Of a stretch of 64,000 nt of DNA, positions 1-64,000 are shown piece by piece. Under the pieces are notes generated by a model, which worked only from the letters and a program-made list of their open reading frames with translations, searched no databases and was not told the origin of the DNA. How positions within the stretch are numbered: the first letter of the stretch is position 1; the number at the start of each line of letters is the position of its first letter. The translations under genes were made by a program, and so were the position numbers. Source of the stretch: Azospirillum brasilense (lineage in GTDB: Bacteria; Pseudomonadota; Alphaproteobacteria; Azospirillales; Azospirillaceae); assembly GCF_007827795.1 (NCBI RefSeq), contig NZ_VITI01000001.1, positions 806,001-870,000 of the forward strand. Direction: 5' to 3'.

Positions 1-343
1 AGGCGCGGGCCGCCGCGTCGTCGCCGGGCGGCAGCTTGGCAAGCTCGGCGCAGGGGGCTTGCCAGTCCGCCGCCTTGCCGCCGACCCCGTCCGGTCCGAT
101 GGAGCGGTCGGCGGCCAGCGCCTTGACCTTCGCGCAGGAGCGCTGGAAGGCCGGGACGGCCTCCGCCACGCGGTCGGCGCTCCAGCCGGGCAGCGCCGTG
201 AAGGCGACCGGGGTGAGGACCAGCTTTTCGGGCGGCGGGGGCGGCGGCGCCTTGGCCTCCTCCTCCTTCCGCTCGCAGCCAATGAGAAACGCCGCGGCAA
301 GGACTGCCGCGGCGCTGAGACGAACAACCGAATGAGAGAGCAT
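1..343 (-). CDS. mltA: Membrane-bound lytic murein transglycosylase A (MltA), N-terminal part, cut by window edge
   Basis: Only the first 114 codons are present; the gene continues past base 1. The product starts MLSHSVVRL and has a lipoprotein signal with lipobox L-I-G-C (Cys23), followed by a charged stretch and a run of prolines, so it should be anchored to the outer membrane facing the periplasm. The following segment (LPGW...AF..SC) fits the start of mature MltA, which cleaves peptidoglycan glycan strands to 1,6-anhydro products. The start codon lies 13 bases after the stop of the Tim44-like gene, so the two are probably co-transcribed. The identification rests on a short fragment plus the common alphaproteobacterial pairing of these two genes. 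Confidence 0.72.
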   Translation of the reverse strand, partial: MLSHSVVRLSAAAVLAAAFLIGCERKEEEAKAPPPPPPEKLVLTPVAFTALPGWSADRVAEAVPAFQRSCAKVKALAADRSIGPDGVGGKAADWQAPCAELAKLPPGDDAAARA

Positions 344-356
344 CAGAACCGATCGG

Positions 357-1034
357 TCATTGAGGGGTGCGGGTTTCGACGAGCGCCCAGTTCGGGTCGC
401 CGGCGCGGGTGTTGCGGGCGAAGGTCCAGACGTCCACAGCCTCGACCACGGCGTTCGGATCGCCGTCCACCACGGCACCGGCACTGTTGCGCACGACGTT
501 CATCTGCTCCGACACGAACTTCACCGTGACCAGCGCGGTGCGGCCGTCCATGCGGGCCTCCACCACGTCGGCGTCGGTGATCGTCTCGATGCGGGTCTCC
601 AGAGTCTCGCCGGCCGACTGGCGCTCGCGCACCGCACGGGCGAAGTTGTCGTAGACCTCGTCCGACAGCAGCGGGCGCAGCGTCGCGGTGTCGCCCTTGG
701 CGAAGGCTTCAACGATCATCTGGAAGGCGCCGCGGGCGCCCTGCAGGAAATACTTCTCGTCGAAGCTGGGATCGGCCGCCTTGATCTGCTCCAGCGCGGT
801 GGCCAGCGACACCGGCTCGTCCGGCGACGGGACGGCGTTCGGCACGGGCCGCTCGCGGTTCGGCATCGCGACCACGTTGTCGGACTGGTTGTTGGGGCGG
901 GCCGTGAAGGGGTTCGGCCGCTGACGCTCCTCACCGGTGCGGCGGCCGAGCACGCTGCGCAGCCGATACACGAGAAACGCCGCGATCATCGCGAAGATCA
1001 GGATCTCGACGAACACAAACCCATCTCCCATCAT
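357..1034 (-). CDS. Tim44-like domain membrane protein
   Basis: The protein of 225 residues has one N-terminal membrane segment (about residues 5-22), a polar linker rich in Pro, Arg and Asn, and a C-terminal Tim44-like domain (about 85-223, with the F-L-Q-G-A-R-G-A-F region and a D-P-N-W-x-L-V-E-T ending). Bacterial Tim44-like proteins are inner-membrane proteins of uncertain role; in Caulobacter a homologue (TimA) is known. I chose the ATG at 1034, the first of two tandem ATGs preceded by GGAAGG, because an upstream extension to 1283 would add a basic low-complexity stretch and overlap fxsA. It lies just upstream of mltA in one transcript. Confidence 0.85.
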   Translation of the reverse strand: MMGDGFVFVEILIFAMIAAFLVYRLRSVLGRRTGEERQRPNPFTARPNNQSDNVVAMPNRERPVPNAVPSPDEPVSLATALEQIKAADPSFDEKYFLQGARGAFQMIVEAFAKGDTATLRPLLSDEVYDNFARAVRERQSAGETLETRIETITDADVVEARMDGRTALVTVKFVSEQMNVVRNSAGAVVDGDPNAVVEAVDVWTFARNTRAGDPNWALVETRTPQ

Positions 1035-1273
1035 CCATCCTTCCGGGTGACTGAAGGCCGGCCCCGAAATCACCGGCCCCGCTTGATCCACTACTGGACC
1101 CTTCGGCGGGTGAGCATTAAGTGTACCGGAACGGTGCCGGGACCAAGTCCCAGCTCGCTCTCTCCGCCGAGGATTCCACCCGATGACCCGTGCCGGAGCT
1201 GTTCTTCCAACCAAAGATCGGGTGCGTACCCTGGTGTAGATAGGCCCTCGGGGTTGAAAGAGCAAGGACGGCC

Positions 1274-1891
1274 ATGAATCCACTGTTGCTGTTGTTCCTT
1301 CTGCTGCCGATCGCGGAAATCGCGACCTTCATCGAGGTCGGCGACCGGATCGGCGCCGGTCCGACGGTCGGGCTGGTGATCCTCTCAGCCATTCTCGGGT
1401 CCGTGCTGATCCGCTGGCAGGGCCTGTCCGTCCTGAAACGCGCTCAGCAGGCGGCGGAGCGCGGCGAGAGCCCGGTTGGCGCCGTTTTCGAGGGGTTCTG
1501 CGTCGTCGTCGCCGGCCTGCTGCTGATCATCCCCGGATTCCTGACGGACATCGTCGGGATTCTGCTGTTCGTGCGCCCGATCCGCAACGCCTTGGGCCGC
1601 TGGCTGTTCGACCGTATGAAAGGTGCGGCCTCCTTCCAGATGCACGGCCGCATGGGCGGCCAGACGGGTGGCCAAAGCTGGAACGCCGGCGATCAAAACA
1701 GCCCTCACGGCGGCCCGCGCAACCGCCCGCCGCCGGGCGTGATCGACGTCGAATACCAGGAGGTCGACCCCGACGGCGGCCGTCCGGGAAACGCCGGTCC
1801 GGCGGACCGCGACGGGCCGGACGATACGCCCAAGCTCGGTGACTCCCGCTGGGCGCCGCCCGGCTCGCCCTACCGCAACGACCGCGGGTGA
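1274..1891 (+). CDS. fxsA: FxsA family membrane protein
   Basis: A 205-residue protein beginning MNPLLLLFLLLPIAEIATF, a typical FxsA start, with further hydrophobic segments around residues 30-48 and 75-100 containing the conserved P-G-F-L-T-D-I-V-G stretch. The last 80 residues are a polar, glycine-, proline- and aspartate-rich tail. In E. coli FxsA (suppressor of F exclusion of phage T7) is an inner-membrane protein; its basic function is unknown. It is divergent from the Tim44-like gene and precedes secB by 100 bases. The family assignment is firm, the cellular role is not. Confidence 0.88.
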   Translation: MNPLLLLFLLLPIAEIATFIEVGDRIGAGPTVGLVILSAILGSVLIRWQGLSVLKRAQQAAERGESPVGAVFEGFCVVVAGLLLIIPGFLTDIVGILLFVRPIRNALGRWLFDRMKGAASFQMHGRMGGQTGGQSWNAGDQNSPHGGPRNRPPPGVIDVEYQEVDPDGGRPGNAGPADRDGPDDTPKLGDSRWAPPGSPYRNDRG

Positions 1892-1991
1892 AACACGCCG
1901 GTTTCACTTTGTGGAGCCAGCAATTCCGTGCTAGCCAGCGGGTCTTGAAGACCTTTCCATCGTGATGCCGCCCCGCGGCCAGGAGTTGTCC

Positions 1992-2489
1992 ATGTCCGAT
2001 CAGCAGATCAACGGTCAAGATCAGGAAGCCGCCTCGTCGCTGCCGATGCATGTGCTGGCGCAGTATGTGAAGGACCTGTCCTTCGAGAACCCCAACGCCC
2101 CGCAGAGCCTGCTGCCCGGCCAGCCGCAGCCGCAGGTCAACATCGGCGTGGACGTGCAGGTTCAGCCGATGGGCGAGGACGTCTACGAGGTCGTGCTCAA
2201 GCTGCATTGCGAGGCCAAGCAGGCCGAGGCGACCGCCTTCCTGGTCGAGGTCGCCTATGGCGGCCTGTTCCAGCTTCCGGGCCTGCCGCAGGAGCATCAC
2301 CGCCCGGTGCTGCTGATCGAGGCGCCGCGGATGCTGTTCCCCTTTGCCCGCGCCATCGTGGCCGGCTGCACCCAGGACGGCGGCTTCCCGCCGCTGATGA
2401 TCAACCCGATCGACTTCGTGGACCTGTACCGCCGCCAGACCGCCGGCCAGCAGGCCCAGGCCGAAGAGGCGCCGCAGTCGCCGTTCTGA
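1992..2489 (+). CDS. secB: Protein-export chaperone SecB
   Basis: The 165-residue product matches SecB over its full length: the V-L-A-Q-Y-V-K-D-L-S-F-E-N-P motif near residue 20, the central V-Q-V-Q-P-M beta region, and the P-R-M-L-F-P-F-A-R stretch near residue 115. SecB is a cytosolic tetramer that holds preproteins unfolded and hands them to SecA. The ATG at 1992 has AGGAG eight bases upstream and starts right before the family's acidic N-terminus; an ATG 30 bases earlier would add MMPPRGQELS without support. It converges on rho with a shared terminator between. Confidence 0.95.
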   Translation: MSDQQINGQDQEAASSLPMHVLAQYVKDLSFENPNAPQSLLPGQPQPQVNIGVDVQVQPMGEDVYEVVLKLHCEAKQAEATAFLVEVAYGGLFQLPGLPQEHHRPVLLIEAPRMLFPFARAIVAGCTQDGGFPPLMINPIDFVDLYRRQTAGQQAQAEEAPQSPF

Positions 2490-2545
2490 TGCCGCCGTTC
2501 TGATCCGGTCGTCTTTCTGGCCCGGACCACCGGTTTCGGACAAAC

Positions 2546-2585
2546 AAAAAGGCGGGAGGCTCCACCGGGGCCTCCCGCCTTTTTT
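2546..2585. terminator. Bidirectional intrinsic terminator between secB and rho
   Basis: A stem GGCGGGAGGC / GCCTCCCGCC with a 9-10 base loop is flanked by five A on the left and six T on the right, so it can act as a Rho-independent terminator in both directions for the convergent secB and rho genes. Confidence 0.9.
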
Positions 2586-2631
2586 GTGCCCTCCCCGCCC
2601 TTGGATCGGACGGGGATGAGCCAATGACCGA

Positions 2632-3888
2632 CTACTGATTCATGGACTCGAAGAATTCCGAGTTCGACTTGGTGTGCTTCAGCTTGTCGACCAGGAAGTC
2701 CACCGCGTCGGTCACACCCATCGGCATCAGGATGCGGCGCAGAATCCACATCTTGGAGATGGTGCCCTTGTCGACCAGCAACTCCTCCTTGCGGGTGCCC
2801 GACTTGGAGATGTCGATGGCCGGGAAGGTGCGCTTGTCGGAGAGCTTGCGGTCCAGCACGATCTCCGAGTTGCCGGTGCCCTTGAACTCTTCGAAGATCA
2901 CCTCGTCCATGCGGCTGCCGGTGTCGATCAGCGCGGTCGCGATGATGGTCAGCGAGCCGCCCTCCTCGATGTTGCGGGCCGCGCCGAAGAAGCGCTTAGG
3001 GCGCTGCAGCGCGTTGGCGTCCACGCCGCCGGTCAGCACCTTGCCCGAGGAGGGAACGACGGTGTTGTAGGCGCGGGCCAGACGGGTGATGGAGTCCAGC
3101 AGGATGACCACGTCGCGCTTGTGCTCGACCAGCCGCTTGGCCTTCTCGATGACCATCTCGGCGACCTGGACGTGGCGGGTCGCCGGCTCGTCGAAGGTGG
3201 AGCTGATGACCTCGCCCTGCACGGAGCGGGCCATGTCGGTCACCTCTTCCGGACGCTCGTCGATCAGCAGGACGATCAGATAAGCTTCCGGGTGGTTGGT
3301 GGCGATGGAGTGGGCGATGTTCTGCAGCATCACCGTCTTGCCGGTGCGCGGCGGGGCGACGATCAGCCCGCGCTGGCCCTTGCCCAGCGGCGCCACGAGG
3401 TCGATGATGCGACCCGTGTAGTTCTTCTTGGTCGGGTCGTCGACTTCCATGCGCAGCCGCTCTTCCGGGTAGAGCGGGGTCAGGTTGTCGAAGTTGATGC
3501 GGTGGCGGACCTTGTCCGGCGCATCGAAATTGATCGTGTTGACCTTGAGAAGGGCAAAATAGCGCTCGCCGTCCTTGGGCGCGCGGATCTGGCCTTCCAC
3601 CGTGTCGCCGGTGCGCAGGCTGAAGCGGCGCACCTGGCTGGGGCTGACATAGATGTCGTCGGGGCCGGGAAGATAGTTGGCCTCCGGCGAGCGCAGGAAC
3701 CCGAAACCGTCCTGAAGAACCTCGAGCACGCCGTCGCCATAGATCGGAACATCGTTTTCCGCCAGCTGCTTGAGGATGGCGAACATCATGTCCTGCTTGC
3801 GCAGCGTGCTGGCGTTCTCGATCTGCAGTTCCTCGGCGAACGCCAGCAGTTCGGCGGGGCTCTTGCACTTCAGCTCTTGGAGATGCAT
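2632..3888 (-). CDS. rho: Transcription termination factor Rho
   Basis: A 418-residue protein of normal Rho length. It shows the N-terminal helical domain, the RNA-binding cold-shock fold with G-F-G-F-L-R (about 61-66), Walker [10 protein letters not shown] (178-186), Walker [10 protein letters not shown] (261-269) and the Q/R-loop region [15 protein letters not shown] near 293. Rho is the hexameric RNA helicase that ends transcription at factor-dependent sites. The gene is monocistronic, with a 379-base spacer to the divergent ATPase gene. Confidence 0.97.
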
Positions 3889-4267
3889 GGGGGTGCCTTA
3901 AGGGAATCGGTCATGCGAGGGGGAGTGCCAGAGGTCCCGGGCCGGCGCAGGGTGCGTCGGTTGAGCGTCGGACGGCGCTGAAGGCTGGGAATGCCTGTCG
4001 GACGTCGCGCCCAGATCGTTGGGGAGGGACGGAACGGCGGATGTGGGATGGGTGCCCGCGAGGCTTGCCGCCCCGTGGTGGGAAAGATGGTTAGCGGAAC
4101 GCCGTCTGCAAGTCAAATGAAAGCGAATTCTTGGAAGCAGGGTGGAATCTTGCACGTCTTCGTCCGGGTCACGATGCCGCATCCCCTGTTATCCAGGCCA
4201 CCGGGGCACGACCTGGACGTTCAAGACAGAAGCGGTTTGGCAGGACAGAAACGGTTTGGTTGAAATC
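3889..4267. other. Divergent spacer between rho and the P-type ATPase gene
   Basis: 379 bases that must hold the promoters of both divergent genes. I see no convincing gene, strong hairpin with a T-run, or recognisable operator. An in-frame ATG at 4142 would lengthen the ATPase, but the added residues look non-coding. Confidence 0.5.
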
Positions 4268-7027
4268 ATGACCCCACATGACCGTTCCGAACCCGGAAAC
4301 ATCGTTGCTCCCGAAGTCTCCACCGACCCCCTGCCCTGGCACGCCCAGCCCCCGGACCAGGCCTTGGCCGCGCTGGACAGCCCCGACGACGGGCTTACCT
4401 CCGAGGAGGCGGCGGACCGTCGGCACCGGTACGGTCCCAACCGGCTGACCCCGCCGCCCCGGCGGTCGGCGCTGATTCGCTTCCTGGCCCAGTTCGACAA
4501 TCTGCTGATCTATGTGCTGATCGGCGCCGGAATCGTCACTGTCCTGCTGGGCGAATTCGTCGACGCCGCGGTGATCGCCGGCGTCGTGCTGATCAACGCG
4601 GCCATCGGCTATGTCCAGGAAGGCAAGGCGGAGCAGGCGCTGGACGCCATCCGCAACATGCTGTCGCCGCAGGCGGTGGTTCTGCGCGACGGCCATCAGG
4701 TGACCGTCCCGGCGGAGGATCTGGTGCCCGGCGACCGTGTCCTTCTGGCCTCGGGCGACAAGGTGCCGGCGGATCTGCGGCTGGTCCGGGTCAAGGGGCT
4801 GCGCGTGCAGGAGGCGGCGCTGACCGGGGAATCCCTGCCGGTCGCCAAGAGCGCCGACGCGGTGGCCGCGGACGCTCCCCTGGCGGAGCGCGGCGGCATG
4901 GCCTATTCCGGCACGCTGGTGGCCCAGGGACAGGCCACGGGCGTCGTGGTGGCCACGGGGGATGCGACGGAGCTGGGCCGCATCGGCACGCTCCTGGCGG
5001 GCGTGGAGGAGCTGACCACGCCGCTGCTCGCCCAGATGGCCGTCTTCGGGCGCTGGCTGACCGTCGGCATCCTGGCGCTGACCGCGCTGACCTTCCTCTA
5101 CGGCTCGCTGGTCCAGGGGGAGCCCTGGCCGGACATGGTCATGGCCGCGGTCGGTCTGGCGGTGGCGGCGATTCCGGAAGGGCTGCCGGCGGTGATGACG
5201 ATCACTCTGGCGATCGGCGTCACCCGCATGGCCCGGCGCAACGCCATCATCCGCCGCCTGCCGGCGGTGGAGACGCTGGGCTCGGTCGGGATCATCTGCT
5301 CCGACAAGACCGGCACGCTGACCCGCAACGAGCTGGTCGTTCAGACCGTGGTGACTGCCGCAGGCGACTGCGCGGTGACCGGCACCGGTTACCGACCCGA
5401 GGGCGAGTTCCGGCGCGACGGCGTGGCCCTGGACCCCGCCGCCGATCCCGTGCTGACCGAGCTGGCCCGCGCCGCCCTGCTGTGCAACGACGCCGAGCTT
5501 CAGCGTGGCGAGGATGGCGGGGACGGCAGCGGCGGCTGGACGGTGGCCGGCGACCCGACCGACGGCGCCCTGCTGGCGCTGGGCATGAAGGCCGGGCTGG
5601 ACGCGCGGGAGGAAGCCGTCCGTTGCCCGCGTACGGACGTCATCCCCTTCGAATCCGAACACAAGTACATGGCCACCCTGCACCATGACCATGAGGGGCA
5701 CGGTCTGCTGTACGTCAAGGGCGCGCCGGAGCGCGTGCTGTCCATGTGCGCGCACGTACGGGCCGCGGACGGCGGCAGCGGGCCTCTGGACGCCGGCCAC
5801 TGGCTGGGACGGGTGGAGGACCTGGCGGCGCGCGGCCAGCGCGTCCTGGCGCTCGCCGGCCGCCCCGCCCTGCCCGGCCAGACTGTGCTGGACATGGACG
5901 ACGTGCGGGAGGGGTTGACCCTGCTCGGCCTGTGCGGCTTCATCGACCCCGCGCGCGAAGAGGCGGTGGCGGCGGTGGCCGAGTGCCAGGCGGCCGGAAT
6001 CCGCGTCAAGATGATCACCGGCGACCATGCCGGCACCGCCCAGGCCATCGGGCGGCAATTCAACCTGTCCGGCGACGCCGTCTCGGGAAGCGAGCTGGAC
6101 CGGCTGGACGACGCGGCGCTGGTCGCCGTGGCGCGTGACGCCGACGTCTTCGCCCGCACCACGCCGGAGCATAAGCTGCGCCTCGTCCGCGCGCTCCAGA
6201 CGGCCGGACACACGGTCGCCATGACCGGCGACGGGGTGAACGACGCCCCCGCCCTGAAGCGCGCCGACGTCGGCGTCGCCATGGGCTGCAAGGGCACGGA
6301 GGCCGCGAAGGAGGCCGCCAGCATGGTGCTGGCCGACGACAACTTCGCGTCCATCGCCCACGCCGTGGAGGAAGGGCGGACCGTCTACGACAACCTGCGC
6401 AAGACGATCCTGTTCATGCTGCCGACCAACGGCGCCCAGGCTCTGGTGATCCTTGTCGCGGTGCTGGCCGGCTACACGCTGCCGATCACCCCGGTCCAGA
6501 TTCTGTGGGTCAACATGGTGACGGCGGTGACGCTGGGCCTGGCGCTGGCCTTCGAGCCGCCGGAGGCCGCGGTGATGAAGCGCCCGCCCCGCCCGCAGGA
6601 CGAGCCGATCCTGCCCGGCTTCCTGATCGGGCGCATGGTGCTGGTGATGGCGCTCCTGGTCGCCACCAGCTTCGGATTCTTCCTGCTGCACGAGGGGAAC
6701 GGCGACCCGACGCCGGTCGCCCGCACCATGGCCGTCAACGCGCTGGTGATGGGGGAAATCTTCTTCCTGCTGAACGCCCGTGCGGTCACCGCCTCGGTGC
6801 TGAATCGGCGGGGCCTGTTCGGCAGCCGCCCGGTGTGGATCTCCATCGGCCTGATGCTGGTCTTCCAGCTCGCCTTCACCTATGCCCCGCCCCTGCAGAG
6901 CCTGTTCGGCACGGCGGCTGTGGACTGGACGCAGTGGGTGGCCATGACGGCGGCCGGTCTGGTGATCTTCCTGGCGGTGGAGGCGGAGAAGGCGATCACC
7001 CGCCGGGTGATGGAGCGGCGGGGCTGA
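4268..7027 (+). CDS. P2A-like cation-transporting P-type ATPase
   Basis: 919 residues with all P-type ATPase landmarks: N-terminal cation-ATPase domain, T-G-E-S in the actuator domain, P-E-G-L-P in TM4, the phosphorylation motif D-K-T-G-T-L-T, K-G-A-P-E in the nucleotide domain, T-G-D-H and the hinge G-D-G-V-N-D-A-P, then C-terminal membrane helices. P-E-G-L and overall layout are those of Ca2+-type (P2A) pumps, but the TM6 segment reads W-V-N-M-V-T-A where Ca2+ pumps have V-T-D, so a key calcium ligand is missing and the transported ion is unclear. The ATG at 4268 has a weak ribosome site; it was chosen because the upstream in-frame residues do not resemble the family. Confidence 0.9.
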
Positions 7028-7033
7028 CCGCCT

Positions 7034-7198
7034 CTACGAGTCCGGGTCACCGATGTCGTAGCAATGGTCAGCGACCCAGCCGCGGAACGCCTCTTCGCTC
7101 AGCATGCCGGCGGCGAGCGCCAGAATGGTGTCTGCCGCATCCTGCCAACCTTGGTCAGTTTGGTGGTGTGCATGGCGACCTCCGCGCTGGATCCGCAC
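7034..7198 (-). pseudogene. Possible decayed or frameshifted small gene
   Basis: On the minus strand an ATG at 7173, preceded by a good GGAGG site, opens MHTTKLTK but that frame stops after 30 codons. A second frame, open from a GTG at 7198 to a TAG at 7036-7034, carries a convincing helical ending (G-W-Q-D-A-A-D-T-I-L-A-L-A-A-G-M-L-S-E-E-A-F). A one-base shift would join start and ending into a protein of about 46 residues. I do not recognise a family. It could equally be chance coding potential in GC-rich DNA. Confidence 0.3.
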
Positions 7199-7203
7199 AG
7201 CAT

Positions 7204-7223
7204 GTAATTACGCTCGTTATTAC
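7204..7223. promoter_or_regulatory. Interrupted palindrome, operator-like
   Basis: GTAAT-T-ACG-CT-CGT-T-ATTAC: eight matched base pairs per arm around a short centre, in an AT-richer patch about 30 bases upstream of the possible small minus-strand ATG at 7173. It looks like a dimeric regulator site; no regulator is identified. Confidence 0.3.
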
Positions 7224-7228
7224 GTCAG

Positions 7229-7260
7229 GGGCGATGGTCGGCCCGTACCAACCATCGCCC
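7229..7260. terminator. Hairpin downstream of hemJ
   Basis: A 10-base-pair stem GGGCGATGGT / ACCATCGCCC with a 12-base loop begins 12 bases after the hemJ stop on the minus strand. There is no clear T-run, so it may stabilise the hemJ mRNA end or act with Rho rather than be an intrinsic terminator. Confidence 0.45.
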
Positions 7261-7272
7261 AGCCCTATTCCA

Positions 7273-7701
7273 TCAGAACGGCTTCACGATCACAAAGATG
7301 ACGATGCCGATCATCAGCAGGGTCGGCGCTTCGTTCCACATGCGGAAGAAGCGTTGCGGGTGGGTGTTGCGGTCCGCCTCGAAGTCCTTGCGCCAGCGCG
7401 CCATCATCATGTGCGTGACGGTCAGCGCCAGGACGAACAGCAGCTTGGCGTGCAGCCAGCCCTGCTTCATCCAGGCCGGTTCCATCACGATCATCGCGAT
7501 TCCGAACAGATAGGCCGCGCCCATCGCCGGATTCATGATGGCGCGCAGCAGGCGGCGCTCCATCACCTTGAACCGCTCTGAGGATTCGGAGCCCGGCGCC
7601 GTCTCGCAATGATAGACGAACAGCCGCGGCAGATAGAGAAGCCCGGCCATCCAGGCGATGATGCTGATGACGTGCAGAGCCTTGACCCAGAGGTAAAGCA
7701 C
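7273..7701 (-). CDS. hemJ: Protoporphyrinogen IX oxidase HemJ
   Basis: 142 residues with four predicted membrane helices and the HemJ/UPF0093 signature: K-A-L-H-V-I-S near residue 7 (conserved His10), the W-M-A-G-L-L-Y-L-P-R-L-F-V-Y-H segment, and F-R-x-W-N-E-x-P near the end. HemJ oxidises protoporphyrinogen IX to protoporphyrin IX in the inner membrane and replaces HemG/HemY in most alphaproteobacteria. The start is a GTG at 7701, preceded by AAGGGG. It lies 49 bases after hemE, a late haem-pathway pair. Confidence 0.92.
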   Translation of the reverse strand: MLYLWVKALHVISIIAWMAGLLYLPRLFVYHCETAPGSESSERFKVMERRLLRAIMNPAMGAAYLFGIAMIVMEPAWMKQGWLHAKLLFVLALTVTHMMMARWRKDFEADRNTHPQRFFRMWNEAPTLLMIGIVIFVIVKPF

Positions 7702-7750
7702 TGGAATCCCCTTCCCTTCCCGTTGCGCGCTTTTTTAACCCACCGGCGCC

Positions 7751-8809
7751 TCAGCCCCGGTTCGGCCAGTCCTTGATCAGACGGGCCAGCTCGGCCACGT
7801 GTTCCGGCGGGGTGGTCTGGATCACGCCGTGGCCCAGGTTGAAGACGAAGGGCCTGCCGGCGAGCGTCTCCAGAATCTCCGACGCGGCGGTCCGCAGCGC
7901 CTCGCCACCGGCGGCGAGCATGATCGGGTCGAGGTTGCCCTGCACCGGCAATCTGGATTGCAGATTCCCGGCCGCCCAAGCCACCGGGACGGTGGTGTCG
8001 AGCCCGACCGCATCCACCCCACTGCCCGTCACGTACTCCTCATAGGAGAGGCCCGCACCACGCGGGAAACCGATGACCGGAATCGCGGGGTGGCGCGCCT
8101 TGATCAGATCCACGATGCGGCGCGTCGGCTCGATCACCCAGCGGCGGAATTCGCCCGCCGGCAGGACGCCCGCCCAGCTGTCGAAGAGCTGCACCACCTC
8201 GGCTCCGGCTTCGATCTGGGTGCACAGGTAATCGGCGGTCACCTCGACCAGCAAATCCATCAGCGCACCGAACCCGGCGGGGTCGCCGTAGGCCCAGCGC
8301 TTGACATGCGCGTACTCCTTGGACCCCGCCCCTTCCACCATGTAGCAGGCGATGGTCCAGGGCGCCCCGGCAAAGCCGATCAGCGTGGTGTGCGCCGGAA
8401 TCGCGCTGGAGAGGCGGCGGACGGTCTCGTAGACCGGCTCCAGCCGCTCGTGGAAGCGGTCGCGCGACAGGCCCTTGAGGTCTTCCACGCTTCTCACAGG
8501 GTCCAGCTTCGGCCCCTCGCCTTCCAGGAAGGTCAGCGGCTGGCCCAGGGCGTGCGGCACCACCAGGATGTCGGAGAACAGAATCGCCGCGTCCATGTCG
8601 TAGCGGCGCAGCGGCTGCAGGGTCACCTCGACCGCGTGGTCGGGGTTGTAGCACATGTCCAGGAAGCTGCCGGCCTTGGCGCGCAGTTCCCGATATTCCG
8701 GCAGGTAACGGCCGGCCTGGCGCATCAGCCAGAAAGGCGGACGCTGACGCACCTCGCCGGCAAGGGCTGCGAGCATCGGCTTGGCAATTTCGGACACGGC
8801 CTCGGACAC
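7751..8809 (-). CDS. hemE: Uroporphyrinogen decarboxylase HemE
   Basis: Converts uroporphyrinogen III to coproporphyrinogen III. The 352-residue product carries the two family signatures: P-x-W-L-M-R-Q-A-G-R-Y-L-P-E-Y near the N-terminus and G-F-A-G-A-P-W-T in the middle, with D-I-L-V-V-P-x-A-L-G between. I set the start at the GTG at 8809 (AGGGGA about ten bases upstream), which gives the family's normal length; a GTG at 8854 would add 15 residues but has its GAGG directly abutting the codon. Its 5' end borders the replication origin, as in Caulobacter and Rickettsia. Confidence 0.95.
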   Translation of the reverse strand: MSEAVSEIAKPMLAALAGEVRQRPPFWLMRQAGRYLPEYRELRAKAGSFLDMCYNPDHAVEVTLQPLRRYDMDAAILFSDILVVPHALGQPLTFLEGEGPKLDPVRSVEDLKGLSRDRFHERLEPVYETVRRLSSAIPAHTTLIGFAGAPWTIACYMVEGAGSKEYAHVKRWAYGDPAGFGALMDLLVEVTADYLCTQIEAGAEVVQLFDSWAGVLPAGEFRRWVIEPTRRIVDLIKARHPAIPVIGFPRGAGLSYEEYVTGSGVDAVGLDTTVPVAWAAGNLQSRLPVQGNLDPIMLAAGGEALRTAASEILETLAGRPFVFNLGHGVIQTTPPEHVAELARLIKDWPNRG

Positions 8810-9223
8810 GGCGAATCGTTCCCCTGTAGGTGAATCGGGACTGCGGGTTATCACCCTCTACTCAGTATTCTTTTTAAGGAGAGAAAGGAAGAAGGGGTAG
8901 TGGAAGCCTGTGGAAAACGGGAATCCCCGCTTTGCGCGGAATCGTCCACAGGCGGGGCGGCGCGCTGTGGACGAAAACCGGATTCTGTGGACGACTCCGG
9001 ACGCTTTCGCCGGAAATGGCGGAAATGCTATACCGCGAAGCCTGGGAATCCCGTGGATAACATGGTCCGCGCGAGTCATTGTACCCATGTTCCGGACAGG
9101 GCACGCGGATTGTCCCGAAGGGGGCGCCAGCGGGGGCGACGAGTCCCGCCCGGAGGGACAGAATCCAGGAGATCCCCGTTGTCCACAGATTCGGACGGGT
9201 TCTCCACAACACGTTGGGGACGG
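8810..9223. other. oriC: Chromosomal replication origin (oriC)
   Basis: The gap between hemE and ppsR (the RP001-type gene), the same interval that contains the mapped Caulobacter origin. Seven sites match the DnaA box TTATCCACA or its complement with one or two mismatches: 8909-8917, 8942-8950, 8966-8974, 8986-8994, 9052-9060, 9179-9187, 9200-9208. An AT-rich stretch near 8849-8890 could be the unwinding element. Nine GANTC sites (8921, 8939, 8981, 8993, 9046, 9073, 9141, 9161, 9188) suggest CcrM-type methylation control. ParS sites and parAB lie within 14 kb, consistent with an origin domain. Confidence 0.87.
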
Positions 9224-10072
9224 ATGAGACAGTTCCATCTGCATCTTGTGTCGGACGCGACCGGCGAGACGATCAACAGCGTCGCCCGCGCCTGCGTCAT
9301 CCAGTTCGACGATGTTCGCCCGGTCGAGCATTTCTGGAATCTCGTGCGGACCGAGCGTCAGCTCGACATGGTTCTGGAGGGCGTCCAGGAGAATCGCGGC
9401 CTCGTTATGTTCACGCTGGTGGACGAGAAGCTGCGCCGCCGCCTCCAGGATTTCTGCCGCGAGGTGCAGGTCCCCTGCATTCCCGTGCTCGACCCGCTGA
9501 TCAACGCACTGGCCGCCTTCCTCGGCGTGGAATCGCAGCGCCAGCCCGGCCGCCAGCACGCCTTGGACGCCGAGTATTTCGGGCGCATGGACGCGATGGA
9601 CTTCGCGCTGGCGCACGACGACGGCCAGTCGAGCTGGGATCTGCACGAGGCCGACGTGATCCTGATGGGCGTGTCGCGCACCTCCAAGACGCCGACCTGC
9701 ATCTATCTGGCCAACCGCGGCATCAAGGCGGCGAACATCCCGATCGTTCCCGGATGCCCGATGCCGCCGGAGATCGAGAAGCTGACCCGGCCGCTGGTCG
9801 TCGGCCTGACCAAGGATCCGGACCGTCTGGTACAGATCCGCCGCAACCGGCTGAAGCTGCTGAACCAGAACGAGTCCTCGACCTACGTCGACCCCGAGGT
9901 GGTGCGCGCCGAGGTCACCGACGCCCGGCGCATGTTCACCCGGCGCGGCTGGCCGGTGATCGACGTGTCGCGCCGTTCCATCGAGGAAACGGCGGCGGAG
10001 ATCATGATGCTGCTCGCCCGCCGCCAGAGCGGCGGCCTGCCCGGCGTCGTTCCCGAGGGGCCGGCGACGTGA
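9224..10072 (+). CDS. ppsR: PEP synthase regulatory protein (bifunctional kinase/pyrophosphorylase, DUF299)
   Basis: The 282-residue product starts MRQFHLHLVSDATGET, the usual DUF299 start, and has the P-loop-like G-V-S-R-T-S-K-T-P-T at 149-158. DUF299 proteins phosphorylate a threonine of phosphoenolpyruvate synthase or pyruvate phosphate dikinase with ADP and reverse this with phosphate. The ATG at 9224 follows GGGGACGG; longer in-frame extensions run into the origin and are not credible. This is the RP001 homologue that borders the origin in several alphaproteobacteria. It heads an operon whose genes overlap by a few bases. Confidence 0.93.
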   Translation: MRQFHLHLVSDATGETINSVARACVIQFDDVRPVEHFWNLVRTERQLDMVLEGVQENRGLVMFTLVDEKLRRRLQDFCREVQVPCIPVLDPLINALAAFLGVESQRQPGRQHALDAEYFGRMDAMDFALAHDDGQSSWDLHEADVILMGVSRTSKTPTCIYLANRGIKAANIPIVPGCPMPPEIEKLTRPLVVGLTKDPDRLVQIRRNRLKLLNQNESSTYVDPEVVRAEVTDARRMFTRRGWPVIDVSRRSIEETAAEIMMLLARRQSGGLPGVVPEGPAT

Positions 10073-10677
10073 GCGGAGCGGTTCCCACGGTCGTCCTGGC
10101 CTCTGGTTCCCGCACACGGGCGGAGATGCTGGAGCGGGCCGGCGTGCGCGTGACGCTCGCCCCCGCCGCGGTGGACGAGGAGGAGATCAAGCTGGCCGCC
10201 CGCGCCGAGGGCGCCCCGGTCGAGGATGTGGCCGAGGCGTTGGCGGAGCTGAAGGCCCAGCGCGTTACCCGCAAACATCCCGGCTCCCTGGTCATCGGCG
10301 CCGACCAGATGCTGGAGTGCGAAGGCCGCTGGTTCGACAAGCCGGCGGACCGGGCCGCGGCGCGGGCGCAGTTGCAGGATCTGCGTGGCAGGACGCACCG
10401 GCTGGTGAGCTGCGCCGTGGTGTTCTGCGACGGGGAACGGCTGTGGCACCATGTGGACCGCGCCCGCCTGACCATGCGTCCCTTCAGCGACGCCTTCCTG
10501 GACTCCTATCTCAACGCGGCGGGCGACGACGTGCTGGGGTCGGTCGGCGCCTATCACCTCGAAGGGCTGGGCGCGCAGCTCTTCCACCGGGTGGACGGCG
10601 ACTTCTTCACGATCCTCGGGCTGCCGCTGCTGCCGCTGCTCGGGTTCCTGCGGGTGCATGGGGTGATTGCGGAATGA
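10069..10677 (+). CDS. maf: Maf-like nucleotide pyrophosphatase
   Basis: A 202-residue Maf/HAM1-fold protein with V-L-A-S-G-S-R-T-R-A-E-M-L at the N-terminus, the E-E-I-K segment, A-D-Q-M-L-E-C-E-G around the catalytic region and G-S-V-G-A-Y-H-L-E-G near residue 160. Maf proteins hydrolyse non-canonical or canonical nucleoside triphosphates to monophosphates and have been linked to septum inhibition. Translation starts at a GTG overlapping the ppsR stop (GTGA), which implies coupling. The exact nucleotide preference cannot be read from sequence. Confidence 0.92.
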   Translation: MSGAVPTVVLASGSRTRAEMLERAGVRVTLAPAAVDEEEIKLAARAEGAPVEDVAEALAELKAQRVTRKHPGSLVIGADQMLECEGRWFDKPADRAAARAQLQDLRGRTHRLVSCAVVFCDGERLWHHVDRARLTMRPFSDAFLDSYLNAAGDDVLGSVGAYHLEGLGAQLFHRVDGDFFTILGLPLLPLLGFLRVHGVIAE

Positions 10678-11513
10678 CGATCAGCGGCAAGGCGAAGCTG
10701 GCCGGTGTGATGGGCTGGCCGATCGGCCATTCGCGCTCGCCCCGGCTGCACGGCTATTGGCTGGAGCGGTACGGCATCGACGGCGCCTATGTGCCGCTGG
10801 CCGTGCCGCCCGACCGCATCGAGCAGGCCATCCGCGCCCTGCCCGCGCTGGGCTTCCGCGGCTGCAACGTGACGGTGCCTCACAAGGAGGCCGCCTACCG
10901 CACGGTCGATCGGCTGGACGCCACCGCCAGGCGGATGGGTGCCGTCAACACCATCGTGGTCGGCGAGGACGGGTCGTTGGAGGGGCGCAACACCGACGGC
11001 TTCGGTTTCATCGAGAACCTGAAGAGCGGCGCACCGGGCTGGAAGGCCGCGGACGGTCCGGCGCTGGTCATCGGGGCTGGTGGTGCGGCGCGGGCCGTGG
11101 TGGCCTCGCTCCTCGACGAGGGCGCGCCGCGAGTCTGGCTGGTCAACCGCACGCGGGCGCGGGCGGAGGAGCTGGCAGCGGACATCGGCGGCAACATCGA
11201 AACCGCCGATTGGGTTTCACGTGAAACGCTTCTCGAAGGGGCGGCGCTGCTGGTGAACACCACGACGCAGGGCATGGCGGGCCAGCCGGCGCTGGAGTTG
11301 GATCTGCGCGCCTTGCCCAGTTCGGCCGTCGTCACCGACATCGTCTACACGCCCCTGATGACCCCGCTGCTGACCGCGGCGCAGGCCCGCGGCAACCGTG
11401 TGGTGGACGGCGTCGGTATGCTGCTTCACCAGGCCCGCCCCGGCTTTGCCGCCTGGTTCGGCCGGGAGCCGGAGGTGACCGACGGGCTCAAGGCCGCCGT
11501 TCTCCAGGGCTGA
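10674..11513 (+). CDS. aroE: Shikimate dehydrogenase (NADP+)
   Basis: 279 residues of normal AroE length. The shikimate site G-W-P-I-G-H-S-R-S-P is near residue 14, the catalytic lysine is in N-V-T-V-P-H-K near 66, and the NADP-binding G-A-G-G-A-A-R-A-V is near 130. It reduces 3-dehydroshikimate in the shikimate pathway. The ATG overlaps the maf stop (ATGA). Codons for V-S-R-E-T-L near residue 183 contain a complete 14-base parS core (11214-11227), so this metabolic gene also serves chromosome segregation. Confidence 0.95.
   Translation: MTISGKAKLAGVMGWPIGHSRSPRLHGYWLERYGIDGAYVPLAVPPDRIEQAIRALPALGFRGCNVTVPHKEAAYRTVDRLDATARRMGAVNTIVVGEDGSLEGRNTDGFGFIENLKSGAPGWKAADGPALVIGAGGAARAVVASLLDEGAPRVWLVNRTRARAEELAADIGGNIETADWVSRETLLEGAALLVNTTTQGMAGQPALELDLRALPSSAVVTDIVYTPLMTPLLTAAQARGNRVVDGVGMLLHQARPGFAAWFGREPEVTDGLKAAVLQG
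11214..11227. promoter_or_regulatory. parS: parS centromere site inside aroE
   Basis: GTTTCACGTGAAAC, a perfect 14-base palindrome, is the core of the bacterial ParB-binding site TGTTTCACGTGAAACA. It lies about 2 kb from oriC and within aroE. Confidence 0.88.
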
Positions 11514-11522
11514 GGTTTCACG

Positions 11523-12167
11523 ATGATCGTCTTGGGACTGACCGGCTCCATCGGCATGGGCAAGAGCACGGCGGCGCGCATGCTGAAGCGCATGGGGGCG
11601 CCGGTCTGCGACAGCGACGCCGTGGTGCATCGGCTGCTGGGGCGCAACGGCGCCGCGGTGCCGGCCATCGGCGCGGCCTTCCCCGGCGTGGTGGTGGATG
11701 GCGCCGTGGACCGGCGGGCATTGGGCGCGGCGGTCTTCGGCAACCCGGCAGCGCTGAAGCGGCTGGAGGCGATCCTTCACCCGGCGGTGCAGGCCGCACA
11801 GCGGCGTTTCCTGAAGCAGGCGGCGCGCCGCCGCGTCCGCGTTGCGGTTCTGGACATTCCCCTGCTGTTCGAGACGGGCGGGGAGCGGAAGGTGGATCGC
11901 ACGGTGGTGGTCACCGCTCCCTTCCTGGTGCAGAAGTCACGGGTGCTGGCGCGGCCGGGCATGACGCCGGACAAGTTCGCCGCTATTCTGGCCCGGCAGA
12001 TGCCCGACGCGGAGAAGCGGCGGCGTGCCGACCACGTCGTCAACACCGGCGACGGGCGGCGGGCCACCCGGCGGGCGCTGCGCAACATCCTCGCCGACGT
12101 GAAGCGGCGCCGCGGCCGGCAATGGCCGCCGCGGGGATACCAGCCCGGACAGGTGGTTCATGCGTGA
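11523..12167 (+). CDS. coaE: Dephospho-CoA kinase
   Basis: 214 residues with P-loop G-S-I-G-M-G-K-S-T at positions 8-16, the C-D-S-D segment for CoA binding near 30, and D-I-P-L-L-F-E-T near 110, all typical of CoaE, which phosphorylates the ribose 3' position of dephospho-CoA as the last step of coenzyme A synthesis. It follows aroE by nine bases with a GAGG ribosome site and overlaps dnaQ by eight bases. The C-terminal 25 residues are unusually Arg- and Gly-rich. Confidence 0.94.
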   Translation: MIVLGLTGSIGMGKSTAARMLKRMGAPVCDSDAVVHRLLGRNGAAVPAIGAAFPGVVVDGAVDRRALGAAVFGNPAALKRLEAILHPAVQAAQRRFLKQAARRRVRVAVLDIPLLFETGGERKVDRTVVVTAPFLVQKSRVLARPGMTPDKFAAILARQMPDAEKRRRADHVVNTGDGRRATRRALRNILADVKRRRGRQWPPRGYQPGQVVHA

Positions 12168-12837
12168 GATCGTCCTCGATACGGAAACGACCGGCTTCAA
12201 GCCCGAGGAAGGGCACCGGCTGATCGAAATCGGCTGCGTCGAGCTGCACAACCACGTTGCCACCGGCAAGACCTTCCACTGCTACGTCAACCCGGAGCGC
12301 GACGTGCCGCCGGACGCCGTGGCGGTGCACGGGCTGACGACGGAGTTCCTGTCGGACAAGCCGCTGTTCAACGACGTGGTGGCGGAGTTCGTGGCCTTCA
12401 TCGGCGACGCGCCGCTGGTCATCCACAACGCGGCCTTCGACATGCACTTCCTGAACTGGGAGATGCGGATCGCCGGCTATCCGGTGATGCCGAAGGACCG
12501 GGCCATCGACACGCTGCTGATGGCGCGGCAGAAGTTCCCCGGCGCGCCGGCCACCCTGGACGCGCTCTGCAAGCGCTTCGGCGTCGACAATTCCAGCCGC
12601 ACCTACCACGGCGCGCTCCTCGACGCCCAGCTTCTGGCCGAGGTGTATCTGGAGCTGCGCGGCGGGCGGCAGGCCGGTCTGGCGCTGGCCTCCGGCCCGG
12701 AGACGGGCGGTCCCGCGGCGATCCGCATCGACCGCCCCTACCGTGCCCCACGCGCCCACGCGCCCAGCGAGGAGGAACTGGCGGCCCATGCGGAGCTTCT
12801 CAAGAAGCTGAAGAACCCGCTCTGGGCCACCGAGTGA
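12160..12837 (+). CDS. dnaQ: DNA polymerase III epsilon subunit (3'-5' proofreading exonuclease)
   Basis: 225 residues with the DEDDh exonuclease motifs: ExoI L-D-T-E-T-T-G at 6-12, ExoII H-N-A-A-F-D-M near 90, and ExoIII H-G-A-L-L-D-A-Q near 148. Epsilon proofreads inside the polymerase III core with alpha. The C-terminal part (Ala/Pro-rich, then E-L-A-A-H-A-E-L-L-K-K-L) is where the polymerase contact is expected. It is the last gene of the ppsR-maf-aroE-coaE-dnaQ operon, with its start inside coaE. Confidence 0.95.
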   Translation: MREIVLDTETTGFKPEEGHRLIEIGCVELHNHVATGKTFHCYVNPERDVPPDAVAVHGLTTEFLSDKPLFNDVVAEFVAFIGDAPLVIHNAAFDMHFLNWEMRIAGYPVMPKDRAIDTLLMARQKFPGAPATLDALCKRFGVDNSSRTYHGALLDAQLLAEVYLELRGGRQAGLALASGPETGGPAAIRIDRPYRAPRAHAPSEEELAAHAELLKKLKNPLWATE

Positions 12838-12861
12838 GCTGTTCCCTCTCCGTCCTTAAAA

Positions 12862-12925
12862 TCCCCTCTCCCCTCCGGGGAGAGGGTTAGGGTGAGGGGG
12901 TTGCGCTTGTGCCGAACCCCCTTCT
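12862..12925. repeat. Dispersed GC-rich palindromic repeat, copy 1
   Basis: A palindromic unit CCCTCTCCCC-tcc-GGGGAGAGGG followed by TTAGGGTGAGGGGGTTGCGCTT, between the convergent ends of dnaQ and qor. A nearly identical unit occurs at 50594 and an inverted relative at 47121-47297. REP-like elements of this kind commonly sit at 3' ends of genes and can form mRNA hairpins. Confidence 0.8.
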
Positions 12926-12931
12926 TCCCCC

Positions 12932-13906
12932 TTACGGCAGCAGCACCGTCGACCCGGTCGTGGCGCGGGACTCCAGCGCCCGGTGGGCCTCCGCCGCGTC
13001 GCGCAGCGCGAAGGTCTGGCCGACGTTGATGGTCACCCCGCCGGTATGCACCACCTCGAACAGGTCGGCGGCGCTGGCCATCAGGTCGTCGCGCTTGGCG
13101 ACGTAGCTGAACAAGGTCGGGCGCGTGACGTAGAGCGAGCCCTTGGCCGCCAGCACCTGGAGGTCGAGCGGCGGGACCGGCCCGGACGCCGCCCCGAACA
13201 GCACCATGAAGCCGCGGGGCCGCAGACAGTCCAGGCTGTCCATGAAGGTCGTCTTGCCGACGCCGTCATAGACCACCGGCACGCCCTGCCCGTCCGTCAG
13301 GTCCTTCACCCGGTTCACGAAGTTGTCGCGCGTGTAGATAATGGGATGGTCGCAGCCGGCGGCGCGGGCCAGTTCCGCCTTCTCGTCACTGCTGACCGTG
13401 CCGATCACCGTGGCGCCCAGATGCTTCGCCCACTGACAGAGGATCTGGCCGACGCCGCCAGCGGCGGCCTGGACCAGGATGGTATCGCCCGGCTGCACCG
13501 CATAGGTGGAGCGCAGGAGAAACTGCGCGGTCATGCCCTGGAGCAGCATGGCGGCGGCCTGCCGGTCCTCGATCCAGCTCGGCAGCGGGATCAGCCGGTC
13601 GGCGGGGGCGAGGCGGGCTTCCGCGTAGGCGCCGATCAGCGGTGCGTAGCCCACCCGGTCGCCGGGCTTCAGCGTCGTCACGTCCGGCCCCACGGCCTCG
13701 ACCACGCCGGCGCCCTCGGTCCCGATGATGGCGGGAAGCTGCGGCAGCTTGTAGGCGCCGGAGCGGTGATAGGTGTCGATGTAGTTCAGCCCGACGGCGG
13801 TCTGGCGCAGGCGCACCTGACCGGGGCCGGGGTCGCCCACCTCGATCTCGTCCCAGCGCAGCGCTTCGGGTCCGCCGTAGTCGTGGATGCGGATCGCGTG
13901 AACCAT
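12932..13906 (-). CDS. qor: NADPH:quinone reductase (zinc-free MDR family)
   Basis: 324 residues of normal length for quinone oxidoreductases of the medium-chain dehydrogenase family. Visible are the N-terminal GroES-like domain with G-L-N-Y-I-D-T-Y-H-R-S-G-A-Y, G-T-E-G-A-G-V-V, and the cofactor loop A-A-A-G-G-V-G-Q near residue 148; the zinc ligands of alcohol dehydrogenases are absent. Such enzymes reduce quinones or other electrophiles with NADPH in the cytosol. It lies 21 bases downstream of ogt, probably in one transcript with ogt and the thioredoxin-domain gene. Confidence 0.9.
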   Translation of the reverse strand: MVHAIRIHDYGGPEALRWDEIEVGDPGPGQVRLRQTAVGLNYIDTYHRSGAYKLPQLPAIIGTEGAGVVEAVGPDVTTLKPGDRVGYAPLIGAYAEARLAPADRLIPLPSWIEDRQAAAMLLQGMTAQFLLRSTYAVQPGDTILVQAAAGGVGQILCQWAKHLGATVIGTVSSDEKAELARAAGCDHPIIYTRDNFVNRVKDLTDGQGVPVVYDGVGKTTFMDSLDCLRPRGFMVLFGAASGPVPPLDLQVLAAKGSLYVTRPTLFSYVAKRDDLMASAADLFEVVHTGGVTINVGQTFALRDAAEAHRALESRATTGSTVLLP

Positions 13907-13927
13907 GGTGGTTGGTCCCTTCCCTTT

Positions 13928-14454
13928 TTATAGAAGCTGAAGCTCCAGCGTATCGCCGGCGTTTTCCGCTGTCACCCGGTACCGCCGCTCGTGGCGGAGC
14001 AGCCAATCCTTGGTCCGCAGGCCGCCCAGGCCGGAATAGCCGCCGGGCGCCCCGCCGCCCCCGACGATGCGGTGGCAGGGTATGATCACCGGAATCGGGT
14101 TGGCCCCGCAGGCCCCGCCCACGGCCCGCGGCGCCGTCTCCAGCAGCCGCGCGACGTCGCCGTAGGTCAGGACGCCGCCGTAGGGAATGGCCTGCATCGC
14201 CGCCCAGACCTTCTGCCGGAAGGCCGTCCCGCGGGGCGACAACGGCAGGTCGAAATCCAACCGCGTCCCGGCGAAATAGTCGCGGAGCTGGCGCGCCGCC
14301 TCTTCCAGCACGGGATCCGGCCGGTCATCCCCCAGCCGTCCCCAGTCGAGCGCCACGATGGCGCCGGCGGCGCTGGTCAGGGTAAGCAGGCCCAGCGGGC
14401 TGTCGACGGTCAGGCTGCCGGTGGCCGCGTTTTTGAGGGTCTGCGCCATGTCGG

Positions 14455-14458
<4 letters not shown>
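13928..14458 (-). CDS. ogt: Methylated-DNA-protein-cysteine methyltransferase
   Basis: 176 residues with the suicide-enzyme active site I-P-C-H-R-I-V-G near residue 128 and the helix-turn-helix region with [10 protein letters not shown] upstream, as in Ogt/Ada C-terminal domains. It removes methyl groups from O6-methylguanine onto its own cysteine. There is no Ada N-terminal zinc domain, so this is the stand-alone Ogt form. The start overlaps the stop of the upstream thioredoxin-domain gene by four bases. Confidence 0.93.
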
Positions 14459-16473
<2,015 letters not shown>

Positions 16474-16627
16474 GAGAGGCGTTTCCGGTTTGTGGCGTGG
16501 TTGGGAATAAACTGGCGCGGCGGTGCCGTTGCGCCAGGGCTTCCTATCTGTATAGTGGGGCATGAGCCGAAGCGGCGCTCAACCCTTAATTTCCTGCGTA
16601 CCGCGCGCTTTCCAAGGGAATGGGGCC

Positions 16628-16879
16628 ATGAAAATCACCATCGACATCGACTGCACACCCGAAGAGGCGCGCCACTTCCTGGGCCTTCCCGACGTGAAGC
16701 CCATGCAGGACGCCATGATGCAGGAGATCCAGGACCGGATGCAGGCCTCCCTGCTCGCCATGGACCCCGAGACGATGATGAAGACGTGGCTGCCGGCGGG
16801 AATTCAGGGCATGGAGCAGCTTCAGAAAATGTTTTGGTCCCAGATGGCCGCCGCCATGGGACAGGATGGACGCAAGTGA
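16628..16879 (+). CDS. Small conserved protein (DUF6489-like)
   Basis: 83 residues, starting MKITIDIDCTPEEARHFLGL and continuing with a Met/Gln-rich amphipathic stretch containing P-E-T-M-M-K-T-W-L-P and E-Q-L-Q-K-M-F-W. Proteins of this look are found in Rhodospirillales (I believe DUF6489); no function is known to me. It overlaps the start of the ferredoxin-like gene by four bases (GTGA), so the two are translationally coupled. No membrane segment or signal peptide is present. Confidence 0.72.
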   Translation: MKITIDIDCTPEEARHFLGLPDVKPMQDAMMQEIQDRMQASLLAMDPETMMKTWLPAGIQGMEQLQKMFWSQMAAAMGQDGRK

Positions 16880-17235
16880 CCGATCCGAAGCCGTACTTCG
16901 AAGCCCATGTTTTCTCCTGCACCAACCGCCGCCCCGACGGACACAAGCGCGGCTCCTGTGCCGCCCGGGGTTCCGAGAAGCTCCGCGACTATATGAAGGC
17001 GCGCGCCCGCGAGTTGGGCCTTGACGGCCGGGTGCGCATCAACGCCGCCGGTTGCCTGGACCGTTGCGAGCTGGGGCCGGTGCTGGTCGTCTATCCGGAG
17101 GGCGTCTGGTACACCTACCGTTCCTTCGCCGATGTCGACGCGATCCTGGAGACGCATCTGGTCGGTGGTGGCCGTGTGGAGCGGCTCATGCTGAAGCCGG
17201 AACAAAAAGAATTGCTGCCGGAACAGGTCGGCTGA
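16876..17235 (+). CDS. Thioredoxin-fold [2Fe-2S] ferredoxin-like protein
   Basis: 119 residues. Four cysteines follow the pattern of thioredoxin-like ferredoxins: the first in F-S-C-T-N-R-R near residue 14, the second in K-R-G-S-C about 12 residues on, then C-L-D-R-C near residue 60, which would ligate a [2Fe-2S] cluster. G-P-V-L-V-V-Y-P-E-G-V-W-Y matches the fold's later strands. The electron partner is unknown. It starts at a GTG overlapping the previous stop and precedes mnmE by about 20-30 bases. Confidence 0.86.
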   Translation: MTDPKPYFEAHVFSCTNRRPDGHKRGSCAARGSEKLRDYMKARARELGLDGRVRINAAGCLDRCELGPVLVVYPEGVWYTYRSFADVDAILETHLVGGGRVERLMLKPEQKELLPEQVG

Positions 17236-17266
17236 TCGTTCCGGACCCGGCACGATGATATTTGGC

Positions 17267-18601
17267 ATGATGATTCCGACGATCTTCGCCCTTGCCACCG
17301 CCCCCGGCCGCGCCGGTGTGGCGGTGGTTCGCGTTTCAGGCCCGGCCTCCGGCGACGCGCTCGCTGCCCTGACCGGCAAGCCCCTGCCCGCACCCCGCAT
17401 GGCCACGCTCGTCCGGCTGCGCGATCCCAAGACCGGAGAGGCGCTGGATGACGCCCTGGTTCTGCGCTTCACCGCCCCCCGCAGCTTCACCGGGGAAGAT
17501 GTGGTTGAGCTGCACCTGCATGGCGGGCGCTCGGTGGTGGCCGGCGTGGTTGAGGCGCTGTCAGGCCTGCCCGGCCTGCGCGTCGCCGAGCCCGGCGAGT
17601 TCACCCGCCGCGCCTTCGAGAACGGCAAGCTCGATCTCACCGAGGCCGAGGCGGTCGCCGACCTCGTGGACGCCGAGACCTCCGCCCAGCGCCGTCAGGC
17701 CCTGCGCCAGATGGAAGGCGCGCTTGGCAAACTCTACGACGGCTGGCGGGAACGGTTGACTCGGTCGCTCGCCCACATCGAGGCTGACATCGATTTCCCC
17801 GATGAGGATTTGCCGTCCGGCGTGTCGGATGCCGCGCGTCCTGTGCTGGATGCCCTGGCCGCCGAGATCGACGCCCATCTGGACGACCGCGGCCGTGGGG
17901 AACGGCTGCGCGAGGGTTTGCACATCGCCATCGTCGGCGCGCCCAACGCCGGGAAGTCGAGCCTGCTGAACGCCCTCGCCCGGCGGGAGGCCGCCATCGT
18001 TTCGGCCCGCGCCGGCACCACCCGCGACGTGATCGAAGTCCATCTCGACCTCGGTGGTTACCCGGTGGTGCTGGCCGATACCGCGGGACTGCGCGAGGCA
18101 GCCGCCGATGAGGTTGAGGAGGAAGGCATCCGCCGGGCGCTCGACCGCGCCGCACGCGCCGACGTGAAGGTCGCGGTGTTCGACGCCACCACCCTGCCCA
18201 TGCTTGATCCGGCAACGGTTGCTCTGGTGGACAAGGACACGGTGGTGGTCCTGAACAAGACGGACGCGGTCGAGGCCGCGGTGCCGACAGTCGGCGGCTG
18301 GGAGACGGTTGCTGTCTCGGCCCGGACCGGTGCCGGCCTGCCGGAGTTGGAGCGGCGTTTGACGGCGTTTACCGCCGACCGGTTGGCCGGCAGCGGCGCC
18401 CCGGCCCTGACCCGCACCCGCCACCGTTCCGCTCTTGAGGAATGCCGTGACGCCCTGCGCCGAGCCTTGACCGCCCCATTGCCGGAGCTGATGGCCGAGG
18501 ATGTGCGTCTGGCGAGCCGGGCCCTTGGCCGCATCACCGGTCGGGTGGATGTGGAGGATCTGCTGGACGTGATCTTCCGGGATTTCTGCATCGGCAAGTG
18601 A
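17267..18601 (+). CDS. mnmE: tRNA uridine-5-carboxymethylaminomethyl modification GTPase MnmE
   Basis: 444 residues: N-terminal folate-binding domain with D-T-I-F-A-L-A-T-type start (here T-I-F-A-L-A-T-A-P-G-R-A-G), central helical domain, inserted GTPase with G-A-P-N-A-G-K-S-S, D-T-A-G and N-K-T-D, and the C-terminal F-C-I-G-K that supplies the catalytic cysteine. With MnmG it modifies the wobble uridine of several tRNAs. Tandem ATGs at 17267/17270 fit the family start; an ATG at 17255 is also possible. It stands upstream of a parS site and mnmG, the usual alphaproteobacterial order. Confidence 0.95.
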   Translation: MMIPTIFALATAPGRAGVAVVRVSGPASGDALAALTGKPLPAPRMATLVRLRDPKTGEALDDALVLRFTAPRSFTGEDVVELHLHGGRSVVAGVVEALSGLPGLRVAEPGEFTRRAFENGKLDLTEAEAVADLVDAETSAQRRQALRQMEGALGKLYDGWRERLTRSLAHIEADIDFPDEDLPSGVSDAARPVLDALAAEIDAHLDDRGRGERLREGLHIAIVGAPNAGKSSLLNALARREAAIVSARAGTTRDVIEVHLDLGGYPVVLADTAGLREAAADEVEEEGIRRALDRAARADVKVAVFDATTLPMLDPATVALVDKDTVVVLNKTDAVEAAVPTVGGWETVAVSARTGAGLPELERRLTAFTADRLAGSGAPALTRTRHRSALEECRDALRRALTAPLPELMAEDVRLASRALGRITGRVDVEDLLDVIFRDFCIGK

Positions 18602-18636
18602 CCCGGCCGCGGCGTGACAAACGCGCCGCGTCGCTC

Positions 18637-18652
18637 TGTTTCACGTGAAACA
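18637..18652. promoter_or_regulatory. parS: parS centromere site, perfect 16-base copy
   Basis: TGTTTCACGTGAAACA is an exact match to the consensus ParB site. It lies in the 109-base gap between mnmE and mnmG. Confidence 0.95.
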
Positions 18653-18710
18653 CGGGCGTTGCGGCGTCGCGGCGCTTGGCGTCCGGCGTTGACTCGGCTA
18701 TGGTCCGGCC

Positions 18711-20579
18711 ATGCGAACGTTCGACGTCATTGTTGTCGGCGGAGGCCACGCCGGTTGCGAGGCTGCCGCCGCTGCGGCGCGCATGGGTGCGCGCACCCTG
18801 CTGCTCACCCACAAGCTGGACACCATCGGTGAGATGTCCTGCAACCCGGCCATCGGCGGGTTGGCGAAAGGACATCTGGTGCGCGAGATCGACGCGCTCG
18901 ACGGCGTCATGGCCCGCGCCATCGACTGTGGCGGCATCCAATTCCGCATCCTGAATCGCAGCAAGGGACCGGCCGTCCGTGGCCCGCGCGCCCAGGCCGA
19001 CCGCAAGCTCTACCGGCAGGCGGTGCAGGCGATCCTCGCGGAACAGCCGAACCTGTCGATCGAGGCCGGCGGCGCCGAAGACCTGACCATCGGCGAGGAT
19101 GGGCGCGTCACGGGTGTAGTGACCGGCTCCGGCGAAACCATCGCGGCGGGAAGCGTGGTGCTGACCACAGGAACCTTCCTGCGCGGCCTGATCCACATCG
19201 GCGAGGAAACCACCCCGGCGGGACGTGTCGGCGAGGCGCCGTCCATCGGCCTGTCCGACACGCTGGCGCGTCTGGGCTTCCCGCTGGGCCGCCTGAAGAC
19301 CGGCACGCCGCCACGGCTCGACGGCAAGACCATCGATTGGGACGCGCTGGAGAAGCAACCCGGCGACACACCGCCCCCGCCCTTCTCCTATCTGACGGAC
19401 CGCATCGACACACCGCAGATCGACTGCGCGATCACCTGGACGACGCCGGAGATGCACGCGCTGATCCGCGGCAACCTCCACCGCGCGCCGATGTATTCCG
19501 GCCAGATCCAGAGCACCGGCCCGCGCTACTGCCCGTCCATCGAGGACAAGGTGGTGCGCTTCGCCGACAAGGAGCGCCACCAGATCTTCCTGGAGCCGGA
19601 GGGGCTGGACGACGACACGGTCTACCCGAACGGCATTTCGACTTCCCTGCCCCGCGACGTCCAGCTCGGCTTCCTGAAGACGATGCCGGGGCTGGAGCGG
19701 GCGGTGATGATCCGCCCCGGCTATGCCATCGAATACGACTTCGTGGACCCGCGGGAGTTGAAGCCGACGCTGGAGACCCGCCGGACTCCCGGCCTGTTCT
19801 TCGCCGGCCAGATCAACGGCACCACCGGTTATGAGGAAGCGGCTGCGCAGGGCCTGATGGCCGGCATCAACGCCGCTCTGCTGGCCGGAGGTTCGGCGGA
19901 GGGCTTCGTGCTCGACCGCGCCGACGCCTACATCGGGGTGCTGGTCGACGACCTGATCACACGGGGCACCAACGAGCCCTACCGGATGTTCACCTCGCGC
20001 GCCGAGTATCGGCTGATCCTGCGGGCGGACAACGCCGACCAACGATTGACACCGAAGGGGCTGGCTATCGGCTGCGTCGGGTCGGCGCGGCGCGACGCTT
20101 TCACGGCGAAGGCCGAGGCTCTGTACGCCGGTCGCACGCTGGTGCGCGCCCTTCAGGCCACCCCGGCGGAGCTGCAGCGGCAAGGCATCGCGGTCAACCA
20201 GGACGGTGTGCGCCGGACCGCCGCCGATCTGCTGCGCTATCCCGACCTCGACCTCACTACCCTCGCCCGGCTGTGGCCGGAGCTGTCGGCAATCCCCGCC
20301 GACGTCGCCGAGCAACTGGAGATCGACGGGAAATACGCCGGCTATCTCGACCGGCAGGAGGCCGACATCCGCGCCTTCCGCAAGGACGAGGCGCTGGAAC
20401 TTCCCGACGATCTCGACCCCGACAGCATCGGCAGCCTGTCGGCGGAAATCCGTCAGAAGCTGCGGCAGGCCCGCCCGGCGACTCTCGGCGCCGCGGCCCG
20501 CATTCCCGGCATGACCCCGGCGGCGCTGGTCGCCCTGCTCCGCCACGTGAAACGGCGCGACGTGAAGGTGGCCGTCTGA
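18711..20579 (+). CDS. mnmG: tRNA uridine-5-carboxymethylaminomethyl modification enzyme MnmG (GidA)
   Basis: 622 residues, normal MnmG length. The N-terminal FAD motif is [10 protein letters not shown]; the conserved [13 protein letters not shown] and the family signature G-P-x-Y-C-P-S-I-E-D-K are present, as is [22 protein letters not shown]. It is the flavoenzyme partner of MnmE. The start ATG at 18711 begins directly with the FAD fold. rsmG starts inside its stop codon (TGATG). Confidence 0.97.
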
Positions 20580-21193
20580 TGAGCCTGTTCGATGCCGCGG
20601 CCTTCCAGGCGGAAACCGGTGTTTCACGTGAAACGCTGGACCGCCTTGCCGCTTACGAGGCGACGCTGCGCAAGTGGCAGCCGAAGATCAACCTCGTCGG
20701 CCCCTCCACCCTGCCCGACGCCTGGCGCCGGCACTTCCTCGACTCCGCCCAGCTCTACCCGCTGCTGCCTGAAGGCGCTCGAGTGCTGGTCGATCTCGGC
20801 AGCGGGGCCGGCTTCCCCGGCCTCGTCCTCGCCATCATGGGCGTGCCGGAGGTGCATCTGGTGGAGAGCGACTCCCGCAAATGCGCCTTCCTGCGCGAGG
20901 CCGCCCGTGTCGCCGGAGCTCCGGTCACCGTGCACAACAAGCGGATCGAGGCGGTGCCGCCGATTGCCGCTGACGTGGTGACGGCCCGTGCCCTGGCGCC
21001 GCTGAACGACCTTCTGACCTGGGCCTATCCCTTCCTCCACGACCGGGGTGCGGCACTGTTTCCCAAGGGGCAAAATGTGGCCGACGAATTGACCGATACC
21101 ACCAAATATTGGAAGATGCGGACCGAGCGATTCGACAGCCGCACCGACCCCACCGGAACCATCCTGCGTGTGAGTGGTATCGCCCGTGCCTAA
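20579..21193 (+). CDS. rsmG: 16S rRNA (guanine-527-N7)-methyltransferase RsmG (GidB)
   Basis: 204 residues with the SAM-binding loop D-L-G-S-G-A-G-F-P-G near residue 78, K-I-N-L-V-G near 35 and the usual C-terminal V-T-A-R-A-L-A-P-L. It methylates G527 of 16S rRNA; loss gives low-level streptomycin resistance. Translation is coupled to mnmG. Codons for V-S-R-E-T-L near residue 15 contain a parS core, exactly the same hexapeptide in the same phase as in aroE. Confidence 0.95.
   Translation: MSLFDAAAFQAETGVSRETLDRLAAYEATLRKWQPKINLVGPSTLPDAWRRHFLDSAQLYPLLPEGARVLVDLGSGAGFPGLVLAIMGVPEVHLVESDSRKCAFLREAARVAGAPVTVHNKRIEAVPPIAADVVTARALAPLNDLLTWAYPFLHDRGAALFPKGQNVADELTDTTKYWKMRTERFDSRTDPTGTILRVSGIARA
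20620..20635. promoter_or_regulatory. parS: parS centromere site inside rsmG
   Basis: TGTTTCACGTGAAACG matches 15 of 16 bases of the ParB site and includes the full 14-base palindrome. It lies in the first codons of rsmG, 600 bases upstream of parA. Confidence 0.9.
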
Positions 21194-21242
21194 GACCGCG
21201 ACTCTGATGCATTCCCGCTCCGAGGCTTCCCGAGAGGCTGAC

Positions 21243-22037
21243 ATGCCCTCCGCTCATCCTTCTGCTCGCGTCATTTCGATTGCCAATCAGAAAGGCGGTG
21301 TGGGCAAGACCACGACCACCATCAATCTGGCAACCGCTTTGGCCGCCATCGGCAAGCGCGTCCTGGTGATCGATCTCGATCCCCAGGGCAACGCCTCCAC
21401 TGGCCTCGGCATCCCGCGCGCCGAGCGTCGTGTCGGCATCTACGACGTGCTGTTCGACGGCATGCCGCTGGAGGACGCCGCGACGGTGTCGACGGTGCCG
21501 AACCTGTCGATCATCACCTCTTCGGTCGATCTGTCCGGTGCCGAGGTGGAGCTGGTCACCTCCGAGCGTCGCGAGTTCCGGCTGCGTGAAGCGGTGGACA
21601 AGAGCGCGCTCGAATACGACTACGTGCTGATCGACTGCCCGCCGGCGCTCGGCCTGCTGACGCTGAACGCGCTGGTCGCCTCCCACGCCGTGATGGTGCC
21701 GCTGCAGTGCGAGTTCTACGCGCTCGAAGGCCTCAGTCACCTCGTCCGCACTATCGAGCGGGTGAAGCGCGCCTTCAACCCCGACCTCGACATCCACGGC
21801 GTCGTCCTGACGATGTTCGACAAGCGCAACAACCTGTCCGACATGGTGGCGGCCGACGTGCGCGGCTTCTTCGGGGAGAAGGTCTACGACACCGTCATCC
21901 CGCGGAACGTGAAGGTGTCGGAGGCGCCGTCCCACGGCAAGCCAGTGCTGATCTACGACATGCGCTGCCCCGGTTCGCAGGCATACATCCATCTGGCGGG
22001 CGAGGTGCTGCGCCGTGAGAAGAGGCTGAGCGCGTGA
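21243..22037 (+). CDS. parA: Chromosome partitioning ATPase ParA
   Basis: 264 residues with the deviant Walker A K-G-G-V-G-K-T-T-T near residue 17, D-L-D-P-Q-G-N-A-S and D-C-P-P-A-L-G-L-L-T. It is of the short chromosomal ParA (Soj) type without an N-terminal regulatory domain. ParA forms a nucleoid-bound gradient that moves ParB-parS complexes from the origin. I chose the ATG at 21243 (GAGAGG upstream); ATGs at 21207 and 21174 are in frame but overlap rsmG or add weakly coding residues. The operon continues into parB with TGA/ATG overlap. Confidence 0.95.
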   Translation: MPSAHPSARVISIANQKGGVGKTTTTINLATALAAIGKRVLVIDLDPQGNASTGLGIPRAERRVGIYDVLFDGMPLEDAATVSTVPNLSIITSSVDLSGAEVELVTSERREFRLREAVDKSALEYDYVLIDCPPALGLLTLNALVASHAVMVPLQCEFYALEGLSHLVRTIERVKRAFNPDLDIHGVVLTMFDKRNNLSDMVAADVRGFFGEKVYDTVIPRNVKVSEAPSHGKPVLIYDMRCPGSQAYIHLAGEVLRREKRLSA

Positions 22038-22948
22038 TGGAGGATACCAAACGTTCGGATGGCGGTGCCCGCCGCGCCAGCCTGGGCCGTGGCCTGTCCG
22101 CCCTGTTCGGCGAGGCGGCCGAGGATTACTCCGCGCTCGACAAGGTGCGCCAGTCGAAGCAGGTGCCCATCGAGTTCATCCATCCCGGCAAGTACCAGCC
22201 GCGCCGCACCTTCGACGACGAGGCGCTGCAAGGGCTGGTCGAGTCGATCCGCGACAAGGGCATCCTCCAACCCCTTCTCGTCCGCCGCGATCCGGAGACG
22301 ACCAACTCCTATGAGCTGATCGCCGGCGAACGCCGCTGGCGCGCCGCACAGATCGCCGGCCTGCACGAGGTGCCGGTCGTCATCCGCGAACTGTCGGACC
22401 GAGAGGCGCTGGAAATCGCGCTGATCGAGAACATCCAGCGCCAGGACCTGACGCCGCTCGAAGAGGCCGAAGGCTACAAGCGGTTGATGGAGGAGTTCGA
22501 GCACACGCAGGAGGATCTGGCGCGCTCGGTCGGCAAGAGCCGCAGCCACGTCGCCAACATGATGCGCCTGCTCGCCCTGCCCGACCCGGTCAAGGGCATG
22601 GTGCAGGACGGGGCGCTCAGCGCCGGTCACGCCCGCGCGCTGCTCACCTCCTCCGATCCGGTGTCGGTGGCGCGCGAGGTGGTCAAGCGTGGGCTGAACG
22701 TCCGCCAGACCGAAGACCTGATGCGCGGCAGCGCGCCGGTCAAGGCCAAGAAGACCGGCGGGCGCGGCGGTGCCGCCACCGATCCGACGCTCAAGGACGT
22801 CGATCTGGTGAATTTGGAGGAAGAGATCTCGGCCCGCATCGGGCTGAAGGTCGCGATCACCCCGCAGGGCAAGGGCGGCTCCATCACCATCCATTACCAG
22901 ACGCTGGACCAGCTCGACGACGTGCTGCGGCGCCTGGGTGGAGAGTGA
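22037..22948 (+). CDS. parB: Chromosome partitioning protein ParB
   Basis: 303 residues: N-terminal ParA-interacting segment R-x-S-L-G-R-G-L-S-A-L-F, the ParB/Srx CTPase domain with Y-Q-P-R-R-x-F and the G-E-R-R-W-R-A motif, the HTH around S-V-G-K-S-R-S-H-V-A-N-M-M-R-L-L, and a C-terminal dimerisation domain. ParB binds parS and spreads as a CTP clamp. Three parS sites are present in this window. The ATG at 22037 shares its A with the parA stop; a GTG one codon earlier is also possible. Confidence 0.96.
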   Translation: MEDTKRSDGGARRASLGRGLSALFGEAAEDYSALDKVRQSKQVPIEFIHPGKYQPRRTFDDEALQGLVESIRDKGILQPLLVRRDPETTNSYELIAGERRWRAAQIAGLHEVPVVIRELSDREALEIALIENIQRQDLTPLEEAEGYKRLMEEFEHTQEDLARSVGKSRSHVANMMRLLALPDPVKGMVQDGALSAGHARALLTSSDPVSVAREVVKRGLNVRQTEDLMRGSAPVKAKKTGGRGGAATDPTLKDVDLVNLEEEISARIGLKVAITPQGKGGSITIHYQTLDQLDDVLRRLGGE

Positions 22949-22981
22949 GCGCAACGAGTAGGAAGTCGCGGAACCAAACTG

Positions 22982-22993
22982 TCACTTTAGTGA
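22982..22993. promoter_or_regulatory. Short palindrome upstream of the phytase-like gene
   Basis: TCACTTTAGTGA, a perfect 12-base palindrome, 82 bases before the start codon at 23076, in the promoter gap after parB. A regulator is not identified. Confidence 0.35.
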
Positions 22994-23075
22994 AACGGCG
23001 CTAACATGAACTCCCCCTAAACAGGGTCGTCCGGCCGCATTGACGCGGCCGGAGCCGACACAGAGAGGGAGATTC

Positions 23076-24440
23076 ATGAAGCCCATCCACGGCCTGTGCC
23101 TTGCCGGTCTCACCGCGGCCCTGCTGGCCGGTCCCGCTCTTGCGGACCAGAAATTCCCGGCCGAACTGGCCGGCCATGGCGTCATCGACGCCGCGACCTT
23201 CGTCACGCCGCCCGCCGACGCGCCGGATCTCTTCCGCACCTCCGGCAAGTTCACCGCCGCCGACCGCAAGCGCGTCGACCAACCCCGCAGCATCGACGGC
23301 ACATCCTTCCTGTCGGCGCCCGGCGCGGCGCGCGGCACCGGCATGGCGCTGCCCTTCGAGGGCCAGCCGGTCCAGGGCTTCTCCGGCATCAAGGCGCTGG
23401 GCGACGGGAGCTTCCTGGTGCTGACCGACAACGGCTTCGGCAGCAAGGGCAACTCGGCCGACGCCATGCTGACGATGCACAGGCTGACCATCGACTGGAA
23501 GACCGGCGCGGCGGCGGTGGCCGAGACGCTGTTCCTGCGCGATCCCGACCGCAAGGTGCCCTTCCCCATCGTCACCGAGGCGACCAAGGAACGCTATCTG
23601 ACCGGCGCCGACTTCGACGTCGAAAGCGTCCAGATCATCGGCGACCGGCTGTATTTCGGCGATGAGTTCGGCCCCTACATCCTGGTGACCGACCGGACCG
23701 GCACGCTGCTGTCCCTGCATGAGAGCAAGGTGGACGGCAAGCCCGTGCGCTCCCCCGACCATTATGCGGTGTCCACCCCGGCGGTGCCGGGCCCCGTCGG
23801 CTTCGAGGTGCGCCGCTCGCGTGGCTTCGAGGGGATGGCGTCGTCGAAGGACGGCAGGTTCCTCTACCCGCTGTTCGAAGGCCCGCTGTGGACGGGTGGT
23901 GCGTGGGAGACCAAGGACGGGCGGGAGTATCTGCGCATCGCCGAATTCGACGTCGCCAAGGGCGACTTCACGGGCCGCAGCTTCAAGTACCTTCTGGAGG
24001 CCAACGGCAACAACATCGGCGATTTCAACATGATCGACGCCACCACCGGCCTGATCATCGAGCGCGACAACGGCGAGGGCAACCCGGCCAAGGGCTGCAC
24101 CGGCCAGCCCACCCCGGACTGCTTCAACGTGCCGGCGCAGTTCAAGCGCGTCTACAAGATCGACTTCGCCCAGGCCGACGCGGAAGGCTTCGTGAAGAAG
24201 GTCGGCTACGTCGACCTGATGGACATCGACGATCCGAAGGGCGTCGCCCGGCTCGGCGGGGACAAGGGCAAGTTCACCTTCCCCTTCGTGACCATCGAGA
24301 ATGTCGACGTGGTGGACGCCGAGCACATCGTCGTCGGCAACGACAACAACCTCCCCTACTCGTCGGGCCGTGAACTGGGCAAGCAGGACCACAACGAGCT
24401 GATCCTGCTGCGCGTGCCGCAGTTCCTGGCCGCGAAATAA
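23076..24440 (+). CDS. Secreted esterase-like/phytase-like beta-propeller protein
   Basis: 454 residues beginning with a clear Sec signal peptide (MKPIHGLCLAGLTAALLAGPALA, cleavage after A-L-A). The mature part has the esterase-like activity of phytase (Phytase-like) repeat region, with F-S-G-I-K, L-T-D-N-G-F-G-S-K, F-G-D-E-F-G-P-Y-I and S-R-G-F-E-G-M-A motifs spaced as in a propeller. It should act in the periplasm on organic phosphates or esters; the substrate is not evident. The ATG at 23076 has GAGAGGGA upstream. It is monocistronic. Confidence 0.85.
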   Translation: MKPIHGLCLAGLTAALLAGPALADQKFPAELAGHGVIDAATFVTPPADAPDLFRTSGKFTAADRKRVDQPRSIDGTSFLSAPGAARGTGMALPFEGQPVQGFSGIKALGDGSFLVLTDNGFGSKGNSADAMLTMHRLTIDWKTGAAAVAETLFLRDPDRKVPFPIVTEATKERYLTGADFDVESVQIIGDRLYFGDEFGPYILVTDRTGTLLSLHESKVDGKPVRSPDHYAVSTPAVPGPVGFEVRRSRGFEGMASSKDGRFLYPLFEGPLWTGGAWETKDGREYLRIAEFDVAKGDFTGRSFKYLLEANGNNIGDFNMIDATTGLIIERDNGEGNPAKGCTGQPTPDCFNVPAQFKRVYKIDFAQADAEGFVKKVGYVDLMDIDDPKGVARLGGDKGKFTFPFVTIENVDVVDAEHIVVGNDNNLPYSSGRELGKQDHNELILLRVPQFLAAK

Positions 24441-24464
24441 GGGGCCGCAAAATAAGGAAGAGCG

Positions 24465-25487
24465 TCAGCGCCGCGCCAGCGAGGCGAGCTGGAACAGGAC
24501 GCGGGCGCAGAGCGTCTGGTCGGGCATGTTGGTGCGCTTGCAGTCCGCCTCGGCCTCGACCAGCCGCTCCAGCGCCTGCCGCACCAGCGGCGCCGGCCAG
24601 CGGCGGGCCTGACCGGTCAGCCGTGGCTTCATCTTGAAGAACACCGGCGGGCGTAGCGCCTCCACCGCGGCGTCCGCCGACTTGCCCGCCGCCACCTGCC
24701 CGGCGACCAGCTGCAGGCGCTGGAAATGGCGCTGGGCGGCGCGCAGGATCGGCACCGGGGACATGCCCTCGGCGAACAGACGGGCCAGCGAGCGGTCGAG
24801 CGTCGCGAAGTCGCCCTCTGCCGCTGCCCAGATCGGCTCGTCGAGCGACAGGGCCGCGCTGTCGCCGACGCAGGCCTGGGCGTCCTCCAACCGGACGCGC
24901 GTCTCCGCTCCCATGTAGAGTGCCAGCTTCTCCATCTCGCCGCGCGCCACCATGCGGTCGCCGACGAGGTTGCCGGCGAGGAAGGACAGCGCGTCGGGAT
25001 CGGCGGTCAGGCCATGGCCGTGGAGGATGTCGGCGATGACCCGGCCAAGCGCCGCCTCCTCCTCCACATAGCAGGGAATGGCGACGGCGCCGTCCGCCCC
25101 TTCGAACAGGGTGCGCAGCTTCGACCGGTTGCCGAGGTCGCCGGACTCGACGATGACCAGGCTGTCGCCGGGCGGAAGTGCAGCCAGGAAGGCGGTGAAG
25201 GCGGCGGCGACGTTGTCCTCCGCCTCACGCACGCGGATCAGGCGGCGGCCTCCGGTGAAGGACAGGGCGGCGGCCTCGTCGGCCAGACGCGCGGGGTCGT
25301 CGGCGACGGCGCGGCCCAGCATCTCGGTTACCCGGAAAGGGTCGGACAGATCGGTGACCACGGTGCGGCCCAGCCCCATGGCGCGGTCACGCACCAAGCC
25401 GGTGTCCGGGCCATAGAGCAGGACCGCGCGGATCTTGGGATCGGGGCTGCGCAGGAAACCGTCGATCGCCCGGGCTTGCAGCTTCAC
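24465..25487 (-). CDS. holA: DNA polymerase III delta subunit
   Basis: 340 residues matching HolA: N-terminal L-L-Y-G-P-D-T-G-L-V-R-D-R-A near residue 24, central S-L-V-I-V-E-S-G-D-L, and C-terminal R-A-A-Q-R-H-F-Q-R-L near 255. Delta opens the beta clamp in the clamp-loader complex. It lies 49 bases downstream of lptE in the leuS-lptE-holA order that is widespread in proteobacteria. Confidence 0.94.
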   Translation of the reverse strand: MKLQARAIDGFLRSPDPKIRAVLLYGPDTGLVRDRAMGLGRTVVTDLSDPFRVTEMLGRAVADDPARLADEAAALSFTGGRRLIRVREAEDNVAAAFTAFLAALPPGDSLVIVESGDLGNRSKLRTLFEGADGAVAIPCYVEEEAALGRVIADILHGHGLTADPDALSFLAGNLVGDRMVARGEMEKLALYMGAETRVRLEDAQACVGDSAALSLDEPIWAAAEGDFATLDRSLARLFAEGMSPVPILRAAQRHFQRLQLVAGQVAAGKSADAAVEALRPPVFFKMKPRLTGQARRWPAPLVRQALERLVEAEADCKRTNMPDQTLCARVLFQLASLARR

Positions 25488-25536
25488 GAAGACACCGTCG
25501 GTGGCGGAGGACCGGCCTCCCGTTGTCCAGTGCGGT

Positions 25537-26103
25537 TCAGAGCTTGCGGCCGAGCTGGGCGGCCACGCGGGTGGTGATCTCGTTGGAGATTTCCAGGATC
25601 GCGCGATCGTAGGCGTTCTCGACCGTGGCCAGGGCGCCGTACTGCTGTTCCAGCACGTTGTAGCTGATGTAGGACCGCGCGTTGGCCTGGAACAGGATCG
25701 CTCCCGTCGCGGCGTCGATGAGTTGGTAGGGGGCGTTCACGACGAGCTGGGCGCGGGTGGCGGTCGCGTCCTTCTGAAGGGACAGCTTCTGCTCCGACGC
25801 GGTCAGCACGGTCTCCAGCCGATAGCGCGGGGCGGCGGGACGGCCATCGGCGTAGAAGCGGTCGATCAGGAGGTTGCGCAGCTTCTGGCCATAACGGTCC
25901 TTGATGCCGCCGATCTCGACCTGCTGAAGCTCGGCGGTGCCGATGCTGTTGGCCCCGAGGTTCCCATACATGGGCTGGAAACCGCAGGCCGCCGTGGCAA
26001 GCACCGCCGGCGCGAGCAGGGCGAGGGCCAGAAGCCCCCGCCGCCGGACGCCGGCTTTGCGGCCGTTATGGCCATTGTCAGTGGGGAGGTCAGACGACGA
26101 CAT
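25537..26103 (-). CDS. lptE: LPS-assembly lipoprotein LptE
   Basis: 188 residues with a basic N-terminus, hydrophobic signal and lipobox A-T-A-A-C (Cys40), then G-F-Q-P-M-Y-G, the hallmark just after the lipidated cysteine in alphaproteobacterial LptE. LptE plugs the LptD barrel and helps insert lipopolysaccharide in the outer membrane. The ATG at 26103 overlaps the end of leuS by 14 bases; the 23-residue n-region is long, so a slightly later start is possible. Confidence 0.93.
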
Positions 26104-28660
26104 TGATCACCCGGTTCGGGACGACGATGACCTTGCGCACCGGCTTGCCCTCCAGGGCGCGCTGAACGTTCGGATCGGCCAGGGCGGCCTGCTCCGCGGC
26201 GTCCTTCGCCATGTCGCGCGGCAGTTCCAGCGTCGCGCGCAGCTTGCCGTTGACCTGCACCGCCATGGTGACCGAGTCCTCGACCACCAGGGCGGCGTCG
26301 GCCTGCGGCCAGGGCTGGTTCACCAGCAGCGTGGCGTGGCCGAGCTGCGCCCACAGCTCCTCGGCGAGATGGGGCATCATCGGGGCGATCAGGCGGATGG
26401 TGGCCTCGAAGCCTTCGCGCAGGACCCAGGCTTCGCCTTCACCCGTGCCGTCCAGCTCGGCCAGGGCGTTGGACAGCTCGCGCACGCGGGCCACCGCCTT
26501 GTTGAAGCGGAACTTCTCCAGGTCTTCCGAGATGCCGGCGATGGCCTTGTGGACTTGGCGGCGGGTGGCCTCGGCCTTGGTGCTGAACGCCTCCGGCTTC
26601 GGCGCGCCGGCGGGCGGCAGTGCGACAGGCGATTCCGTCACCATGCGCCACAGGCGGTTGATGTAGCGCCAGGCGCCGTCGATGCCGGCTTCCGTCCATT
26701 CCAGGTCGCGTTCCGGCGGGCTGTCGGACAGCATGAACAGGCGGGCGGCGTCGGCGCCGTAGGTGCCGATGATGTGCGCCGGGTCCACCACGTTCTTCTT
26801 GGACTTCGACATCTTCTCGACGCGGCCGACCGTCACCGGGCCGTCGTTGTCGTTGCGGATGTAGTCGCCGAGATCGTTCTTGCGGATGTCGGTCGGGGCC
26901 AGCCAGGCGCCGGTGCCGGCGTCCTTGTACGTCTCGTGGTTGACCATGCCCTGGGTGAAGAGGCCGGCGAAGGGCTCCTCCACGTTCAGGTAGCCGCACT
27001 GCTTCATCGCCCGCGTCCAGAAGCGGGAGTAGAGCAGATGCAGCACGGCATGCTCGATGCCGCCGATGTACTGGTCCACGGACAGCCAGTAGTCCACCGC
27101 TTCGCGCGTGAAGGCGACGTCCTCCGCCTTGGGCGAGCAGAAGCGGGCGAAGTACCAGCTCGACTCGATGAAGGTGTCGAAGGTGTCCGTCTCGCGCACC
27201 GCCGGCTTGCCGCAGCTCGGGCAGCTCGTGTGCTTCCAGGTCGGGTGGTGGTCCAGCGGGTTGCCGGGCTTGTCGAAAGTGACGTCGTCCGGCAGGACGA
27301 CCGGCAGATCCTGCTGCGGGACCGGGACGATGCCGCAGCTCTCGCAGTGGATGACCGGAATCGGGCAGCCCCAGTAACGCTGGCGGGAGACGCCCCAGTC
27401 GCGCAGGCGGTACTGGGTGGTGCGCTCGCCCTGTCCCTGCTCCTCCAGCCGCTTGCCGACCTCCTGCTTGGCCGGCTCGACCTCCAGCCCGTCGAGGAAG
27501 CGCGAATTGCGCAGCAGGCCGGGGCCGGTATAGGCCTCGTCGCCGACCGTGAAGGCGGCGGGATCGGCGTCCGCCGGGACGACCACCGGGGTGACCGGCA
27601 GGCCGTACTTGCGGGCGAAATCCAGGTCGCGCTGGTCATGGGCCGGGCAGCCGAAGATGGCGCCCGTGCCGTATTCCATCAGCACGAAGTTGGCGACGTA
27701 GACCGGCAGCTCCCAGGACGGGTCGAAGGGATGCACCACCTTCAGCCCGGTGTCGAAGCCGCGCTTCTCGGCGGTTTCGATCGCCTCCTCGCTGGTGCCC
27801 AGGCGGTTGCACTCGGCGATGAACTCGGCCAGAGCGGGGTTGCCGGCGGCCAGTTCGGCGGCCAGCGGATGGTTGGCGGAGATCGCCGCGAAGGAGGCGC
27901 CGAACAGCGTGTCGGGCCGGGTCGTGAAGACCTCCAGCTTGTCGGTCCGTCCGACGAGGTCGAAGCGGAAGCGCACGCCGGTGGACTTGCCGATCCAGTT
28001 CTCCTGCATCAGGCGCACGCGCTCCGGCCAGCGGTCCAGCGTGTCCAGCCCCTTCAGCAGCTCGTCGGCGTAGGCGGTGATCTTGAGGAACCACTGGGAC
28101 AGCTTGCGCTTCTCCACCAGCGCCCCGGTGCGCCAGCCGCGGCCGTCGATCACCTGCTCGTTGGCGAGGACCGTGTTGTCGACCGGGTCCCAGTTGACCC
28201 AGGACTCCTTGCGGTAGGCCAAGCCTTCCTTGAGGAAATCCAGGAACATCTTCTGCTCGTGGCGGTAATACTCCACGTCGCAGGTGGCGATCTCGCGGTC
28301 CCAGTCGATGGACAGGCCCATCGTCTTCAGCTGGGCACGCATGGCCGCGATGTTCTCGCGCGTCCACTTGGCCGGGTGGGTCTTCTTCTCCAGCGCGGCG
28401 TTCTCCGCCGGCAGGCCGAAGGCGTCCCAGCCCATCGGGTGCAACACATTGAAGCCGCGGGCGCGCTTGTAGCGCGCGATCACGTCGCCGATGGTGTAGT
28501 TGCGGACGTGCCCCATGTGGATGCGCCCCGACGGATAGGGGAACATCTCCAGCACATAGTATTTCTCACGGGAAGCGTCCTCGCGCGCGGTGAAGCAGCC
28601 CTGCCGCTCCCACTCGCCCTGCCACTTCGCTTCGGTTTCCTTGACATTGTAACGCGACAT
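26090..28660 (-). CDS. leuS: Leucyl-tRNA synthetase
   Basis: 856 residues, normal for bacterial LeuRS. The class-I HIGH motif appears as H-M-G-H in [19 protein letters not shown] as K-M-S-K-S-K-K-N, and the editing domain with its T-rich loop lies between. It charges tRNA-Leu and edits mischarged isoleucine. It is the first gene of the leuS-lptE-holA operon. Confidence 0.98.
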
Positions 28661-28784
28661 GACCGCAGACGCCGTTCCGTGAGTTTCGTGGGTCTTGATA
28701 AGTATGGCGCCGCCGGCCGAATGACAGGCGGTGGCGCGATGCCCGCGCCCTCCCCCGTCCCGCTTGGCCGACCGGCGCCTGCGC

Positions 28785-29324
28785 TCAGCGCGCCGCCGCC
28801 TGCTGGGCGACGCGGATCTGGCGGGCGCGGGTGAGCACCGCGTCCTCCAGCGTCGTCGCCGTCTCCGGACCGACCGCGCTGTCGCGCCAGTCCGACCCGG
28901 CGCGCTGCTGCTTGAACACCGACACCCGCACGCCGTCGGCGCGGAGCTGGCGGTCCATGATGTACAGATTGACCTTGAAGCGCTCGTTCGGGGTGTCCGG
29001 CGGGGTGTACCAGTCGGTCAGGATGACGCCGCCGAACGGATCGGCCGAGACGATCGGCATGAAGGACAGGGTGTCCAGCGAGGCGCGCCACAGGAAGCTG
29101 TTGACGCCGATGCCGTTGGGGTCGCCCTGTTCGGCGCCGTTGCGCTTGTTCTTGCCGAACAGGCTGAAGCCGCCGTCGGTGCCGAGAAGGCTGCCGAACT
29201 TGTATTCCTTCTTGATCTGCTCATCGACGGTTTCCGTCTGGCCGCCCCAGCTGGAGCAACCGGCCACGGCGAGCGACGCCGCGAGCACGACGGGGGCAAG
29301 GCGAAGGACACGGGAACGGCGCAT
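28785..29324 (-). CDS. DUF3576 lipoprotein
   Basis: 179 residues starting [25 protein letters not shown], a lipoprotein signal with lipobox V-A-G-C (Cys22). The mature domain ([30 protein letters not shown]) is DUF3576, a conserved alphaproteobacterial envelope family of unknown function. It stands upstream of leuS with a 124-base gap and divergent from porin 1, so it may share regulation with outer-membrane genes. An upstream ATG at 29414 is not favoured because the signal peptide starts at 29324. Confidence 0.88.
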
Positions 29325-29668
29325 GGTCGGAACCTGGATCAATAAATTCGGGGTACCGCGCACGAGACCGCGGCGGATGCGGCTGAAAAGACCATAAAAG
29401 CCCGCCCGCGGCAACAGCCGATGCGGGGCTCAGCCTGTGCCTTTGCTGTGTCCGGGCCCGGGACCGGAGGCCTCTGAACGGGGCCGCGGGGGTCGCGAAA
29501 TTGCGACGGCGGCGCACAATCAAGGTGTGCTCCGTCGGACACACTGTTCCTTCATTGCTGCAACTTTGCGATTTCCGGCTTGCTGGCGTCCCCGCATCTG
29601 CGTACCACATAGCCAGCCAGGACGTTAACCCGGCTGAAAATTCTGCTGCCAGGATGGAGGCAACAATC
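29325..29668. other. Promoter region of porin 1, with an imperfect inverted repeat
   Basis: 344 bases without a gene. At 29525-29544, GTGTG-c-TCCG-t-CGGACACAC forms an inverted repeat with 9-base arms and a one-base bulge, about 125 bases before the porin start, where a regulator or the transcript leader could lie. Near the start codon AGGATGGAGG is a strong ribosome site. Confidence 0.45.
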
Positions 29669-30841
29669 ATGAACCGTTATCTGCTCGCGGGCTGCGCCGC
29701 TGCCGCTCTGGCTCTGGGTGCCGGCGCTGCCAACGCTCAGGCCAAGTTTGAAGTCAAGGTCGGCGGCGACGCCTACTTCGAAGGCGGCTACGTCAACGAA
29801 GACCGCGACCAGGGCGCCCGTTCGGTTGACTTCCGCAACCGCTTCCGCGTCATCGTGACCCCGACCGCCAAGGCCGACAACGGCCTGGAGTACGGCGGCC
29901 GCATCCGTATGCGCGCCAACTCGGGCGCCAACAACGCCCGCACGATGGACGCCGACCGCGGCTACATCTTCGCGCAGGGCGCGTTCGGTCAGGTCCAGAT
30001 GGGCGTGACCAACTCCTTCAACGACGCCACCTACGTCACCGCTCCGCAGGATTACCTGCAGCTCGGCATCTATGACGGCGTCGCCGCCTGGATCGGCCAG
30101 ACCTCCGACATCGCCGGCGGCCTGGGCGGCCTCAACGGCTCGATGCTCAGCCAGTCGCTGGTCGTCGAGAACAACGCGACCAAGATCGTGTACTTCTCGC
30201 CGCGCTTCGCCGGCCTGCAGGTGGGCGCCAGCTACACCCCGCGCAACGACGACTCGCACGCCTCGGTCAACCGCGCCGACCTGACCCCGGTCACCGCCAC
30301 CGGCCGCGGCTTCTCGACCACGTTCGAGGATCTGGTCGAAGTCGGCGCCAACTACAGCAACACCTTCGGTGGTGTCGCTCTGAAGGCGAGCGCTGGCTAC
30401 TACTGGGGCAGCGCCGCCGGCACGACCACGGTCGGCGCCAGCGTCGAGGACCTGAACGCCTGGCAGGTCGGTGCCCAGGTTGGCTACGCCGGCTTCTCGC
30501 TCGGCGGTTCGTACACCGACTTCGGTGAGTCGGGCCAGATCCAGACCGCGACCTCGGACAACGAGAAGAGCCGCCTCTGGGTTGTCGGCGCTCAGTACAC
30601 CACCGGCCCGATCGTGATCGGCGCCAACTACAAGAGCGGCAAGGACGCCGGCAGCCTCTACACCGCTGGCGACCGCACCCTGGAAGTCATCGAAGTGGGC
30701 GCCGGCTACACCGTCGCTCCGGGCCTGACCCTGCAGGCTCAGTACGACTACTTCAAGGCCGAGAGCGACCTGAGCACGGCCGCTGTGGACCTGGACAACG
30801 ACGGTCACGTCGTCCTGCTCCGTACGGTTCTGGCGTTCTAA
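29669..30841 (+). CDS. Outer-membrane porin, tandem copy 1
   Basis: 390 residues: Sec signal MNRYLLAGCAAAALALGAGAANA, then repeated amphipathic strands with the Gly/Asn/Asp-rich turns of general bacterial trimeric porins and a terminal phenylalanine (L-R-T-V-L-A-F) used for outer-membrane insertion. It should allow diffusion of small hydrophilic solutes; specificity is not readable. Codon use is strongly biased, as expected for an abundant protein. It is paralogous to the next gene, with shared segments such as D-N-G-L-E-Y-G-G-R and R-T-M-D-A-D-R, and has its own terminator. Confidence 0.92.
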   Translation: MNRYLLAGCAAAALALGAGAANAQAKFEVKVGGDAYFEGGYVNEDRDQGARSVDFRNRFRVIVTPTAKADNGLEYGGRIRMRANSGANNARTMDADRGYIFAQGAFGQVQMGVTNSFNDATYVTAPQDYLQLGIYDGVAAWIGQTSDIAGGLGGLNGSMLSQSLVVENNATKIVYFSPRFAGLQVGASYTPRNDDSHASVNRADLTPVTATGRGFSTTFEDLVEVGANYSNTFGGVALKASAGYYWGSAAGTTTVGASVEDLNAWQVGAQVGYAGFSLGGSYTDFGESGQIQTATSDNEKSRLWVVGAQYTTGPIVIGANYKSGKDAGSLYTAGDRTLEVIEVGAGYTVAPGLTLQAQYDYFKAESDLSTAAVDLDNDGHVVLLRTVLAF

Positions 30842-30866
30842 TCTGCGGTCATCCGTGGATGGACAA

Positions 30867-30899
30867 GGGCGGTGGCTTCGGCCACCGCCCTTTTTCTTT
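30867..30899 (+). terminator. Intrinsic terminator after porin 1
   Basis: Stem GGGCGGTGGC / GCCACCGCCC with a TTCG tetraloop followed by TTTTTCTTT, 26 bases after the porin stop codon. The UUCG-type loop makes it very stable. Confidence 0.95.
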
Positions 30900-31229
30900 G
30901 TCCATCCTCCTTGTCCATCGCATTGCGCCTTTCCCGTGCATTTTGCGCCTCACGGTTCGCCGTCCGGCATTGTGCATTTCGGTGCGCAAACTTTGTTCAT
31001 TACGCTCAAAATCTGACCAGTCAATGTGCCATATTTACGGCATACGGGAAAAACCGTTGGTCTTCAAACACTTATAACTGTGTCGGAATGGCAACGGTGT
31101 TACAGTTGCACCGTTGTCCCTATCGAATCGCTCTTGCCGGGTAAGCGAACGGATGGCTTAGTCATTGATGGGAAGCACAACCGCACGGCTCCAATCTTCT
31201 TGGGGGCCTGCTAGAAGGATGGACCATCA
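30900..31229. other. Promoter and leader region of porin 2
   Basis: About 330 bases, clearly more AT-rich than the flanking genes, with no credible gene. It holds a strong inverted repeat (listed separately) and the porin 2 promoter. Confidence 0.55.
31092..31116. promoter_or_regulatory. Inverted repeat upstream of porin 2
   Basis: CAACGGTG and CACCGTTG, a perfect 8-base inverted repeat with a 9-base spacer, 114 bases upstream of the porin 2 ATG. Size and spacing fit a dimeric regulator's operator, or a leader hairpin if it is transcribed. Confidence 0.45.
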
Positions 31230-32387
31230 ATGAAGCGTTCTCTTGTTACGGGCTGCGCAGCCATCGCGATCATCGCCTGCAGCGGCGTGGCTTCCGCCCA
31301 GACCAAGTTCGAGGTCAAGATCGGCGGCGACGCTTTCTTCCAGGGCGCCTATGTCGAGCAGGACCGTGACGAAGGCACCCGCACCACGGAGTTCGCCAAC
31401 CGCTTCCGCGTGACCGTCACCCCGGTCGCCACGGCCGACAACGGCCTCGAGTACGGCGGCCGTGTCCGCATGCGCGCCGCCAACGGCGCCGGCAACGTCC
31501 GCACGATGGACGCCGACCGCGCCTTCATCTTCGTGAACAGCGGCTTCGGCACCCTGCAGGCCGGCACGATCAACGGCCTGTCGGACGAGTTCGGCATCAT
31601 CGGCCCGAACGTCGAAGGCATCGCCGGCGGTCCGGACAACAACACGGTGGAGTTCCTGGGCGGCTCGCAGACCTATTCGCTGCTGCCGACCACCACCAAC
31701 AACTTCCGCGCCTTCGCGTCGGGCGACGTCGGCACCAAGGTCATCTACCTGACCCCGACCTTCGCGGGCATCCAGGGCGGCGTCTCCTACACGCCGCGCA
31801 CGGGCGACTCGCACACCTCGATCAACCGCCGCCAGGACAATGGCGGCTTCCAGGACGTCGTCGAGGTCGGCGGCACCTACACCAACGAGTTCGGCGGCTT
31901 CACCATCGGGGCCAGCGCCTTCTACCAGTTCGGCGATGCGGTCGATGACGGCACCGGCGCCGGCGCCACCCGCTTCGAGGAACTCAATTCCTACCATGTC
32001 GGCCTGAACGTCGGCTTCGGCGACTTCAAGGTCGGCGGCAGCTACGCCTACAGCGGCGAGAGCGGCTACGACAAGTCGCTGACCGTGAAGGAGAAGCAGG
32101 ACATCTGGATCGTCGGCGCCCAGTACGCCACCGGCCCGTTCATCCTGGCCGCCAACTACTCGCAGTCGAAGTCCAACGGCACCAGCCCGAACACCGGCTT
32201 CGTAGCCCCGGTCAAGGCCGAGCTGTATCAGGCCGGCGTGACCTACACCATCGCGCCCGGCCTGACCACGGGCCTGGAATACAGCTACCTCGACCTCGAC
32301 TCGGAGATGACGACGTTGGACAACGGCGGCATCAGCCCCGACGACCGCGCGCACATCTTCATGATCGACACCCGCCTGGCCTTCTGA
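31230..32387 (+). CDS. Outer-membrane porin, tandem copy 2
   Basis: 385 residues, signal MKRSLVTGCAAIAIIACSGVASA then T-K-F-E-V-K-I-G-G-D-A-F-F, the beta-barrel strand pattern and a final D-T-R-L-A-F. It shares the first 110 residues closely with copy 1 and differs more in the middle, where a longer loop with N-N-T-V-E-F-L-G-G and T-T-T-N-N occurs, so the two may differ in pore-loop specificity. It is separately promoted and terminated, which suggests independent regulation of the pair. It is a general porin, not TonB-dependent. Confidence 0.92.
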   Translation: MKRSLVTGCAAIAIIACSGVASAQTKFEVKIGGDAFFQGAYVEQDRDEGTRTTEFANRFRVTVTPVATADNGLEYGGRVRMRAANGAGNVRTMDADRAFIFVNSGFGTLQAGTINGLSDEFGIIGPNVEGIAGGPDNNTVEFLGGSQTYSLLPTTTNNFRAFASGDVGTKVIYLTPTFAGIQGGVSYTPRTGDSHTSINRRQDNGGFQDVVEVGGTYTNEFGGFTIGASAFYQFGDAVDDGTGAGATRFEELNSYHVGLNVGFGDFKVGGSYAYSGESGYDKSLTVKEKQDIWIVGAQYATGPFILAANYSQSKSNGTSPNTGFVAPVKAELYQAGVTYTIAPGLTTGLEYSYLDLDSEMTTLDNGGISPDDRAHIFMIDTRLAF

Positions 32388-32409
32388 TCGGCCTTGCGGC
32401 ACGTCTGAC

Positions 32410-32445
32410 GAAAACGGCGGCGGATTCCCATCCGCCGCCGTTTTC
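32410..32445. terminator. Terminator after porin 2
   Basis: A perfect 15-base-pair stem GAAAACGGCGGCGGA / TCCGCCGCCGTTTTC with a 6-base loop, 22 bases after the porin 2 stop. A-rich left and T-rich right flanks let it serve both porin 2 and the convergent secreted-protein gene. Confidence 0.9.
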
Positions 32446-32502
32446 CATTGCGTGCCCCGGTCTGCGCCCCGGTGCGCTCCAGGGTCGAGCTGTGATCGTT
32501 TC

Positions 32503-33039
32503 TTATTTCTTGGGGGGCTGGGCCGCTTCGGTCTCGCAGAGCAGCAGGATCGCCGCGTCCTCCATCGGCGTCCAGGCGGCCAGCAGCTGCCGCTTGGCCT
32601 TTTCCGCCGTGTAGATGGTGGTTCCCGGGTCGCGGATGCTCCGGGCCTTCACCTCGCCCAGTTTCCAGCCGGCCTTGCGGAAGCCGCCCAGCGTGGAATC
32701 CAGGATCTGGTCCCGGCGCGTGTCGTCGCCCTTCTTGAACTCCCAGCCATAGCTTTCCAGCTTGGTGCAGCGCCGGCTGATGTCGGCGGCGGCCACACCC
32801 ATGAACTCCTTGTAGGTGCCGTCGTCCTGCAGTGGGAACGGCTGCTCGGCGAAGGGTGCCTGGGCGATGGCCGATCCTGCCACCGTCTTCTGGGCCTCCT
32901 TGCCGGCATTCTCCTTTCCGGTTGCGGGCTTGCCGCCATTCTGGTTCCCGGCGTTCTGGGCAAGGGCGTTGCCGGCCGTGAACGGCGCGGCCCCCAGAAT
33001 CAGCGCCGACAGGATCAGGGGACGCATCCAACCACGCAT
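32503..33039 (-). CDS. Secreted protein of unknown function
   Basis: 178 residues with a Sec signal (MRGWMRPLILSALILGAAPFTAGNALA), an Asn/Gly/Lys-rich linker (N-A-G-N-Q-N-G-G-K), and a compact C-terminal domain (T-Y-K-E-F-M-G-V-A...C-T-K-L-E-S-Y-G-W-E and a late C-E-T) with two cysteines that could pair in the periplasm. I do not recognise the family. GAGGAG lies six to eight bases before the ATG at 33039. It is divergent from yggS. Confidence 0.78.
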   Translation of the reverse strand: MRGWMRPLILSALILGAAPFTAGNALAQNAGNQNGGKPATGKENAGKEAQKTVAGSAIAQAPFAEQPFPLQDDGTYKEFMGVAAADISRRCTKLESYGWEFKKGDDTRRDQILDSTLGGFRKAGWKLGEVKARSIRDPGTTIYTAEKAKRQLLAAWTPMEDAAILLLCETEAAQPPKK

Positions 33040-33150
33040 GCCGTGTTCTCCTCGGGGTGCTTGCGTTTCGTCGGTCCGTCCGTTACCACGCCCTCCGGTC
33101 CCTGTACAGGCAGGCGCCGCACAAGGGACCGCACAAGGGGGAGGACCGGC

Positions 33151-33858
33151 ATGTCCGCTTCGCACACCGATACACCAGACGCCACCGTCACGGCCCGGCT
33201 GGAAGCCGTCCGCCGTTCCATCCTGGAGGGCTGTGCCGCCGGCGGGCGCGATCCCGGCGCGGTGACGTTGGTCGCCGTCTCCAAGACCCACCCGGTGGAG
33301 GCGGTCGAGGAGGCCCTGACCGCCGGCCAGCGGGTCTTCGGCGAGAACCGCGTGCAGGAGGCGAAGGCGAAGTTCCCCGCGCTGCGCGAGCGCTTCCCTG
33401 ACCTGGAACTGCACCTGATCGGCCCGCTCCAGACCAACAAGGTCAAGGACGCGGTGGCCCTGTTCGACGTGATCCAGACGGTGGACCGGCCCAAGCTGGC
33501 GGAGGCGCTCGCCGAGGAGATGGCGCGCAGCGGGCGCCGTCCGCGCTGCCTGATCGAGGTCAACACCGGCGAGGAGCCGCAGAAGGCCGGTGTTCCTCCG
33601 GCGGAGTTGGACGCCTTCCTGGCCGCCTGCCGGGGCACCTGGAACCTGCCGGTGACCGGCCTGATGTGCATCCCGCCGGTGGACGAGGAGCCGGCGATGC
33701 ATTTCGCCCTGCTCGCCGACATGGCGCGCCGCGCCGGCCTGCCCGAGGTCAGCATGGGGATGAGCGGCGATTACGAGACGGCGATCCGCTTCGGCGCCAC
33801 CCATGTGCGGGTCGGTACGGCGATCTTCGGGGCGCGCCCCACCCCCGCCGCTGAATAG
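33151..33858 (+). CDS. yggS: Pyridoxal-phosphate homeostasis protein (YggS/PLPBP)
   Basis: 235 residues, the family's normal size. The PLP lysine is in L-V-A-V-S-K-T-H-P near residue 49; F-G-E-N-R-V-Q-E, H-L-I-G-P-L-Q-T-N-K and the phosphate loop S-M-G-M-S-x-D-Y-x-x-A-I are intact. The protein binds PLP and balances vitamin B6 and amino-acid pools without a known reaction. The start ATG at 33151 has GGGGGAGG in front; longer extensions have no support. Confidence 0.94.
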   Translation: MSASHTDTPDATVTARLEAVRRSILEGCAAGGRDPGAVTLVAVSKTHPVEAVEEALTAGQRVFGENRVQEAKAKFPALRERFPDLELHLIGPLQTNKVKDAVALFDVIQTVDRPKLAEALAEEMARSGRRPRCLIEVNTGEEPQKAGVPPAELDAFLAACRGTWNLPVTGLMCIPPVDEEPAMHFALLADMARRAGLPEVSMGMSGDYETAIRFGATHVRVGTAIFGARPTPAAE

Positions 33859-33877
33859 CAGCCCTTAAGCCGCGCCC

Positions 33878-34399
33878 TTATTCCGCCGGGTCTGGCACGG
33901 TCAGCACGGTGCCCGGCGCGCAATCCTTGAGAAGCCGCAGCAGGTCCGGCAGGGGCAGCGCGACGCAGCCCGCCGTGGGCGCCCCGTCGGGCCGCGCCAC
34001 ATGCATGAACACGGCGCTGCCCAGACCCGGCACCACCGGATCGTCGTTGTGCCCCATCACCACGATGACGTCGTAGACGTGGTCGTCGCGCCACAGCTCC
34101 TCGTGGCTGGCGGCGCAGGGGCGCTTGACCGGATGGTTGTAGGCGGGGTCCGCGGGGTCGTCGCACCAGCCGTCGTCGGGAGCGATGGGCGCCGTCGGCA
34201 GGCCCGTCTCGGGCTGCGCCAGCCGGTCGTCGCGCCACAGCACGCGGCGCAGCGCGAAGCGGCCGACCGGGGTGGCGCCGTCGCCCTCCCGCTTGTCGGA
34301 GCGGATGCCGCCGCGGCCCAGCACACAGCGGAACGAACCGCCGGGCCAGTCGAGACGGCCTTCGGACGGCGGGTCCGCAAGACGAACCGTGATCTCCAT
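33878..34399 (-). CDS. L,D-transpeptidase catalytic domain protein (YkuD-like), no signal peptide
   Basis: 173 residues. The C-terminal region has the YkuD-type active site: G-H-N-D-D-P-V-V, F-M-H (His133) and T-A-G-C-V-A-L-P (Cys145), here T-A-G-C rather than the common S-H-G-C. Related enzymes make 3-3 cross-links or attach lipoproteins to peptidoglycan in the periplasm, but no signal peptide or membrane anchor is visible at this start (34399) or at the alternative ATG at 34444. Export or a cytosolic substrate is unexplained. Confidence 0.82.
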   Translation of the reverse strand: MEITVRLADPPSEGRLDWPGGSFRCVLGRGGIRSDKREGDGATPVGRFALRRVLWRDDRLAQPETGLPTAPIAPDDGWCDDPADPAYNHPVKRPCAASHEELWRDDHVYDVIVVMGHNDDPVVPGLGSAVFMHVARPDGAPTAGCVALPLPDLLRLLKDCAPGTVLTVPDPAE

Positions 34400-34449
34400 C
34401 GCCCTTCCCTCACCCGTTTCCGGCCCACCCGTTTCCGGGGTCATCGCGC

Positions 34450-35412
34450 TCAGCCCGACACCCGCAGGCTGGGCGCCGGGGCCTGCGCGGCCCGCCGGCC
34501 CTGCTCGTACTTGGCCAGATTGCGCATCATCGTCTCAGACAGCATGTCCGGTGTCACGGGCGCGAAGGCGTTGCTGTTGGCGGCGGCCGGGGCGGTGTTC
34601 GCCGGTGTCGGCGCGTTCGCAGCCCCCCCGTCGGCCGCTGCGTTCGGTTGGGTCGCGGGCGCCTGGACCTCCGAGGCCTTCCGGACCCCGGAGGGGGTCG
34701 CCGTTGCTGCGAAACCGATGGTGGAGGAATGCGGCTTGGCGGCGGCGTATTTGGCCATCAGGCTGTTCGCCAGCGGGGTGTCGCGCGCCGGCATGCGGGA
34801 GGGATGCGGCGTGCCGGAGTCCGCAAGGCCATCGCGCCCGGACCCGGTCACCGCCGCCCCCACCCCATGCGAGGGTGCCGCCGGGCGCTTGGCGTCCGGC
34901 AGCTCCGCCGTGACGGTGCGGGCCGGCTGGGCAGCCGCAGCCGCAACGTCCGGCGCCGAGCGCCCGGCGGCGGAATCCGGCAGGGCGGCGACCGCGGTGG
35001 CTCCGGCGGTGCCGGGGGGAGCATGGCCGCCAGCCTCGTCGCCGAAGCCGAGCGACGCCATGATCTGCCCGCCGATGTCCTTGCCCTGGGCCTGTTCCAC
35101 CACCGCGTTGGCGATCGACGCCATGCCGCCCAGCGGGCCGCCGAACAGGATGCCGCCGATGACCTTGGACGACGGCTTGATCGTGTCGCCGGTGACCTCG
35201 CGGTAAACGGTGTTGACGAGGGGGATGTGCTGAAGCGGGTTGATGATGTCGAGGAAGTCGCCGAAGGACATCTCGGCCTCGGCCTCGTACCGGTCGGGGC
35301 TGTCCCGGCTTTCCGTGACCGTCAGGGTGGGGATCGCTTGGGTCGGCGACCGCTCGCGCTGCACCGGCCGCGAAGCGGCGGCGGCGTCGATGGTGGTGGC
35401 GTCGATGGCCAT
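34450..35412 (-). CDS. Conserved hypothetical protein with long low-complexity middle
   Basis: 320 residues. A conserved-looking N-terminal part (about 48-125) reads S-F-G-D-F-L-D-I-I-N-P-L-Q-H-I-P and G-G-I-L-F-G-G-P-L-G-G-M; the middle 150 residues are Ala/Pro/Thr-rich and disordered; the end M-M-R-N-L-A-K-Y-E-Q-G-R-R looks helical. There is no signal peptide and no enzyme motif. The composition could suit a scaffold or surface-associated protein; I do not assign a function. It ends five bases before the upstream ATG option of the L,D-transpeptidase-like gene, so they may share a transcript. Confidence 0.72.
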   Translation of the reverse strand: MAIDATTIDAAAASRPVQRERSPTQAIPTLTVTESRDSPDRYEAEAEMSFGDFLDIINPLQHIPLVNTVYREVTGDTIKPSSKVIGGILFGGPLGGMASIANAVVEQAQGKDIGGQIMASLGFGDEAGGHAPPGTAGATAVAALPDSAAGRSAPDVAAAAAQPARTVTAELPDAKRPAAPSHGVGAAVTGSGRDGLADSGTPHPSRMPARDTPLANSLMAKYAAAKPHSSTIGFAATATPSGVRKASEVQAPATQPNAAADGGAANAPTPANTAPAAANSNAFAPVTPDMLSETMMRNLAKYEQGRRAAQAPAPSLRVSG

Positions 35413-35591
35413 GGGCGGTCTCCCGTCGCGGTGTCCAGCCCTACCCTAAGCAACCGGCGTGCCAGCCCTTTGGGCTGGAATCCAGTCTCCTCGGGCGCTT
35501 TCGGCTCAACTCCGGACCGCGACCCGGCAAGAGCTGCCGGGCAAGGGGCGTTTCCTGCCCCCCGAAGAGTCGATTCTCAGAACATATGGTC

Positions 35592-36749
35592 TCAGAACAT
35601 GTGCCCGCTGCGCTCCGCCTTGGTGCGCAGATAGCCTTCGTTGTGGCCGTTGGACGGGAAGATGTGGGGAACGCGCTCGACCACCTCGATCCCGCAGCGG
35701 GCGAGCTGGCGCAGCTTCTCCGGGTTGTTGGTCATCAGCCGCACGGCGGTGAAGCCCAGCTGCCGCAGCATCTCCGCCGCCGGCAGATAGACCCGCTCGT
35801 CGGCCTCGAAACCCAGGATCTCGTTGGCGTCCACCGTGTCGAAACCGCGGTCCTGGATGCGGTAGGCGCGCAGCTTGTTGACGAGGCCGATCCCCCGACC
35901 CTCCTGCGCCAGATAGAGCAGGACGCCGTTGCCCTGCCGGGCGATTTCCGCGATGGCGCCGCGCAGCTGCTGGCCGCAGTCGCAGCGCAAACTGCCCAGC
36001 AGGTCGCCGGTGAAGCATTCCGAATGCAGGCGGGCCAGCACCGGCTCGCCCGCCACCGGGTTGCCGACGATGATCGCCAGATGCTCCGGCCCGCCGTCGA
36101 TGGGGCGGAAGGCGGCGATGCTGGTGTTCTCGGCGCCGGACAAGGGAACGCGCGCCTCGGCCACCCGGCGCAGCGTGCGCACCACATGAACGCGGTAATC
36201 GGCGATGTCGCGGGCGCGGACCAGCAGCAGGTCGTGCTGCGCCGCCCACGCCGCGGCGCTGCCGGTGTGGCCGGCGGCCGGGGCGACGATGGCCGCCGGC
36301 AGCAGGCGCGCCAGCCGGGCAAGGTCCACCGCCGCGGTCTCGCGCGAACCGGGGTCCATCGCCGTGGCGGTCAGGCTGTCCGGCATGTCGCCATCCGGGC
36401 GATGTTCGGGGTCGGCCAGCGCGTGGGCCTCGTCCGCGGTCAGGCAGCGGGGAAGCGACAGGGCGACGACGCCCGTCCCCTCGCCCATCAGCTTCAGCAC
36501 CGTGGCACGGCGGCGGGTAACGGCCAGGACCGGCGCGGCGCCGGTCAGCTGGACCAGCCGCTGCACGGCGTCGATCGCCACGGATTCCACCGACACCGCG
36601 GCGCCGACGCTGCCGTCGGCGGTCTCGATGGCGACGGCCTCGCCCCGGCGCAGGGCGGCCGTCGCCCGGTCCACCGCGCGCATGGCGGCTTCGTCCATGG
36701 GCAGGACGGCTTCGGGCGGGGCGGAGTCGGAAGGGGCGTCGGCGTACAT
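35592..36749 (-). CDS. ribA: GTP cyclohydrolase II with a degenerate RibB-like N-terminal domain
   Basis: 385 residues. The C-terminal half (about 190-385) is RibA: zinc cysteines 245, 256, 258 in H-S-E-C-F-T-G-D and R-C-D-C-G, then E-G-R-G-I-G-L and T-N-N-P-x-K. It opens GTP in the first step of riboflavin synthesis. The N-terminal half has the length and layout of RibB (DHBP synthase) but lacks that enzyme's acidic D-D-E-D-R-E-N-E-G-D motif, so it is probably not catalytic. Another RibB should exist elsewhere. An in-frame ATG at residue 18 is an alternative start. Confidence 0.9.
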   Translation of the reverse strand: MYADAPSDSAPPEAVLPMDEAAMRAVDRATAALRRGEAVAIETADGSVGAAVSVESVAIDAVQRLVQLTGAAPVLAVTRRRATVLKLMGEGTGVVALSLPRCLTADEAHALADPEHRPDGDMPDSLTATAMDPGSRETAAVDLARLARLLPAAIVAPAAGHTGSAAAWAAQHDLLLVRARDIADYRVHVVRTLRRVAEARVPLSGAENTSIAAFRPIDGGPEHLAIIVGNPVAGEPVLARLHSECFTGDLLGSLRCDCGQQLRGAIAEIARQGNGVLLYLAQEGRGIGLVNKLRAYRIQDRGFDTVDANEILGFEADERVYLPAAEMLRQLGFTAVRLMTNNPEKLRQLARCGIEVVERVPHIFPSNGHNEGYLRTKAERSGHMF

Positions 36750-36976
36750 AACGGAGGCTTCGCGTGCTGCGCCCCGAAGGGCGAAAGATCCCGACATGGG
36801 TCGGAGAGCGCGGGAAGCAAAGCGCAGGTGGCGCACCCCTGTCCAGCAAATCCCGCGCGCCACACCGTTGCCGACGGTGCAACGATGGCGCAAACCGCCG
36901 CCGGTGCGGGCGAATCCGGCTTGCGCTATGCTCGCCGTCCCTCTCCTTCCCTTCCCTGCAAGCGAGGCCCATCGCC

Positions 36977-37486
36977 ATGGCGGACCAGCCCGCCCTGCAT
37001 CTCCTCCTCCCCGCCAACCGGGCGCCGGACGGCTACGCGGAGCGCGTGGCGCTGGCGCTGGCGCTGGAGGGCCAGGGTCACAACGTCCTGCGCCATGCCC
37101 TGCCGGGCGATTACCCGCGGCTCGACCCCTCGGCGGTGCTGGCGGCGGACATCGCGCTGTCGCGCCTGCCGGACGGGGCGCGGGTGCTGGTGGACGGCGC
37201 CGCCCTGCCCGGTCTCGCCGCCGCCCTGGCGATGGACAACCGGCGCCTGAGGCTGGTTGCGCTGGTGGAACGGCTGCTCTGGCGGGAGCCCGGCCTGACG
37301 GCGGAGGAAGCCGCCGCCCGCCGCCATCTGGAGCAGGGCGCGCTGGCGCTGATGCGCGCCGTCGCCGTGCCGGACGCGGCGGCGGCGCGGGCGGTGGCGG
37401 ACCTCGGCCTCGTCCCGGAGACGGTGGTCGTCCTCTCTCCGGACGGCGCCGGGGCGGCCCGGCTGGACAGCCTGTGGGGGGCCTGA
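36977..37486 (+). CDS. Stand-alone N-terminal domain of a GT4-type glycosyltransferase
   Basis: 169 residues, matching the acceptor-side half of GT4 enzymes: L-L-L-P-A-N-R-A-P-D-G-Y at the start, L-E-G-Q-G-H-N-V-L, L-P-D-G-A-R-V-L-V-D-G and P-E-T-V-V-V-L-S-P-D-G-A-G near the end, where the linker to the second domain normally begins. The nucleotide-sugar-binding C-terminal half is missing; the gene simply stops. It may be a remnant or work with a separate partner. It is divergent from ribA and followed by a response regulator. Confidence 0.72.
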   Translation: MADQPALHLLLPANRAPDGYAERVALALALEGQGHNVLRHALPGDYPRLDPSAVLAADIALSRLPDGARVLVDGAALPGLAAALAMDNRRLRLVALVERLLWREPGLTAEEAAARRHLEQGALALMRAVAVPDAAAARAVADLGLVPETVVVLSPDGAGAARLDSLWGA

Positions 37487-37580
37487 CGATCCGCACAGGC
37501 GGCCCTTCCGATAAGGCTAGGGCAATCCCGCGCGGGCCATGATAAGTTCCGCGCCCGGAGCCACCGGTGAACGCCCCCGA

Positions 37581-38270
37581 ATGACGCCTGCGAAACGCAT
37601 CCTTCTGATCGACGACGACACCGCCCTCCGGCAGTCCCTCGCCGAGCAGCTCCAGCTTCTGGAGGAATTCGAGACGGTGGAGGCCGGGGACGGCGCGTCG
37701 GCCCTGGCCGTGGCGCGGGAAGGCGGTTTCGCCGCCATCCTGCTGGACGTCGGGCTGCCGGACATGGACGGGCGCGACCTGTGCCGCCTGCTGCGGCGCG
37801 AGGGGGTGCGCTGCCCGGTCATCATGCTGACCGCGGCGGCCTCCGACGCCGACACCATCCTGGGGCTCGATTCCGGGGCCAGCGACTATGTCACCAAGCC
37901 CTTCCGCATGGGGGTGCTGCTGGCCCGGCTGCGCGCCCATCTCCGCGTCCACGAGCAGAGCGAGGACGCCGTCTTCGCCATCGGCCCCTACAGCTTCCGC
38001 CCGGCGGGCAAGCTGCTCCTGGCGGACGGCGGCGCCCGCAAGATCCGCCTGACCGAGAAGGAAACGGCGATCCTGAAATACTTGTACCGGGCCGGCGGCG
38101 CGGTGATCGGGCGCGAGACGCTGCTGGGCGAGGTGTGGGGCTACAACGCCGGGGTCACCACCCACACGCTGGAAACCCATGTCTACCGCCTGCGCCAGAA
38201 GATCGAGCGCGATCCGTCCAACGCGGAAATCCTGGTGACGGAGCCCGGCGGCTACCGGCTGGTGCCCTGA
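37581..38270 (+). CDS. OmpR-family response regulator
   Basis: 229 residues: receiver domain with acidic D-D-D at 11-13, phosphoacceptor Asp56 in L-L-D-V-G-L-P, the T/A switch region and Lys106 in V-T-K-P-F; then a winged-helix DNA-binding domain (about 130-227) with L-T-E-K-E-x-A-I-L-K-Y-L and T-H-T-L-E-T-H-V-Y-R-L-R-Q-K-I. No sensor kinase is adjacent, so it is an orphan regulator here. Targets are not evident. Confidence 0.92.
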   Translation: MTPAKRILLIDDDTALRQSLAEQLQLLEEFETVEAGDGASALAVAREGGFAAILLDVGLPDMDGRDLCRLLRREGVRCPVIMLTAAASDADTILGLDSGASDYVTKPFRMGVLLARLRAHLRVHEQSEDAVFAIGPYSFRPAGKLLLADGGARKIRLTEKETAILKYLYRAGGAVIGRETLLGEVWGYNAGVTTHTLETHVYRLRQKIERDPSNAEILVTEPGGYRLVP

Positions 38271-38375
38271 TCCCCGGCTGGCGGCCGCGCGGAACCATCT
38301 CCCTGCCTACCCATTGAAAGGATTGATTTCCAGGCCGTTTCGGCATGGACCCCCGTCGGGCAAGGAGATGACGTC

Positions 38376-38819
38376 TTGGTTGCCATCGTCGATCACGGCA
38401 GACCGGCAAGGGCCATCCATCCCTTGCACGCGGTGCTGCTCGCCGCCTCCCTTCCGCTGTTCCTGGGGGGCCTGCTCTGCGACATCGCCTATTCCAGGAG
38501 CTTCGAGATCCAGTGGAGCAACTTCGCCGCCTGGCTGATCGCCGGCGGCATGGTCTTCGCCGGCTTCTCGCTCCTCTGGGCCTTCATCGACCTGTTCCGC
38601 GCCGGTCGGCGCCGCGGTCGCGGGCTCGCCTACTTCGTCCTGCTGTTCATCACCGTCGCGCTCGGCCTCGTCAACGCCTTCGTGCACGCGCGGGACGCCT
38701 GGGGAACCATGCCGGAAGGTCTGATCCTGTCGGCGGCCGTCACCCTGACCGCCGCCCTGGCGACCTGGTTCGGCTTCTCCAGCTTCCGCATGGGCCTGCG
38801 CATGGGAGAGACGCGATGA
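38376..38819 (+). CDS. Four-helix membrane protein (DUF2231-like), TTG start
   Basis: 147 residues with four hydrophobic helices and H-P-L-H-A-V-L at residues 15-21, typical of DUF2231, a family often near redox or sugar-oxidising proteins. The start is a TTG at 38376, chosen because AAGGAG lies eight bases upstream and no in-frame ATG occurs before the second helix. The stop overlaps the start of the sugar dehydrogenase gene (ATGA), so the two form a unit; a role as membrane electron acceptor partner is only an inference. Confidence 0.78.
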   Translation: MVAIVDHGRPARAIHPLHAVLLAASLPLFLGGLLCDIAYSRSFEIQWSNFAAWLIAGGMVFAGFSLLWAFIDLFRAGRRRGRGLAYFVLLFITVALGLVNAFVHARDAWGTMPEGLILSAAVTLTAALATWFGFSSFRMGLRMGETR

Positions 38820-40192
38820 AACGCTCCAGCCTGCTGGCCGCTGCCGCGCTCGTCGCCCTGCTGGCCGCCTGCGACAACAACGACAACCCGTCTCCGCCCG
38901 TCTACGGCGCCAACCCGCCGCTGCCCGAGCAGCAGCACGGGCTGCTGCCCAGCATGAAGATCGCCAACCCAGCCTCCTGGGGCGACCGGAAGCCGACCGT
39001 GCCGGAGGGCTTCACCGTCACGGCGATCGCAACCGACCTCGGCATCCCGCGCCAGACCCTCGTCCTTCCCAACGGCGACATCCTGGTCGCCGAAGGCCGG
39101 GGCGGCTCGGCCCCGCCGCTGCGGCCCAAGGACGTCATCGCGGGGATCATCAAGGCCAGGGGAACCACCTCGGTCCCCAGCGGCAACCGCGTCACCCTGC
39201 TGCGCGACGCCGACGGCGACGGCCGGTACGAGGAGCGCACGGTCTTCGCCGACCAGCTGAACGCGCCCTACGGGCTGGCCTTCGTGAACGGCCAGATTTA
39301 CGTCGCGAACCAGGACGCGCTGGTGCGCTTCCCCTACCGCGAGGGCCAGACCCGCGCCGAGGGGCCGCCGGAGAAGGTCACCGACCTGCCCTCCTACATC
39401 AACCATCACTGGACCAAGTCGCTGGCCGCCAGTCCGGACGGGCGGTTCCTCTATGTCGGCATCGGTTCCAACAGCAACATCACCGAACGCGGGATGCCCG
39501 CCGAGGCCGACCGCGCGATGGTCTGGGAGATCGATGCGCAGACGGGCGCGCACCGGCCCTACGCCACCGGACTGCGCAACCCCACCGCGCTGGCCATCCA
39601 GCCGGGAACGGGCACGCTGTGGGCGGTGGTGAACGAGCGCGACGAGCTTGGCCCCAACCTCGTCCCCGATTACCTGACCTCGGTCCGCGAGGGCGGCTTC
39701 TACGGCTGGCCCTACAGCTATTGGGGCCAGAACGTCGACCCGCGCGCCCAGCCGCAGAAGCCCGAGCTGGTCGCCGCGGCGATCAAGCCGGACTACAGCC
39801 TGGGCTCGCACGTCGCGGCACTCGGCGTCGCCTTCTCCTCGCCGGTGATGGGCGAGCGCTTCGCCGACGGGGTGTTCGTCGGCGAGCATGGCAGCTGGAA
39901 CCGCAGCGTACCCAGTGGCTACAAGGTGATCTTCGTCCCCTTCCGCGACGGCGCCCCCGCCGGCGCCCCGGTCGAGGTCGTGACCGGCTTCATGGGCGAG
40001 GACGGCAAGACCTATGGCCGGCCGGTCGGCGTCACGGTGGACCCGAAGGGCGCCTTGATCGTCGCCGACGACCTGTCGAACACGGTCTGGCGCGTCGCGG
40101 TGACGGATCGCTCGCCCACCGCCCAGGCACCGGCGGGAACACCGGCGGATATGGGCAGCGCGCCGACCGATGGGAACGGATCGTCCAACTGA
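38816..40192 (+). CDS. PQQ-type soluble aldose/sorbosone dehydrogenase-like lipoprotein
   Basis: 458 residues with lipoprotein signal MKRSSLLAAAALVALLAAC (Cys19). The mature part is a six-bladed propeller of the glucose/sorbosone dehydrogenase family: L-N-A-P-Y-G-L-A-F, W-T-K-S-L-A-A-S-P-D-G-R, G-L-R-N-P-T-A-L-A, G-F-Y-G-W-P-Y and G-E-H-G-S-W-N-R match the usual PQQ- and calcium-binding segments. It would oxidise sugars in the periplasm. It is translationally coupled to the membrane protein upstream. The sugar is unknown. Confidence 0.88.
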   Translation: MKRSSLLAAAALVALLAACDNNDNPSPPVYGANPPLPEQQHGLLPSMKIANPASWGDRKPTVPEGFTVTAIATDLGIPRQTLVLPNGDILVAEGRGGSAPPLRPKDVIAGIIKARGTTSVPSGNRVTLLRDADGDGRYEERTVFADQLNAPYGLAFVNGQIYVANQDALVRFPYREGQTRAEGPPEKVTDLPSYINHHWTKSLAASPDGRFLYVGIGSNSNITERGMPAEADRAMVWEIDAQTGAHRPYATGLRNPTALAIQPGTGTLWAVVNERDELGPNLVPDYLTSVREGGFYGWPYSYWGQNVDPRAQPQKPELVAAAIKPDYSLGSHVAALGVAFSSPVMGERFADGVFVGEHGSWNRSVPSGYKVIFVPFRDGAPAGAPVEVVTGFMGEDGKTYGRPVGVTVDPKGALIVADDLSNTVWRVAVTDRSPTAQAPAGTPADMGSAPTDGNGSSN

Positions 40193-40207
40193 AACGGGAG
40201 AGCCGTG

Positions 40208-40939
40208 TCAGGGCCGCTTGCCGGGCGGTCCTGAACGGTCCGCGATGGTGACCGCGACCGGATAGCCCATCCAGCGCTGGCGCTTGTTCTCCAGGGCCGC
40301 TCCGCCGCGGGCCGGACCGGCCGGACGCCCGCCGCCCCACAGGCCGCGGCCGCGCGGCACCACGGGCAGCAGGCGGATCTTCCGCCCGACGATGGCCAGC
40401 CGGCGGCGCCAATGGGCGACCAGCTTGGTCGAGGTGCCGACCCGACGCGCGATCTCGTGATCGGCCAGCAGGGCGCTGCCGGGGTCCTGCAGCAGGTCCA
40501 GGATGGCGCGGCGCTTGTCCAGGCTGGTGTGGCGGCTGTGCTTGCGCTCCAGCGCTTTGCCGAGGTCCCAGAGCTTTTCCGCGGTTTCGCGGGCGAGGCC
40601 GCGCCAGCGGTCGGCCTCCTCCCGCTGGCGCTCCATGTCGCCGTTGCTCTTTTCAAGCTGCCGTTTCAGCCCGGCGATCTCCAGCTCCAGGTCGCGCACC
40701 TGGCGGCGCAGCCCCTGGACCAACTGGTCGGGCGGCGGCGGACGGTCGGGCGGCGGGGCGCTGGCGGCGGGCGGCGGTTCCGGGGCGGTGGAGACCGGAC
40801 GGGCGCCGCGGGCGAGATCGCGGAACGACAGGCCGGCCCTCGACAGCATGATGCGCGCGGCGCGCAGAGCGGACTGGGCCTCGCCCTGATGCTCCGACTC
40901 GGCCATGGCGAGGACTTTGGCGAGCTTGTCTGGGTCCAT
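40208..40939 (-). CDS. DUF2786-like protein with coiled coil and helix-turn-helix
   Basis: 243 residues. The N-terminal 40 (D-K-L-A-K-V-L-A-M-A-E-S...R-A-A-R-I-M-L-S-R-A-G-L) resemble DUF2786. A proline-rich linker follows, then a coiled coil (about 85-135, R-D-L-E-L-E-I-A-G-L-K-R-Q-L-E) and a helix-turn-helix (about 160-185, A-D-H-E-I-A-R-R-V-G-T-S) with a basic tail. It is likely a DNA-binding protein; no target is evident. The ATG at 40939 was chosen because the family motif begins there. Confidence 0.75.
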   Translation of the reverse strand: MDPDKLAKVLAMAESEHQGEAQSALRAARIMLSRAGLSFRDLARGARPVSTAPEPPPAASAPPPDRPPPPDQLVQGLRRQVRDLELEIAGLKRQLEKSNGDMERQREEADRWRGLARETAEKLWDLGKALERKHSRHTSLDKRRAILDLLQDPGSALLADHEIARRVGTSTKLVAHWRRRLAIVGRKIRLLPVVPRGRGLWGGGRPAGPARGGAALENKRQRWMGYPVAVTIADRSGPPGKRP

Positions 40940-41207
40940 CCGAGGGGGCGGGGTCCGGAGGCGATTTTTCGCGTCGATGGGCGAACGGGCGCAAACTACC
41001 ACATCTTAGTGGATTGGGCACCTCCGCATCTCGGCGGTGCGGCGCGCCTTTTCCTCCTACCTCCGTTCCGCGCCCTCCCCCTTTCATCGAGGCGGATCGG
41101 CTCCCCTGGTCGGGCCCGGATCGACCATTGGACGGGCCGGCTGGTCGTTTCGTGAAACAACCTTTTCACTCGACTCGCGAGAGCCCTACCGCCAAATTGT
41201 CGGTACC

Positions 41208-42083
41208 ATGACGGCACGAACCGTTTCCGACGCCTGTTCCGGTGTGCCTGACACCCCGCCGGACTTCACCGTTCGCTTCTGGGGCGTGCGCGGCAGCATC
41301 GCCTCCCCGGGGCCGGACACGGTCCGCTACGGCGGCAACACCCCCTGCGTCGAGCTGCGCTGCGGGGACGCTCTCCTGGTCCTCGACGCCGGCACCGGCC
41401 TGCGCCCGCTGGGCGAGGCGCTGATGCGCCGGGGGGAGGCGGTGGACGTCGATCTGCTGCTGACCCACAGCCACCTCGACCACATCTGCGGCCTGCCCTT
41501 CTTCGCGCCGGCCTTCGACGCGGCCAGCCGCGTGCGGATCAGGGCCGGCCATCTGGAGCGGGAGCGGACGATGCGCTCCGTTCTGGAATGCATGATGTCG
41601 GCGCCGCTGTTCCCGGTGCCGGTGGAGATCTTCCGGGCCGACTGCACCTTCCTCGATTTCGTCAGCGGCGAGACGCTGGCGGTGAAACCGGGAGTCACCG
41701 TGCGCACCGCCCGGCTGAACCATCCGGACGGGGCCACCGGCTACCGCGTGGAGTTCGCCGGGCGCAGCCTGTGCTACGTCACCGACACCGAGCACCCGGC
41801 CGACGGGCGCGACCCCGCCGTGATGGAGCTGGTGCGCGGCAGCGACCTGCTGATCTACGACTGCACCTACACCGACGCCGAATACGCCGCCCGCGTCGGC
41901 TGGGGTCATTCGACCTGGGAGGAGTGCCTGCGCATCGCCGACGAGGCCGATGTGAAGCGCGCGGTCATCTTCCACCACGACCCCCGGCGCACCGACGCCG
42001 ATCTGGACGTCATCGCCACCGCCGCCGAAGCCCGGCGCCCCGGAACGCTGGTCGCCCGCGAGGGCATGGCGCTTCCTCTCTGA
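41208..42083 (+). CDS. Metallo-beta-lactamase-fold hydrolase
   Basis: 291 residues with the metal motif H-S-H-L-D-H at 87-92, F-W-G-V-R-G-S at the start, D-T-E-H-P near 190 and a final H-H-D-P. The F-W-G-V-R-G-S start and L-Y-H/Y-D-C-T-Y-T-D segment are those of the cyclic-phosphodiesterase-like/RNase Z-related branch often found beside signalling proteins. The substrate is not certain. It is divergent from the DUF2786-like gene and has no signal peptide. Confidence 0.86.
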   Translation: MTARTVSDACSGVPDTPPDFTVRFWGVRGSIASPGPDTVRYGGNTPCVELRCGDALLVLDAGTGLRPLGEALMRRGEAVDVDLLLTHSHLDHICGLPFFAPAFDAASRVRIRAGHLERERTMRSVLECMMSAPLFPVPVEIFRADCTFLDFVSGETLAVKPGVTVRTARLNHPDGATGYRVEFAGRSLCYVTDTEHPADGRDPAVMELVRGSDLLIYDCTYTDAEYAARVGWGHSTWEECLRIADEADVKRAVIFHHDPRRTDADLDVIATAAEARRPGTLVAREGMALPL

Positions 42084-42229
42084 TCGGCAACTATCCCCTT
42101 GGACAGTGATGCGCCGGGGACACGGCCAAGCCTCCGTTCGCGTCCCGTGGCCCGTTGTCACTGCCGGATCGTGTGACAATTATGGTATGAAAACCGCCTG
42201 CAACCGCAGAGAGAACTCTGGGGAGACGC

Positions 42230-43042
42230 ATGCGGCATCTTCTGCGCTTATCGTTGCTGGGCCTGCTCGCCGGCGGAACGCTCGCCGGCTGCGCCTCCAC
42301 TCCGGGTCCCCAGGCCTCGTTCGATGGCGGCCCCCGCTCGATCGTCCTGCACCATCCCGCCAGCGGCGAGACGGTCAGCGTCACCTACCGTCGCGCCGAC
42401 GGCTATGATCCTCAGGCTCTGGACCGCATCGCCAGCCTGTTCCGTGACCGCCGCACCGGTGAGACGGTGCCCGTCGACCCCACCCTGGTGGAGCTTCTGG
42501 CCGACCTGCGGGACCGCTGCGGCGCCGACCCCGACACGCCGGTCCACATCACCTCCGGCTACCGCTCGCCGCTGACCAACGTCACGCTGGCCCGCAGCAA
42601 CCCGAACGTGGCGGAAAACAGCTATCACCTGCGCGGGCAGGCCGCCGACATCTCCATTCCCGGCGTCCCGCCCCGCCGTCTCGCCGACGAGGCCGCGGCC
42701 CTGCAGCGCGGCGGCTACGCGCTCTACCCCCACACCGGCCACGTCCATGTCGACACCGGCCCGGTCCGCACCTGGAGCCCGAAGGGCGGCGACCCCCGCA
42801 TCCTGGAAGCCAGGGCGACCCCGGCGAAGACCGCGTCGGGCAAGGCGGTCGCCACCAAGGCATCACCCGCTCCGCGGACGCAGGTCGCGGCGGCCGAGCC
42901 CGCCCCGCCCAAGCGCGCCCCGGCCAAGGCCGCGCCCGCCGCCGCCCTGGCAAAGGGCAACGACGCCGACCTCGCCCGCGTCCGCATGGTGCTGGCCTCC
43001 CTCAAGGAGCAGCCGGAGCCCGCGGCGAAAAAGAAGCCCTGA
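42230..43042 (+). CDS. M15/DUF882-type peptidoglycan peptidase lipoprotein
   Basis: 270 residues with lipoprotein signal and lipobox L-A-G-C (Cys21). The domain carries I-T-S-G-Y-R-S-P, S-Y-H-L-R-G-Q-A-A-D-I and T-G-H-V-H-V-D, the zinc and catalytic residues of YcbK/DUF882-type M15 peptidases, which trim peptide cross-links. A long Ala/Pro/Lys tail (from about residue 190) looks disordered. It should sit in the envelope. It converges on the ABC permease gene with only three bases between stops. Confidence 0.88.
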   Translation: MRHLLRLSLLGLLAGGTLAGCASTPGPQASFDGGPRSIVLHHPASGETVSVTYRRADGYDPQALDRIASLFRDRRTGETVPVDPTLVELLADLRDRCGADPDTPVHITSGYRSPLTNVTLARSNPNVAENSYHLRGQAADISIPGVPPRRLADEAAALQRGGYALYPHTGHVHVDTGPVRTWSPKGGDPRILEARATPAKTASGKAVATKASPAPRTQVAAAEPAPPKRAPAKAAPAAALAKGNDADLARVRMVLASLKEQPEPAAKKKP

Positions 43043-43045
43043 GGG

Positions 43046-44233
43046 TTACCGATACGGGTCCGCCGCATCCCTCAGGCCGTCGCCGAGGAAGTTGAAGCTC
43101 AGCACGGTCACGATCACCGGCAGCACCGGCAGCATCAGCCAGGGGTACAGCGCCACCACGTTGATGTTCTGCGCCTCGGTCAGCAGCACCCCCCAGCTGG
43201 TGATCGGCGGGCGCAGGCCGAGGCCGAGGAAGCTCAGCGCCGTCTCGCCCAGGATCATGCCGGGGATGGCCAGCGTCGCCGAGGCGATCAGGTGGCTCAT
43301 GAAGCTGGGCAGCAGATGCCGCCCGATGATGCGCGCCGGGCTGGCGCCCATCAGCTGGGCGGCGGTGGTGAAGTCCTCCTCGCGCAGGGCCAGCAGCTTC
43401 GACCGCACGGCGCGGGCGAGGCCCGTCCATTCCAGAAGGCCCAGGATCACCGTGATCCCGAAATAGATGAAGATCGGGTTCCAGGTGACGGGCAGGGCGG
43501 CGGACAGGGCCATCCACAGCGGCAGCTCGGGGAAGGAGCGGATGATTTCGATCAGCCGCTGGATCAGGTTGTCCACCCAGCCGCCGTAATAGCCGGCGAT
43601 GCCGCCGATCACGATGCCCAGCACGAAGCTGACCGCGACGCCGATCAGCCCGATGGTCAGCGAGATGCGCGTGCCGTAGATCATCCGCGACAGCAGGTCC
43701 CGCCCCAGCCGGTCGGTGCCCATGAGGAACAGCGTTCCGCCCTCCGCCGGGCAGGCGAGGTGCCAGTCGCTCTCCACCAACCCCCAGAACTCGTAGCGGT
43801 CGCCGCGGCAGAAGAAGCGGATCGGCTGCACCTTCGTCAGGTCCGGCGTGTACTCCCGTTTTAGGATCTCCATGTCGAGGTGATAGCGGTAGCCGTAGAC
43901 GAAGGGACCGACGAACCGACCCTCGTGGAACAGATGCACGGTCTGCGGCGGGGCGTGGATGAAGTGGGAATTGCGGCTGTCCACCGCGTAGGGGGCCAGG
44001 ACCTCACTGACCAGGGTCGAGGCGTAGAGCAGCAGCAGCACGATCCCCGACGCCACCGCCAGCTTGTGCCGCCGCAGCTTCCACCAGACCATGCGCCATT
44101 GCGAGGCGGTGGTGAAGCGCTCCTGCTCCGGCGACAGCCGCTCGACCTCGTCGGGGTCCCAGGGGGCGGTGTCGACGGTGTGGGGCAGGGGGGTGTGGGG
44201 CAGGGGAGTCCGGGTCGGAAAGGAGGCGCTCAT
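43046..44233 (-). CDS. ABC transporter permease, DppC/YejE type with large periplasmic loop
   Basis: 395 residues. After a cytosolic N-terminus rich in T-P-L-P-H-T repeats and TM1, a loop of about 110 residues (with F-V-Y-G-Y-R-Y-H, F-C-R-G-D-R-Y-E-F-W-G) precedes the permease core G-T-D-R-L-G-R-D-L-L-S-R and the EAA loop A-A-Q-L-M-G-A-S-P-A-R-I-I. This long loop is typical of YejE-like subunits. It takes part in import of a peptide or related solute with the next three genes. The start overlaps the upstream permease stop (ATGA). Confidence 0.9.
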   Translation of the reverse strand: MSASFPTRTPLPHTPLPHTVDTAPWDPDEVERLSPEQERFTTASQWRMVWWKLRRHKLAVASGIVLLLLYASTLVSEVLAPYAVDSRNSHFIHAPPQTVHLFHEGRFVGPFVYGYRYHLDMEILKREYTPDLTKVQPIRFFCRGDRYEFWGLVESDWHLACPAEGGTLFLMGTDRLGRDLLSRMIYGTRISLTIGLIGVAVSFVLGIVIGGIAGYYGGWVDNLIQRLIEIIRSFPELPLWMALSAALPVTWNPIFIYFGITVILGLLEWTGLARAVRSKLLALREEDFTTAAQLMGASPARIIGRHLLPSFMSHLIASATLAIPGMILGETALSFLGLGLRPPITSWGVLLTEAQNINVVALYPWLMLPVLPVIVTVLSFNFLGDGLRDAADPYR

Positions 44234-45228
44234 CGGCTGGCTCCCCCGCTCAGGCGGATGCGCGGGTCGAGGGCGGCCAGCGCCAGATCGGACAGGAAGA
44301 CCCCGATCACCGTCAGAACCGCCAGGAACATCAGGAAGGAGCCGGCCAGATACATGTCCTGGCTGCGCAGCGCCTGGAGCAGCATCGGCCCCGTCGTCGG
44401 CAGCGACATCACCACCGACACGATGGCGGCGCCGGAGACGACCTGCGGCAGCAGGTTGCCGATGTCGGACACGAAGGGGTTCAGCGCCACCCGCAGCGGG
44501 TACTTCACCAGCGCCCGGCCCGGCGGCAGGCCCTTGGCCCGCGCGGTGACGACGTAGGGCTTGTGCAGCTCGTCCAGCAGGTTGGCGCGCAGGCGGCGGA
44601 TCATCGCGGCGGTGCCGGCGGTGCCGATGACGATCACCGGAATCCACATGTGCTCGAACACGCTCATCGCCTTGCCCCAGCTCCAGGGCTGGCCGATGTA
44701 GCGCGGGTCCATCAGCCCGCCGATCGAGGTGCCGAACCATACGTTGGCGAAATACAGCATCACCAGCGCCAGCAGGAAGCTGGGCGTCGCCAGCCCCAGG
44801 AAGCCGAGGAAGGTCAGGACATAGTCGCCCAGGCTGTACTGCCGCGTCGCCGAATAGATGCCGATGGGGAAGGACACCACCCAGATGAAGAGGATGGTCG
44901 CGAAGGACACGATGACGGTCAGCGACAGCCGGTCGCCCACCACGTCCGACACCGGCAGGTTGTATTCGAAGGAATAGCCGAAGTCGCCGCGCAGCATGCC
45001 GGCCAGCCACAGCGCGTACTGCTCGTACATCGGCCGGTCGAGCCCGTAGGTCTCGCGCAGCATGGCCAGCCGTCCCTGGTCCATGCTCTCGCCCCGGCTC
45101 TGCATCTCGTTGACCAGCGTGGTCAGATAGTCGCCGGGGGGAAGCTGGATGATGACGAAGGTGATGACGCTGATCGCCAGCAGCGTCGGGATCATGATGA
45201 GGATGCGGCGGATCACGTAGCCCAGCAT
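44230..45228 (-). CDS. ABC transporter permease, DppB/YejB type
   Basis: 332 residues, starting M-L-G-Y-V-I-R-R-I-L-I-M-I-P-T, with six membrane helices and the EAA loop V-V-T-A-R-A-K-G-L near 230. L-P-P-G-D-Y and Y-G-L-D-R-P occur in the first periplasmic loop, as in DppB. It pairs with the YejE-type permease. It starts four bases after the substrate-binding protein stop in the same operon. Confidence 0.92.
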   Translation of the reverse strand: MLGYVIRRILIMIPTLLAISVITFVIIQLPPGDYLTTLVNEMQSRGESMDQGRLAMLRETYGLDRPMYEQYALWLAGMLRGDFGYSFEYNLPVSDVVGDRLSLTVIVSFATILFIWVVSFPIGIYSATRQYSLGDYVLTFLGFLGLATPSFLLALVMLYFANVWFGTSIGGLMDPRYIGQPWSWGKAMSVFEHMWIPVIVIGTAGTAAMIRRLRANLLDELHKPYVVTARAKGLPPGRALVKYPLRVALNPFVSDIGNLLPQVVSGAAIVSVVMSLPTTGPMLLQALRSQDMYLAGSFLMFLAVLTVIGVFLSDLALAALDPRIRLSGGASR

Positions 45229-45232
45229 GGCC

Positions 45233-47323
45233 TCACCCCTTTTTGTCGAACCAGAAGCCGTCGGGCCGGTACAGCCCGAAATGCGCGCCGGGGTCGTAGT
45301 TGAACAGACCCTCCTCCGGCACGTTGCGCAGGGTGCGGCGCGCCACCACCGGCTGCGGCACCCCGGCCACCGTGCCGATGGTGAAGACCTGATCGGCGTT
45401 GAGCGTCAGGATGCGGGTCCAGGCCGCCGCCCGCCCCGCCTCGTCCGGGGCGTCGCGCCAGGCGCGGAAGGCATCCAGCAGGTCGCGCGCCTCGGGCATG
45501 TCGGGGCGCTCGCCGTCCTTGCCCATGGTCTGGAAGAACTGTCCCCATTTCGGCCACTGGTACTTGGCCTGATCGACCGGCACCAGCTCGCCGGGGCTCA
45601 TGTCCGCTGTGGCGATGGCGTTGTCCAGCCCGCGCGAGATGGACATGCAGGTGTCGCCGGCGAAGATGCGGTTGCGGAACACATCGAGCTGCGAGGAGCG
45701 GATGTAGAGCCGCGCCCCGATGCGCCGCCAGCCGTCGGCGATCAGCTCCAGCGCGTCGGTCTCCTCCGTGCTCTCCCCGGCGGTCTCCACCACGATCTCC
45801 AGCGGGCGGCCGTCGGGTAGCAGACGGACGCCGTTGACGTCGCGCTTCGTCAGGCCGACCTCGTCGAGCAGCCGGTTGGCCTGCCGGACGTCGAACTGCG
45901 CCCAGCGGTCGCGGTAGGCCGGCACCCACAGGGGCGAGACCTCCAAGAGCGTGTTGTTGGACGGGATGGCGAGGCCGTAATAGATGACTTGGTTCATCTC
46001 CTCGCGGTCGATGGCCAGCGACAGGGCGCGACGGTAGCGCACGTCGCGGTTCAGCGCGCGCCACACCGGGTCGTTGCAGGTCAGGTTGGGGAACAGCGCC
46101 ACCTGCGCCCCGATGCCGGTGCGCCACAGCGTGACCCGTTGGTCGTTGCGCTTCGCCCCCTGCTTCAGGAAGGTGTAGTTGTCGAACCGCAGGTAGCGTG
46201 CCTGGAGGTCGCTCTCGCCCGCCCCGGTCTTGGCCGGGATGATCTTGGCGTCGGCCACCGTCATGATGACCCGGTCGATGTAGGGCAGCTGCCGCCCCGC
46301 TGGGTCCACCCGATGGAAATAGGGGTTCCTTACGAAGATGAAACGTTCCGCGGGCGGAGCGGTCGTCGGCACCCAGGGCTGCAGGGTCGGCAGGTCCGGG
46401 TTGTCGAACTCGGTCAGATTGTCCTTGCGGTTGTGAAGCTGCTGCCAGCTTTTCTGCCGCGCCTCCTCCACGCGCTGCTTCAGCTCCAGCGGCTCGGTGA
46501 AGCGGGGGTGGAAGCGCCGCAGGTAATGGGCCGGGGCGTAGATCTCCACCGGCTTGGCCCCGGCCAGCATCGGCAGGAAGAAGGGGTTGGGGCGGGTCCA
46601 CGTGTAGCGCACCGCGGCGGCGTCCAGCACCTCGAACTTCGGCGCTTCCCCGGCCACCAGCATCTCCGGCGGCGGCCCGCCGGGGAAGCGCTTGGCGTTG
46701 TTGGCCATGTCCTCCCACCAGTAGCGGAAGTCCTCCGCCGTGAAGGGATGGCCGTCCGACCAGCGGTGGCCGCGGCGCAGCGTGAAGGTGAAGATCCGCC
46801 CCTCCGCCACATCCACCCGCTCCAGGATGTCGGGCACGATGCGCAGGCTCGGGGTCAGCGCGACCAGCCGGGCGTAGCTGTAGACGTAGATCAGCCGCGT
46901 GTCCTTGGTTCGCGCCATCAGCAGGCGCAGGTCGCCGCCATGGCGCCCCGGCGACTGCCAGGGCCGGTCCATCGGCTCGACCAGGGGAGTGAGCGGCAGC
47001 CGCTTCTCCACCGGCGGCAGCGACCCGGCGCCGACCGCGTTCTCCAGCATCGGCGTCTCGACCGCGTCGAAGGCGCTGAGCCCGAGGAAGGCCAATGCCA
47101 GAAGGGCACGTCGCCGCCATCCTCCCTCTCCCCTCCGCTCACGCGCAAACGAAGTTTGCGCTGACGCGACAGGCGGACCTTCGGTCCGCCGAAAGCGGGG
47201 AGAGGGTCGGGGTGAGGGGGTTTCCAGTGGCGGGGCGTCCGGCAAAAGCGCAACTCCCTCACCCTTCCCTCTCCCCAGAGGGGAGAGGGAATTGAACGTC
47301 GCATCGGGAACGGTCCACATCAT
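45233..47323 (-). CDS. Peptide-type ABC substrate-binding protein with a repeat inserted before its signal peptide
   Basis: 696 residues from the ATG at 47323. The mature protein is an SBP family 5 binding protein (I-F-T-F-T-L-R-R-G-H-R-W-S-D-G-H-P-F-T-A-type motif, Y-R-R-A-L-S-L-A-I-D-R). Residues 69-87 (W-R-R-R-A-L-L-A-L-A-F-L-G-L-S-A) are a clear signal peptide, but residues 12-68 are encoded by a palindromic GC-rich repeat (47121-47297). No start codon lies between repeat and signal, and the ATG at 47323 has a strong GGGAGG site overlapping the ATPase end, so the repeat seems to have been inserted between start and signal without breaking the frame. Export may be affected. Confidence 0.85.
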   Translation of the reverse strand: MMWTVPDATFNSLSPLGRGKGEGVALLPDAPPLETPSPRPSPRFRRTEGPPVASAQTSFARERRGEGGWRRRALLALAFLGLSAFDAVETPMLENAVGAGSLPPVEKRLPLTPLVEPMDRPWQSPGRHGGDLRLLMARTKDTRLIYVYSYARLVALTPSLRIVPDILERVDVAEGRIFTFTLRRGHRWSDGHPFTAEDFRYWWEDMANNAKRFPGGPPPEMLVAGEAPKFEVLDAAAVRYTWTRPNPFFLPMLAGAKPVEIYAPAHYLRRFHPRFTEPLELKQRVEEARQKSWQQLHNRKDNLTEFDNPDLPTLQPWVPTTAPPAERFIFVRNPYFHRVDPAGRQLPYIDRVIMTVADAKIIPAKTGAGESDLQARYLRFDNYTFLKQGAKRNDQRVTLWRTGIGAQVALFPNLTCNDPVWRALNRDVRYRRALSLAIDREEMNQVIYYGLAIPSNNTLLEVSPLWVPAYRDRWAQFDVRQANRLLDEVGLTKRDVNGVRLLPDGRPLEIVVETAGESTEETDALELIADGWRRIGARLYIRSSQLDVFRNRIFAGDTCMSISRGLDNAIATADMSPGELVPVDQAKYQWPKWGQFFQTMGKDGERPDMPEARDLLDAFRAWRDAPDEAGRAAAWTRILTLNADQVFTIGTVAGVPQPVVARRTLRNVPEEGLFNYDPGAHFGLYRPDGFWFDKKG
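47121..47297. repeat. Composite palindromic repeat element, copy 2, inside a coding region
   Basis: Contains at least three exact hairpins: GCGCAAAC-gaa-GTTTGCGC (47143-47161), GGCGGACC-ttc-GGTCCGCC (47172-47190), and CCCTCTCCCC-a-GAGGGGAGAGGG-type palindromes near 47270-47290, plus GGTGAGGGGG tracts. The right end is the reverse complement of the unit at 50594, including the GCAAAAGCGCAA stretch. It lies within the 5' part of the substrate-binding-protein gene. Confidence 0.82.
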
Positions 47324-49221
47324 CACGCCACCTCCCGCACGCGGACGGCGGCGTCGGCGCGCACGCAATGGCCGCCGCCGAGATCGACCAGATGGGGCTG
47401 GTGGTCCGCATCGATGGTGAAGGGGGCGGGCCAGCGCGCGGGGTCGGAGGCGCGGCCTTCCTCCAGGTCGGTCAGCGACAGCGGGCGGCTGGGGTCCGGC
47501 TCCGGCACGGCGGTCAGCAGGGCACGGGTGTAGGGGTGGACGGGGTTGCGGAACAGCGCCTCGCGCGGGGCCGACTCGACGATCCGCCCACGGCACATCA
47601 CCAGGATGCGGTCGGCCATGTAATCCACCACGGCCAGATTGTGGCTGACGAACAGGTAGGTCAGGCCGAGCCGCTCCTTCAGGTCCTTCAGCAGGTTCAG
47701 CACCTGCGCCTGGATCGACACGTCGAGCGCCGACACCGGCTCGTCGAGCAGCAGAAGCTCGGGCCGCAGCGCCAGCGCGCGGGCGATGCCGATGCGCTGG
47801 CGCTGGCCGCCGGAGAAGCTGTGCGGGTAGCGGCGCAGATGCCGCGCGTCCAGCCCGACCAGCCCCATCAGTTCCTTCACCCGCGCGGCGCGCTCCGCCT
47901 CGTCGCCGATGCCGTGGATGACCAGCGGTTCGGCGATGATGTCGAAGACGGTCATCCGGGGGTTCAGCGAGCCGAAGGGGTCCTGGAAGACGAACTGCAC
48001 CTTGCGGCGGAAGGCGGTCAGGGCCGCACCCTCCAGCTCCAGAACGTCGACGATCCGGCCATGGTCGTTGAAGCGGACGCTGCCCTGATCCGGAGTCAGG
48101 GCGCGCATCAGGATCTTCGACAGGGTGGTCTTGCCGCAGCCCGACTCGCCGACCAGCCCGACGCATTCGCCGCGCGCGATGGCGAAGCTGACGTCGTCCA
48201 CCGCCAGCGTGCCCGCCCCGGCCTTGGCACCGAACCAGCCGGCCTTGCGCGCCCCGTAAAGCTTGCGCACCCCCTCCACTGCCAGCAACGGCCCCGCCGC
48301 GTCGGCGCCGGGCGGCCAGGGCTGATGGTCCTTCTCCAGCAGGCTGCCGCCCTGCGACGTGATGGAGCGGATCGGCACCAGCCGTTCCCCCGGCGCCATG
48401 TGGAAGCGCGGAACGGCGCGCAGCAGCGCCTTGAGATAGGGATGGCGGGGGTCGGCGAAGATGTCCTCGCGCGTGCCGGATTCCATGATCCGCCCGCGGT
48501 GCATCACCACCACCTCGTCGGCGAGGTTGGCGACCACCCCCAGGTCGTGGGTGATGAGCAGGACGGCCATCCCGAGATCGGCCTGGAGGTCCTTGATCAG
48601 CTTCAGGATCTGCGCCTGGATGGTGACGTCCAGCGCGGTTGTCGGCTCGTCGGCGATCAGCAGGGCGGGGCGGCAGACCAGCGCCATGGCGATCATCGCG
48701 CGCTGGCGCAGGCCGCCCGACAGCTCGAACGGGTAGGTGTCCAGCGCCCGCTTCGGGTCTGGGAAGCGCACCCGGCGCAGCATGTCCTCCGCCTGGGCGC
48801 GGGCCTGCCGGGCGGTCACCCGCTGGTGCAGCCGCACCGCCTCACCCACCTGATCGCCCACCGTGTGCAGGGGCGACAGCGACGTCATCGGCTCCTGGAA
48901 GATGATCGAGATGCGACCGCCGCGCAGCGCCCGCATCGCCGTGCCGTCGGCCTTCAGCGAAGCGATGTCGACGGGGCCGGCGCCGTTGTTGACGATCCCG
49001 TCGTCGAATAGGATTTTTCCATCCGCGATGGCGGCGTTGCGGGGCAGGATGCGCAAAATCGACTGCGCCGCCACCGACTTGCCCGAGCCGGATTCGCCGA
49101 CCAGGGCGACGGTGGAGCCCGCCCGCACCCGGAAGGACACGCCGCGCACCGCCTGGACCACGCCGCCCGGCACCTGGAAATCGACCTTCAGGTCCTCCAC
49201 CCGGAGCAGCGTGCGGCTCAT
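47323..49221 (-). CDS. Fused double ATP-binding subunit of peptide ABC transporter (YejF/DppDF type)
   Basis: 632 residues with two complete ABC domains: Walker A G-E-S-G-S-G-K-S near 40 and G-E-S-G-C-G-K-T near 375, signatures L-S-G-G-L-R-Q and F-S-G-G-Q-R-Q, Walker B L-L-I-A-D-E-P-T and L-L-L-L-D-E-P-V. Each has the oligopeptide-type C-terminal extension (H-P-Y-x-x-A-L-L). One polypeptide can therefore drive the DppB/DppC-type permease pair. The stop overlaps the substrate-binding-protein start; its own start overlaps the upstream membrane-protein stop. Confidence 0.94.
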
Positions 49222-49775
49222 GGCGCCGGCCTCGTCTCGTTGGGGTCCTCCGGCGGCTCGATGCCGAGAGCGATCAGATTGTCCACCGTCACCGGGGTCA
49301 GCGCCACGCCGTTGCGCCCGGCGGCGAGGGCGGCCTGTTCGATCACCGCGTCGAAGCCCTCCAGGTTGCTGTCGAAGCGCAGGGTCGTGCCGCCGCCGCT
49401 CAGCGTCGCCTGCATCCAACCGTCGTCGCGTCCCCGCCTGGTCGCGTAGTAGCGCAGCCTCAGCCCGGACAGCGCGTCCCAGCGGATGGCGCCGCCCAGC
49501 GGCCCGTCGGCCCGCAAGCCCTCGCCGTCCATGGTCAGGCGGGTCAGCTGGCGTTGCAGGGTGCGCGCCGCGAAGACGGCGAACAGCGCCGCGCAGGCCG
49601 CCAGCGGCACGGCGATCCAGGGGGTGACGGGCAGGAAGGCCAGCGGCAGAACCGTCAGCGCCAGCCCGGCCCCGGCCCGCGCGTAGTCGCCGGCCAGCGC
49701 CCCGGCGGGGTAGCGCATCTCCGCGACGGTCGGCGTCTCCCCGGTCGAGGGTCGGGCCATGGGCAGCTCGGCCAT
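49218..49775 (-). CDS. Membrane protein of unknown function
   Basis: 185 residues with two adjacent hydrophobic segments (about 33-50 and 52-70) and a cytosolic C-terminal domain ([28 protein letters not shown]) resembling a PH-like fold in layout, though I do not recognise a named family. It lies between the deacetylase (three bases upstream) and the transporter ATPase (overlapping), so it probably belongs to the same operon and might connect envelope modification to transport. Confidence 0.75.
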
Positions 49776-49778
49776 GTC

Positions 49779-50585
49779 TCAGCGATGTCCTTCTGCGGCG
49801 AACAGGGTCTCAGCAGCCAGCCAGCGGACCGCCGGATGACGGCGGGTCGCGGTCAGGAAACGCGCGGTGAAGGCCCAGGTTTCAACGTCCATCGCCAAAT
49901 GATGCGTCAACAGGCCGGTCGGCTCCTCCGCGTCCACCGCGCCCAGCCGCCGGGCACGCAGATGGGCGACCGCCATGCCCAGCGACTCCGCGTCGCCCAT
50001 GAAGCGCTTGCCGTCCTTCCAGGCCACCGGGTCGATGTGTGTATTGACACACATCATGTTGACGGTTGACACACGTCGCGGCCCGAAAACCGACAGGCCG
50101 GCGAAGCCCGCGCCGGGCAGACCCGCCGCGACGCCGGGCGCGATGCGGTTCCACGGCGGCACCAGGACGGGCAGGGCGCGCGGCCCGAACCGGCGGTCCA
50201 GCACGGCCCGTCCCTCGGCCAGCTCCGCCAGCACGGCGGCGGCAGGCCGGTCCGCGCCAAGCTCCGCCTTCTTCGCGGGGGGAGCGGCATGGTCGGTGTG
50301 CGACCAGCCGTGCTGAAGCACCGTGACGGTGGGGGCCGCGTCCACAACGGGGACGAGGGCGTCCTTGACGCCCGCCGGGATGACCGCCAGGGCCAACGGC
50401 GCGCCGGTTTCGATGGACAGGGCGATCATCCGGTCGAGGTCGGGCGTCGGCGCGACGGCATCGTCGTCGCGCCACCAGAGAGTGGCGGTGCGCCCGGCGG
50501 AAGCCCAGGCGTCCAGCTCGGCGGTCAACGCGTCCCAACCGGCGCGCGGCGGGCTGTCGGAAGGGGCGGTTGCGGTCACGGTCAT
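49779..50585 (-). CDS. Polysaccharide deacetylase-family protein
   Basis: 268 residues. Catalytic-type motifs of the CE4 family can be seen: W-W-R-D-D-D-A near residue 38 (metal/base aspartates), H-G-W-S-H-T-D-H near 90 (metal histidines), and P-P-W-N-R near 145. It should deacetylate a glycan, yet no signal peptide is visible, so it may act on a cytosolic precursor. It is first in a six-gene operon leading to the peptide-type transporter and is separated from the glycosyltransferase operon by a repeat. Function is by family only. Confidence 0.85.
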
Positions 50586-50593
50586 CGCCTGTT

Positions 50594-50706
50594 CTGTTCC
50601 CTCTCCCCTCCGGGGAGAGGGTTAGGGTGAGGGGGTTGCGCTTTTGCCGGACATACCGCCTTGCGCAACCCCCTCACCCTCCTCTCTCCGGAGGGGAGAG
50701 GGTTAG
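50594..50706. repeat. Paired palindromic repeat, copies 3a and 3b in inverted orientation
   Basis: Two units facing each other, each with CCCTCTCC...GGGGAGAGGG palindromes and TTAGGGTGAGGGGGTTGCGC tracts, separated by about ten bases. The left unit is nearly identical to that at 12862. Such paired units resemble BIME arrangements. Location: between the 3' end of a glycosyltransferase gene and the 5' end of the deacetylase gene. Confidence 0.85.
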
Positions 50707-50774
50707 AAGGACAGCGAACGCGGTGACCGTCAGCATGGCCCCCGCACCGGAAAAATCCAAGCGTCTTGATTGGC

Positions 50775-51932
50775 TTAGCGACTGTTGCCTTGGCGGTAGG
50801 CCACCGCGTCCAGCAGCAGACGGGCTGTGGCGGCGGCGCCGTCGAGGCGCAGCGGGATGGCCGGCGGCGGGGGCAGGGCGAGCGCCTTCGCCAGGCCCGC
50901 GGCCAGGGTCTCCGGGGTCAGGGTGGCCTCGTCGACCACGGCCAGACGGCCCCGCTGCTCCAGCAGGCGGGCACGGGTGGCCTGCTCGGTCTCGCTGCCC
51001 GCGGCGAAGGGGACGACCACCGCCCGGCAGCCGGCCTGAAGCACGTCGAGCACGGTGTTGTAGCCGGCCTGGCTGATCGACAGACGGCAGCGGCGGAGCA
51101 GGGCGGGAAAGTCGGGCCGCGCCCGCTCCACGATGGCGCCCGGCGGGGCCGCGGCGGCGAGCGCGCGGAAGTCCTCCTCCGGCACGTCCGGCCCGGCCAG
51201 CAGGCGCCATGGTGCGTCAAGTCCGGCCGGAGTTGACGCACGCACCGCCAGCGCCGCCCGCAGCAGCGGCAGGCCGACCGCCCCGCCGCCCACCGACACG
51301 ATCACCTCATCCGTGCCGTCCGTCGATTCGGTGTCCGCGCCCTGCGGGGCCGCGACATAGCCGGTGTAGCGGATGCGGCCGGCGATCCGCGCCGCGGCGG
51401 GGAAGGTCGCCGCGAAGGGGATCAATTGCGGGTCGCCATGGACCAGCACATGGTCGAACAGCCGTTCCACCGTCGAAACGGTTTCCTCCAGCCGCTCCGG
51501 CTTGGCCTTGGTCACCAGGATGTCGCGCACCGAAGCGGCGGTGACCGCCCCGCCGGCTTTCGCGGCCTCCAGCAGCGGCAGAAGCTCGAACCGGAAGGCG
51601 CGGCGTCCGAAGGGGAAGGATTCGACCAGCAGCGCATCGGGCCGCACCCGGTCATGGGTGGCCAGAACCGCGGCGCGGCGCCGGGCCCGCCAGTCGTCGT
51701 CGATGGGCCGGTCGTGCTCGTCCAGCAGGGTCTTGAAGCCGCTGTCGGCGGCGCGGGCGGGGGGAAGCTGGACGATCTCCGCTGCCGGGCCGTAATCGAT
51801 CCCCGGCACCGGATGCCCGCCGCGCAGCACCGTGACGGCGACGCCGGCCTCGGTCAGCCCGCGGGTGATCAGCGCGGCGCGCCGGTCGTGCCCGATGCCC
51901 AGCAGATGCTGGACATGGAAAAGAACATGCAT
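50775..51932 (-). CDS. MurG/GT28-like glycosyltransferase A
   Basis: 385 residues. N-terminal F-H-V-Q-H-L-L-G-I-G-H-D-R-R and C-terminal S-I-S-Q-A-G-Y-N-T-V-L-D-V-L-Q-A-G-C-R-A-V-V-V-P-F are the acceptor-loop and donor-sugar motifs of MurG-like enzymes. It shares the G-x-G-H-x-R-R motif with the enzyme encoded at 55256, so the pair are distant paralogues on both arms of the locus. It is third in the operon ABC protein, CNB protein, GT, with six bases to the preceding stop. The sugar and acceptor are unknown. Confidence 0.86.
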   Translation of the reverse strand: MHVLFHVQHLLGIGHDRRAALITRGLTEAGVAVTVLRGGHPVPGIDYGPAAEIVQLPPARAADSGFKTLLDEHDRPIDDDWRARRRAAVLATHDRVRPDALLVESFPFGRRAFRFELLPLLEAAKAGGAVTAASVRDILVTKAKPERLEETVSTVERLFDHVLVHGDPQLIPFAATFPAAARIAGRIRYTGYVAAPQGADTESTDGTDEVIVSVGGGAVGLPLLRAALAVRASTPAGLDAPWRLLAGPDVPEEDFRALAAAAPPGAIVERARPDFPALLRRCRLSISQAGYNTVLDVLQAGCRAVVVPFAAGSETEQATRARLLEQRGRLAVVDEATLTPETLAAGLAKALALPPPPAIPLRLDGAAATARLLLDAVAYRQGNSR

Positions 51933-51938
51933 GAGTTG

Positions 51939-52394
51939 TCAGACCGCCTGGGCGGCCAGCACCTCGCGCAGGCGCGCGGTCGTCTGCTCCAGGCGGTGGG
52001 CCAGGGAGCGCATGATCTCCAGCCCCATCTGCGGGAAGTCGGCGACCATCTGAAGGAAATGGTCCTTCGGCACGCACAGCGCCTCCAGGTCGGTGCTGGC
52101 GCGGACGGTGGCGGTGCGCGGCACGTCGCACAGGATGGCGATCTCGCCGACGATCTCGTTGGACCCCAGCGTCGCGACGGCCAGCGGCCCGCCGGGGCCG
52201 GTCACGATCACCTCGGCCTCCCCGCGCAGCAGGATGTAGGCGCAGGTGCCCATCTCGTCCTGCTCGAACAGGATGTCGCCCGACCGGAAGCTCAACCGTT
52301 CGCTGGTAAAGGCGAGAAGCTTGAGCTTGGCAGTGTCGATGTTGGCGAACAGGGGAATCCTGCGCAGGCAATTGACTTCTTCGGCGATGCTCAT
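51939..52394 (-). CDS. Stand-alone cyclic-nucleotide-binding domain protein
   Basis: 151 residues, almost entirely one Crp-type nucleotide-binding domain: G-D-I-L-F-E-Q-D-E near 40, the phosphate-binding cassette V-G-E-I-A-I-L...P-R-T-A-T-V-R-A near 82-100 with both key Glu and Arg kept. No helix-turn-helix or enzyme domain follows; only a 30-residue helix. It therefore should sense cAMP, cGMP or c-di-GMP and pass this to a partner. It is encoded 28 bases after the ABC gene and six before the glycosyltransferase, suggesting a partner role with the ABC protein. Confidence 0.9.
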   Translation of the reverse strand: MSIAEEVNCLRRIPLFANIDTAKLKLLAFTSERLSFRSGDILFEQDEMGTCAYILLRGEAEVIVTGPGGPLAVATLGSNEIVGEIAILCDVPRTATVRASTDLEALCVPKDHFLQMVADFPQMGLEIMRSLAHRLEQTTARLREVLAAQAV

Positions 52395-52422
52395 GCCGTC
52401 TGCCTCCTCAACGCCGCCGGCT

Positions 52423-55062
52423 TTATTCGGCGGTCACCAATTCATGCAACAACGTACCGGGCCTGTTCAACTCGTCGAAGCGCCCATGTTCGGCGATTCG
52501 CCCGTCCTTCATTACAATGACTCGCTCGAACGCCCGTGCCAAGCCGGCGCGGTGCAGAACCCACACAAGACCACATCCTTTGCGTTCCCCCATGATCGCG
52601 GAATGCACCTTCGTCTGGCTGCTGGTGTCCAGGCCGCTGGTCGCCTCGCTCAGTACCAGCAGGTCCGGGCGCTTCAGCAGGGCGCGGGCCAGCGCCGCCT
52701 TCTGGCGCTGCGCCGCGGACAGGCGCGACCCGGCGACCCCCACGGGATGGTCCAGCCCGACCTCCACGATGGTGTCGCGCAGGTGAAGCTGGTCGACCAG
52801 CTCCGCCACGATGCGGCCCACCTTGGATTGCACCTGCGCCTGCCCGTAGACCATCTTGCCGAACAGGATGTTGTCCTGGATGCTGGCCGCGGCGTTGTAG
52901 GCCTCCGGGTCGAAGAAGGCGACGGCGTGCTTCAGGTCCGCCGGCAGGTCGCTGGCGAAGAGGTGCCGCGCCTCCAGAAGCTTCTTCTCCAGGTCCGGGG
53001 TCATCAGACCCAGACGGTGGCGGGCGCCGATCAGCTTGAAGGGCAGGGTCATCAGCCGCGTCCGCTCCTCGGGCCGCAGCGTGCCCAGACCCTCCTTCGC
53101 GGTGCGCGCAAGGATGCCCTGGTACTCCGGCAGCTCGGCGAAGCCGATGAAGGAGAAGCGTTCGAAGAACTCGTGGCCGGGCGGCAGGCCGGCGAACAGC
53201 TCGACCATGGTTTCCGCCACCTTGTGGCCGGTCTCCAGGATGGTGTCGGTCAGCCCCACCTTGTCCAGCACATGCAGCATGTAGGGGTTGGAGGCCAGCG
53301 CGTCGGTCTGGAAGATCGGGCCGACCGGCGTGCCGAACAGCAGATTCTCCGCCAGCGTGGCGTTCGCGGCGTAGCGGTCGGGGTCGAAGCGCTCCACCAG
53401 CCGCCCCAGGTCCGGGTTGTTCAGCATCGTGGCGCGCATGGCGTCGCGCGCCTCCAGCACGCGGGCGGCCACGTCGGGGCGCCGCTCCGGATCGACGGTG
53501 CGGTTGAGGCCCATGCCGTACACGTCGTCCTGAAGCGATACCATCGTCACCACGCGCAGGATGCGGGTCTTCAGATCCTCCGGCCCGTCGCAGCCGGCGG
53601 CAGCGTAGTCGATCCAGTCGGCGTCCACGTCGTCGGTGGCGTTGCCGGACAGCACCGACTCGGTCATCCGCTTCTTGCGCCGCTCCGCCGCTTCCTCACT
53701 GCCGCCGTTCTCGCGCAGCGGCCGGTGGCGCAGCCCATAGACGAGGTTGTCGTAGAGCGAGGCCGAGAACAGGTAGGGGGTGGCGCCGACATAGGCGGCG
53801 CGCCGCCCGGTCACGCTTTCCGGCAGCTCTGCATAGTCACGCTCGCCCAGCCGGATCTGGCCCGACGAGGGCAGCAGCACGCGGGCGGCGAGCTGCGCCA
53901 GCTCGTCCCGCCCGGAGCCGACGCCGATCAGCGCGGTGTGGCCGTCCAGCGGGATGTCGCAGGTCACCCCCTCCAGGATGGGCGAGCCGCCGTCCTCCCC
54001 GAACGCGACGTTGCGGAAGGACAGGCTGCCCTTGAACGGGACGTCCTCCTCCTCGCGCAGCAGGCGTTCGGCCAGCAGGTCGGGGACGTGGAACTGCTCC
54101 ACCACCTGCTCGTACTTGATCCGGTTGTCCTCCTTCTGCTGGTACCAGTCGAGAAGCTCCTTCCAAGGGGCGGCCAAGTCCTTGTAGGCGGCCAGCACCG
54201 CGACCAGCGCGCCGAAGGACAGCTGGCCGTGGATCACCAGATATCCGCCGATCGAATAGAAAAAGAACGGGGTCAGCTGGTTTATGAAGTTGTTCAGGAA
54301 TTTGACAAAAAACTTTCTTTGGTAAATCTCGAAACGGATGCGGTACACGTCGCCCAGGCGGTGGCTGAGATCGGCGAGATGCCAGGACGCGGTGTTGTGG
54401 GTGTGCACCTCCTGGATGCCGGACACCGTCTCCCCGATGCGGTCGGCGATCTGGCGCATGGCACGTACGCGCTGTTTGCCAAGCTGATTGACCTTGCGCT
54501 GCAGCCGTGGGATGAGCCAGCCTTGGAACGGGTACAGCGACACCGCCGCTGCCCCCAGAACCGGGTCCTGAACGAAGATGAAGGCGATGTAGACCAGCAG
54601 GGTGCCGCCCTGGAACACCGGGATGGCGATGGCGTCCCCGATGAAGCCGCCCAGCGGCTCCACCTCCGCCGTGATCATGGGGATGATCTCCCCGGGCGAC
54701 ATCTTGCGGAAGCGGGGCAGGGGGAAGCGCAGGACGCGAACGTACAGCTCGTACCGCAGGCGGCGCAGCATCCGCTCGCCCAGCCGGCCCTTGTAGGTGT
54801 TGATGACGTACTTGAACGCGCCGTTGACCAGCACCAAAGTCAGGAACAGTCCGCATAGGACGAACAGATAGCTGACCTGATCGAGATGGAAGCCTAGGAA
54901 GGACTCCGGCAGCTTCTTCCCGGCGATCGCCTCGTTGACGATCCGCTTCGGTAGGTCGAGCGAGGCGTAGAGGAACGGAAAGGACGCCAGGGTCATCAGG
55001 GTCAGCACGATCTGCTGACGGACGCTGTGCCGAAGGATGAATCGGAAAATGCTGGATTCCAT
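52423..55062 (-). CDS. ABC exporter-like protein with degenerate ATPase motifs and a large internal insertion
   Basis: 879 residues; ordinary half-exporters have about 600. Residues 1-330 are a six-helix exporter membrane domain. The ATPase domain begins near 345, but Walker A reads G-V-G-S-G-R-D-E (380-387) instead of G-x-G-K-S/T, and Walker B ends L-L-V-L-S-E-A (801-807) with Asp replaced by Ser. The signature is L-S-A-A-Q (781-785); the D-loop S-G-L-D and switch His (V-L-H-R) remain. Between Q-loop and signature lie about 340 residues, where about 95 are usual, holding two further copies of the post-Q-loop motif: S-L-Y-D-N-L-V-Y-G (435), T-L-A-E-N-L-L-F-G (569), S-I-Q-D-N-I-L-F-G (727). 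It heads the operon with the nucleotide-binding protein and a glycosyltransferase. Confidence 0.9.
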   Translation of the reverse strand: MESSIFRFILRHSVRQQIVLTLMTLASFPFLYASLDLPKRIVNEAIAGKKLPESFLGFHLDQVSYLFVLCGLFLTLVLVNGAFKYVINTYKGRLGERMLRRLRYELYVRVLRFPLPRFRKMSPGEIIPMITAEVEPLGGFIGDAIAIPVFQGGTLLVYIAFIFVQDPVLGAAAVSLYPFQGWLIPRLQRKVNQLGKQRVRAMRQIADRIGETVSGIQEVHTHNTASWHLADLSHRLGDVYRIRFEIYQRKFFVKFLNNFINQLTPFFFYSIGGYLVIHGQLSFGALVAVLAAYKDLAAPWKELLDWYQQKEDNRIKYEQVVEQFHVPDLLAERLLREEEDVPFKGSLSFRNVAFGEDGGSPILEGVTCDIPLDGHTALIGVGSGRDELAQLAARVLLPSSGQIRLGERDYAELPESVTGRRAAYVGATPYLFSASLYDNLVYGLRHRPLRENGGSEEAAERRKKRMTESVLSGNATDDVDADWIDYAAAGCDGPEDLKTRILRVVTMVSLQDDVYGMGLNRTVDPERRPDVAARVLEARDAMRATMLNNPDLGRLVERFDPDRYAANATLAENLLFGTPVGPIFQTDALASNPYMLHVLDKVGLTDTILETGHKVAETMVELFAGLPPGHEFFERFSFIGFAELPEYQGILARTAKEGLGTLRPEERTRLMTLPFKLIGARHRLGLMTPDLEKKLLEARHLFASDLPADLKHAVAFFDPEAYNAAASIQDNILFGKMVYGQAQVQSKVGRIVAELVDQLHLRDTIVEVGLDHPVGVAGSRLSAAQRQKAALARALLKRPDLLVLSEATSGLDTSSQTKVHSAIMGERKGCGLVWVLHRAGLARAFERVIVMKDGRIAEHGRFDELNRPGTLLHELVTAE

Positions 55063-55255
55063 AGCGCCATTCTACGCAAGGGGACGCCGGTGCCGGGAGC
55101 AGGCAGAAACCTTACCCCCTCTGCCGTCTGGCCGCTGGGACTATGGTTCGCCTGCACGCGGTCTGCCGCCAGCGTGACGGCGGCATGACGCACACCCGTT
55201 CATCGGCCAAGCCGCGGCCGGACACAAGAGGCCAATCGGGAGAGGTAGGAACTTC

Positions 55256-56488
55256 ATGAGCGAACGTCCGACCTCGGGCCGCGTGCTCATCTACAGCCAT
55301 GACACGTTCGGCCTTGGCCATCTGCGCCGCTGCCGGGCCATCGCCCATGCGCTGGTGGAACGCTACAGCAACCTGTCCGTGCTGATCCTGTCCGGCTCGC
55401 CCATCGTCGGCAGCTTCGACTTCCGCACGCGGGTGGATTTCGTGCGCATCCCCGGCGTCATCAAGCTGCGCAACGGGGAATACACGGCGCTGAACCTGCA
55501 TCTGGACATCGATGAGATCCTGTCCATGCGGGCCTCGCTGATCCGCCACACGGCGGAGATCTACCAGCCCGACCTGTTCATCGTGGACAAGGAACCGCTC
55601 GGCCTGCGCGGCGAGGTGCGGGAGACGCTGGAGCTTCTGAAGGGCCGCGGCGTGCCGCTGGTTCTGGGCCTGCGCGACGTGATGGACGAGCCGGCCCTGC
55701 TCGCCCCGGAGTGGGAGCGCAAGAAGGTCCTGCCGGCGCTGGAGAACCTCTACGACGAGATCTGGGCCTACGGCCTGCCGCAGATCTGCGACCCGCTGGA
55801 GGGGATCGAGGTCCCGCAGTCGGTGCGCGACAAGATGGTCTATACCGGCTACCTGCACCGCACCGTGCCCCCGGCGGTCCCGCACGGTCCCGGCCTGCCG
55901 GACGAACCCTACATCCTGGTCACCCCCGGCGGCGGCGGCGACGGCGAGGCGCTGGTCGACTGGGTGCTGCGCGCCTACGAGAGCGATCCCGGCATCCCCT
56001 ACCGTGCCGTGCTGGTGTTCGGCCCCTTCATGCAGCCGGACCTCCAGGCCGAGTTCCTGGCCCGCGCCGAGGCCCTGCCCAACGTCGAGGCCACCGCCTT
56101 CGAGGCGCGGATCGAGCGGCTGATGCAGGGCGCGGTCGGGGTGGTCGCCATGGGCGGCTACAACACCTTCTGCGAGATCCTGTCCTTCGACAAGAAGGCG
56201 CTGATCGTCCCGCGCGAGGTGCCGCGGCGCGAGCAGACCATCCGCGCCGCCCGCGCGCAGGAGCTGGGTCTGGTCTCCGTCCTGATGGACGACGGGGTGC
56301 GCGACGCCGCGGCGATGGCGGCGGCGCTGCGGCGGCTGCCCTGGCAGGCGCCGCCCTCCTCGGTCGTGGTGCCGGGCCTGCTCGGCGGGTTGGAGAGCGT
56401 CAACCGCCTGTCGGCGCGCTACCTTCCGGAGCCGTCCTCCGAACCCTGCGCTTCGGAGCGCCAGCTGGCCGCCGGGGACGCCGCGTGA
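55256..56488 (+). CDS. MurG/GT28-like glycosyltransferase B
   Basis: 410 residues, beginning R-V-L-I-Y-S-H-D-T-F-G-L-G-H-L-R-R-C-R-A-type N-terminus and ending with the donor-binding segment V-A-M-G-G-Y-N-T-F-C-E-I-L-S-F. L-V-T-P-G-G-G-G-D-G in the middle starts the second Rossmann half. It is divergent from the ABC gene across 193 bases and overlaps the next glycosyltransferase start, so a second operon of the same cluster starts here. The substrate is unknown. Confidence 0.87.
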   Translation: MSERPTSGRVLIYSHDTFGLGHLRRCRAIAHALVERYSNLSVLILSGSPIVGSFDFRTRVDFVRIPGVIKLRNGEYTALNLHLDIDEILSMRASLIRHTAEIYQPDLFIVDKEPLGLRGEVRETLELLKGRGVPLVLGLRDVMDEPALLAPEWERKKVLPALENLYDEIWAYGLPQICDPLEGIEVPQSVRDKMVYTGYLHRTVPPAVPHGPGLPDEPYILVTPGGGGDGEALVDWVLRAYESDPGIPYRAVLVFGPFMQPDLQAEFLARAEALPNVEATAFEARIERLMQGAVGVVAMGGYNTFCEILSFDKKALIVPREVPRREQTIRAARAQELGLVSVLMDDGVRDAAAMAAALRRLPWQAPPSSVVVPGLLGGLESVNRLSARYLPEPSSEPCASERQLAAGDAA

Positions 56489-57759
56489 CCGTTGCCGTCA
56501 TCGTGAAGGGCTGGCCCCGCCTGTCGGAAACCTTCATCGCGCAGGAGGTTCTGGGGCTGGAACGGCGGGGATTGCGTCAACTGATCGTCAGCTTGCGTCA
56601 ACCGACCGACAAGGCGGTGCACGAGCTGAACCGCCGCGTCACCGCCCCGGTGACCTATCTGCCTGAATATCTGCGCGACGCGCCCGCCCGCGTGCTGCGC
56701 GCGCTGGCGGCGGCGCGGCGGCGTCCCGGCTGGCCGGCGGCACGGGCCGCCTGGCTGGCCGACCTGCGGCGCGACCCCAGCCGCAACCGCGTGCGCCGCT
56801 TCGGCCAGGCCTGCGTGCTGGCGGCGGAACTGCCGGCGGACGTCACCTGGCTGCACACCCATTTCCTGCACACGCCGGCCAGCGTCGCGCGCTACGCGGC
56901 GCTGCTGACCGACCTGCCCTGGAGCTTTTCCGCCCACGCCAAGGACATCTGGACCTCGCCGGACTGGGACCTGCGGGACAAGCTGGCGGAGGCGCGCTGG
57001 GGCGTCACCTGCACCGCGCTCGGCCTCGCCCGCCTGCGCGCCCTGGCGCCGGAACCGGAACGGGTGGATCTGCTTTACCACGGCCTGGACTTCAGCCGCT
57101 TCCCCGCCCCGCCGGACGCGCGCCCGGCGCGCGACGGGTGCGACCCCGCCGATCCGGTGCGGCTGCTGTCGGTCGGGCGGGCGGTGGAGAAGAAGGGCTT
57201 CGACCTGCTGCTCGACGCGCTGGCGCGCCTGCCCGCCGGGCTGCACTGGCGCTGGACCCACATCGGCGGCGGCGACCGGCTGGCGGCGCTGAAGGCGCAG
57301 GCGGCGGCGCTGGGGCTGGAGGGGCGGATCGACTGGCAGGGGGCGAAGGCCCAGGACGCGGTGATCGCCCAGTACCGCTGCGCCGACCTGTTCGTCCTGC
57401 CCTGCCGCACCGCCCGCGACGGCGACCGCGACGGGCTGCCCAACGTGCTGATGGAGGCGCAGAGCCAGGGGTTGGCCTGCCTGTCCACCCGCGCCGCCGC
57501 GGTGGCCGAGCTGATCGAGGATGGGGTCACCGGCACGCTGGTGGACCCCGAAGACCCCGCCGCGCTGGGCGGCGCGCTCGAATCGCTGATCCGCGACCCG
57601 GCCCGCCGTGCGGCGCTGGCGGCGGCGGGTGCCGCGCGGGTGCGGCGCGATTTCGGCAGCGACTCGGGCATCGACCGGCTGCATGACCGTTTCACAACCG
57701 GAAATAGACGGTCGTCCTTTATGCCATTTGGGGGATGCTGTGCGTTGCACGGCGGCTGA
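56485..57759 (+). CDS. GT4-family glycosyltransferase
   Basis: 424 residues from a GTG overlapping the upstream stop (GTGA). GT4 motifs: W-P-R-L-S-E-T-F-I-A near residue 10, H-T-H-F-L-H near 130, F-S-A-H-A-K-D-I-W near 150, L-S-V-G-R-A-V-E-K-K-G-F-D near 230, and D-G-L-P-N-V-L-M-E-A-Q-S-Q-G near 320 (donor site). It transfers a sugar from a nucleotide donor to a growing glycan or lipid carrier in the cytosol. The C-terminal twenty residues (N-R-R-S-S-F-M-P-F-G-G-C-C) look non-homologous. Confidence 0.9.
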   Translation: MTVAVIVKGWPRLSETFIAQEVLGLERRGLRQLIVSLRQPTDKAVHELNRRVTAPVTYLPEYLRDAPARVLRALAAARRRPGWPAARAAWLADLRRDPSRNRVRRFGQACVLAAELPADVTWLHTHFLHTPASVARYAALLTDLPWSFSAHAKDIWTSPDWDLRDKLAEARWGVTCTALGLARLRALAPEPERVDLLYHGLDFSRFPAPPDARPARDGCDPADPVRLLSVGRAVEKKGFDLLLDALARLPAGLHWRWTHIGGGDRLAALKAQAAALGLEGRIDWQGAKAQDAVIAQYRCADLFVLPCRTARDGDRDGLPNVLMEAQSQGLACLSTRAAAVAELIEDGVTGTLVDPEDPAALGGALESLIRDPARRAALAAAGAARVRRDFGSDSGIDRLHDRFTTGNRRSSFMPFGGCCALHGG

Positions 57760-57800
57760 TGACGGGATAGAGTGCGGCTTTGCTCCACCTCTGCGACGTC

Positions 57801-58781
57801 ATGTCGACTCTGTCCGCCTTCTCCGAACCGGAAATCCTTTCCTTCATCGACTTCGACGACGACAGCGATGCCGTGGCGACCAGCCACGAGCTGTCGCTGA
57901 CGCGCAGCAAGCTGGGCGACATGCTCGACCTGCTGCCCGCCGGGCTGTTGATCCATCAGGAAATGGGCATCGTCTTCGCCAACCAGGAGGCGGCGCGCAT
58001 CCTGGGCCAGAGCGGCGATGCCCTGGTCGGGCGCCATTTCCTGGACTTCGTCGAGGAGTCGGGCATCGACGACCAGCGGGGCGCCTTCCTGCGCTGCCTG
58101 CGCGAGCGGGAGCTGGTGCGGTCCCAGGACGGGGTGATGGTGTCCACGGATGGGCAGCGCACCTGCGTCCAGGTCAGCATGTCGCCCCTGCCCTGGGACG
58201 GGTTGCCGGTCATCTACGTCCTCATCAACGACGTGACGGCTCTGAAGGAGTCGGAGGAGCGGCTGCGCCGGCTCTCGATCACCGACTCGCTGACCGGCGT
58301 GTCCAACCGCCGCCATTTCGTCGAAGCGGCGGAGCAGGAGCTGGCCTGCGCCCGCCGCTATGGCCGGCCGGTTACGCTGCTGATGCTCGACCTCGATCAT
58401 TTCAAGAGCATCAACGACACCCACGGCCACGCCGTGGGAGACGAGGCGCTGCGGACCTTCACCGCCGCCTGCCGCGCTCTGCTGCGCGAGAACGACCTGC
58501 TGGGCCGCACTGGCGGCGAGGAGTTTGCCATCCTGCTGCCGGAAACCGACGTCGCCGGTGCGCGCATGGTGGCGGAGCGCATCCGTCGCCGCACGGCGGA
58601 GCTGGCGGTACTGGCGGGAGTCGAGACGGTGCGCTTCACCGTGTCGATCGGCGTGGCCTGCTGCGCCGCCGGGACGCGCGACGTGGACGCCATGTTGTCC
58701 AGCGCGGACGAGGCGCTGTACCGCGCCAAGGCCGCCGGACGGAACCGGGTCGTCTGCGCGCGGGAACCGACCCCGTTCTGA
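57801..58781 (+). CDS. PAS-GGDEF diguanylate cyclase
   Basis: 326 residues: PAS domain (about 42-150) and GGDEF domain (about 160-320) with an intact active site G-G-E-E-F at 238-242 and an R-x-x-D inhibitory site (229-232), so it should make c-di-GMP and be product-inhibited. No membrane segment is visible. It lies between two glycosyltransferase genes on the same strand, suggesting that c-di-GMP controls this glycan system. The ATG at 57801 is preferred to a TTG at 57780. Confidence 0.92.
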   Translation: MSTLSAFSEPEILSFIDFDDDSDAVATSHELSLTRSKLGDMLDLLPAGLLIHQEMGIVFANQEAARILGQSGDALVGRHFLDFVEESGIDDQRGAFLRCLRERELVRSQDGVMVSTDGQRTCVQVSMSPLPWDGLPVIYVLINDVTALKESEERLRRLSITDSLTGVSNRRHFVEAAEQELACARRYGRPVTLLMLDLDHFKSINDTHGHAVGDEALRTFTAACRALLRENDLLGRTGGEEFAILLPETDVAGARMVAERIRRRTAELAVLAGVETVRFTVSIGVACCAAGTRDVDAMLSSADEALYRAKAAGRNRVVCAREPTPF

Positions 58782-58812
58782 GCGTCCTTCCCTTCACGTC
58801 ACCGGGGCCGCG

Positions 58813-60012
58813 ATGCGCATCGCCTTCTACGCCCCGCTGAAATCCCCGACCCACCCGGTGCCCTCGGGCGACCGGCGCATGGCCCGGCTTCTGATGGCCG
58901 CCTTGGAGGGGGCTGGGCACAGGGTGACGCTGGCCTGCACGTTGCGCAGCTGGGACGATGGGCGCCGTCCGGGCCGGGCGGAGCGTCTGGCCGCGCTGGG
59001 GACCCGCTGCGCCGACCGCCTGACGGTGCGCTGGCGGGACGATCCGCCGGACCTTTGGTTCACCTACCACCTGTACCACAAGGCGCCGGACTGGATCGGC
59101 CCGGCGGTCAGCCGTCGCTTCGGCATCCCCTATGTGGTGGCGGAGGCGTCCTTCGCGGCCAAGCGCGCCGTCGGCCCCTTCGCCGCCGGCCACCGCGCCG
59201 CCGAGGCGGCGATCCGGCAGGCGGCCGCCGTCGTCAACCTCGCCGGCCACGACGCCGAGGGGGTGCTGCCGCTGCTCGAATCGCCGGACCGGCTGGTGCG
59301 GCTGCGGCCCTTCCTCGACACGCGTCCCTTCGCGGCCGCCGCCACGGAGCGCGACCGGCACCGGGCGGCGCTGGCTGAACTCTATGGCTTGAACCCGGAC
59401 GTCCCGTGGCTGCTGGCCGTCGGCATGATGCGCGGCGGTGACAAGGAACGCTCCTACGAGATCCTGGCGCAAGCCCTCTCTCCCTCCCCCGCCCAGCGGG
59501 GGAGGGCCGGGGTGGGGGCGAGTCCGCATCTGCTGATCGCCGGCGACGGTCCCGCGCGTTCCCGGATCGAGACATTGTTCGGGGGAGGCGCACTTGCCCC
59601 CACCCCACCCCTCCCCCGCTTTGCAGGTGAGGGAGTCTTGTTCCTCGGCCAGCAAAGTTCGGACGCCCTCACCGCCCTCTACGCCGCCGCCGACCTGATG
59701 GTCTGGCCGGCGGTGAACGAAGCCTACGGCATGGCCCTGCTGGAGGCCCAGGCCGCCGGGCTGCCAGTCGTTGCGGGACGCACGGGAGGGGTGCCGGACG
59801 TGGTGCGCGACGGGGTGACCGGCCTGTTGCCTCCCGTGGGCGACGCGGAGGCCTTCGCCGCCGCCGTCAGGGCGCTGCTCGACGACCCTGGGAAACGCCG
59901 CCGCTTCGGGGAGGCCGCGCGCCGCATCGCCGTCGAGGAACACGATCTGTCCATCGCGGTGGAGGCGCTGGACGCGGTGGTCCGGCGCGCCGCGCGGAAA
60001 GGGAACGCATGA
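58813..60012 (+). CDS. GT4-family glycosyltransferase carrying in-frame repeat-derived segments
   Basis: 399 residues with GT4 landmarks: N-terminal P-S-G-D-R-R-M-A-R, V-G-M-M-R-G-G-D-K near 205, L-I-A-G-D-G-P-A-R near 241, Y-A-A-A-D-L-M-V-W-P-A-V-N-E-A-Y-G-M-A-L-L-E near 297. Two segments foreign to the family (residues 222-236 and 257-273, S-P-S-P-A-Q-R-G-R-A-G-V-G and A-L-A-P-T-P-P-L-P-R-F-A-G-E-G) are encoded by GC-rich repeat units at 59476-59521 and 59581-59631; both keep the frame and fall between secondary-structure elements. The stop overlaps the next start. Confidence 0.88.
   Translation: MRIAFYAPLKSPTHPVPSGDRRMARLLMAALEGAGHRVTLACTLRSWDDGRRPGRAERLAALGTRCADRLTVRWRDDPPDLWFTYHLYHKAPDWIGPAVSRRFGIPYVVAEASFAAKRAVGPFAAGHRAAEAAIRQAAAVVNLAGHDAEGVLPLLESPDRLVRLRPFLDTRPFAAAATERDRHRAALAELYGLNPDVPWLLAVGMMRGGDKERSYEILAQALSPSPAQRGRAGVGASPHLLIAGDGPARSRIETLFGGGALAPTPPLPRFAGEGVLFLGQQSSDALTALYAAADLMVWPAVNEAYGMALLEAQAAGLPVVAGRTGGVPDVVRDGVTGLLPPVGDAEAFAAAVRALLDDPGKRRRFGEAARRIAVEEHDLSIAVEALDAVVRRAARKGNA
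59476..59640. repeat. REP-like repeat pair inside a glycosyltransferase gene, copy 4
   Basis: Two palindromic units, CTCCCCCGC-ccag-GCGGGGGAG and its partner CCCACCCCTCCCCCGC, about 70 bases apart in inverted orientation. They belong to a related but not identical repeat class compared with 12862 and 50594. Both are translated. Confidence 0.8.
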
Positions 60013-60593
60013 CCGACCTCATCATCCTGCGGCACGGGCCGACCGCCTGGAACGCCGCGCACCGTCTCCAGGGCGGCATCGACGAGCCGCTGTCCGACGA
60101 GGGCCGCGCCCGAGTCGGGACCTGGAGGCTGCCGCCGGACGTGCTGGGCTACCGTTGGGTTGCCAGCCCGAAGCGGCGGGCCTGGGAGACGGCCCGGCTG
60201 CTCGGCCTCGACCCGGCGCCGGAACCGCGTCTGGTCGAGATGAGCTGGGGGGTGTGGGAAGGCCGCCTGCTGGAGGAGTTGCGGTCGAGCGGCGCCCTGA
60301 CCGCGGACCGCGAACGGATGGGCCTCGACTTCCGGGCGCCGGGCGGGGAAAGCCCGCGCGACGTGCAGAACCGGCTGATCCCCTGGCTGGCCGAGGTCGG
60401 TGCTGGGGGCGTGCCGACCGGGGCGGTGGCCCACAACGGGGTGATGCGGGCGCTCTACGCGCTGGCCACCGGCTGGGACATGGTGGGCAAGCCCGCCCAC
60501 CGCCTGACCGACAGCTGCGCCCACCGCTTCCGGGTCGCGGAGGACGGGACGCCGTCGGTCGTAGCGATGAACGTGCCGCTGACGGCGCCGTGA
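60009..60593 (+). CDS. Histidine phosphatase-family protein
   Basis: 194 residues, beginning with the catalytic motif L-R-H-G-P-T (His9), with S-P-K-R-R-A-W-E-T-A near 54 and the second histidine in V-A-H-N-G-V-M-R near 141. Members hydrolyse phosphomonoesters on sugars, nucleotides or proteins. Its start overlaps the stop of the glycosyltransferase gene, so it likely works on a sugar phosphate or lipid-phosphate intermediate of the same pathway, which is an inference from position. Confidence 0.88.
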   Translation: MTDLIILRHGPTAWNAAHRLQGGIDEPLSDEGRARVGTWRLPPDVLGYRWVASPKRRAWETARLLGLDPAPEPRLVEMSWGVWEGRLLEELRSSGALTADRERMGLDFRAPGGESPRDVQNRLIPWLAEVGAGGVPTGAVAHNGVMRALYALATGWDMVGKPAHRLTDSCAHRFRVAEDGTPSVVAMNVPLTAP

Positions 60594-60602
60594 CTCAGCG
60601 CA

Positions 60603-61397
60603 TCACAACGCGAGATCGACCATCACCGGAACATGGTCGGACGGCTTGGGCTCCCAACCGCGGGCCTCGCGCAGGACGCGGTGGCCGGTCAGCGCGTCCT
60701 TCAGCGGCGGGGTGACCCAGATGTGGTCCAGCCGCCGGCCGCGGTCGGAGGCCGCCCAGTCCTTCGCGCGGTAGCTCCACCAGGTGTAGAGCTTTTCCGT
60801 GGGCGGAACGAAATGGCGCAGCGCGTCGACCCAGCCGATGGACGCCTGCATCGCGGTCAGCTTCGCCACCTCCACCGGGGTGTGGGAGACGATCTTCAGA
60901 AGCTCCTTGTGGCTCCAGACATCGTTCTCCAGCGGCGCGATGTTCAGGTCGCCGACCATGACCATGCGGCGGTCCGGGCTGCGCCGGGTCGTCCACCACT
61001 CGGTCATTTCGTCCACGAACTGAAGCTTGTGGGCGAACTTGTCGTTCTGTTCCGGGTCCGGAATGTCCCCGCCCGCCGGGATGTAGACGCTGTGCAGCTC
61101 GATCCCGCCGGGCAGTTCGGCGAAGACGTGGCGGCAGTCCTGCTTGCCGCACCAGTGCTGCACGTCGCGCGACGCGAAGGGCAGCTTCGACAGGATGGCG
61201 ACGCCGTTGTAGCTCTTCATCCCGTGGATGTGGGCGTGGACATATCCCTTCTCGGCCAGCGGGGCCATGGGGAAGTCCACGTCGACGACCTTGGTTTCCT
61301 GAAGGCAGATGACGTCCGGCTGCGTCTCGTCGATGAGGCGCAGCAGCAGGTCCATCCGCATGCGGACGGAGTTGATGTTCCAGGTGGCGATGCGCAT
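60603..61397 (-). CDS. xthA: Exodeoxyribonuclease III
   Basis: 264 residues with the EEP-nuclease sites: start M-R-I-A-T-W-N-I-N-S, Q-E-T-K near 48 (metal Glu), G-D-L-N-I-A-P near 148, and the final S-D-H-V-P-V-M. It incises AP sites and trims 3' blocks in base-excision repair. The ATG at 61397 starts the conserved fold; an upstream ATG at 61469 is not supported. It converges on the histidine phosphatase gene and follows the FAH gene by 28 bases. Confidence 0.95.
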   Translation of the reverse strand: MRIATWNINSVRMRMDLLLRLIDETQPDVICLQETKVVDVDFPMAPLAEKGYVHAHIHGMKSYNGVAILSKLPFASRDVQHWCGKQDCRHVFAELPGGIELHSVYIPAGGDIPDPEQNDKFAHKLQFVDEMTEWWTTRRSPDRRMVMVGDLNIAPLENDVWSHKELLKIVSHTPVEVAKLTAMQASIGWVDALRHFVPPTEKLYTWWSYRAKDWAASDRGRRLDHIWVTPPLKDALTGHRVLREARGWEPKPSDHVPVMVDLAL

Positions 61398-61425
61398 CGT
61401 CCGGCGGTCCGTTCCTCTCGTGGCG

Positions 61426-62109
61426 TCAGGCGATGGTGACGGCGATGGAGCCGACGCCCTCGACCGCACCCTCCAGCCGGTCGCCGGCGACCACCGGGCC
61501 GACGCCCTCCGGCGTGCCGGTGTAGATCAGGTCGCCCGGCTGAAGCTCGACCAGACCCGACAGGTAGGAAATCGTTTCGGACACGGTCCAGATCAGGTCC
61601 GACAGGTCGCCCTTCTGGCGCGGCTCGCCATTGACCGACAGCGTCACCGCCCCCTTGTCGGGATGGCCGATGTCGGCGGCGCGGCGCAGCGTTCCGCAGG
61701 GGGCGGACTGGTCGAAGCCCTTGCCCATGTCCCAGGGCTTGCCTTCCTTCTTCGCCGCGTTCTGCAGGTCGCGGCGGGTCATGTCCAGCCCCACGCCATA
61801 GCCGTAGACATGGTCCAGCGCGCGCTCCACCGGGATGTCGCGCCCGCCGGTGCCGATGGCCACGACCAGCTCGATCTCATGGTGCAGGTTGGCGGTCCGG
61901 GGCGGGTAGGGGATGGCGGTGCCGTCGGCGACGATGGCGTCGGCGGGCTTCATGAAGAAGAACGGCGGCTCGCGGTCCGGATCGGCGCCCATCTCACGGG
62001 CGTGGGCGGCGTAGTTGCGGCCGACGCAGTAGATGCGGCGGACCGGGAACGGATCGCCGCCGGCGACCGGAACGGTGGGCTGGGGCCACAGGGGAATGGC
62101 GTAGGCCAT
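61426..62109 (-). CDS. Fumarylacetoacetate hydrolase-family protein
   Basis: 227 residues with the FAH fold signatures: V-G-R-N-Y-A-A-H near 33, E-I-E-L-V-V-A-I-G (metal site), D-M-T-R-R-D-L-Q, and [12 protein letters not shown]. Members cleave C-C bonds of acylpyruvates or tautomerise diketo acids; the actual substrate is unknown. The ATG at 62109 has GAAAGG upstream. A structured leader with an intrinsic terminator lies about 64 bases ahead. Confidence 0.9.
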
Positions 62110-62172
62110 GGCGCGCCTTTCTTTCGGAGGGGGTGCGGTTCGGGCAACCACCCTACCGGAAAGAGCACCAGA

Positions 62173-62260
62173 AAAAAGCCCCAGCCGTCGGGCCGGGGCC
62201 TTGGCGCGAAGACGCCCGGCCTGGGGGGGACCGGGCGTCGGAAGCTCCGTTGTTGGAGCC
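62173..62260 (-). promoter_or_regulatory. Structured leader with terminator upstream of the FAH gene (possible attenuator or small RNA end)
   Basis: Read on the minus strand, three hairpins follow each other: GCTCC-aacaac-GGAGC, GACGCCCGG-(11)-CCGGGCGTC, and a 9-pair stem GCCCCGGCC/GGCTGGGGC (one G-U) followed directly by TTTTTT. No minus-strand gene precedes it in the 250 bases toward marR, so it either attenuates the FAH transcript or ends a small RNA. Confidence 0.5.
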
Positions 62261-62507
62261 CGTCCGCGGCAGGGGAATGAACCGTCGACGGGCAACCGCG
62301 CCGGCATGCCTGTTTCCGGGGGGGCCGGTGTCAGGAGCGCGATCACTTCATAGGGCTAGAGGTGGAGCCGCTTCCGGGCGGAACCAATGCGTAACGGGAA
62401 TAGGTGCTATGCATATGAGGCGGATTGTGTGGTTCTTGCTGACAAAATCGGCACCTGCCTGCATTTTACACGACCAATAGACTAGTCAATAAACGACGGC
62501 TTTCACG
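62261..62507. other. Divergent spacer upstream of marR with short open frame and operator-like motif
   Basis: Holds an AT-richer region (62395-62500). A 23-codon plus-strand frame (62409-62480, M-H-M-R-R-I-V-W-F-L-L) ends just before the marR start, possibly by chance. At 62476-62490 CAATAGACTAGTCAA forms an imperfect palindrome. Confidence 0.4.
62476..62490. promoter_or_regulatory. Operator-like motif upstream of marR
   Basis: Complement reads TTGACTAGTCTATTG, centred on the palindrome ACTAGT and located 18 bases before the marR start. A very similar 16-mer (TTGACGTAATCTATTG) occurs at 63060-63075 after the gene, which suggests autoregulation by MarR. Confidence 0.45.
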
Positions 62508-63002
62508 TTGACCGACATCGATCGCCCCACCCCCTCGGACCGGCGCACCCGCCAGCGTCCGAGCAAGACCGGAAAGATGGCCCTCGGCCCTCTGCCGGAG
62601 CTCGTCGGCTACAATCTGCGCAAGGCGCAGGTGGCCGTGTTCCAGAGCTTCCAGAACGCCGTGGCGCCCCACGACATGACGCCGGGGCAATTCGGCGTCC
62701 TGATCATGATCAAGGAGAACGAGGGCTTGTCGCAGTCCGACCTGGGCTCGGCGGTGGGCATCGACCGTTCGACCATGGTCGCGGTCATCGACCGGCTCGA
62801 GTCGCGCGGTCTGGTCATCCGGGCGCCCTCGCCCAACGACCGCCGCTCCTACGCGCTCCGCCTGTCCCCGGAAGGGGAGAAGTTGTTGGACGAGCTGATT
62901 CCGCGCATCCAGGCCCATGACAAGGCCATGGTGAAGGATCTCTCGGCCGAGGAGCAGGCGCAGCTCATCGACTTCCTCCGCCGCATCTCGCGGGCCGGCT
63001 GA
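62508..63002 (+). CDS. MarR-family transcriptional regulator, TTG start
   Basis: 164 residues with a winged-helix core: L-T-P-G-Q-F-type helix, S-Q-S-D-L-G-S-A-V-G-I-D-R-S-T-M-V-A-V-I-D-R-L-E as recognition region, and the wing R-A-P-S-P-N-D-R-R-S-Y-A-L-R-L-S. MarR proteins are dimeric repressors often released by phenolic or oxidised ligands. Translation starts at a TTG (62508), as no ATG precedes the fold nearby. Flanking motifs suggest control of itself and of the neighbouring hydrolase. Confidence 0.9.
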   Translation: MTDIDRPTPSDRRTRQRPSKTGKMALGPLPELVGYNLRKAQVAVFQSFQNAVAPHDMTPGQFGVLIMIKENEGLSQSDLGSAVGIDRSTMVAVIDRLESRGLVIRAPSPNDRRSYALRLSPEGEKLLDELIPRIQAHDKAMVKDLSAEEQAQLIDFLRRISRAG

Positions 63003-63021
63003 AGCCGTTGGGGTAAGGGCG

Positions 63022-63044
63022 GCGTGCCCAATTCCTGGGCACGC
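63022..63044 (+). terminator. Hairpin after marR
   Basis: A 9-base-pair stem GCGTGCCCA / TGGGCACGC with a 5-base loop, 20 bases after the marR stop, lacking a T-run. Confidence 0.5.
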
Positions 63045-63059
63045 GGCACTCGCCAATTG

Positions 63060-63075
63060 TTGACGTAATCTATTG
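63060..63075. promoter_or_regulatory. Second copy of the marR-upstream motif
   Basis: TTGACGTAATCTATTG, differing from the complement of the motif at 62476-62490 only in its three- to four-base centre. Confidence 0.4.
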
Positions 63076-63090
63076 TCCTGAAACCATCTT

Positions 63091-63852
63091 TCAGGAAAGG
63101 CGCCGCCGCGCCCGGTCGGCGGCGGCGCTTCCGAAGGCGCGCAGGATCGCCGCCGACAGCGGGTTCTCCCAGAACCGCCATTCCGGGTGCCACTGCACGG
63201 CCAAGGCGAAGGCCGGCGCCCCCGCCACTCGCACCGCCTCGACCAGCCCGTCCTCGGCCATCGCCTCCACGATCAGTCCATCGGCCAGCCGGTCGATCCC
63301 CTGCCCGTGCAGGGAGTTCACCGTGACCGCCGCAGCACCGCCGGCCAGCCCTTCCAGCACGCCGCCGGGGGTCAGCCTCACGCTGTGCGACGGCCCGTAC
63401 TGCACGGCCAGCGGCGCCTCCTTGTCCTCGCGGTGGTTGGCGTAGCCCGGCACCTCGTGCACCCGCTGGTGCAGCGTGCCGCCCAGCGCCACGTTCAACT
63501 CCTGAAAGCCGCGGCAGATGCCCAGCAACGGAACGCCCATCTCCAGCGCGGCACGGATCAGCGGCAGGGTGGTGTCGTCGCGCTCGGGGTCGTGCAAAGT
63601 GCCCGGCTCGCTGGGCGACCCGCCGTAGCGGTGCGGTTCGACGTTCGACGGGCTTCCGGTGACCAGCAGCCCGTCGAGTTGCCCGGCCACGTCGTCCATG
63701 TCCAGCGCGGTCCCCAGCGCCGGGATCAGCAGCGGCATGCCGCCGGCCCCGTCCGACACCGCGCGGACATACTTGTCGCCGACGACGTGGAAGGGATGCT
63801 CGCCCATCATGCGGGTGCAGGCGGGAACGCCGATCAGCGGTTTGCGGTTCAT
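63091..63852 (-). CDS. Gamma-glutamyl-GABA hydrolase-family class I glutamine amidotransferase (peptidase C26)
   Basis: 253 residues. P-L-I-G-V-P-A near the start, catalytic cysteine in L-G-I-C-R-G-F-Q-E (Cys113), V-N-S-L-H-G-Q near 180 and the His-Glu pair in Q-W-H-P-E-W near 222 match PuuD-like hydrolases, which release GABA from gamma-glutamyl-GABA in putrescine breakdown. No other polyamine gene is visible here, so the exact substrate is not certain. The ATG at 63852 begins the conserved domain; an upstream ATG at 63993 is unlikely. Confidence 0.88.
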   Translation of the reverse strand: MNRKPLIGVPACTRMMGEHPFHVVGDKYVRAVSDGAGGMPLLIPALGTALDMDDVAGQLDGLLVTGSPSNVEPHRYGGSPSEPGTLHDPERDDTTLPLIRAALEMGVPLLGICRGFQELNVALGGTLHQRVHEVPGYANHREDKEAPLAVQYGPSHSVRLTPGGVLEGLAGGAAAVTVNSLHGQGIDRLADGLIVEAMAEDGLVEAVRVAGAPAFALAVQWHPEWRFWENPLSAAILRAFGSAAADRARRRLS

Positions 63853-63972
63853 GGCAATGAACTCCAGAAGGACCCTCCGAACCGCTCCGGACGGCGGCGG
63901 ACACGCGATTATGCGCCCGTACCGCGCCAGAGCGCCAGAGCGCCGCGACAAAGCACAAAGGGCAGGGCTGGA

Positions 63973-63999
63973 CAGAATTCTGTTGATTCGCATGCGAAT
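63973..63999. promoter_or_regulatory. Two adjacent palindromes upstream of the hydrolase gene
   Basis: CAGAATTCTG (63973-63982) and ATTCGCATGCGAAT (63986-63999), perfect palindromes of 10 and 14 bases within the promoter region, about 120 bases before the start codon. They may be regulator sites; the second lies at the window edge. Confidence 0.35.
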
Positions 64000-64000
64000 T

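Follow-up and report, generated by a model that had tools for sequence, protein, structure and literature searches.

The window, a 64,000-nucleotide stretch of Azospirillum brasilense DNA, encodes a degenerate ABC exporter-like protein (52423..55062, minus strand; an open frame of 879 aa) composed of a membrane domain and an interrupted nucleotide-binding domain (NBD). The protein appears to belong to a large uncharacterised alphaproteobacterial subfamily, and its gene is accompanied by one for a cyclic-nucleotide-binding (CNB) protein. The best reading of the data is a gate or flippase controlled by cyclic nucleotides (cNMP) and serving a glycan pathway, whose cargo and energy source we infer.

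Exporter fold and degenerate ATP site

By homology and fold, the protein is a type IV ABC exporter with a six-helix membrane domain fused to an NBD. Pfam matches were obtained to ABC_membrane (PF00664, 4.1e-20) and ABC_tran (PF00005, 9e-10), and both Pfam and the AF2 model assign an exporter fold to the membrane domain (residues 1–330; 54073..55062, minus strand). The whole predicted model (pLDDT 84.9) superposes on MsbA with a Z of 29.6 over 461 residues, and the NBD fold is kept, covering 238 of the 239 residues of the ComA NBD at an rmsd of 1.8 Å. The best NCBIfam match, MsbA_lipidA, scored 180.7 bits, far under the cut-off of 602.

The observation made in the earlier note, an exporter-like protein with degenerate Walker motifs and an insertion, was confirmed as a whole. 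The Walker A motif GVGSGRDEL (residues 380–388; 53899..53925, minus strand) has indeed lost its lysine, with Lys replaced by Arg and Ser/Thr by Asp. Compared with GxxGxGK, one residue is missing from the P-loop, which is the case in 21 of the 174 family members compared (window protein counted). The proposed loss of the Walker B aspartate also holds: in the segment of residues 801–812, LLVLSEATSGLD, the motif LLVLSE (residues 801–806; 52645..52662, minus strand) has Ser instead of Asp at position 805 and keeps the catalytic Glu 806. The D-loop Asp 812 and the switch His 837 (52552..52554, minus strand) remain, as the earlier note had stated, but the signature, which it had counted with them, is itself degenerate, being LSAAQ (residues 781–785; 52708..52722, minus strand). 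The Q-loop Gln is absent (YVGATP). At the five key sites (Walker A Lys and Ser/Thr, Walker B Asp and Glu, and the switch His), the window protein reads R, D, S, E and H, and it lacks both the full five-residue set and the LSGGQ signature of an ATP-driven pump. As controls, six further ABC proteins encoded in this genome all keep GxxGxGK[ST], LSGG[QE] and the Walker B DE; they derive from seven loci, L003 and L007 being one gene, and the membrane part of the window protein matched only some of them.

A repeated helical region within the NBD

The Walker A-to-signature distance is 401 residues in the window protein versus 103–104 in the six same-genome ABC proteins. The extra residues between the Q-loop and the signature, previously put at about 250, do lie there and are more numerous, about 271–297 (about 297 by motif spacing); the stretch without a counterpart in ordinary exporters comprises residues 446–716 (271 aa; 52915..53727, minus strand), which were predicted separately with a pLDDT of 88.9 and a pTM of 0.67. 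The motif x-x-N-L/I-x-x-G occurs, as reported, in three copies, at residues 435 (SLYDNLVYG), 569 (TLAENLLFG) and 727 (SIQDNILFG); the expected F-D-P-x-x-Y comes before the second (FDPDRY) and the third (FDPEAY). The view that the insertion holds additional motif copies was correct, but the repeat exceeds the motif: any two of the units align over 54–62 profile columns. Helical unit 1 (residues 422–555; 53398..53799, minus strand) starts at the Q-loop position, unit 2 (residues 556–713; 52924..53397, minus strand) is an extra copy, and unit 3 (residues 714–805; 52648..52923, minus strand) leads on into the signature and Walker B, the arrangement of an ordinary NBD. Profile–profile alignment with hhalign gave E-values of 4.4e-7 for units 1 and 2, 3.8e-14 for units 2 and 3, and 1.7e-6 for units 1 and 3; since the controls reached only 0.0014 or worse, the likeness of the units goes beyond chance. 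Judged by these profiles, the insertion repeats part of the helical region of the NBD itself, in two extra tandem copies.

Fold comparison supports the same conclusion more weakly. Model residues 562–704 superpose on NBD helical regions with a best Z of 6.1; with residues 446–716 alone, ABC proteins filled the 13 top rows (Z from 6.1 to 4.4), and another, tied with an unrelated protein, came 14th (Z 3.6). The chain ranges are scattered for rows 9nfi and 9ctg, residues 446–561 are barely covered by the ABC rows, and a Z below 8 is weak by itself, the repeat being carried by the sequence profiles. The ends of units 1 and 2 match each other over 30 profile columns (E 7.2e-6), and from this and the fold comparison we infer that they are equivalents of the signature helix.

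Foldseek run with residues 446–716 alone gave no match at E ≤ 0.001, a PDB sequence search with a profile of residues 440–755 gave none at E up to 10, and no Pfam match fell on residues 435–658. An origin of the insertion from a foreign domain was rejected on the absence of PDB and Pfam matches in these searches, the ABC proteins in the top fold rows and the unit profiles.

Family distribution and selection

The earlier note treated the protein as a single oddity; it proved instead to have many relatives, and among 385 genomes sampled from the same class (Alphaproteobacteria), 131 carry the insertion. The first locus set comprised the best 80 of 538 relatives (at least 592 pattern matches) and, being restricted to the best matches, is biased towards near relatives; a further 80 regions were picked to offset this bias (81 were chosen, of which G563:C88 was left out), and the 105-locus set used below includes repeated genes, for example L191 and L030. 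An earlier alignment held the best 80 loci and 21 first rows, 77 of the 80 being complete at the five positions. The five-site counts start from 186 rows (window protein counted), of which 177 were unique and 174 complete, while the tree has 171.

None of these 174 members keeps all five key residues: 37 keep none, 38 one, 64 two, 29 three and six four. Counted by residue, 81 members retain Lys, 18 Ser/Thr, 31 Asp, 92 Glu and 55 His, and the exact LSGGQ signature occurs in none. Two of the best-preserved members, from one genus and both CNB-fused, have Lys, Ser/Thr, Asp and Glu and lack only the switch His; four more retain four of the five. The combination named in the earlier note as speaking against it, the same insertion with normal Walker motifs, is approached by these six homologues and found in none of the 174.

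The pattern bears on whether the protein could be an active ATPase with a non-standard site, in which a P-loop Lys or Arg and an acid replace the Mg2+ ligands and the CNB protein gates hydrolysis. We consider this unlikely, although it could draw on the P-loop Gly384, present in all 78 rows having that position, on the frequent retention of Glu and on the six members with four key residues. Of the rows with an acid at the Walker A Ser/Thr site, 111 have a non-Asp Walker B and nine have Asp; of those with a non-acid residue there, 32 have non-Asp and 22 have Asp. However, this association fails an independent-pairs test on the tree (10 supported pairs, median p 0.5), the P-loop Lys is kept in only 6 of 24 CNB-fused members versus 75 of 150 others, and exact LSGGQ is missing throughout. 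The more specific notion of a carboxylate swap, with the acid at the Ser/Thr site as a relocated Mg2+ ligand, was rejected on the result of the same test.

The loss of catalytic residues, as well as a Sinorhizobium meliloti 1021 record that is out of frame at the family gene, could also be taken as signs of a decaying gene or a chance artefact. This is highly improbable, as a long open frame contains the insertion both in the window and in all 105 diverse loci, the locus structure is conserved, and the overall dN/dS is 0.07–0.09 (a simple NG86 estimate from three same-genus pairs, which gave 0.16–0.18 for the insertion and 0.012–0.022 for the membrane domain, residues 1–340); together, these data are strongly against decay. 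On this sequence evidence, the family gene is under purifying selection.

Cyclic-nucleotide link, gene neighbourhood and proposed function

The gene for the CNB protein (151 aa; 51939..52394, minus strand; Pfam cNMP_binding 6.7e-21) starts 28 bp past the stop codon of the ABC gene, its ATG being preceded by GAGGAGG. Checking the operons of homologues for such a protein, as had been proposed, was rewarding: it is encoded just downstream or fused in all of the best 80 of 538 relatives (fused in three) and in 96 of 105 loci of the wider set, in which some genes are repeated. In a FastTree tree of 171 rows, the CNB-fused members need one change. The Glu and Arg of the phosphate cassette are present in the CNB domain of the partner; within the binding motif GEIA...PRTAT, Glu84 is found in 78 and Arg93 in all of 79 sequences from the best 80 loci. 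Judging from these residues, the conserved ligand pocket encoded beside the ABC gene is suited to a cyclic nucleotide. In nine of the 105 loci, no CNB was recognised within 1.7–2.4 kb downstream, and three CNB-less members (L218, L219 and L226) are among the six with the best-kept ATP sites. Of 131 carrier genomes, 130 have a class III cyclase (PF00211), compared with 119 of the 254 non-carriers; these are raw counts in which genome size and ancestry are confounding factors. The cNMP link of the family is well supported, while the CNB protein could act elsewhere than on the ABC protein. The lone carrier without a class III cyclase, G143, is also one of the nine CNB-less loci.

Downstream of the CNB gene on the minus strand are genes for a family 28 type glycosyltransferase (GT28a; 50775..51932; Pfam Glyco_tran_28_C 6e-11) and a conserved protein (49779..50585) with 42% identity to a Mesorhizobium protein annotated as a polysaccharide deacetylase, neither of these two relatives having a Pfam match. 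They are followed on the same strand by genes of an oligopeptide-type importer, encoding a dual ATPase (47326..49260 as searched, start provisional; Pfam ABC_tran in two stretches and oligo_HPY), a family 5 solute-binding protein (45236..47050 as searched, start provisional; SBP_bac_5 6.4e-51) and two permeases (44233–45228, and 43049–44242 as searched; BPD_transp_1 1.1e-27 and 1e-29). Divergently transcribed on the plus strand are genes for a second family 28 type glycosyltransferase (GT28b; 55256..56488; Glyco_tran_28_C 7.3e-5), a family 4 glycosyltransferase (GT4; 56488..57759 as searched, start provisional; Glycos_transf_1 2.7e-29), a PAS-GGDEF protein (57780..58781; GGDEF 4.3e-48), a second GT4 (58801..60012 as searched; Glycos_transf_1 2e-28) and a histidine phosphatase superfamily protein (60009..60593; His_Phos_1 1.6e-31). 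Among the 59 of the best 80 loci whose upstream sequence spans 4.3 kb or more, homologues of these divergent genes were found for GT4 in 50 (it is missing from nine), GT28b in 46, the second GT4 in 47, the histidine phosphatase protein in 39 and the PAS-GGDEF protein in five. Of the window genes compared, only the CNB gene is a more frequent neighbour than those for glycosyltransferases.

According to excerpts of PMC7756269, exporters that are not homodimers often have degenerate sites, and the window protein might be the degenerate half of a heterodimer whose partner supplies the functional ATP site, like TM287/288 or TmrAB. We regard this as very unlikely, because no second exporter half was detected near the family gene: in the best 80 loci, several of which are short, no other ORF matched the N-terminal 300 residues of the controls at E 1e-5. 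A partner encoded away from the locus is conceivable.

As a separate candidate, a defence system was rejected: PADLOC matches reflected generic similarity of the NBD (mad3) and the CNB (Pycsar TIR effector), and the Pfam matches of the window neighbours scanned included neither a TIR domain nor a class III cyclase.

A less probable explanation than the one we favour is a pseudo-transporter with SUR-like logic, a cNMP-responsive membrane scaffold or receptor that moves nothing and controls a partner such as a glycosyltransferase complex. It would account for the lack of a complete ATP site in all 174 members and for the prominence of glycosyltransferase neighbours, and the conserved enlarged helical region could serve protein contacts. 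However, constraint is strongest in the membrane domain, a pattern more easily explained by a transport path.

With moderate confidence, we favour a cNMP-controlled protein of exporter fold that operates without an ordinary ATP cycle and takes its partner CNB as the control input. Of the earlier suggestions of a regulated channel, a flippase-like scaffold or an ATP sensor, what stands is a non-standard, probably regulated exporter-like protein paired with a CNB; an ATP sensor is conceivable. Members of this subfamily would presumably form homodimers, with nucleotide sites lacking the full residue set for ATP hydrolysis. Upon binding cAMP or cGMP, the CNB protein, encoded adjacent or fused to the ABC protein, would dock at the NBD side; the enlarged helical region, as the part of the NBD that touches the membrane domain, would be the likely relay, and the membrane domain would be opened, closed or reoriented. 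The gene neighbourhood further hints that the cargo may be a glycan or glycolipid from the neighbouring glycosyltransferases, perhaps moved downhill or by another energy source, and any nucleotide at the NBD might be structural or regulatory. Since Glu and His are kept in the window protein, Lys in 81 of 174 members and four of five residues in six, ATP binding or slow hydrolysis is possible. In a stronger and only tentative version, a CNB sensor acting via the three-copy helical unit would have replaced the ATP cycle in a cyclic-nucleotide-gated transporter or channel, which would release or flip a glycan in response to a second messenger and be in wide use among Alphaproteobacteria; in Azospirillaceae, the signal would perhaps be cGMP during encystment.

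The membrane-domain fold and NBD core are common to the window protein and the type IV exporters of the MsbA, ABCB and PCAT1 type, whereas the absence of a complete ATP site in 174 members, the three-copy helical unit and the dedicated CNB partner set the family apart. An ABCC protein is a single chain in which one site largely works, and to our knowledge ABCC proteins have neither a CNB partner nor a repeated helical unit, while the window protein has both. SUR1/SUR2 and CFTR, which excerpts of PMC7756269 describe as ABCC proteins regulating or forming channels, resemble it in a degenerate site and in putting the exporter fold to a use other than simple pumping, and SUR2 and CFTR NBD1 appear among the fold matches of its model. 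The CNB partner has the Pfam domain and binding motif of the CNB domains of CRP, PKA/PKG and MlotiK1, but those are paired with a DNA-binding, kinase or channel domain, and here the pairing is with an ABC exporter-like protein. The SbmA/BacA peptide transporters, which have an exporter-type membrane domain and no NBD and work without ATP hydrolysis, are a precedent for ATP-free transport by this membrane fold; unlike them, the window protein has an NBD that is present in the model, conserved and enlarged. A literature search by title and abstract, with subscription papers little covered, found no exporter described with such an insertion or a CNB partner.

Binding and hydrolysing ATP is what defines an ABC exporter, and this widespread family is a natural test of what the exporter fold is capable of when that ordinary cycle is missing. 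Bacterial cAMP and cGMP, whose known targets are mostly transcription factors, would gain one in membrane transport, and the glycosyltransferase locus conserved in Azospirillum and rhizobia would become accessible to biochemistry.

In excerpts of a study of the Rhodospirillum centenum CgrA regulon (PMC4681086), two rows are ABC transporters, neither tied to the window gene. The pSymB record of S. meliloti 1021 has no gene annotated at the family-gene site; SMb20813, called an S. meliloti msbA homologue in excerpts of PMC10945364, may or may not be the counterpart of the window gene.

Predicted exporter fold and ATP-site residues

The degenerate ABC exporter-like gene (window positions 52423–55062, minus strand) encodes a protein of 879 amino acids. 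Pfam searches revealed the membrane domain of an ABC exporter (PF00664, 4.1e-20) and a match to the ABC nucleotide-binding domain (NBD; PF00005, 9e-10) covering only its C-terminal part, at residues 721–809; the top NCBIfam match was MsbA_lipidA, with 180.7 bits versus a cut-off of 602. The AlphaFold2 model built from 66 aligned sequences (pLDDT 84.9, pTM 0.79; weak spots in the membrane part at residues 158–177 and 283–297) shows an exporter fold, which in a fold comparison aligned with MsbA over 461 residues at 4.8 Å (Z 29.6). The NBD core matched 238 of the 239 residues of the ComA NBD at 1.8 Å; therefore, the modelled NBD is complete, and the large insertion between the Q-loop and the signature is additional to it.

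The earlier note had claimed the loss of the Walker A lysine and the Walker B aspartate, and this observation was confirmed: Walker A reads GVGSGRDEL, one residue short, with Lys replaced by Arg and Ser/Thr by Asp, and Walker B reads LLVLSE, with Asp replaced by Ser and Glu retained. The Q-loop Gln is missing. Among the elements described there as remaining, the D-loop Asp and the switch His are indeed both retained, while the signature is a degenerate LSAAQ. As a control, six further ABC proteins encoded in this genome (seven loci, two of them being one gene) were compared, and all retain GxxGxGK[ST], LSGG[QE] and the Walker B DE, with 103–104 residues between Walker A and the signature versus 401 in the window protein.

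The triplicated motif reported in the insertion was borne out as three tandem units (residues 422–555, 556–713, and 714–805), each starting with a Q-loop-like strand and an xxNLxxG turn, followed by helices. Profile–profile comparisons linked unit 1 to unit 2 (E 4.4e-7, 54 columns), unit 2 to unit 3 (E 3.8e-14, 62 columns), and unit 1 to unit 3 (E 1.7e-6, 62 columns), versus E of 0.0014 or worse for controls with other protein parts and reversed profiles. The helix–strand stretches ending units 1 and 2 also match each other (30 columns, E 7.2e-6). Structure prediction of the insertion alone, proposed in the earlier note, gave a model of residues 446–716 (pLDDT 88.9, pTM 0.67) with no Foldseek matches at E ≤ 0.001; in a second fold search, the 13 top rows were all ABC proteins (Z 6.1 to 4.4), aligned with residues 562–704 of the window protein. 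The first of them was CFTR NBD1 (67 residues, 2.3 Å, chain 495–564), a segment that extends from the Q-loop to beyond the signature. A Z of about 6 is modest; combined with the profile comparisons, it supports the presence of the helical region in three copies. The ends of the units may correspond to the signature helix.

Distribution of the family and retention of ATP-site residues

Within the genus, 32 of 37 genomes (the window's genome counted) have relatives sharing the insertion, as do 36 of the 61 genomes searched overall, 131 of 385 sampled across the class, and 31 of 398 sampled across the phylum; this last group consists of the window's genome plus 30 further genomes, all from its class. 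Plasmid records, including those of Rhizobium and Sinorhizobium, also carry relatives, 263 of them with the insertion. A pattern scan of genome contigs yielded at least 538 relatives, the best 80 of which are mostly labelled as Alphaproteobacteria or its genera, together with several Betaproteobacteria-labelled MAGs and one titled Anaerolineae. The protein from this last MAG is 57% identical to the window's, reflecting either a mis-binned contig or a transfer. The ABC gene is out of frame on the pSymB record of S. meliloti 1021 (locus L273, 7001–9713) and uninterrupted on that of strain 2011 (L274); either a sequencing error or a genuine difference between the strains explains this.

Residues were counted in 174 unique family members complete at five key positions, the window protein included. 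The Walker A Lys is kept in 81 of them, the Walker A Ser/Thr in 18 (with Asp or Glu there in 120), the Walker B Asp in 31, the Walker B Glu in 92, and the switch His in 55; none has an exact LSGGQ signature. None, one, two, three, and four of the five residues are kept in 37, 38, 64, 29, and 6 members, respectively. The earlier note had regarded homologues with the same insertion and normal Walker motifs as incompatible with its reading; none of the 174 keeps all five sites, and six keep four (L242, L265, L118, L218, L219, and L226). Two of these six, L242 and L265, from one genus and fused to a cyclic-nucleotide-binding (CNB) domain, have Lys, Ser, Asp, and Glu and lack His. In the first 80 loci alone, no member (0/77) keeps Lys, Ser/Thr, Asp, and Glu together, and the Q-loop Gln is kept in 17 of 77. 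The family combines a predicted exporter fold and an enlarged helical region with no complete ATP site in any examined member. Slow or gated ATP hydrolysis may still occur, given the Glu and His retained in the window protein and the six members with four site residues. An apparent association of an acidic P-loop residue with loss of the Walker B Asp failed a tree-based test.

Comparison with three same-genus orthologues gave dN/dS values of 0.07–0.09 for the whole window gene, 0.16–0.18 for the insertion, and 0.012–0.022 for the membrane domain. These values indicate a conserved protein rather than a relic.

Cyclic-nucleotide-binding partner and glycosyltransferase locus

A stand-alone CNB protein is encoded by the next gene (51939–52394), 28 bp downstream of the ABC gene, its ATG preceded by the ribosome-binding-site-like GAGGAGG. 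The operon association that the earlier note proposed to check was found throughout the first set of loci: in 80 of 80, a CNB homologue either follows the ABC gene in the same orientation, at a distance of up to about 0.75 kb, or is fused to it (L090, L101, and L114). In a second set, chosen to be more diverse, this applies to 96 of 105 loci, comprising 23 fusions, 71 adjacent genes, and 2 further cases. At the other nine (L218, L219, L226, L239, L240, L241, L250, L253, and L269), no CNB homologue was found in 1.7–2.4 kb downstream; three of these (L218, L219, and L226) also belong to the six members that keep four ATP-site residues, and they may form a separate group. The phosphate-cassette motif of the CNB proteins is intact (Glu in 78/79, Arg in 79/79). 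A single change accounts for the fused members in a FastTree phylogeny of 171 rows, and the NBDs of CNB-fused members are more worn, since the Walker A Lys is kept in 6 of 24 versus 75 of 150 others. In L090 (4663–8220), a GGDEF domain (Pfam 2.4e-7) is also part of the single chain, joining two second-messenger domains to an ABC exporter-like fold.

Within one sample, class III nucleotide cyclases (PF00211) were found in 130 of 131 genomes carrying the family versus 119 of 254 non-carriers (Fisher p 9e-31, uncorrected for genome size and ancestry). The only carrier without a match, G143, also lacks a nearby CNB gene (locus L250). The window's genome has eight PF00211 matches.

Divergent from the ABC–CNB pair are genes for one glycosyltransferase of GT28 type, two of the GT4 family, and a histidine phosphatase; homologues lie upstream in divergent orientation in 46, 50, 47, and 39, respectively, of the 59 loci whose flank was long enough. 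The rest of the window locus encodes a second GT28, a deacetylase-like conserved protein (sharing 42% identity with a protein annotated as polysaccharide deacetylase, with a Pfam match in neither), and an oligopeptide-type importer (solute-binding protein, two permeases, and a dual ATPase). On plasmids of R. etli and S. meliloti, the importer, glycosyltransferase, ABC, and CNB genes show this arrangement too, in order as well as orientation, with an opposite-strand methyltransferase gene in between in S. meliloti. A dedicated cyclic nucleotide sensor and a conserved glycosyltransferase neighbourhood accompany the ABC protein.

Proposed function and additional genes of the locus

We place the window protein outside the ATP-driven exporters, whose defining residues it does not fully retain, as an ABC exporter fold with a cyclic nucleotide partner; the interpretation in the earlier note is partly supported and extended. 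A search of the 80 loci revealed no second exporter half. In ABC exporters, the helical units lie opposite the coupling helices of the membrane domain, and binding of a cyclic nucleotide by the CNB partner is probably relayed through these units to gate the membrane domain. Less certainly, the cargo could be a glycan or glycolipid, and its movement passive or powered by a source other than ATP; SbmA/BacA, whose exporter-type membrane domain can function without ATP, provides a precedent.

Thr94, just after the CNB motif Arg, is found in 76 of 79 proteins, and Thr at this position is a feature of cGMP-preferring domains. According to PMC6159551, encystment of R. centenum is signalled by cGMP, and A. 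brasilense encodes cGMP production and a CgrA homologue; R. centenum is placed in the Azospirillum clade in PMC4340629. Together, these data make cGMP a candidate ligand, and no more than that.

In Mesorhizobium, the locus is flanked by two cyclase-domain genes; in strain WSM1497 (L189), a DUF3095 gene and a cyclase-domain gene (15028–16188 and 17883–19220) lie just past it. A PAS-GGDEF gene (window 57780–58781) lies within the divergent glycosyltransferase run, with homologues in 5 of the 59 loci that have sufficient flanking sequence (four Azospirillum-titled and one Roseomonas-titled, the ABC protein of the latter being 96% identical). A 185-aa protein with no Pfam match is encoded on the minus strand at 49221–49775, in the interval that separates the deacetylase-like gene from that of the importer ATPase; its homologues occur at 5 of 80 loci, each downstream on the ABC strand.
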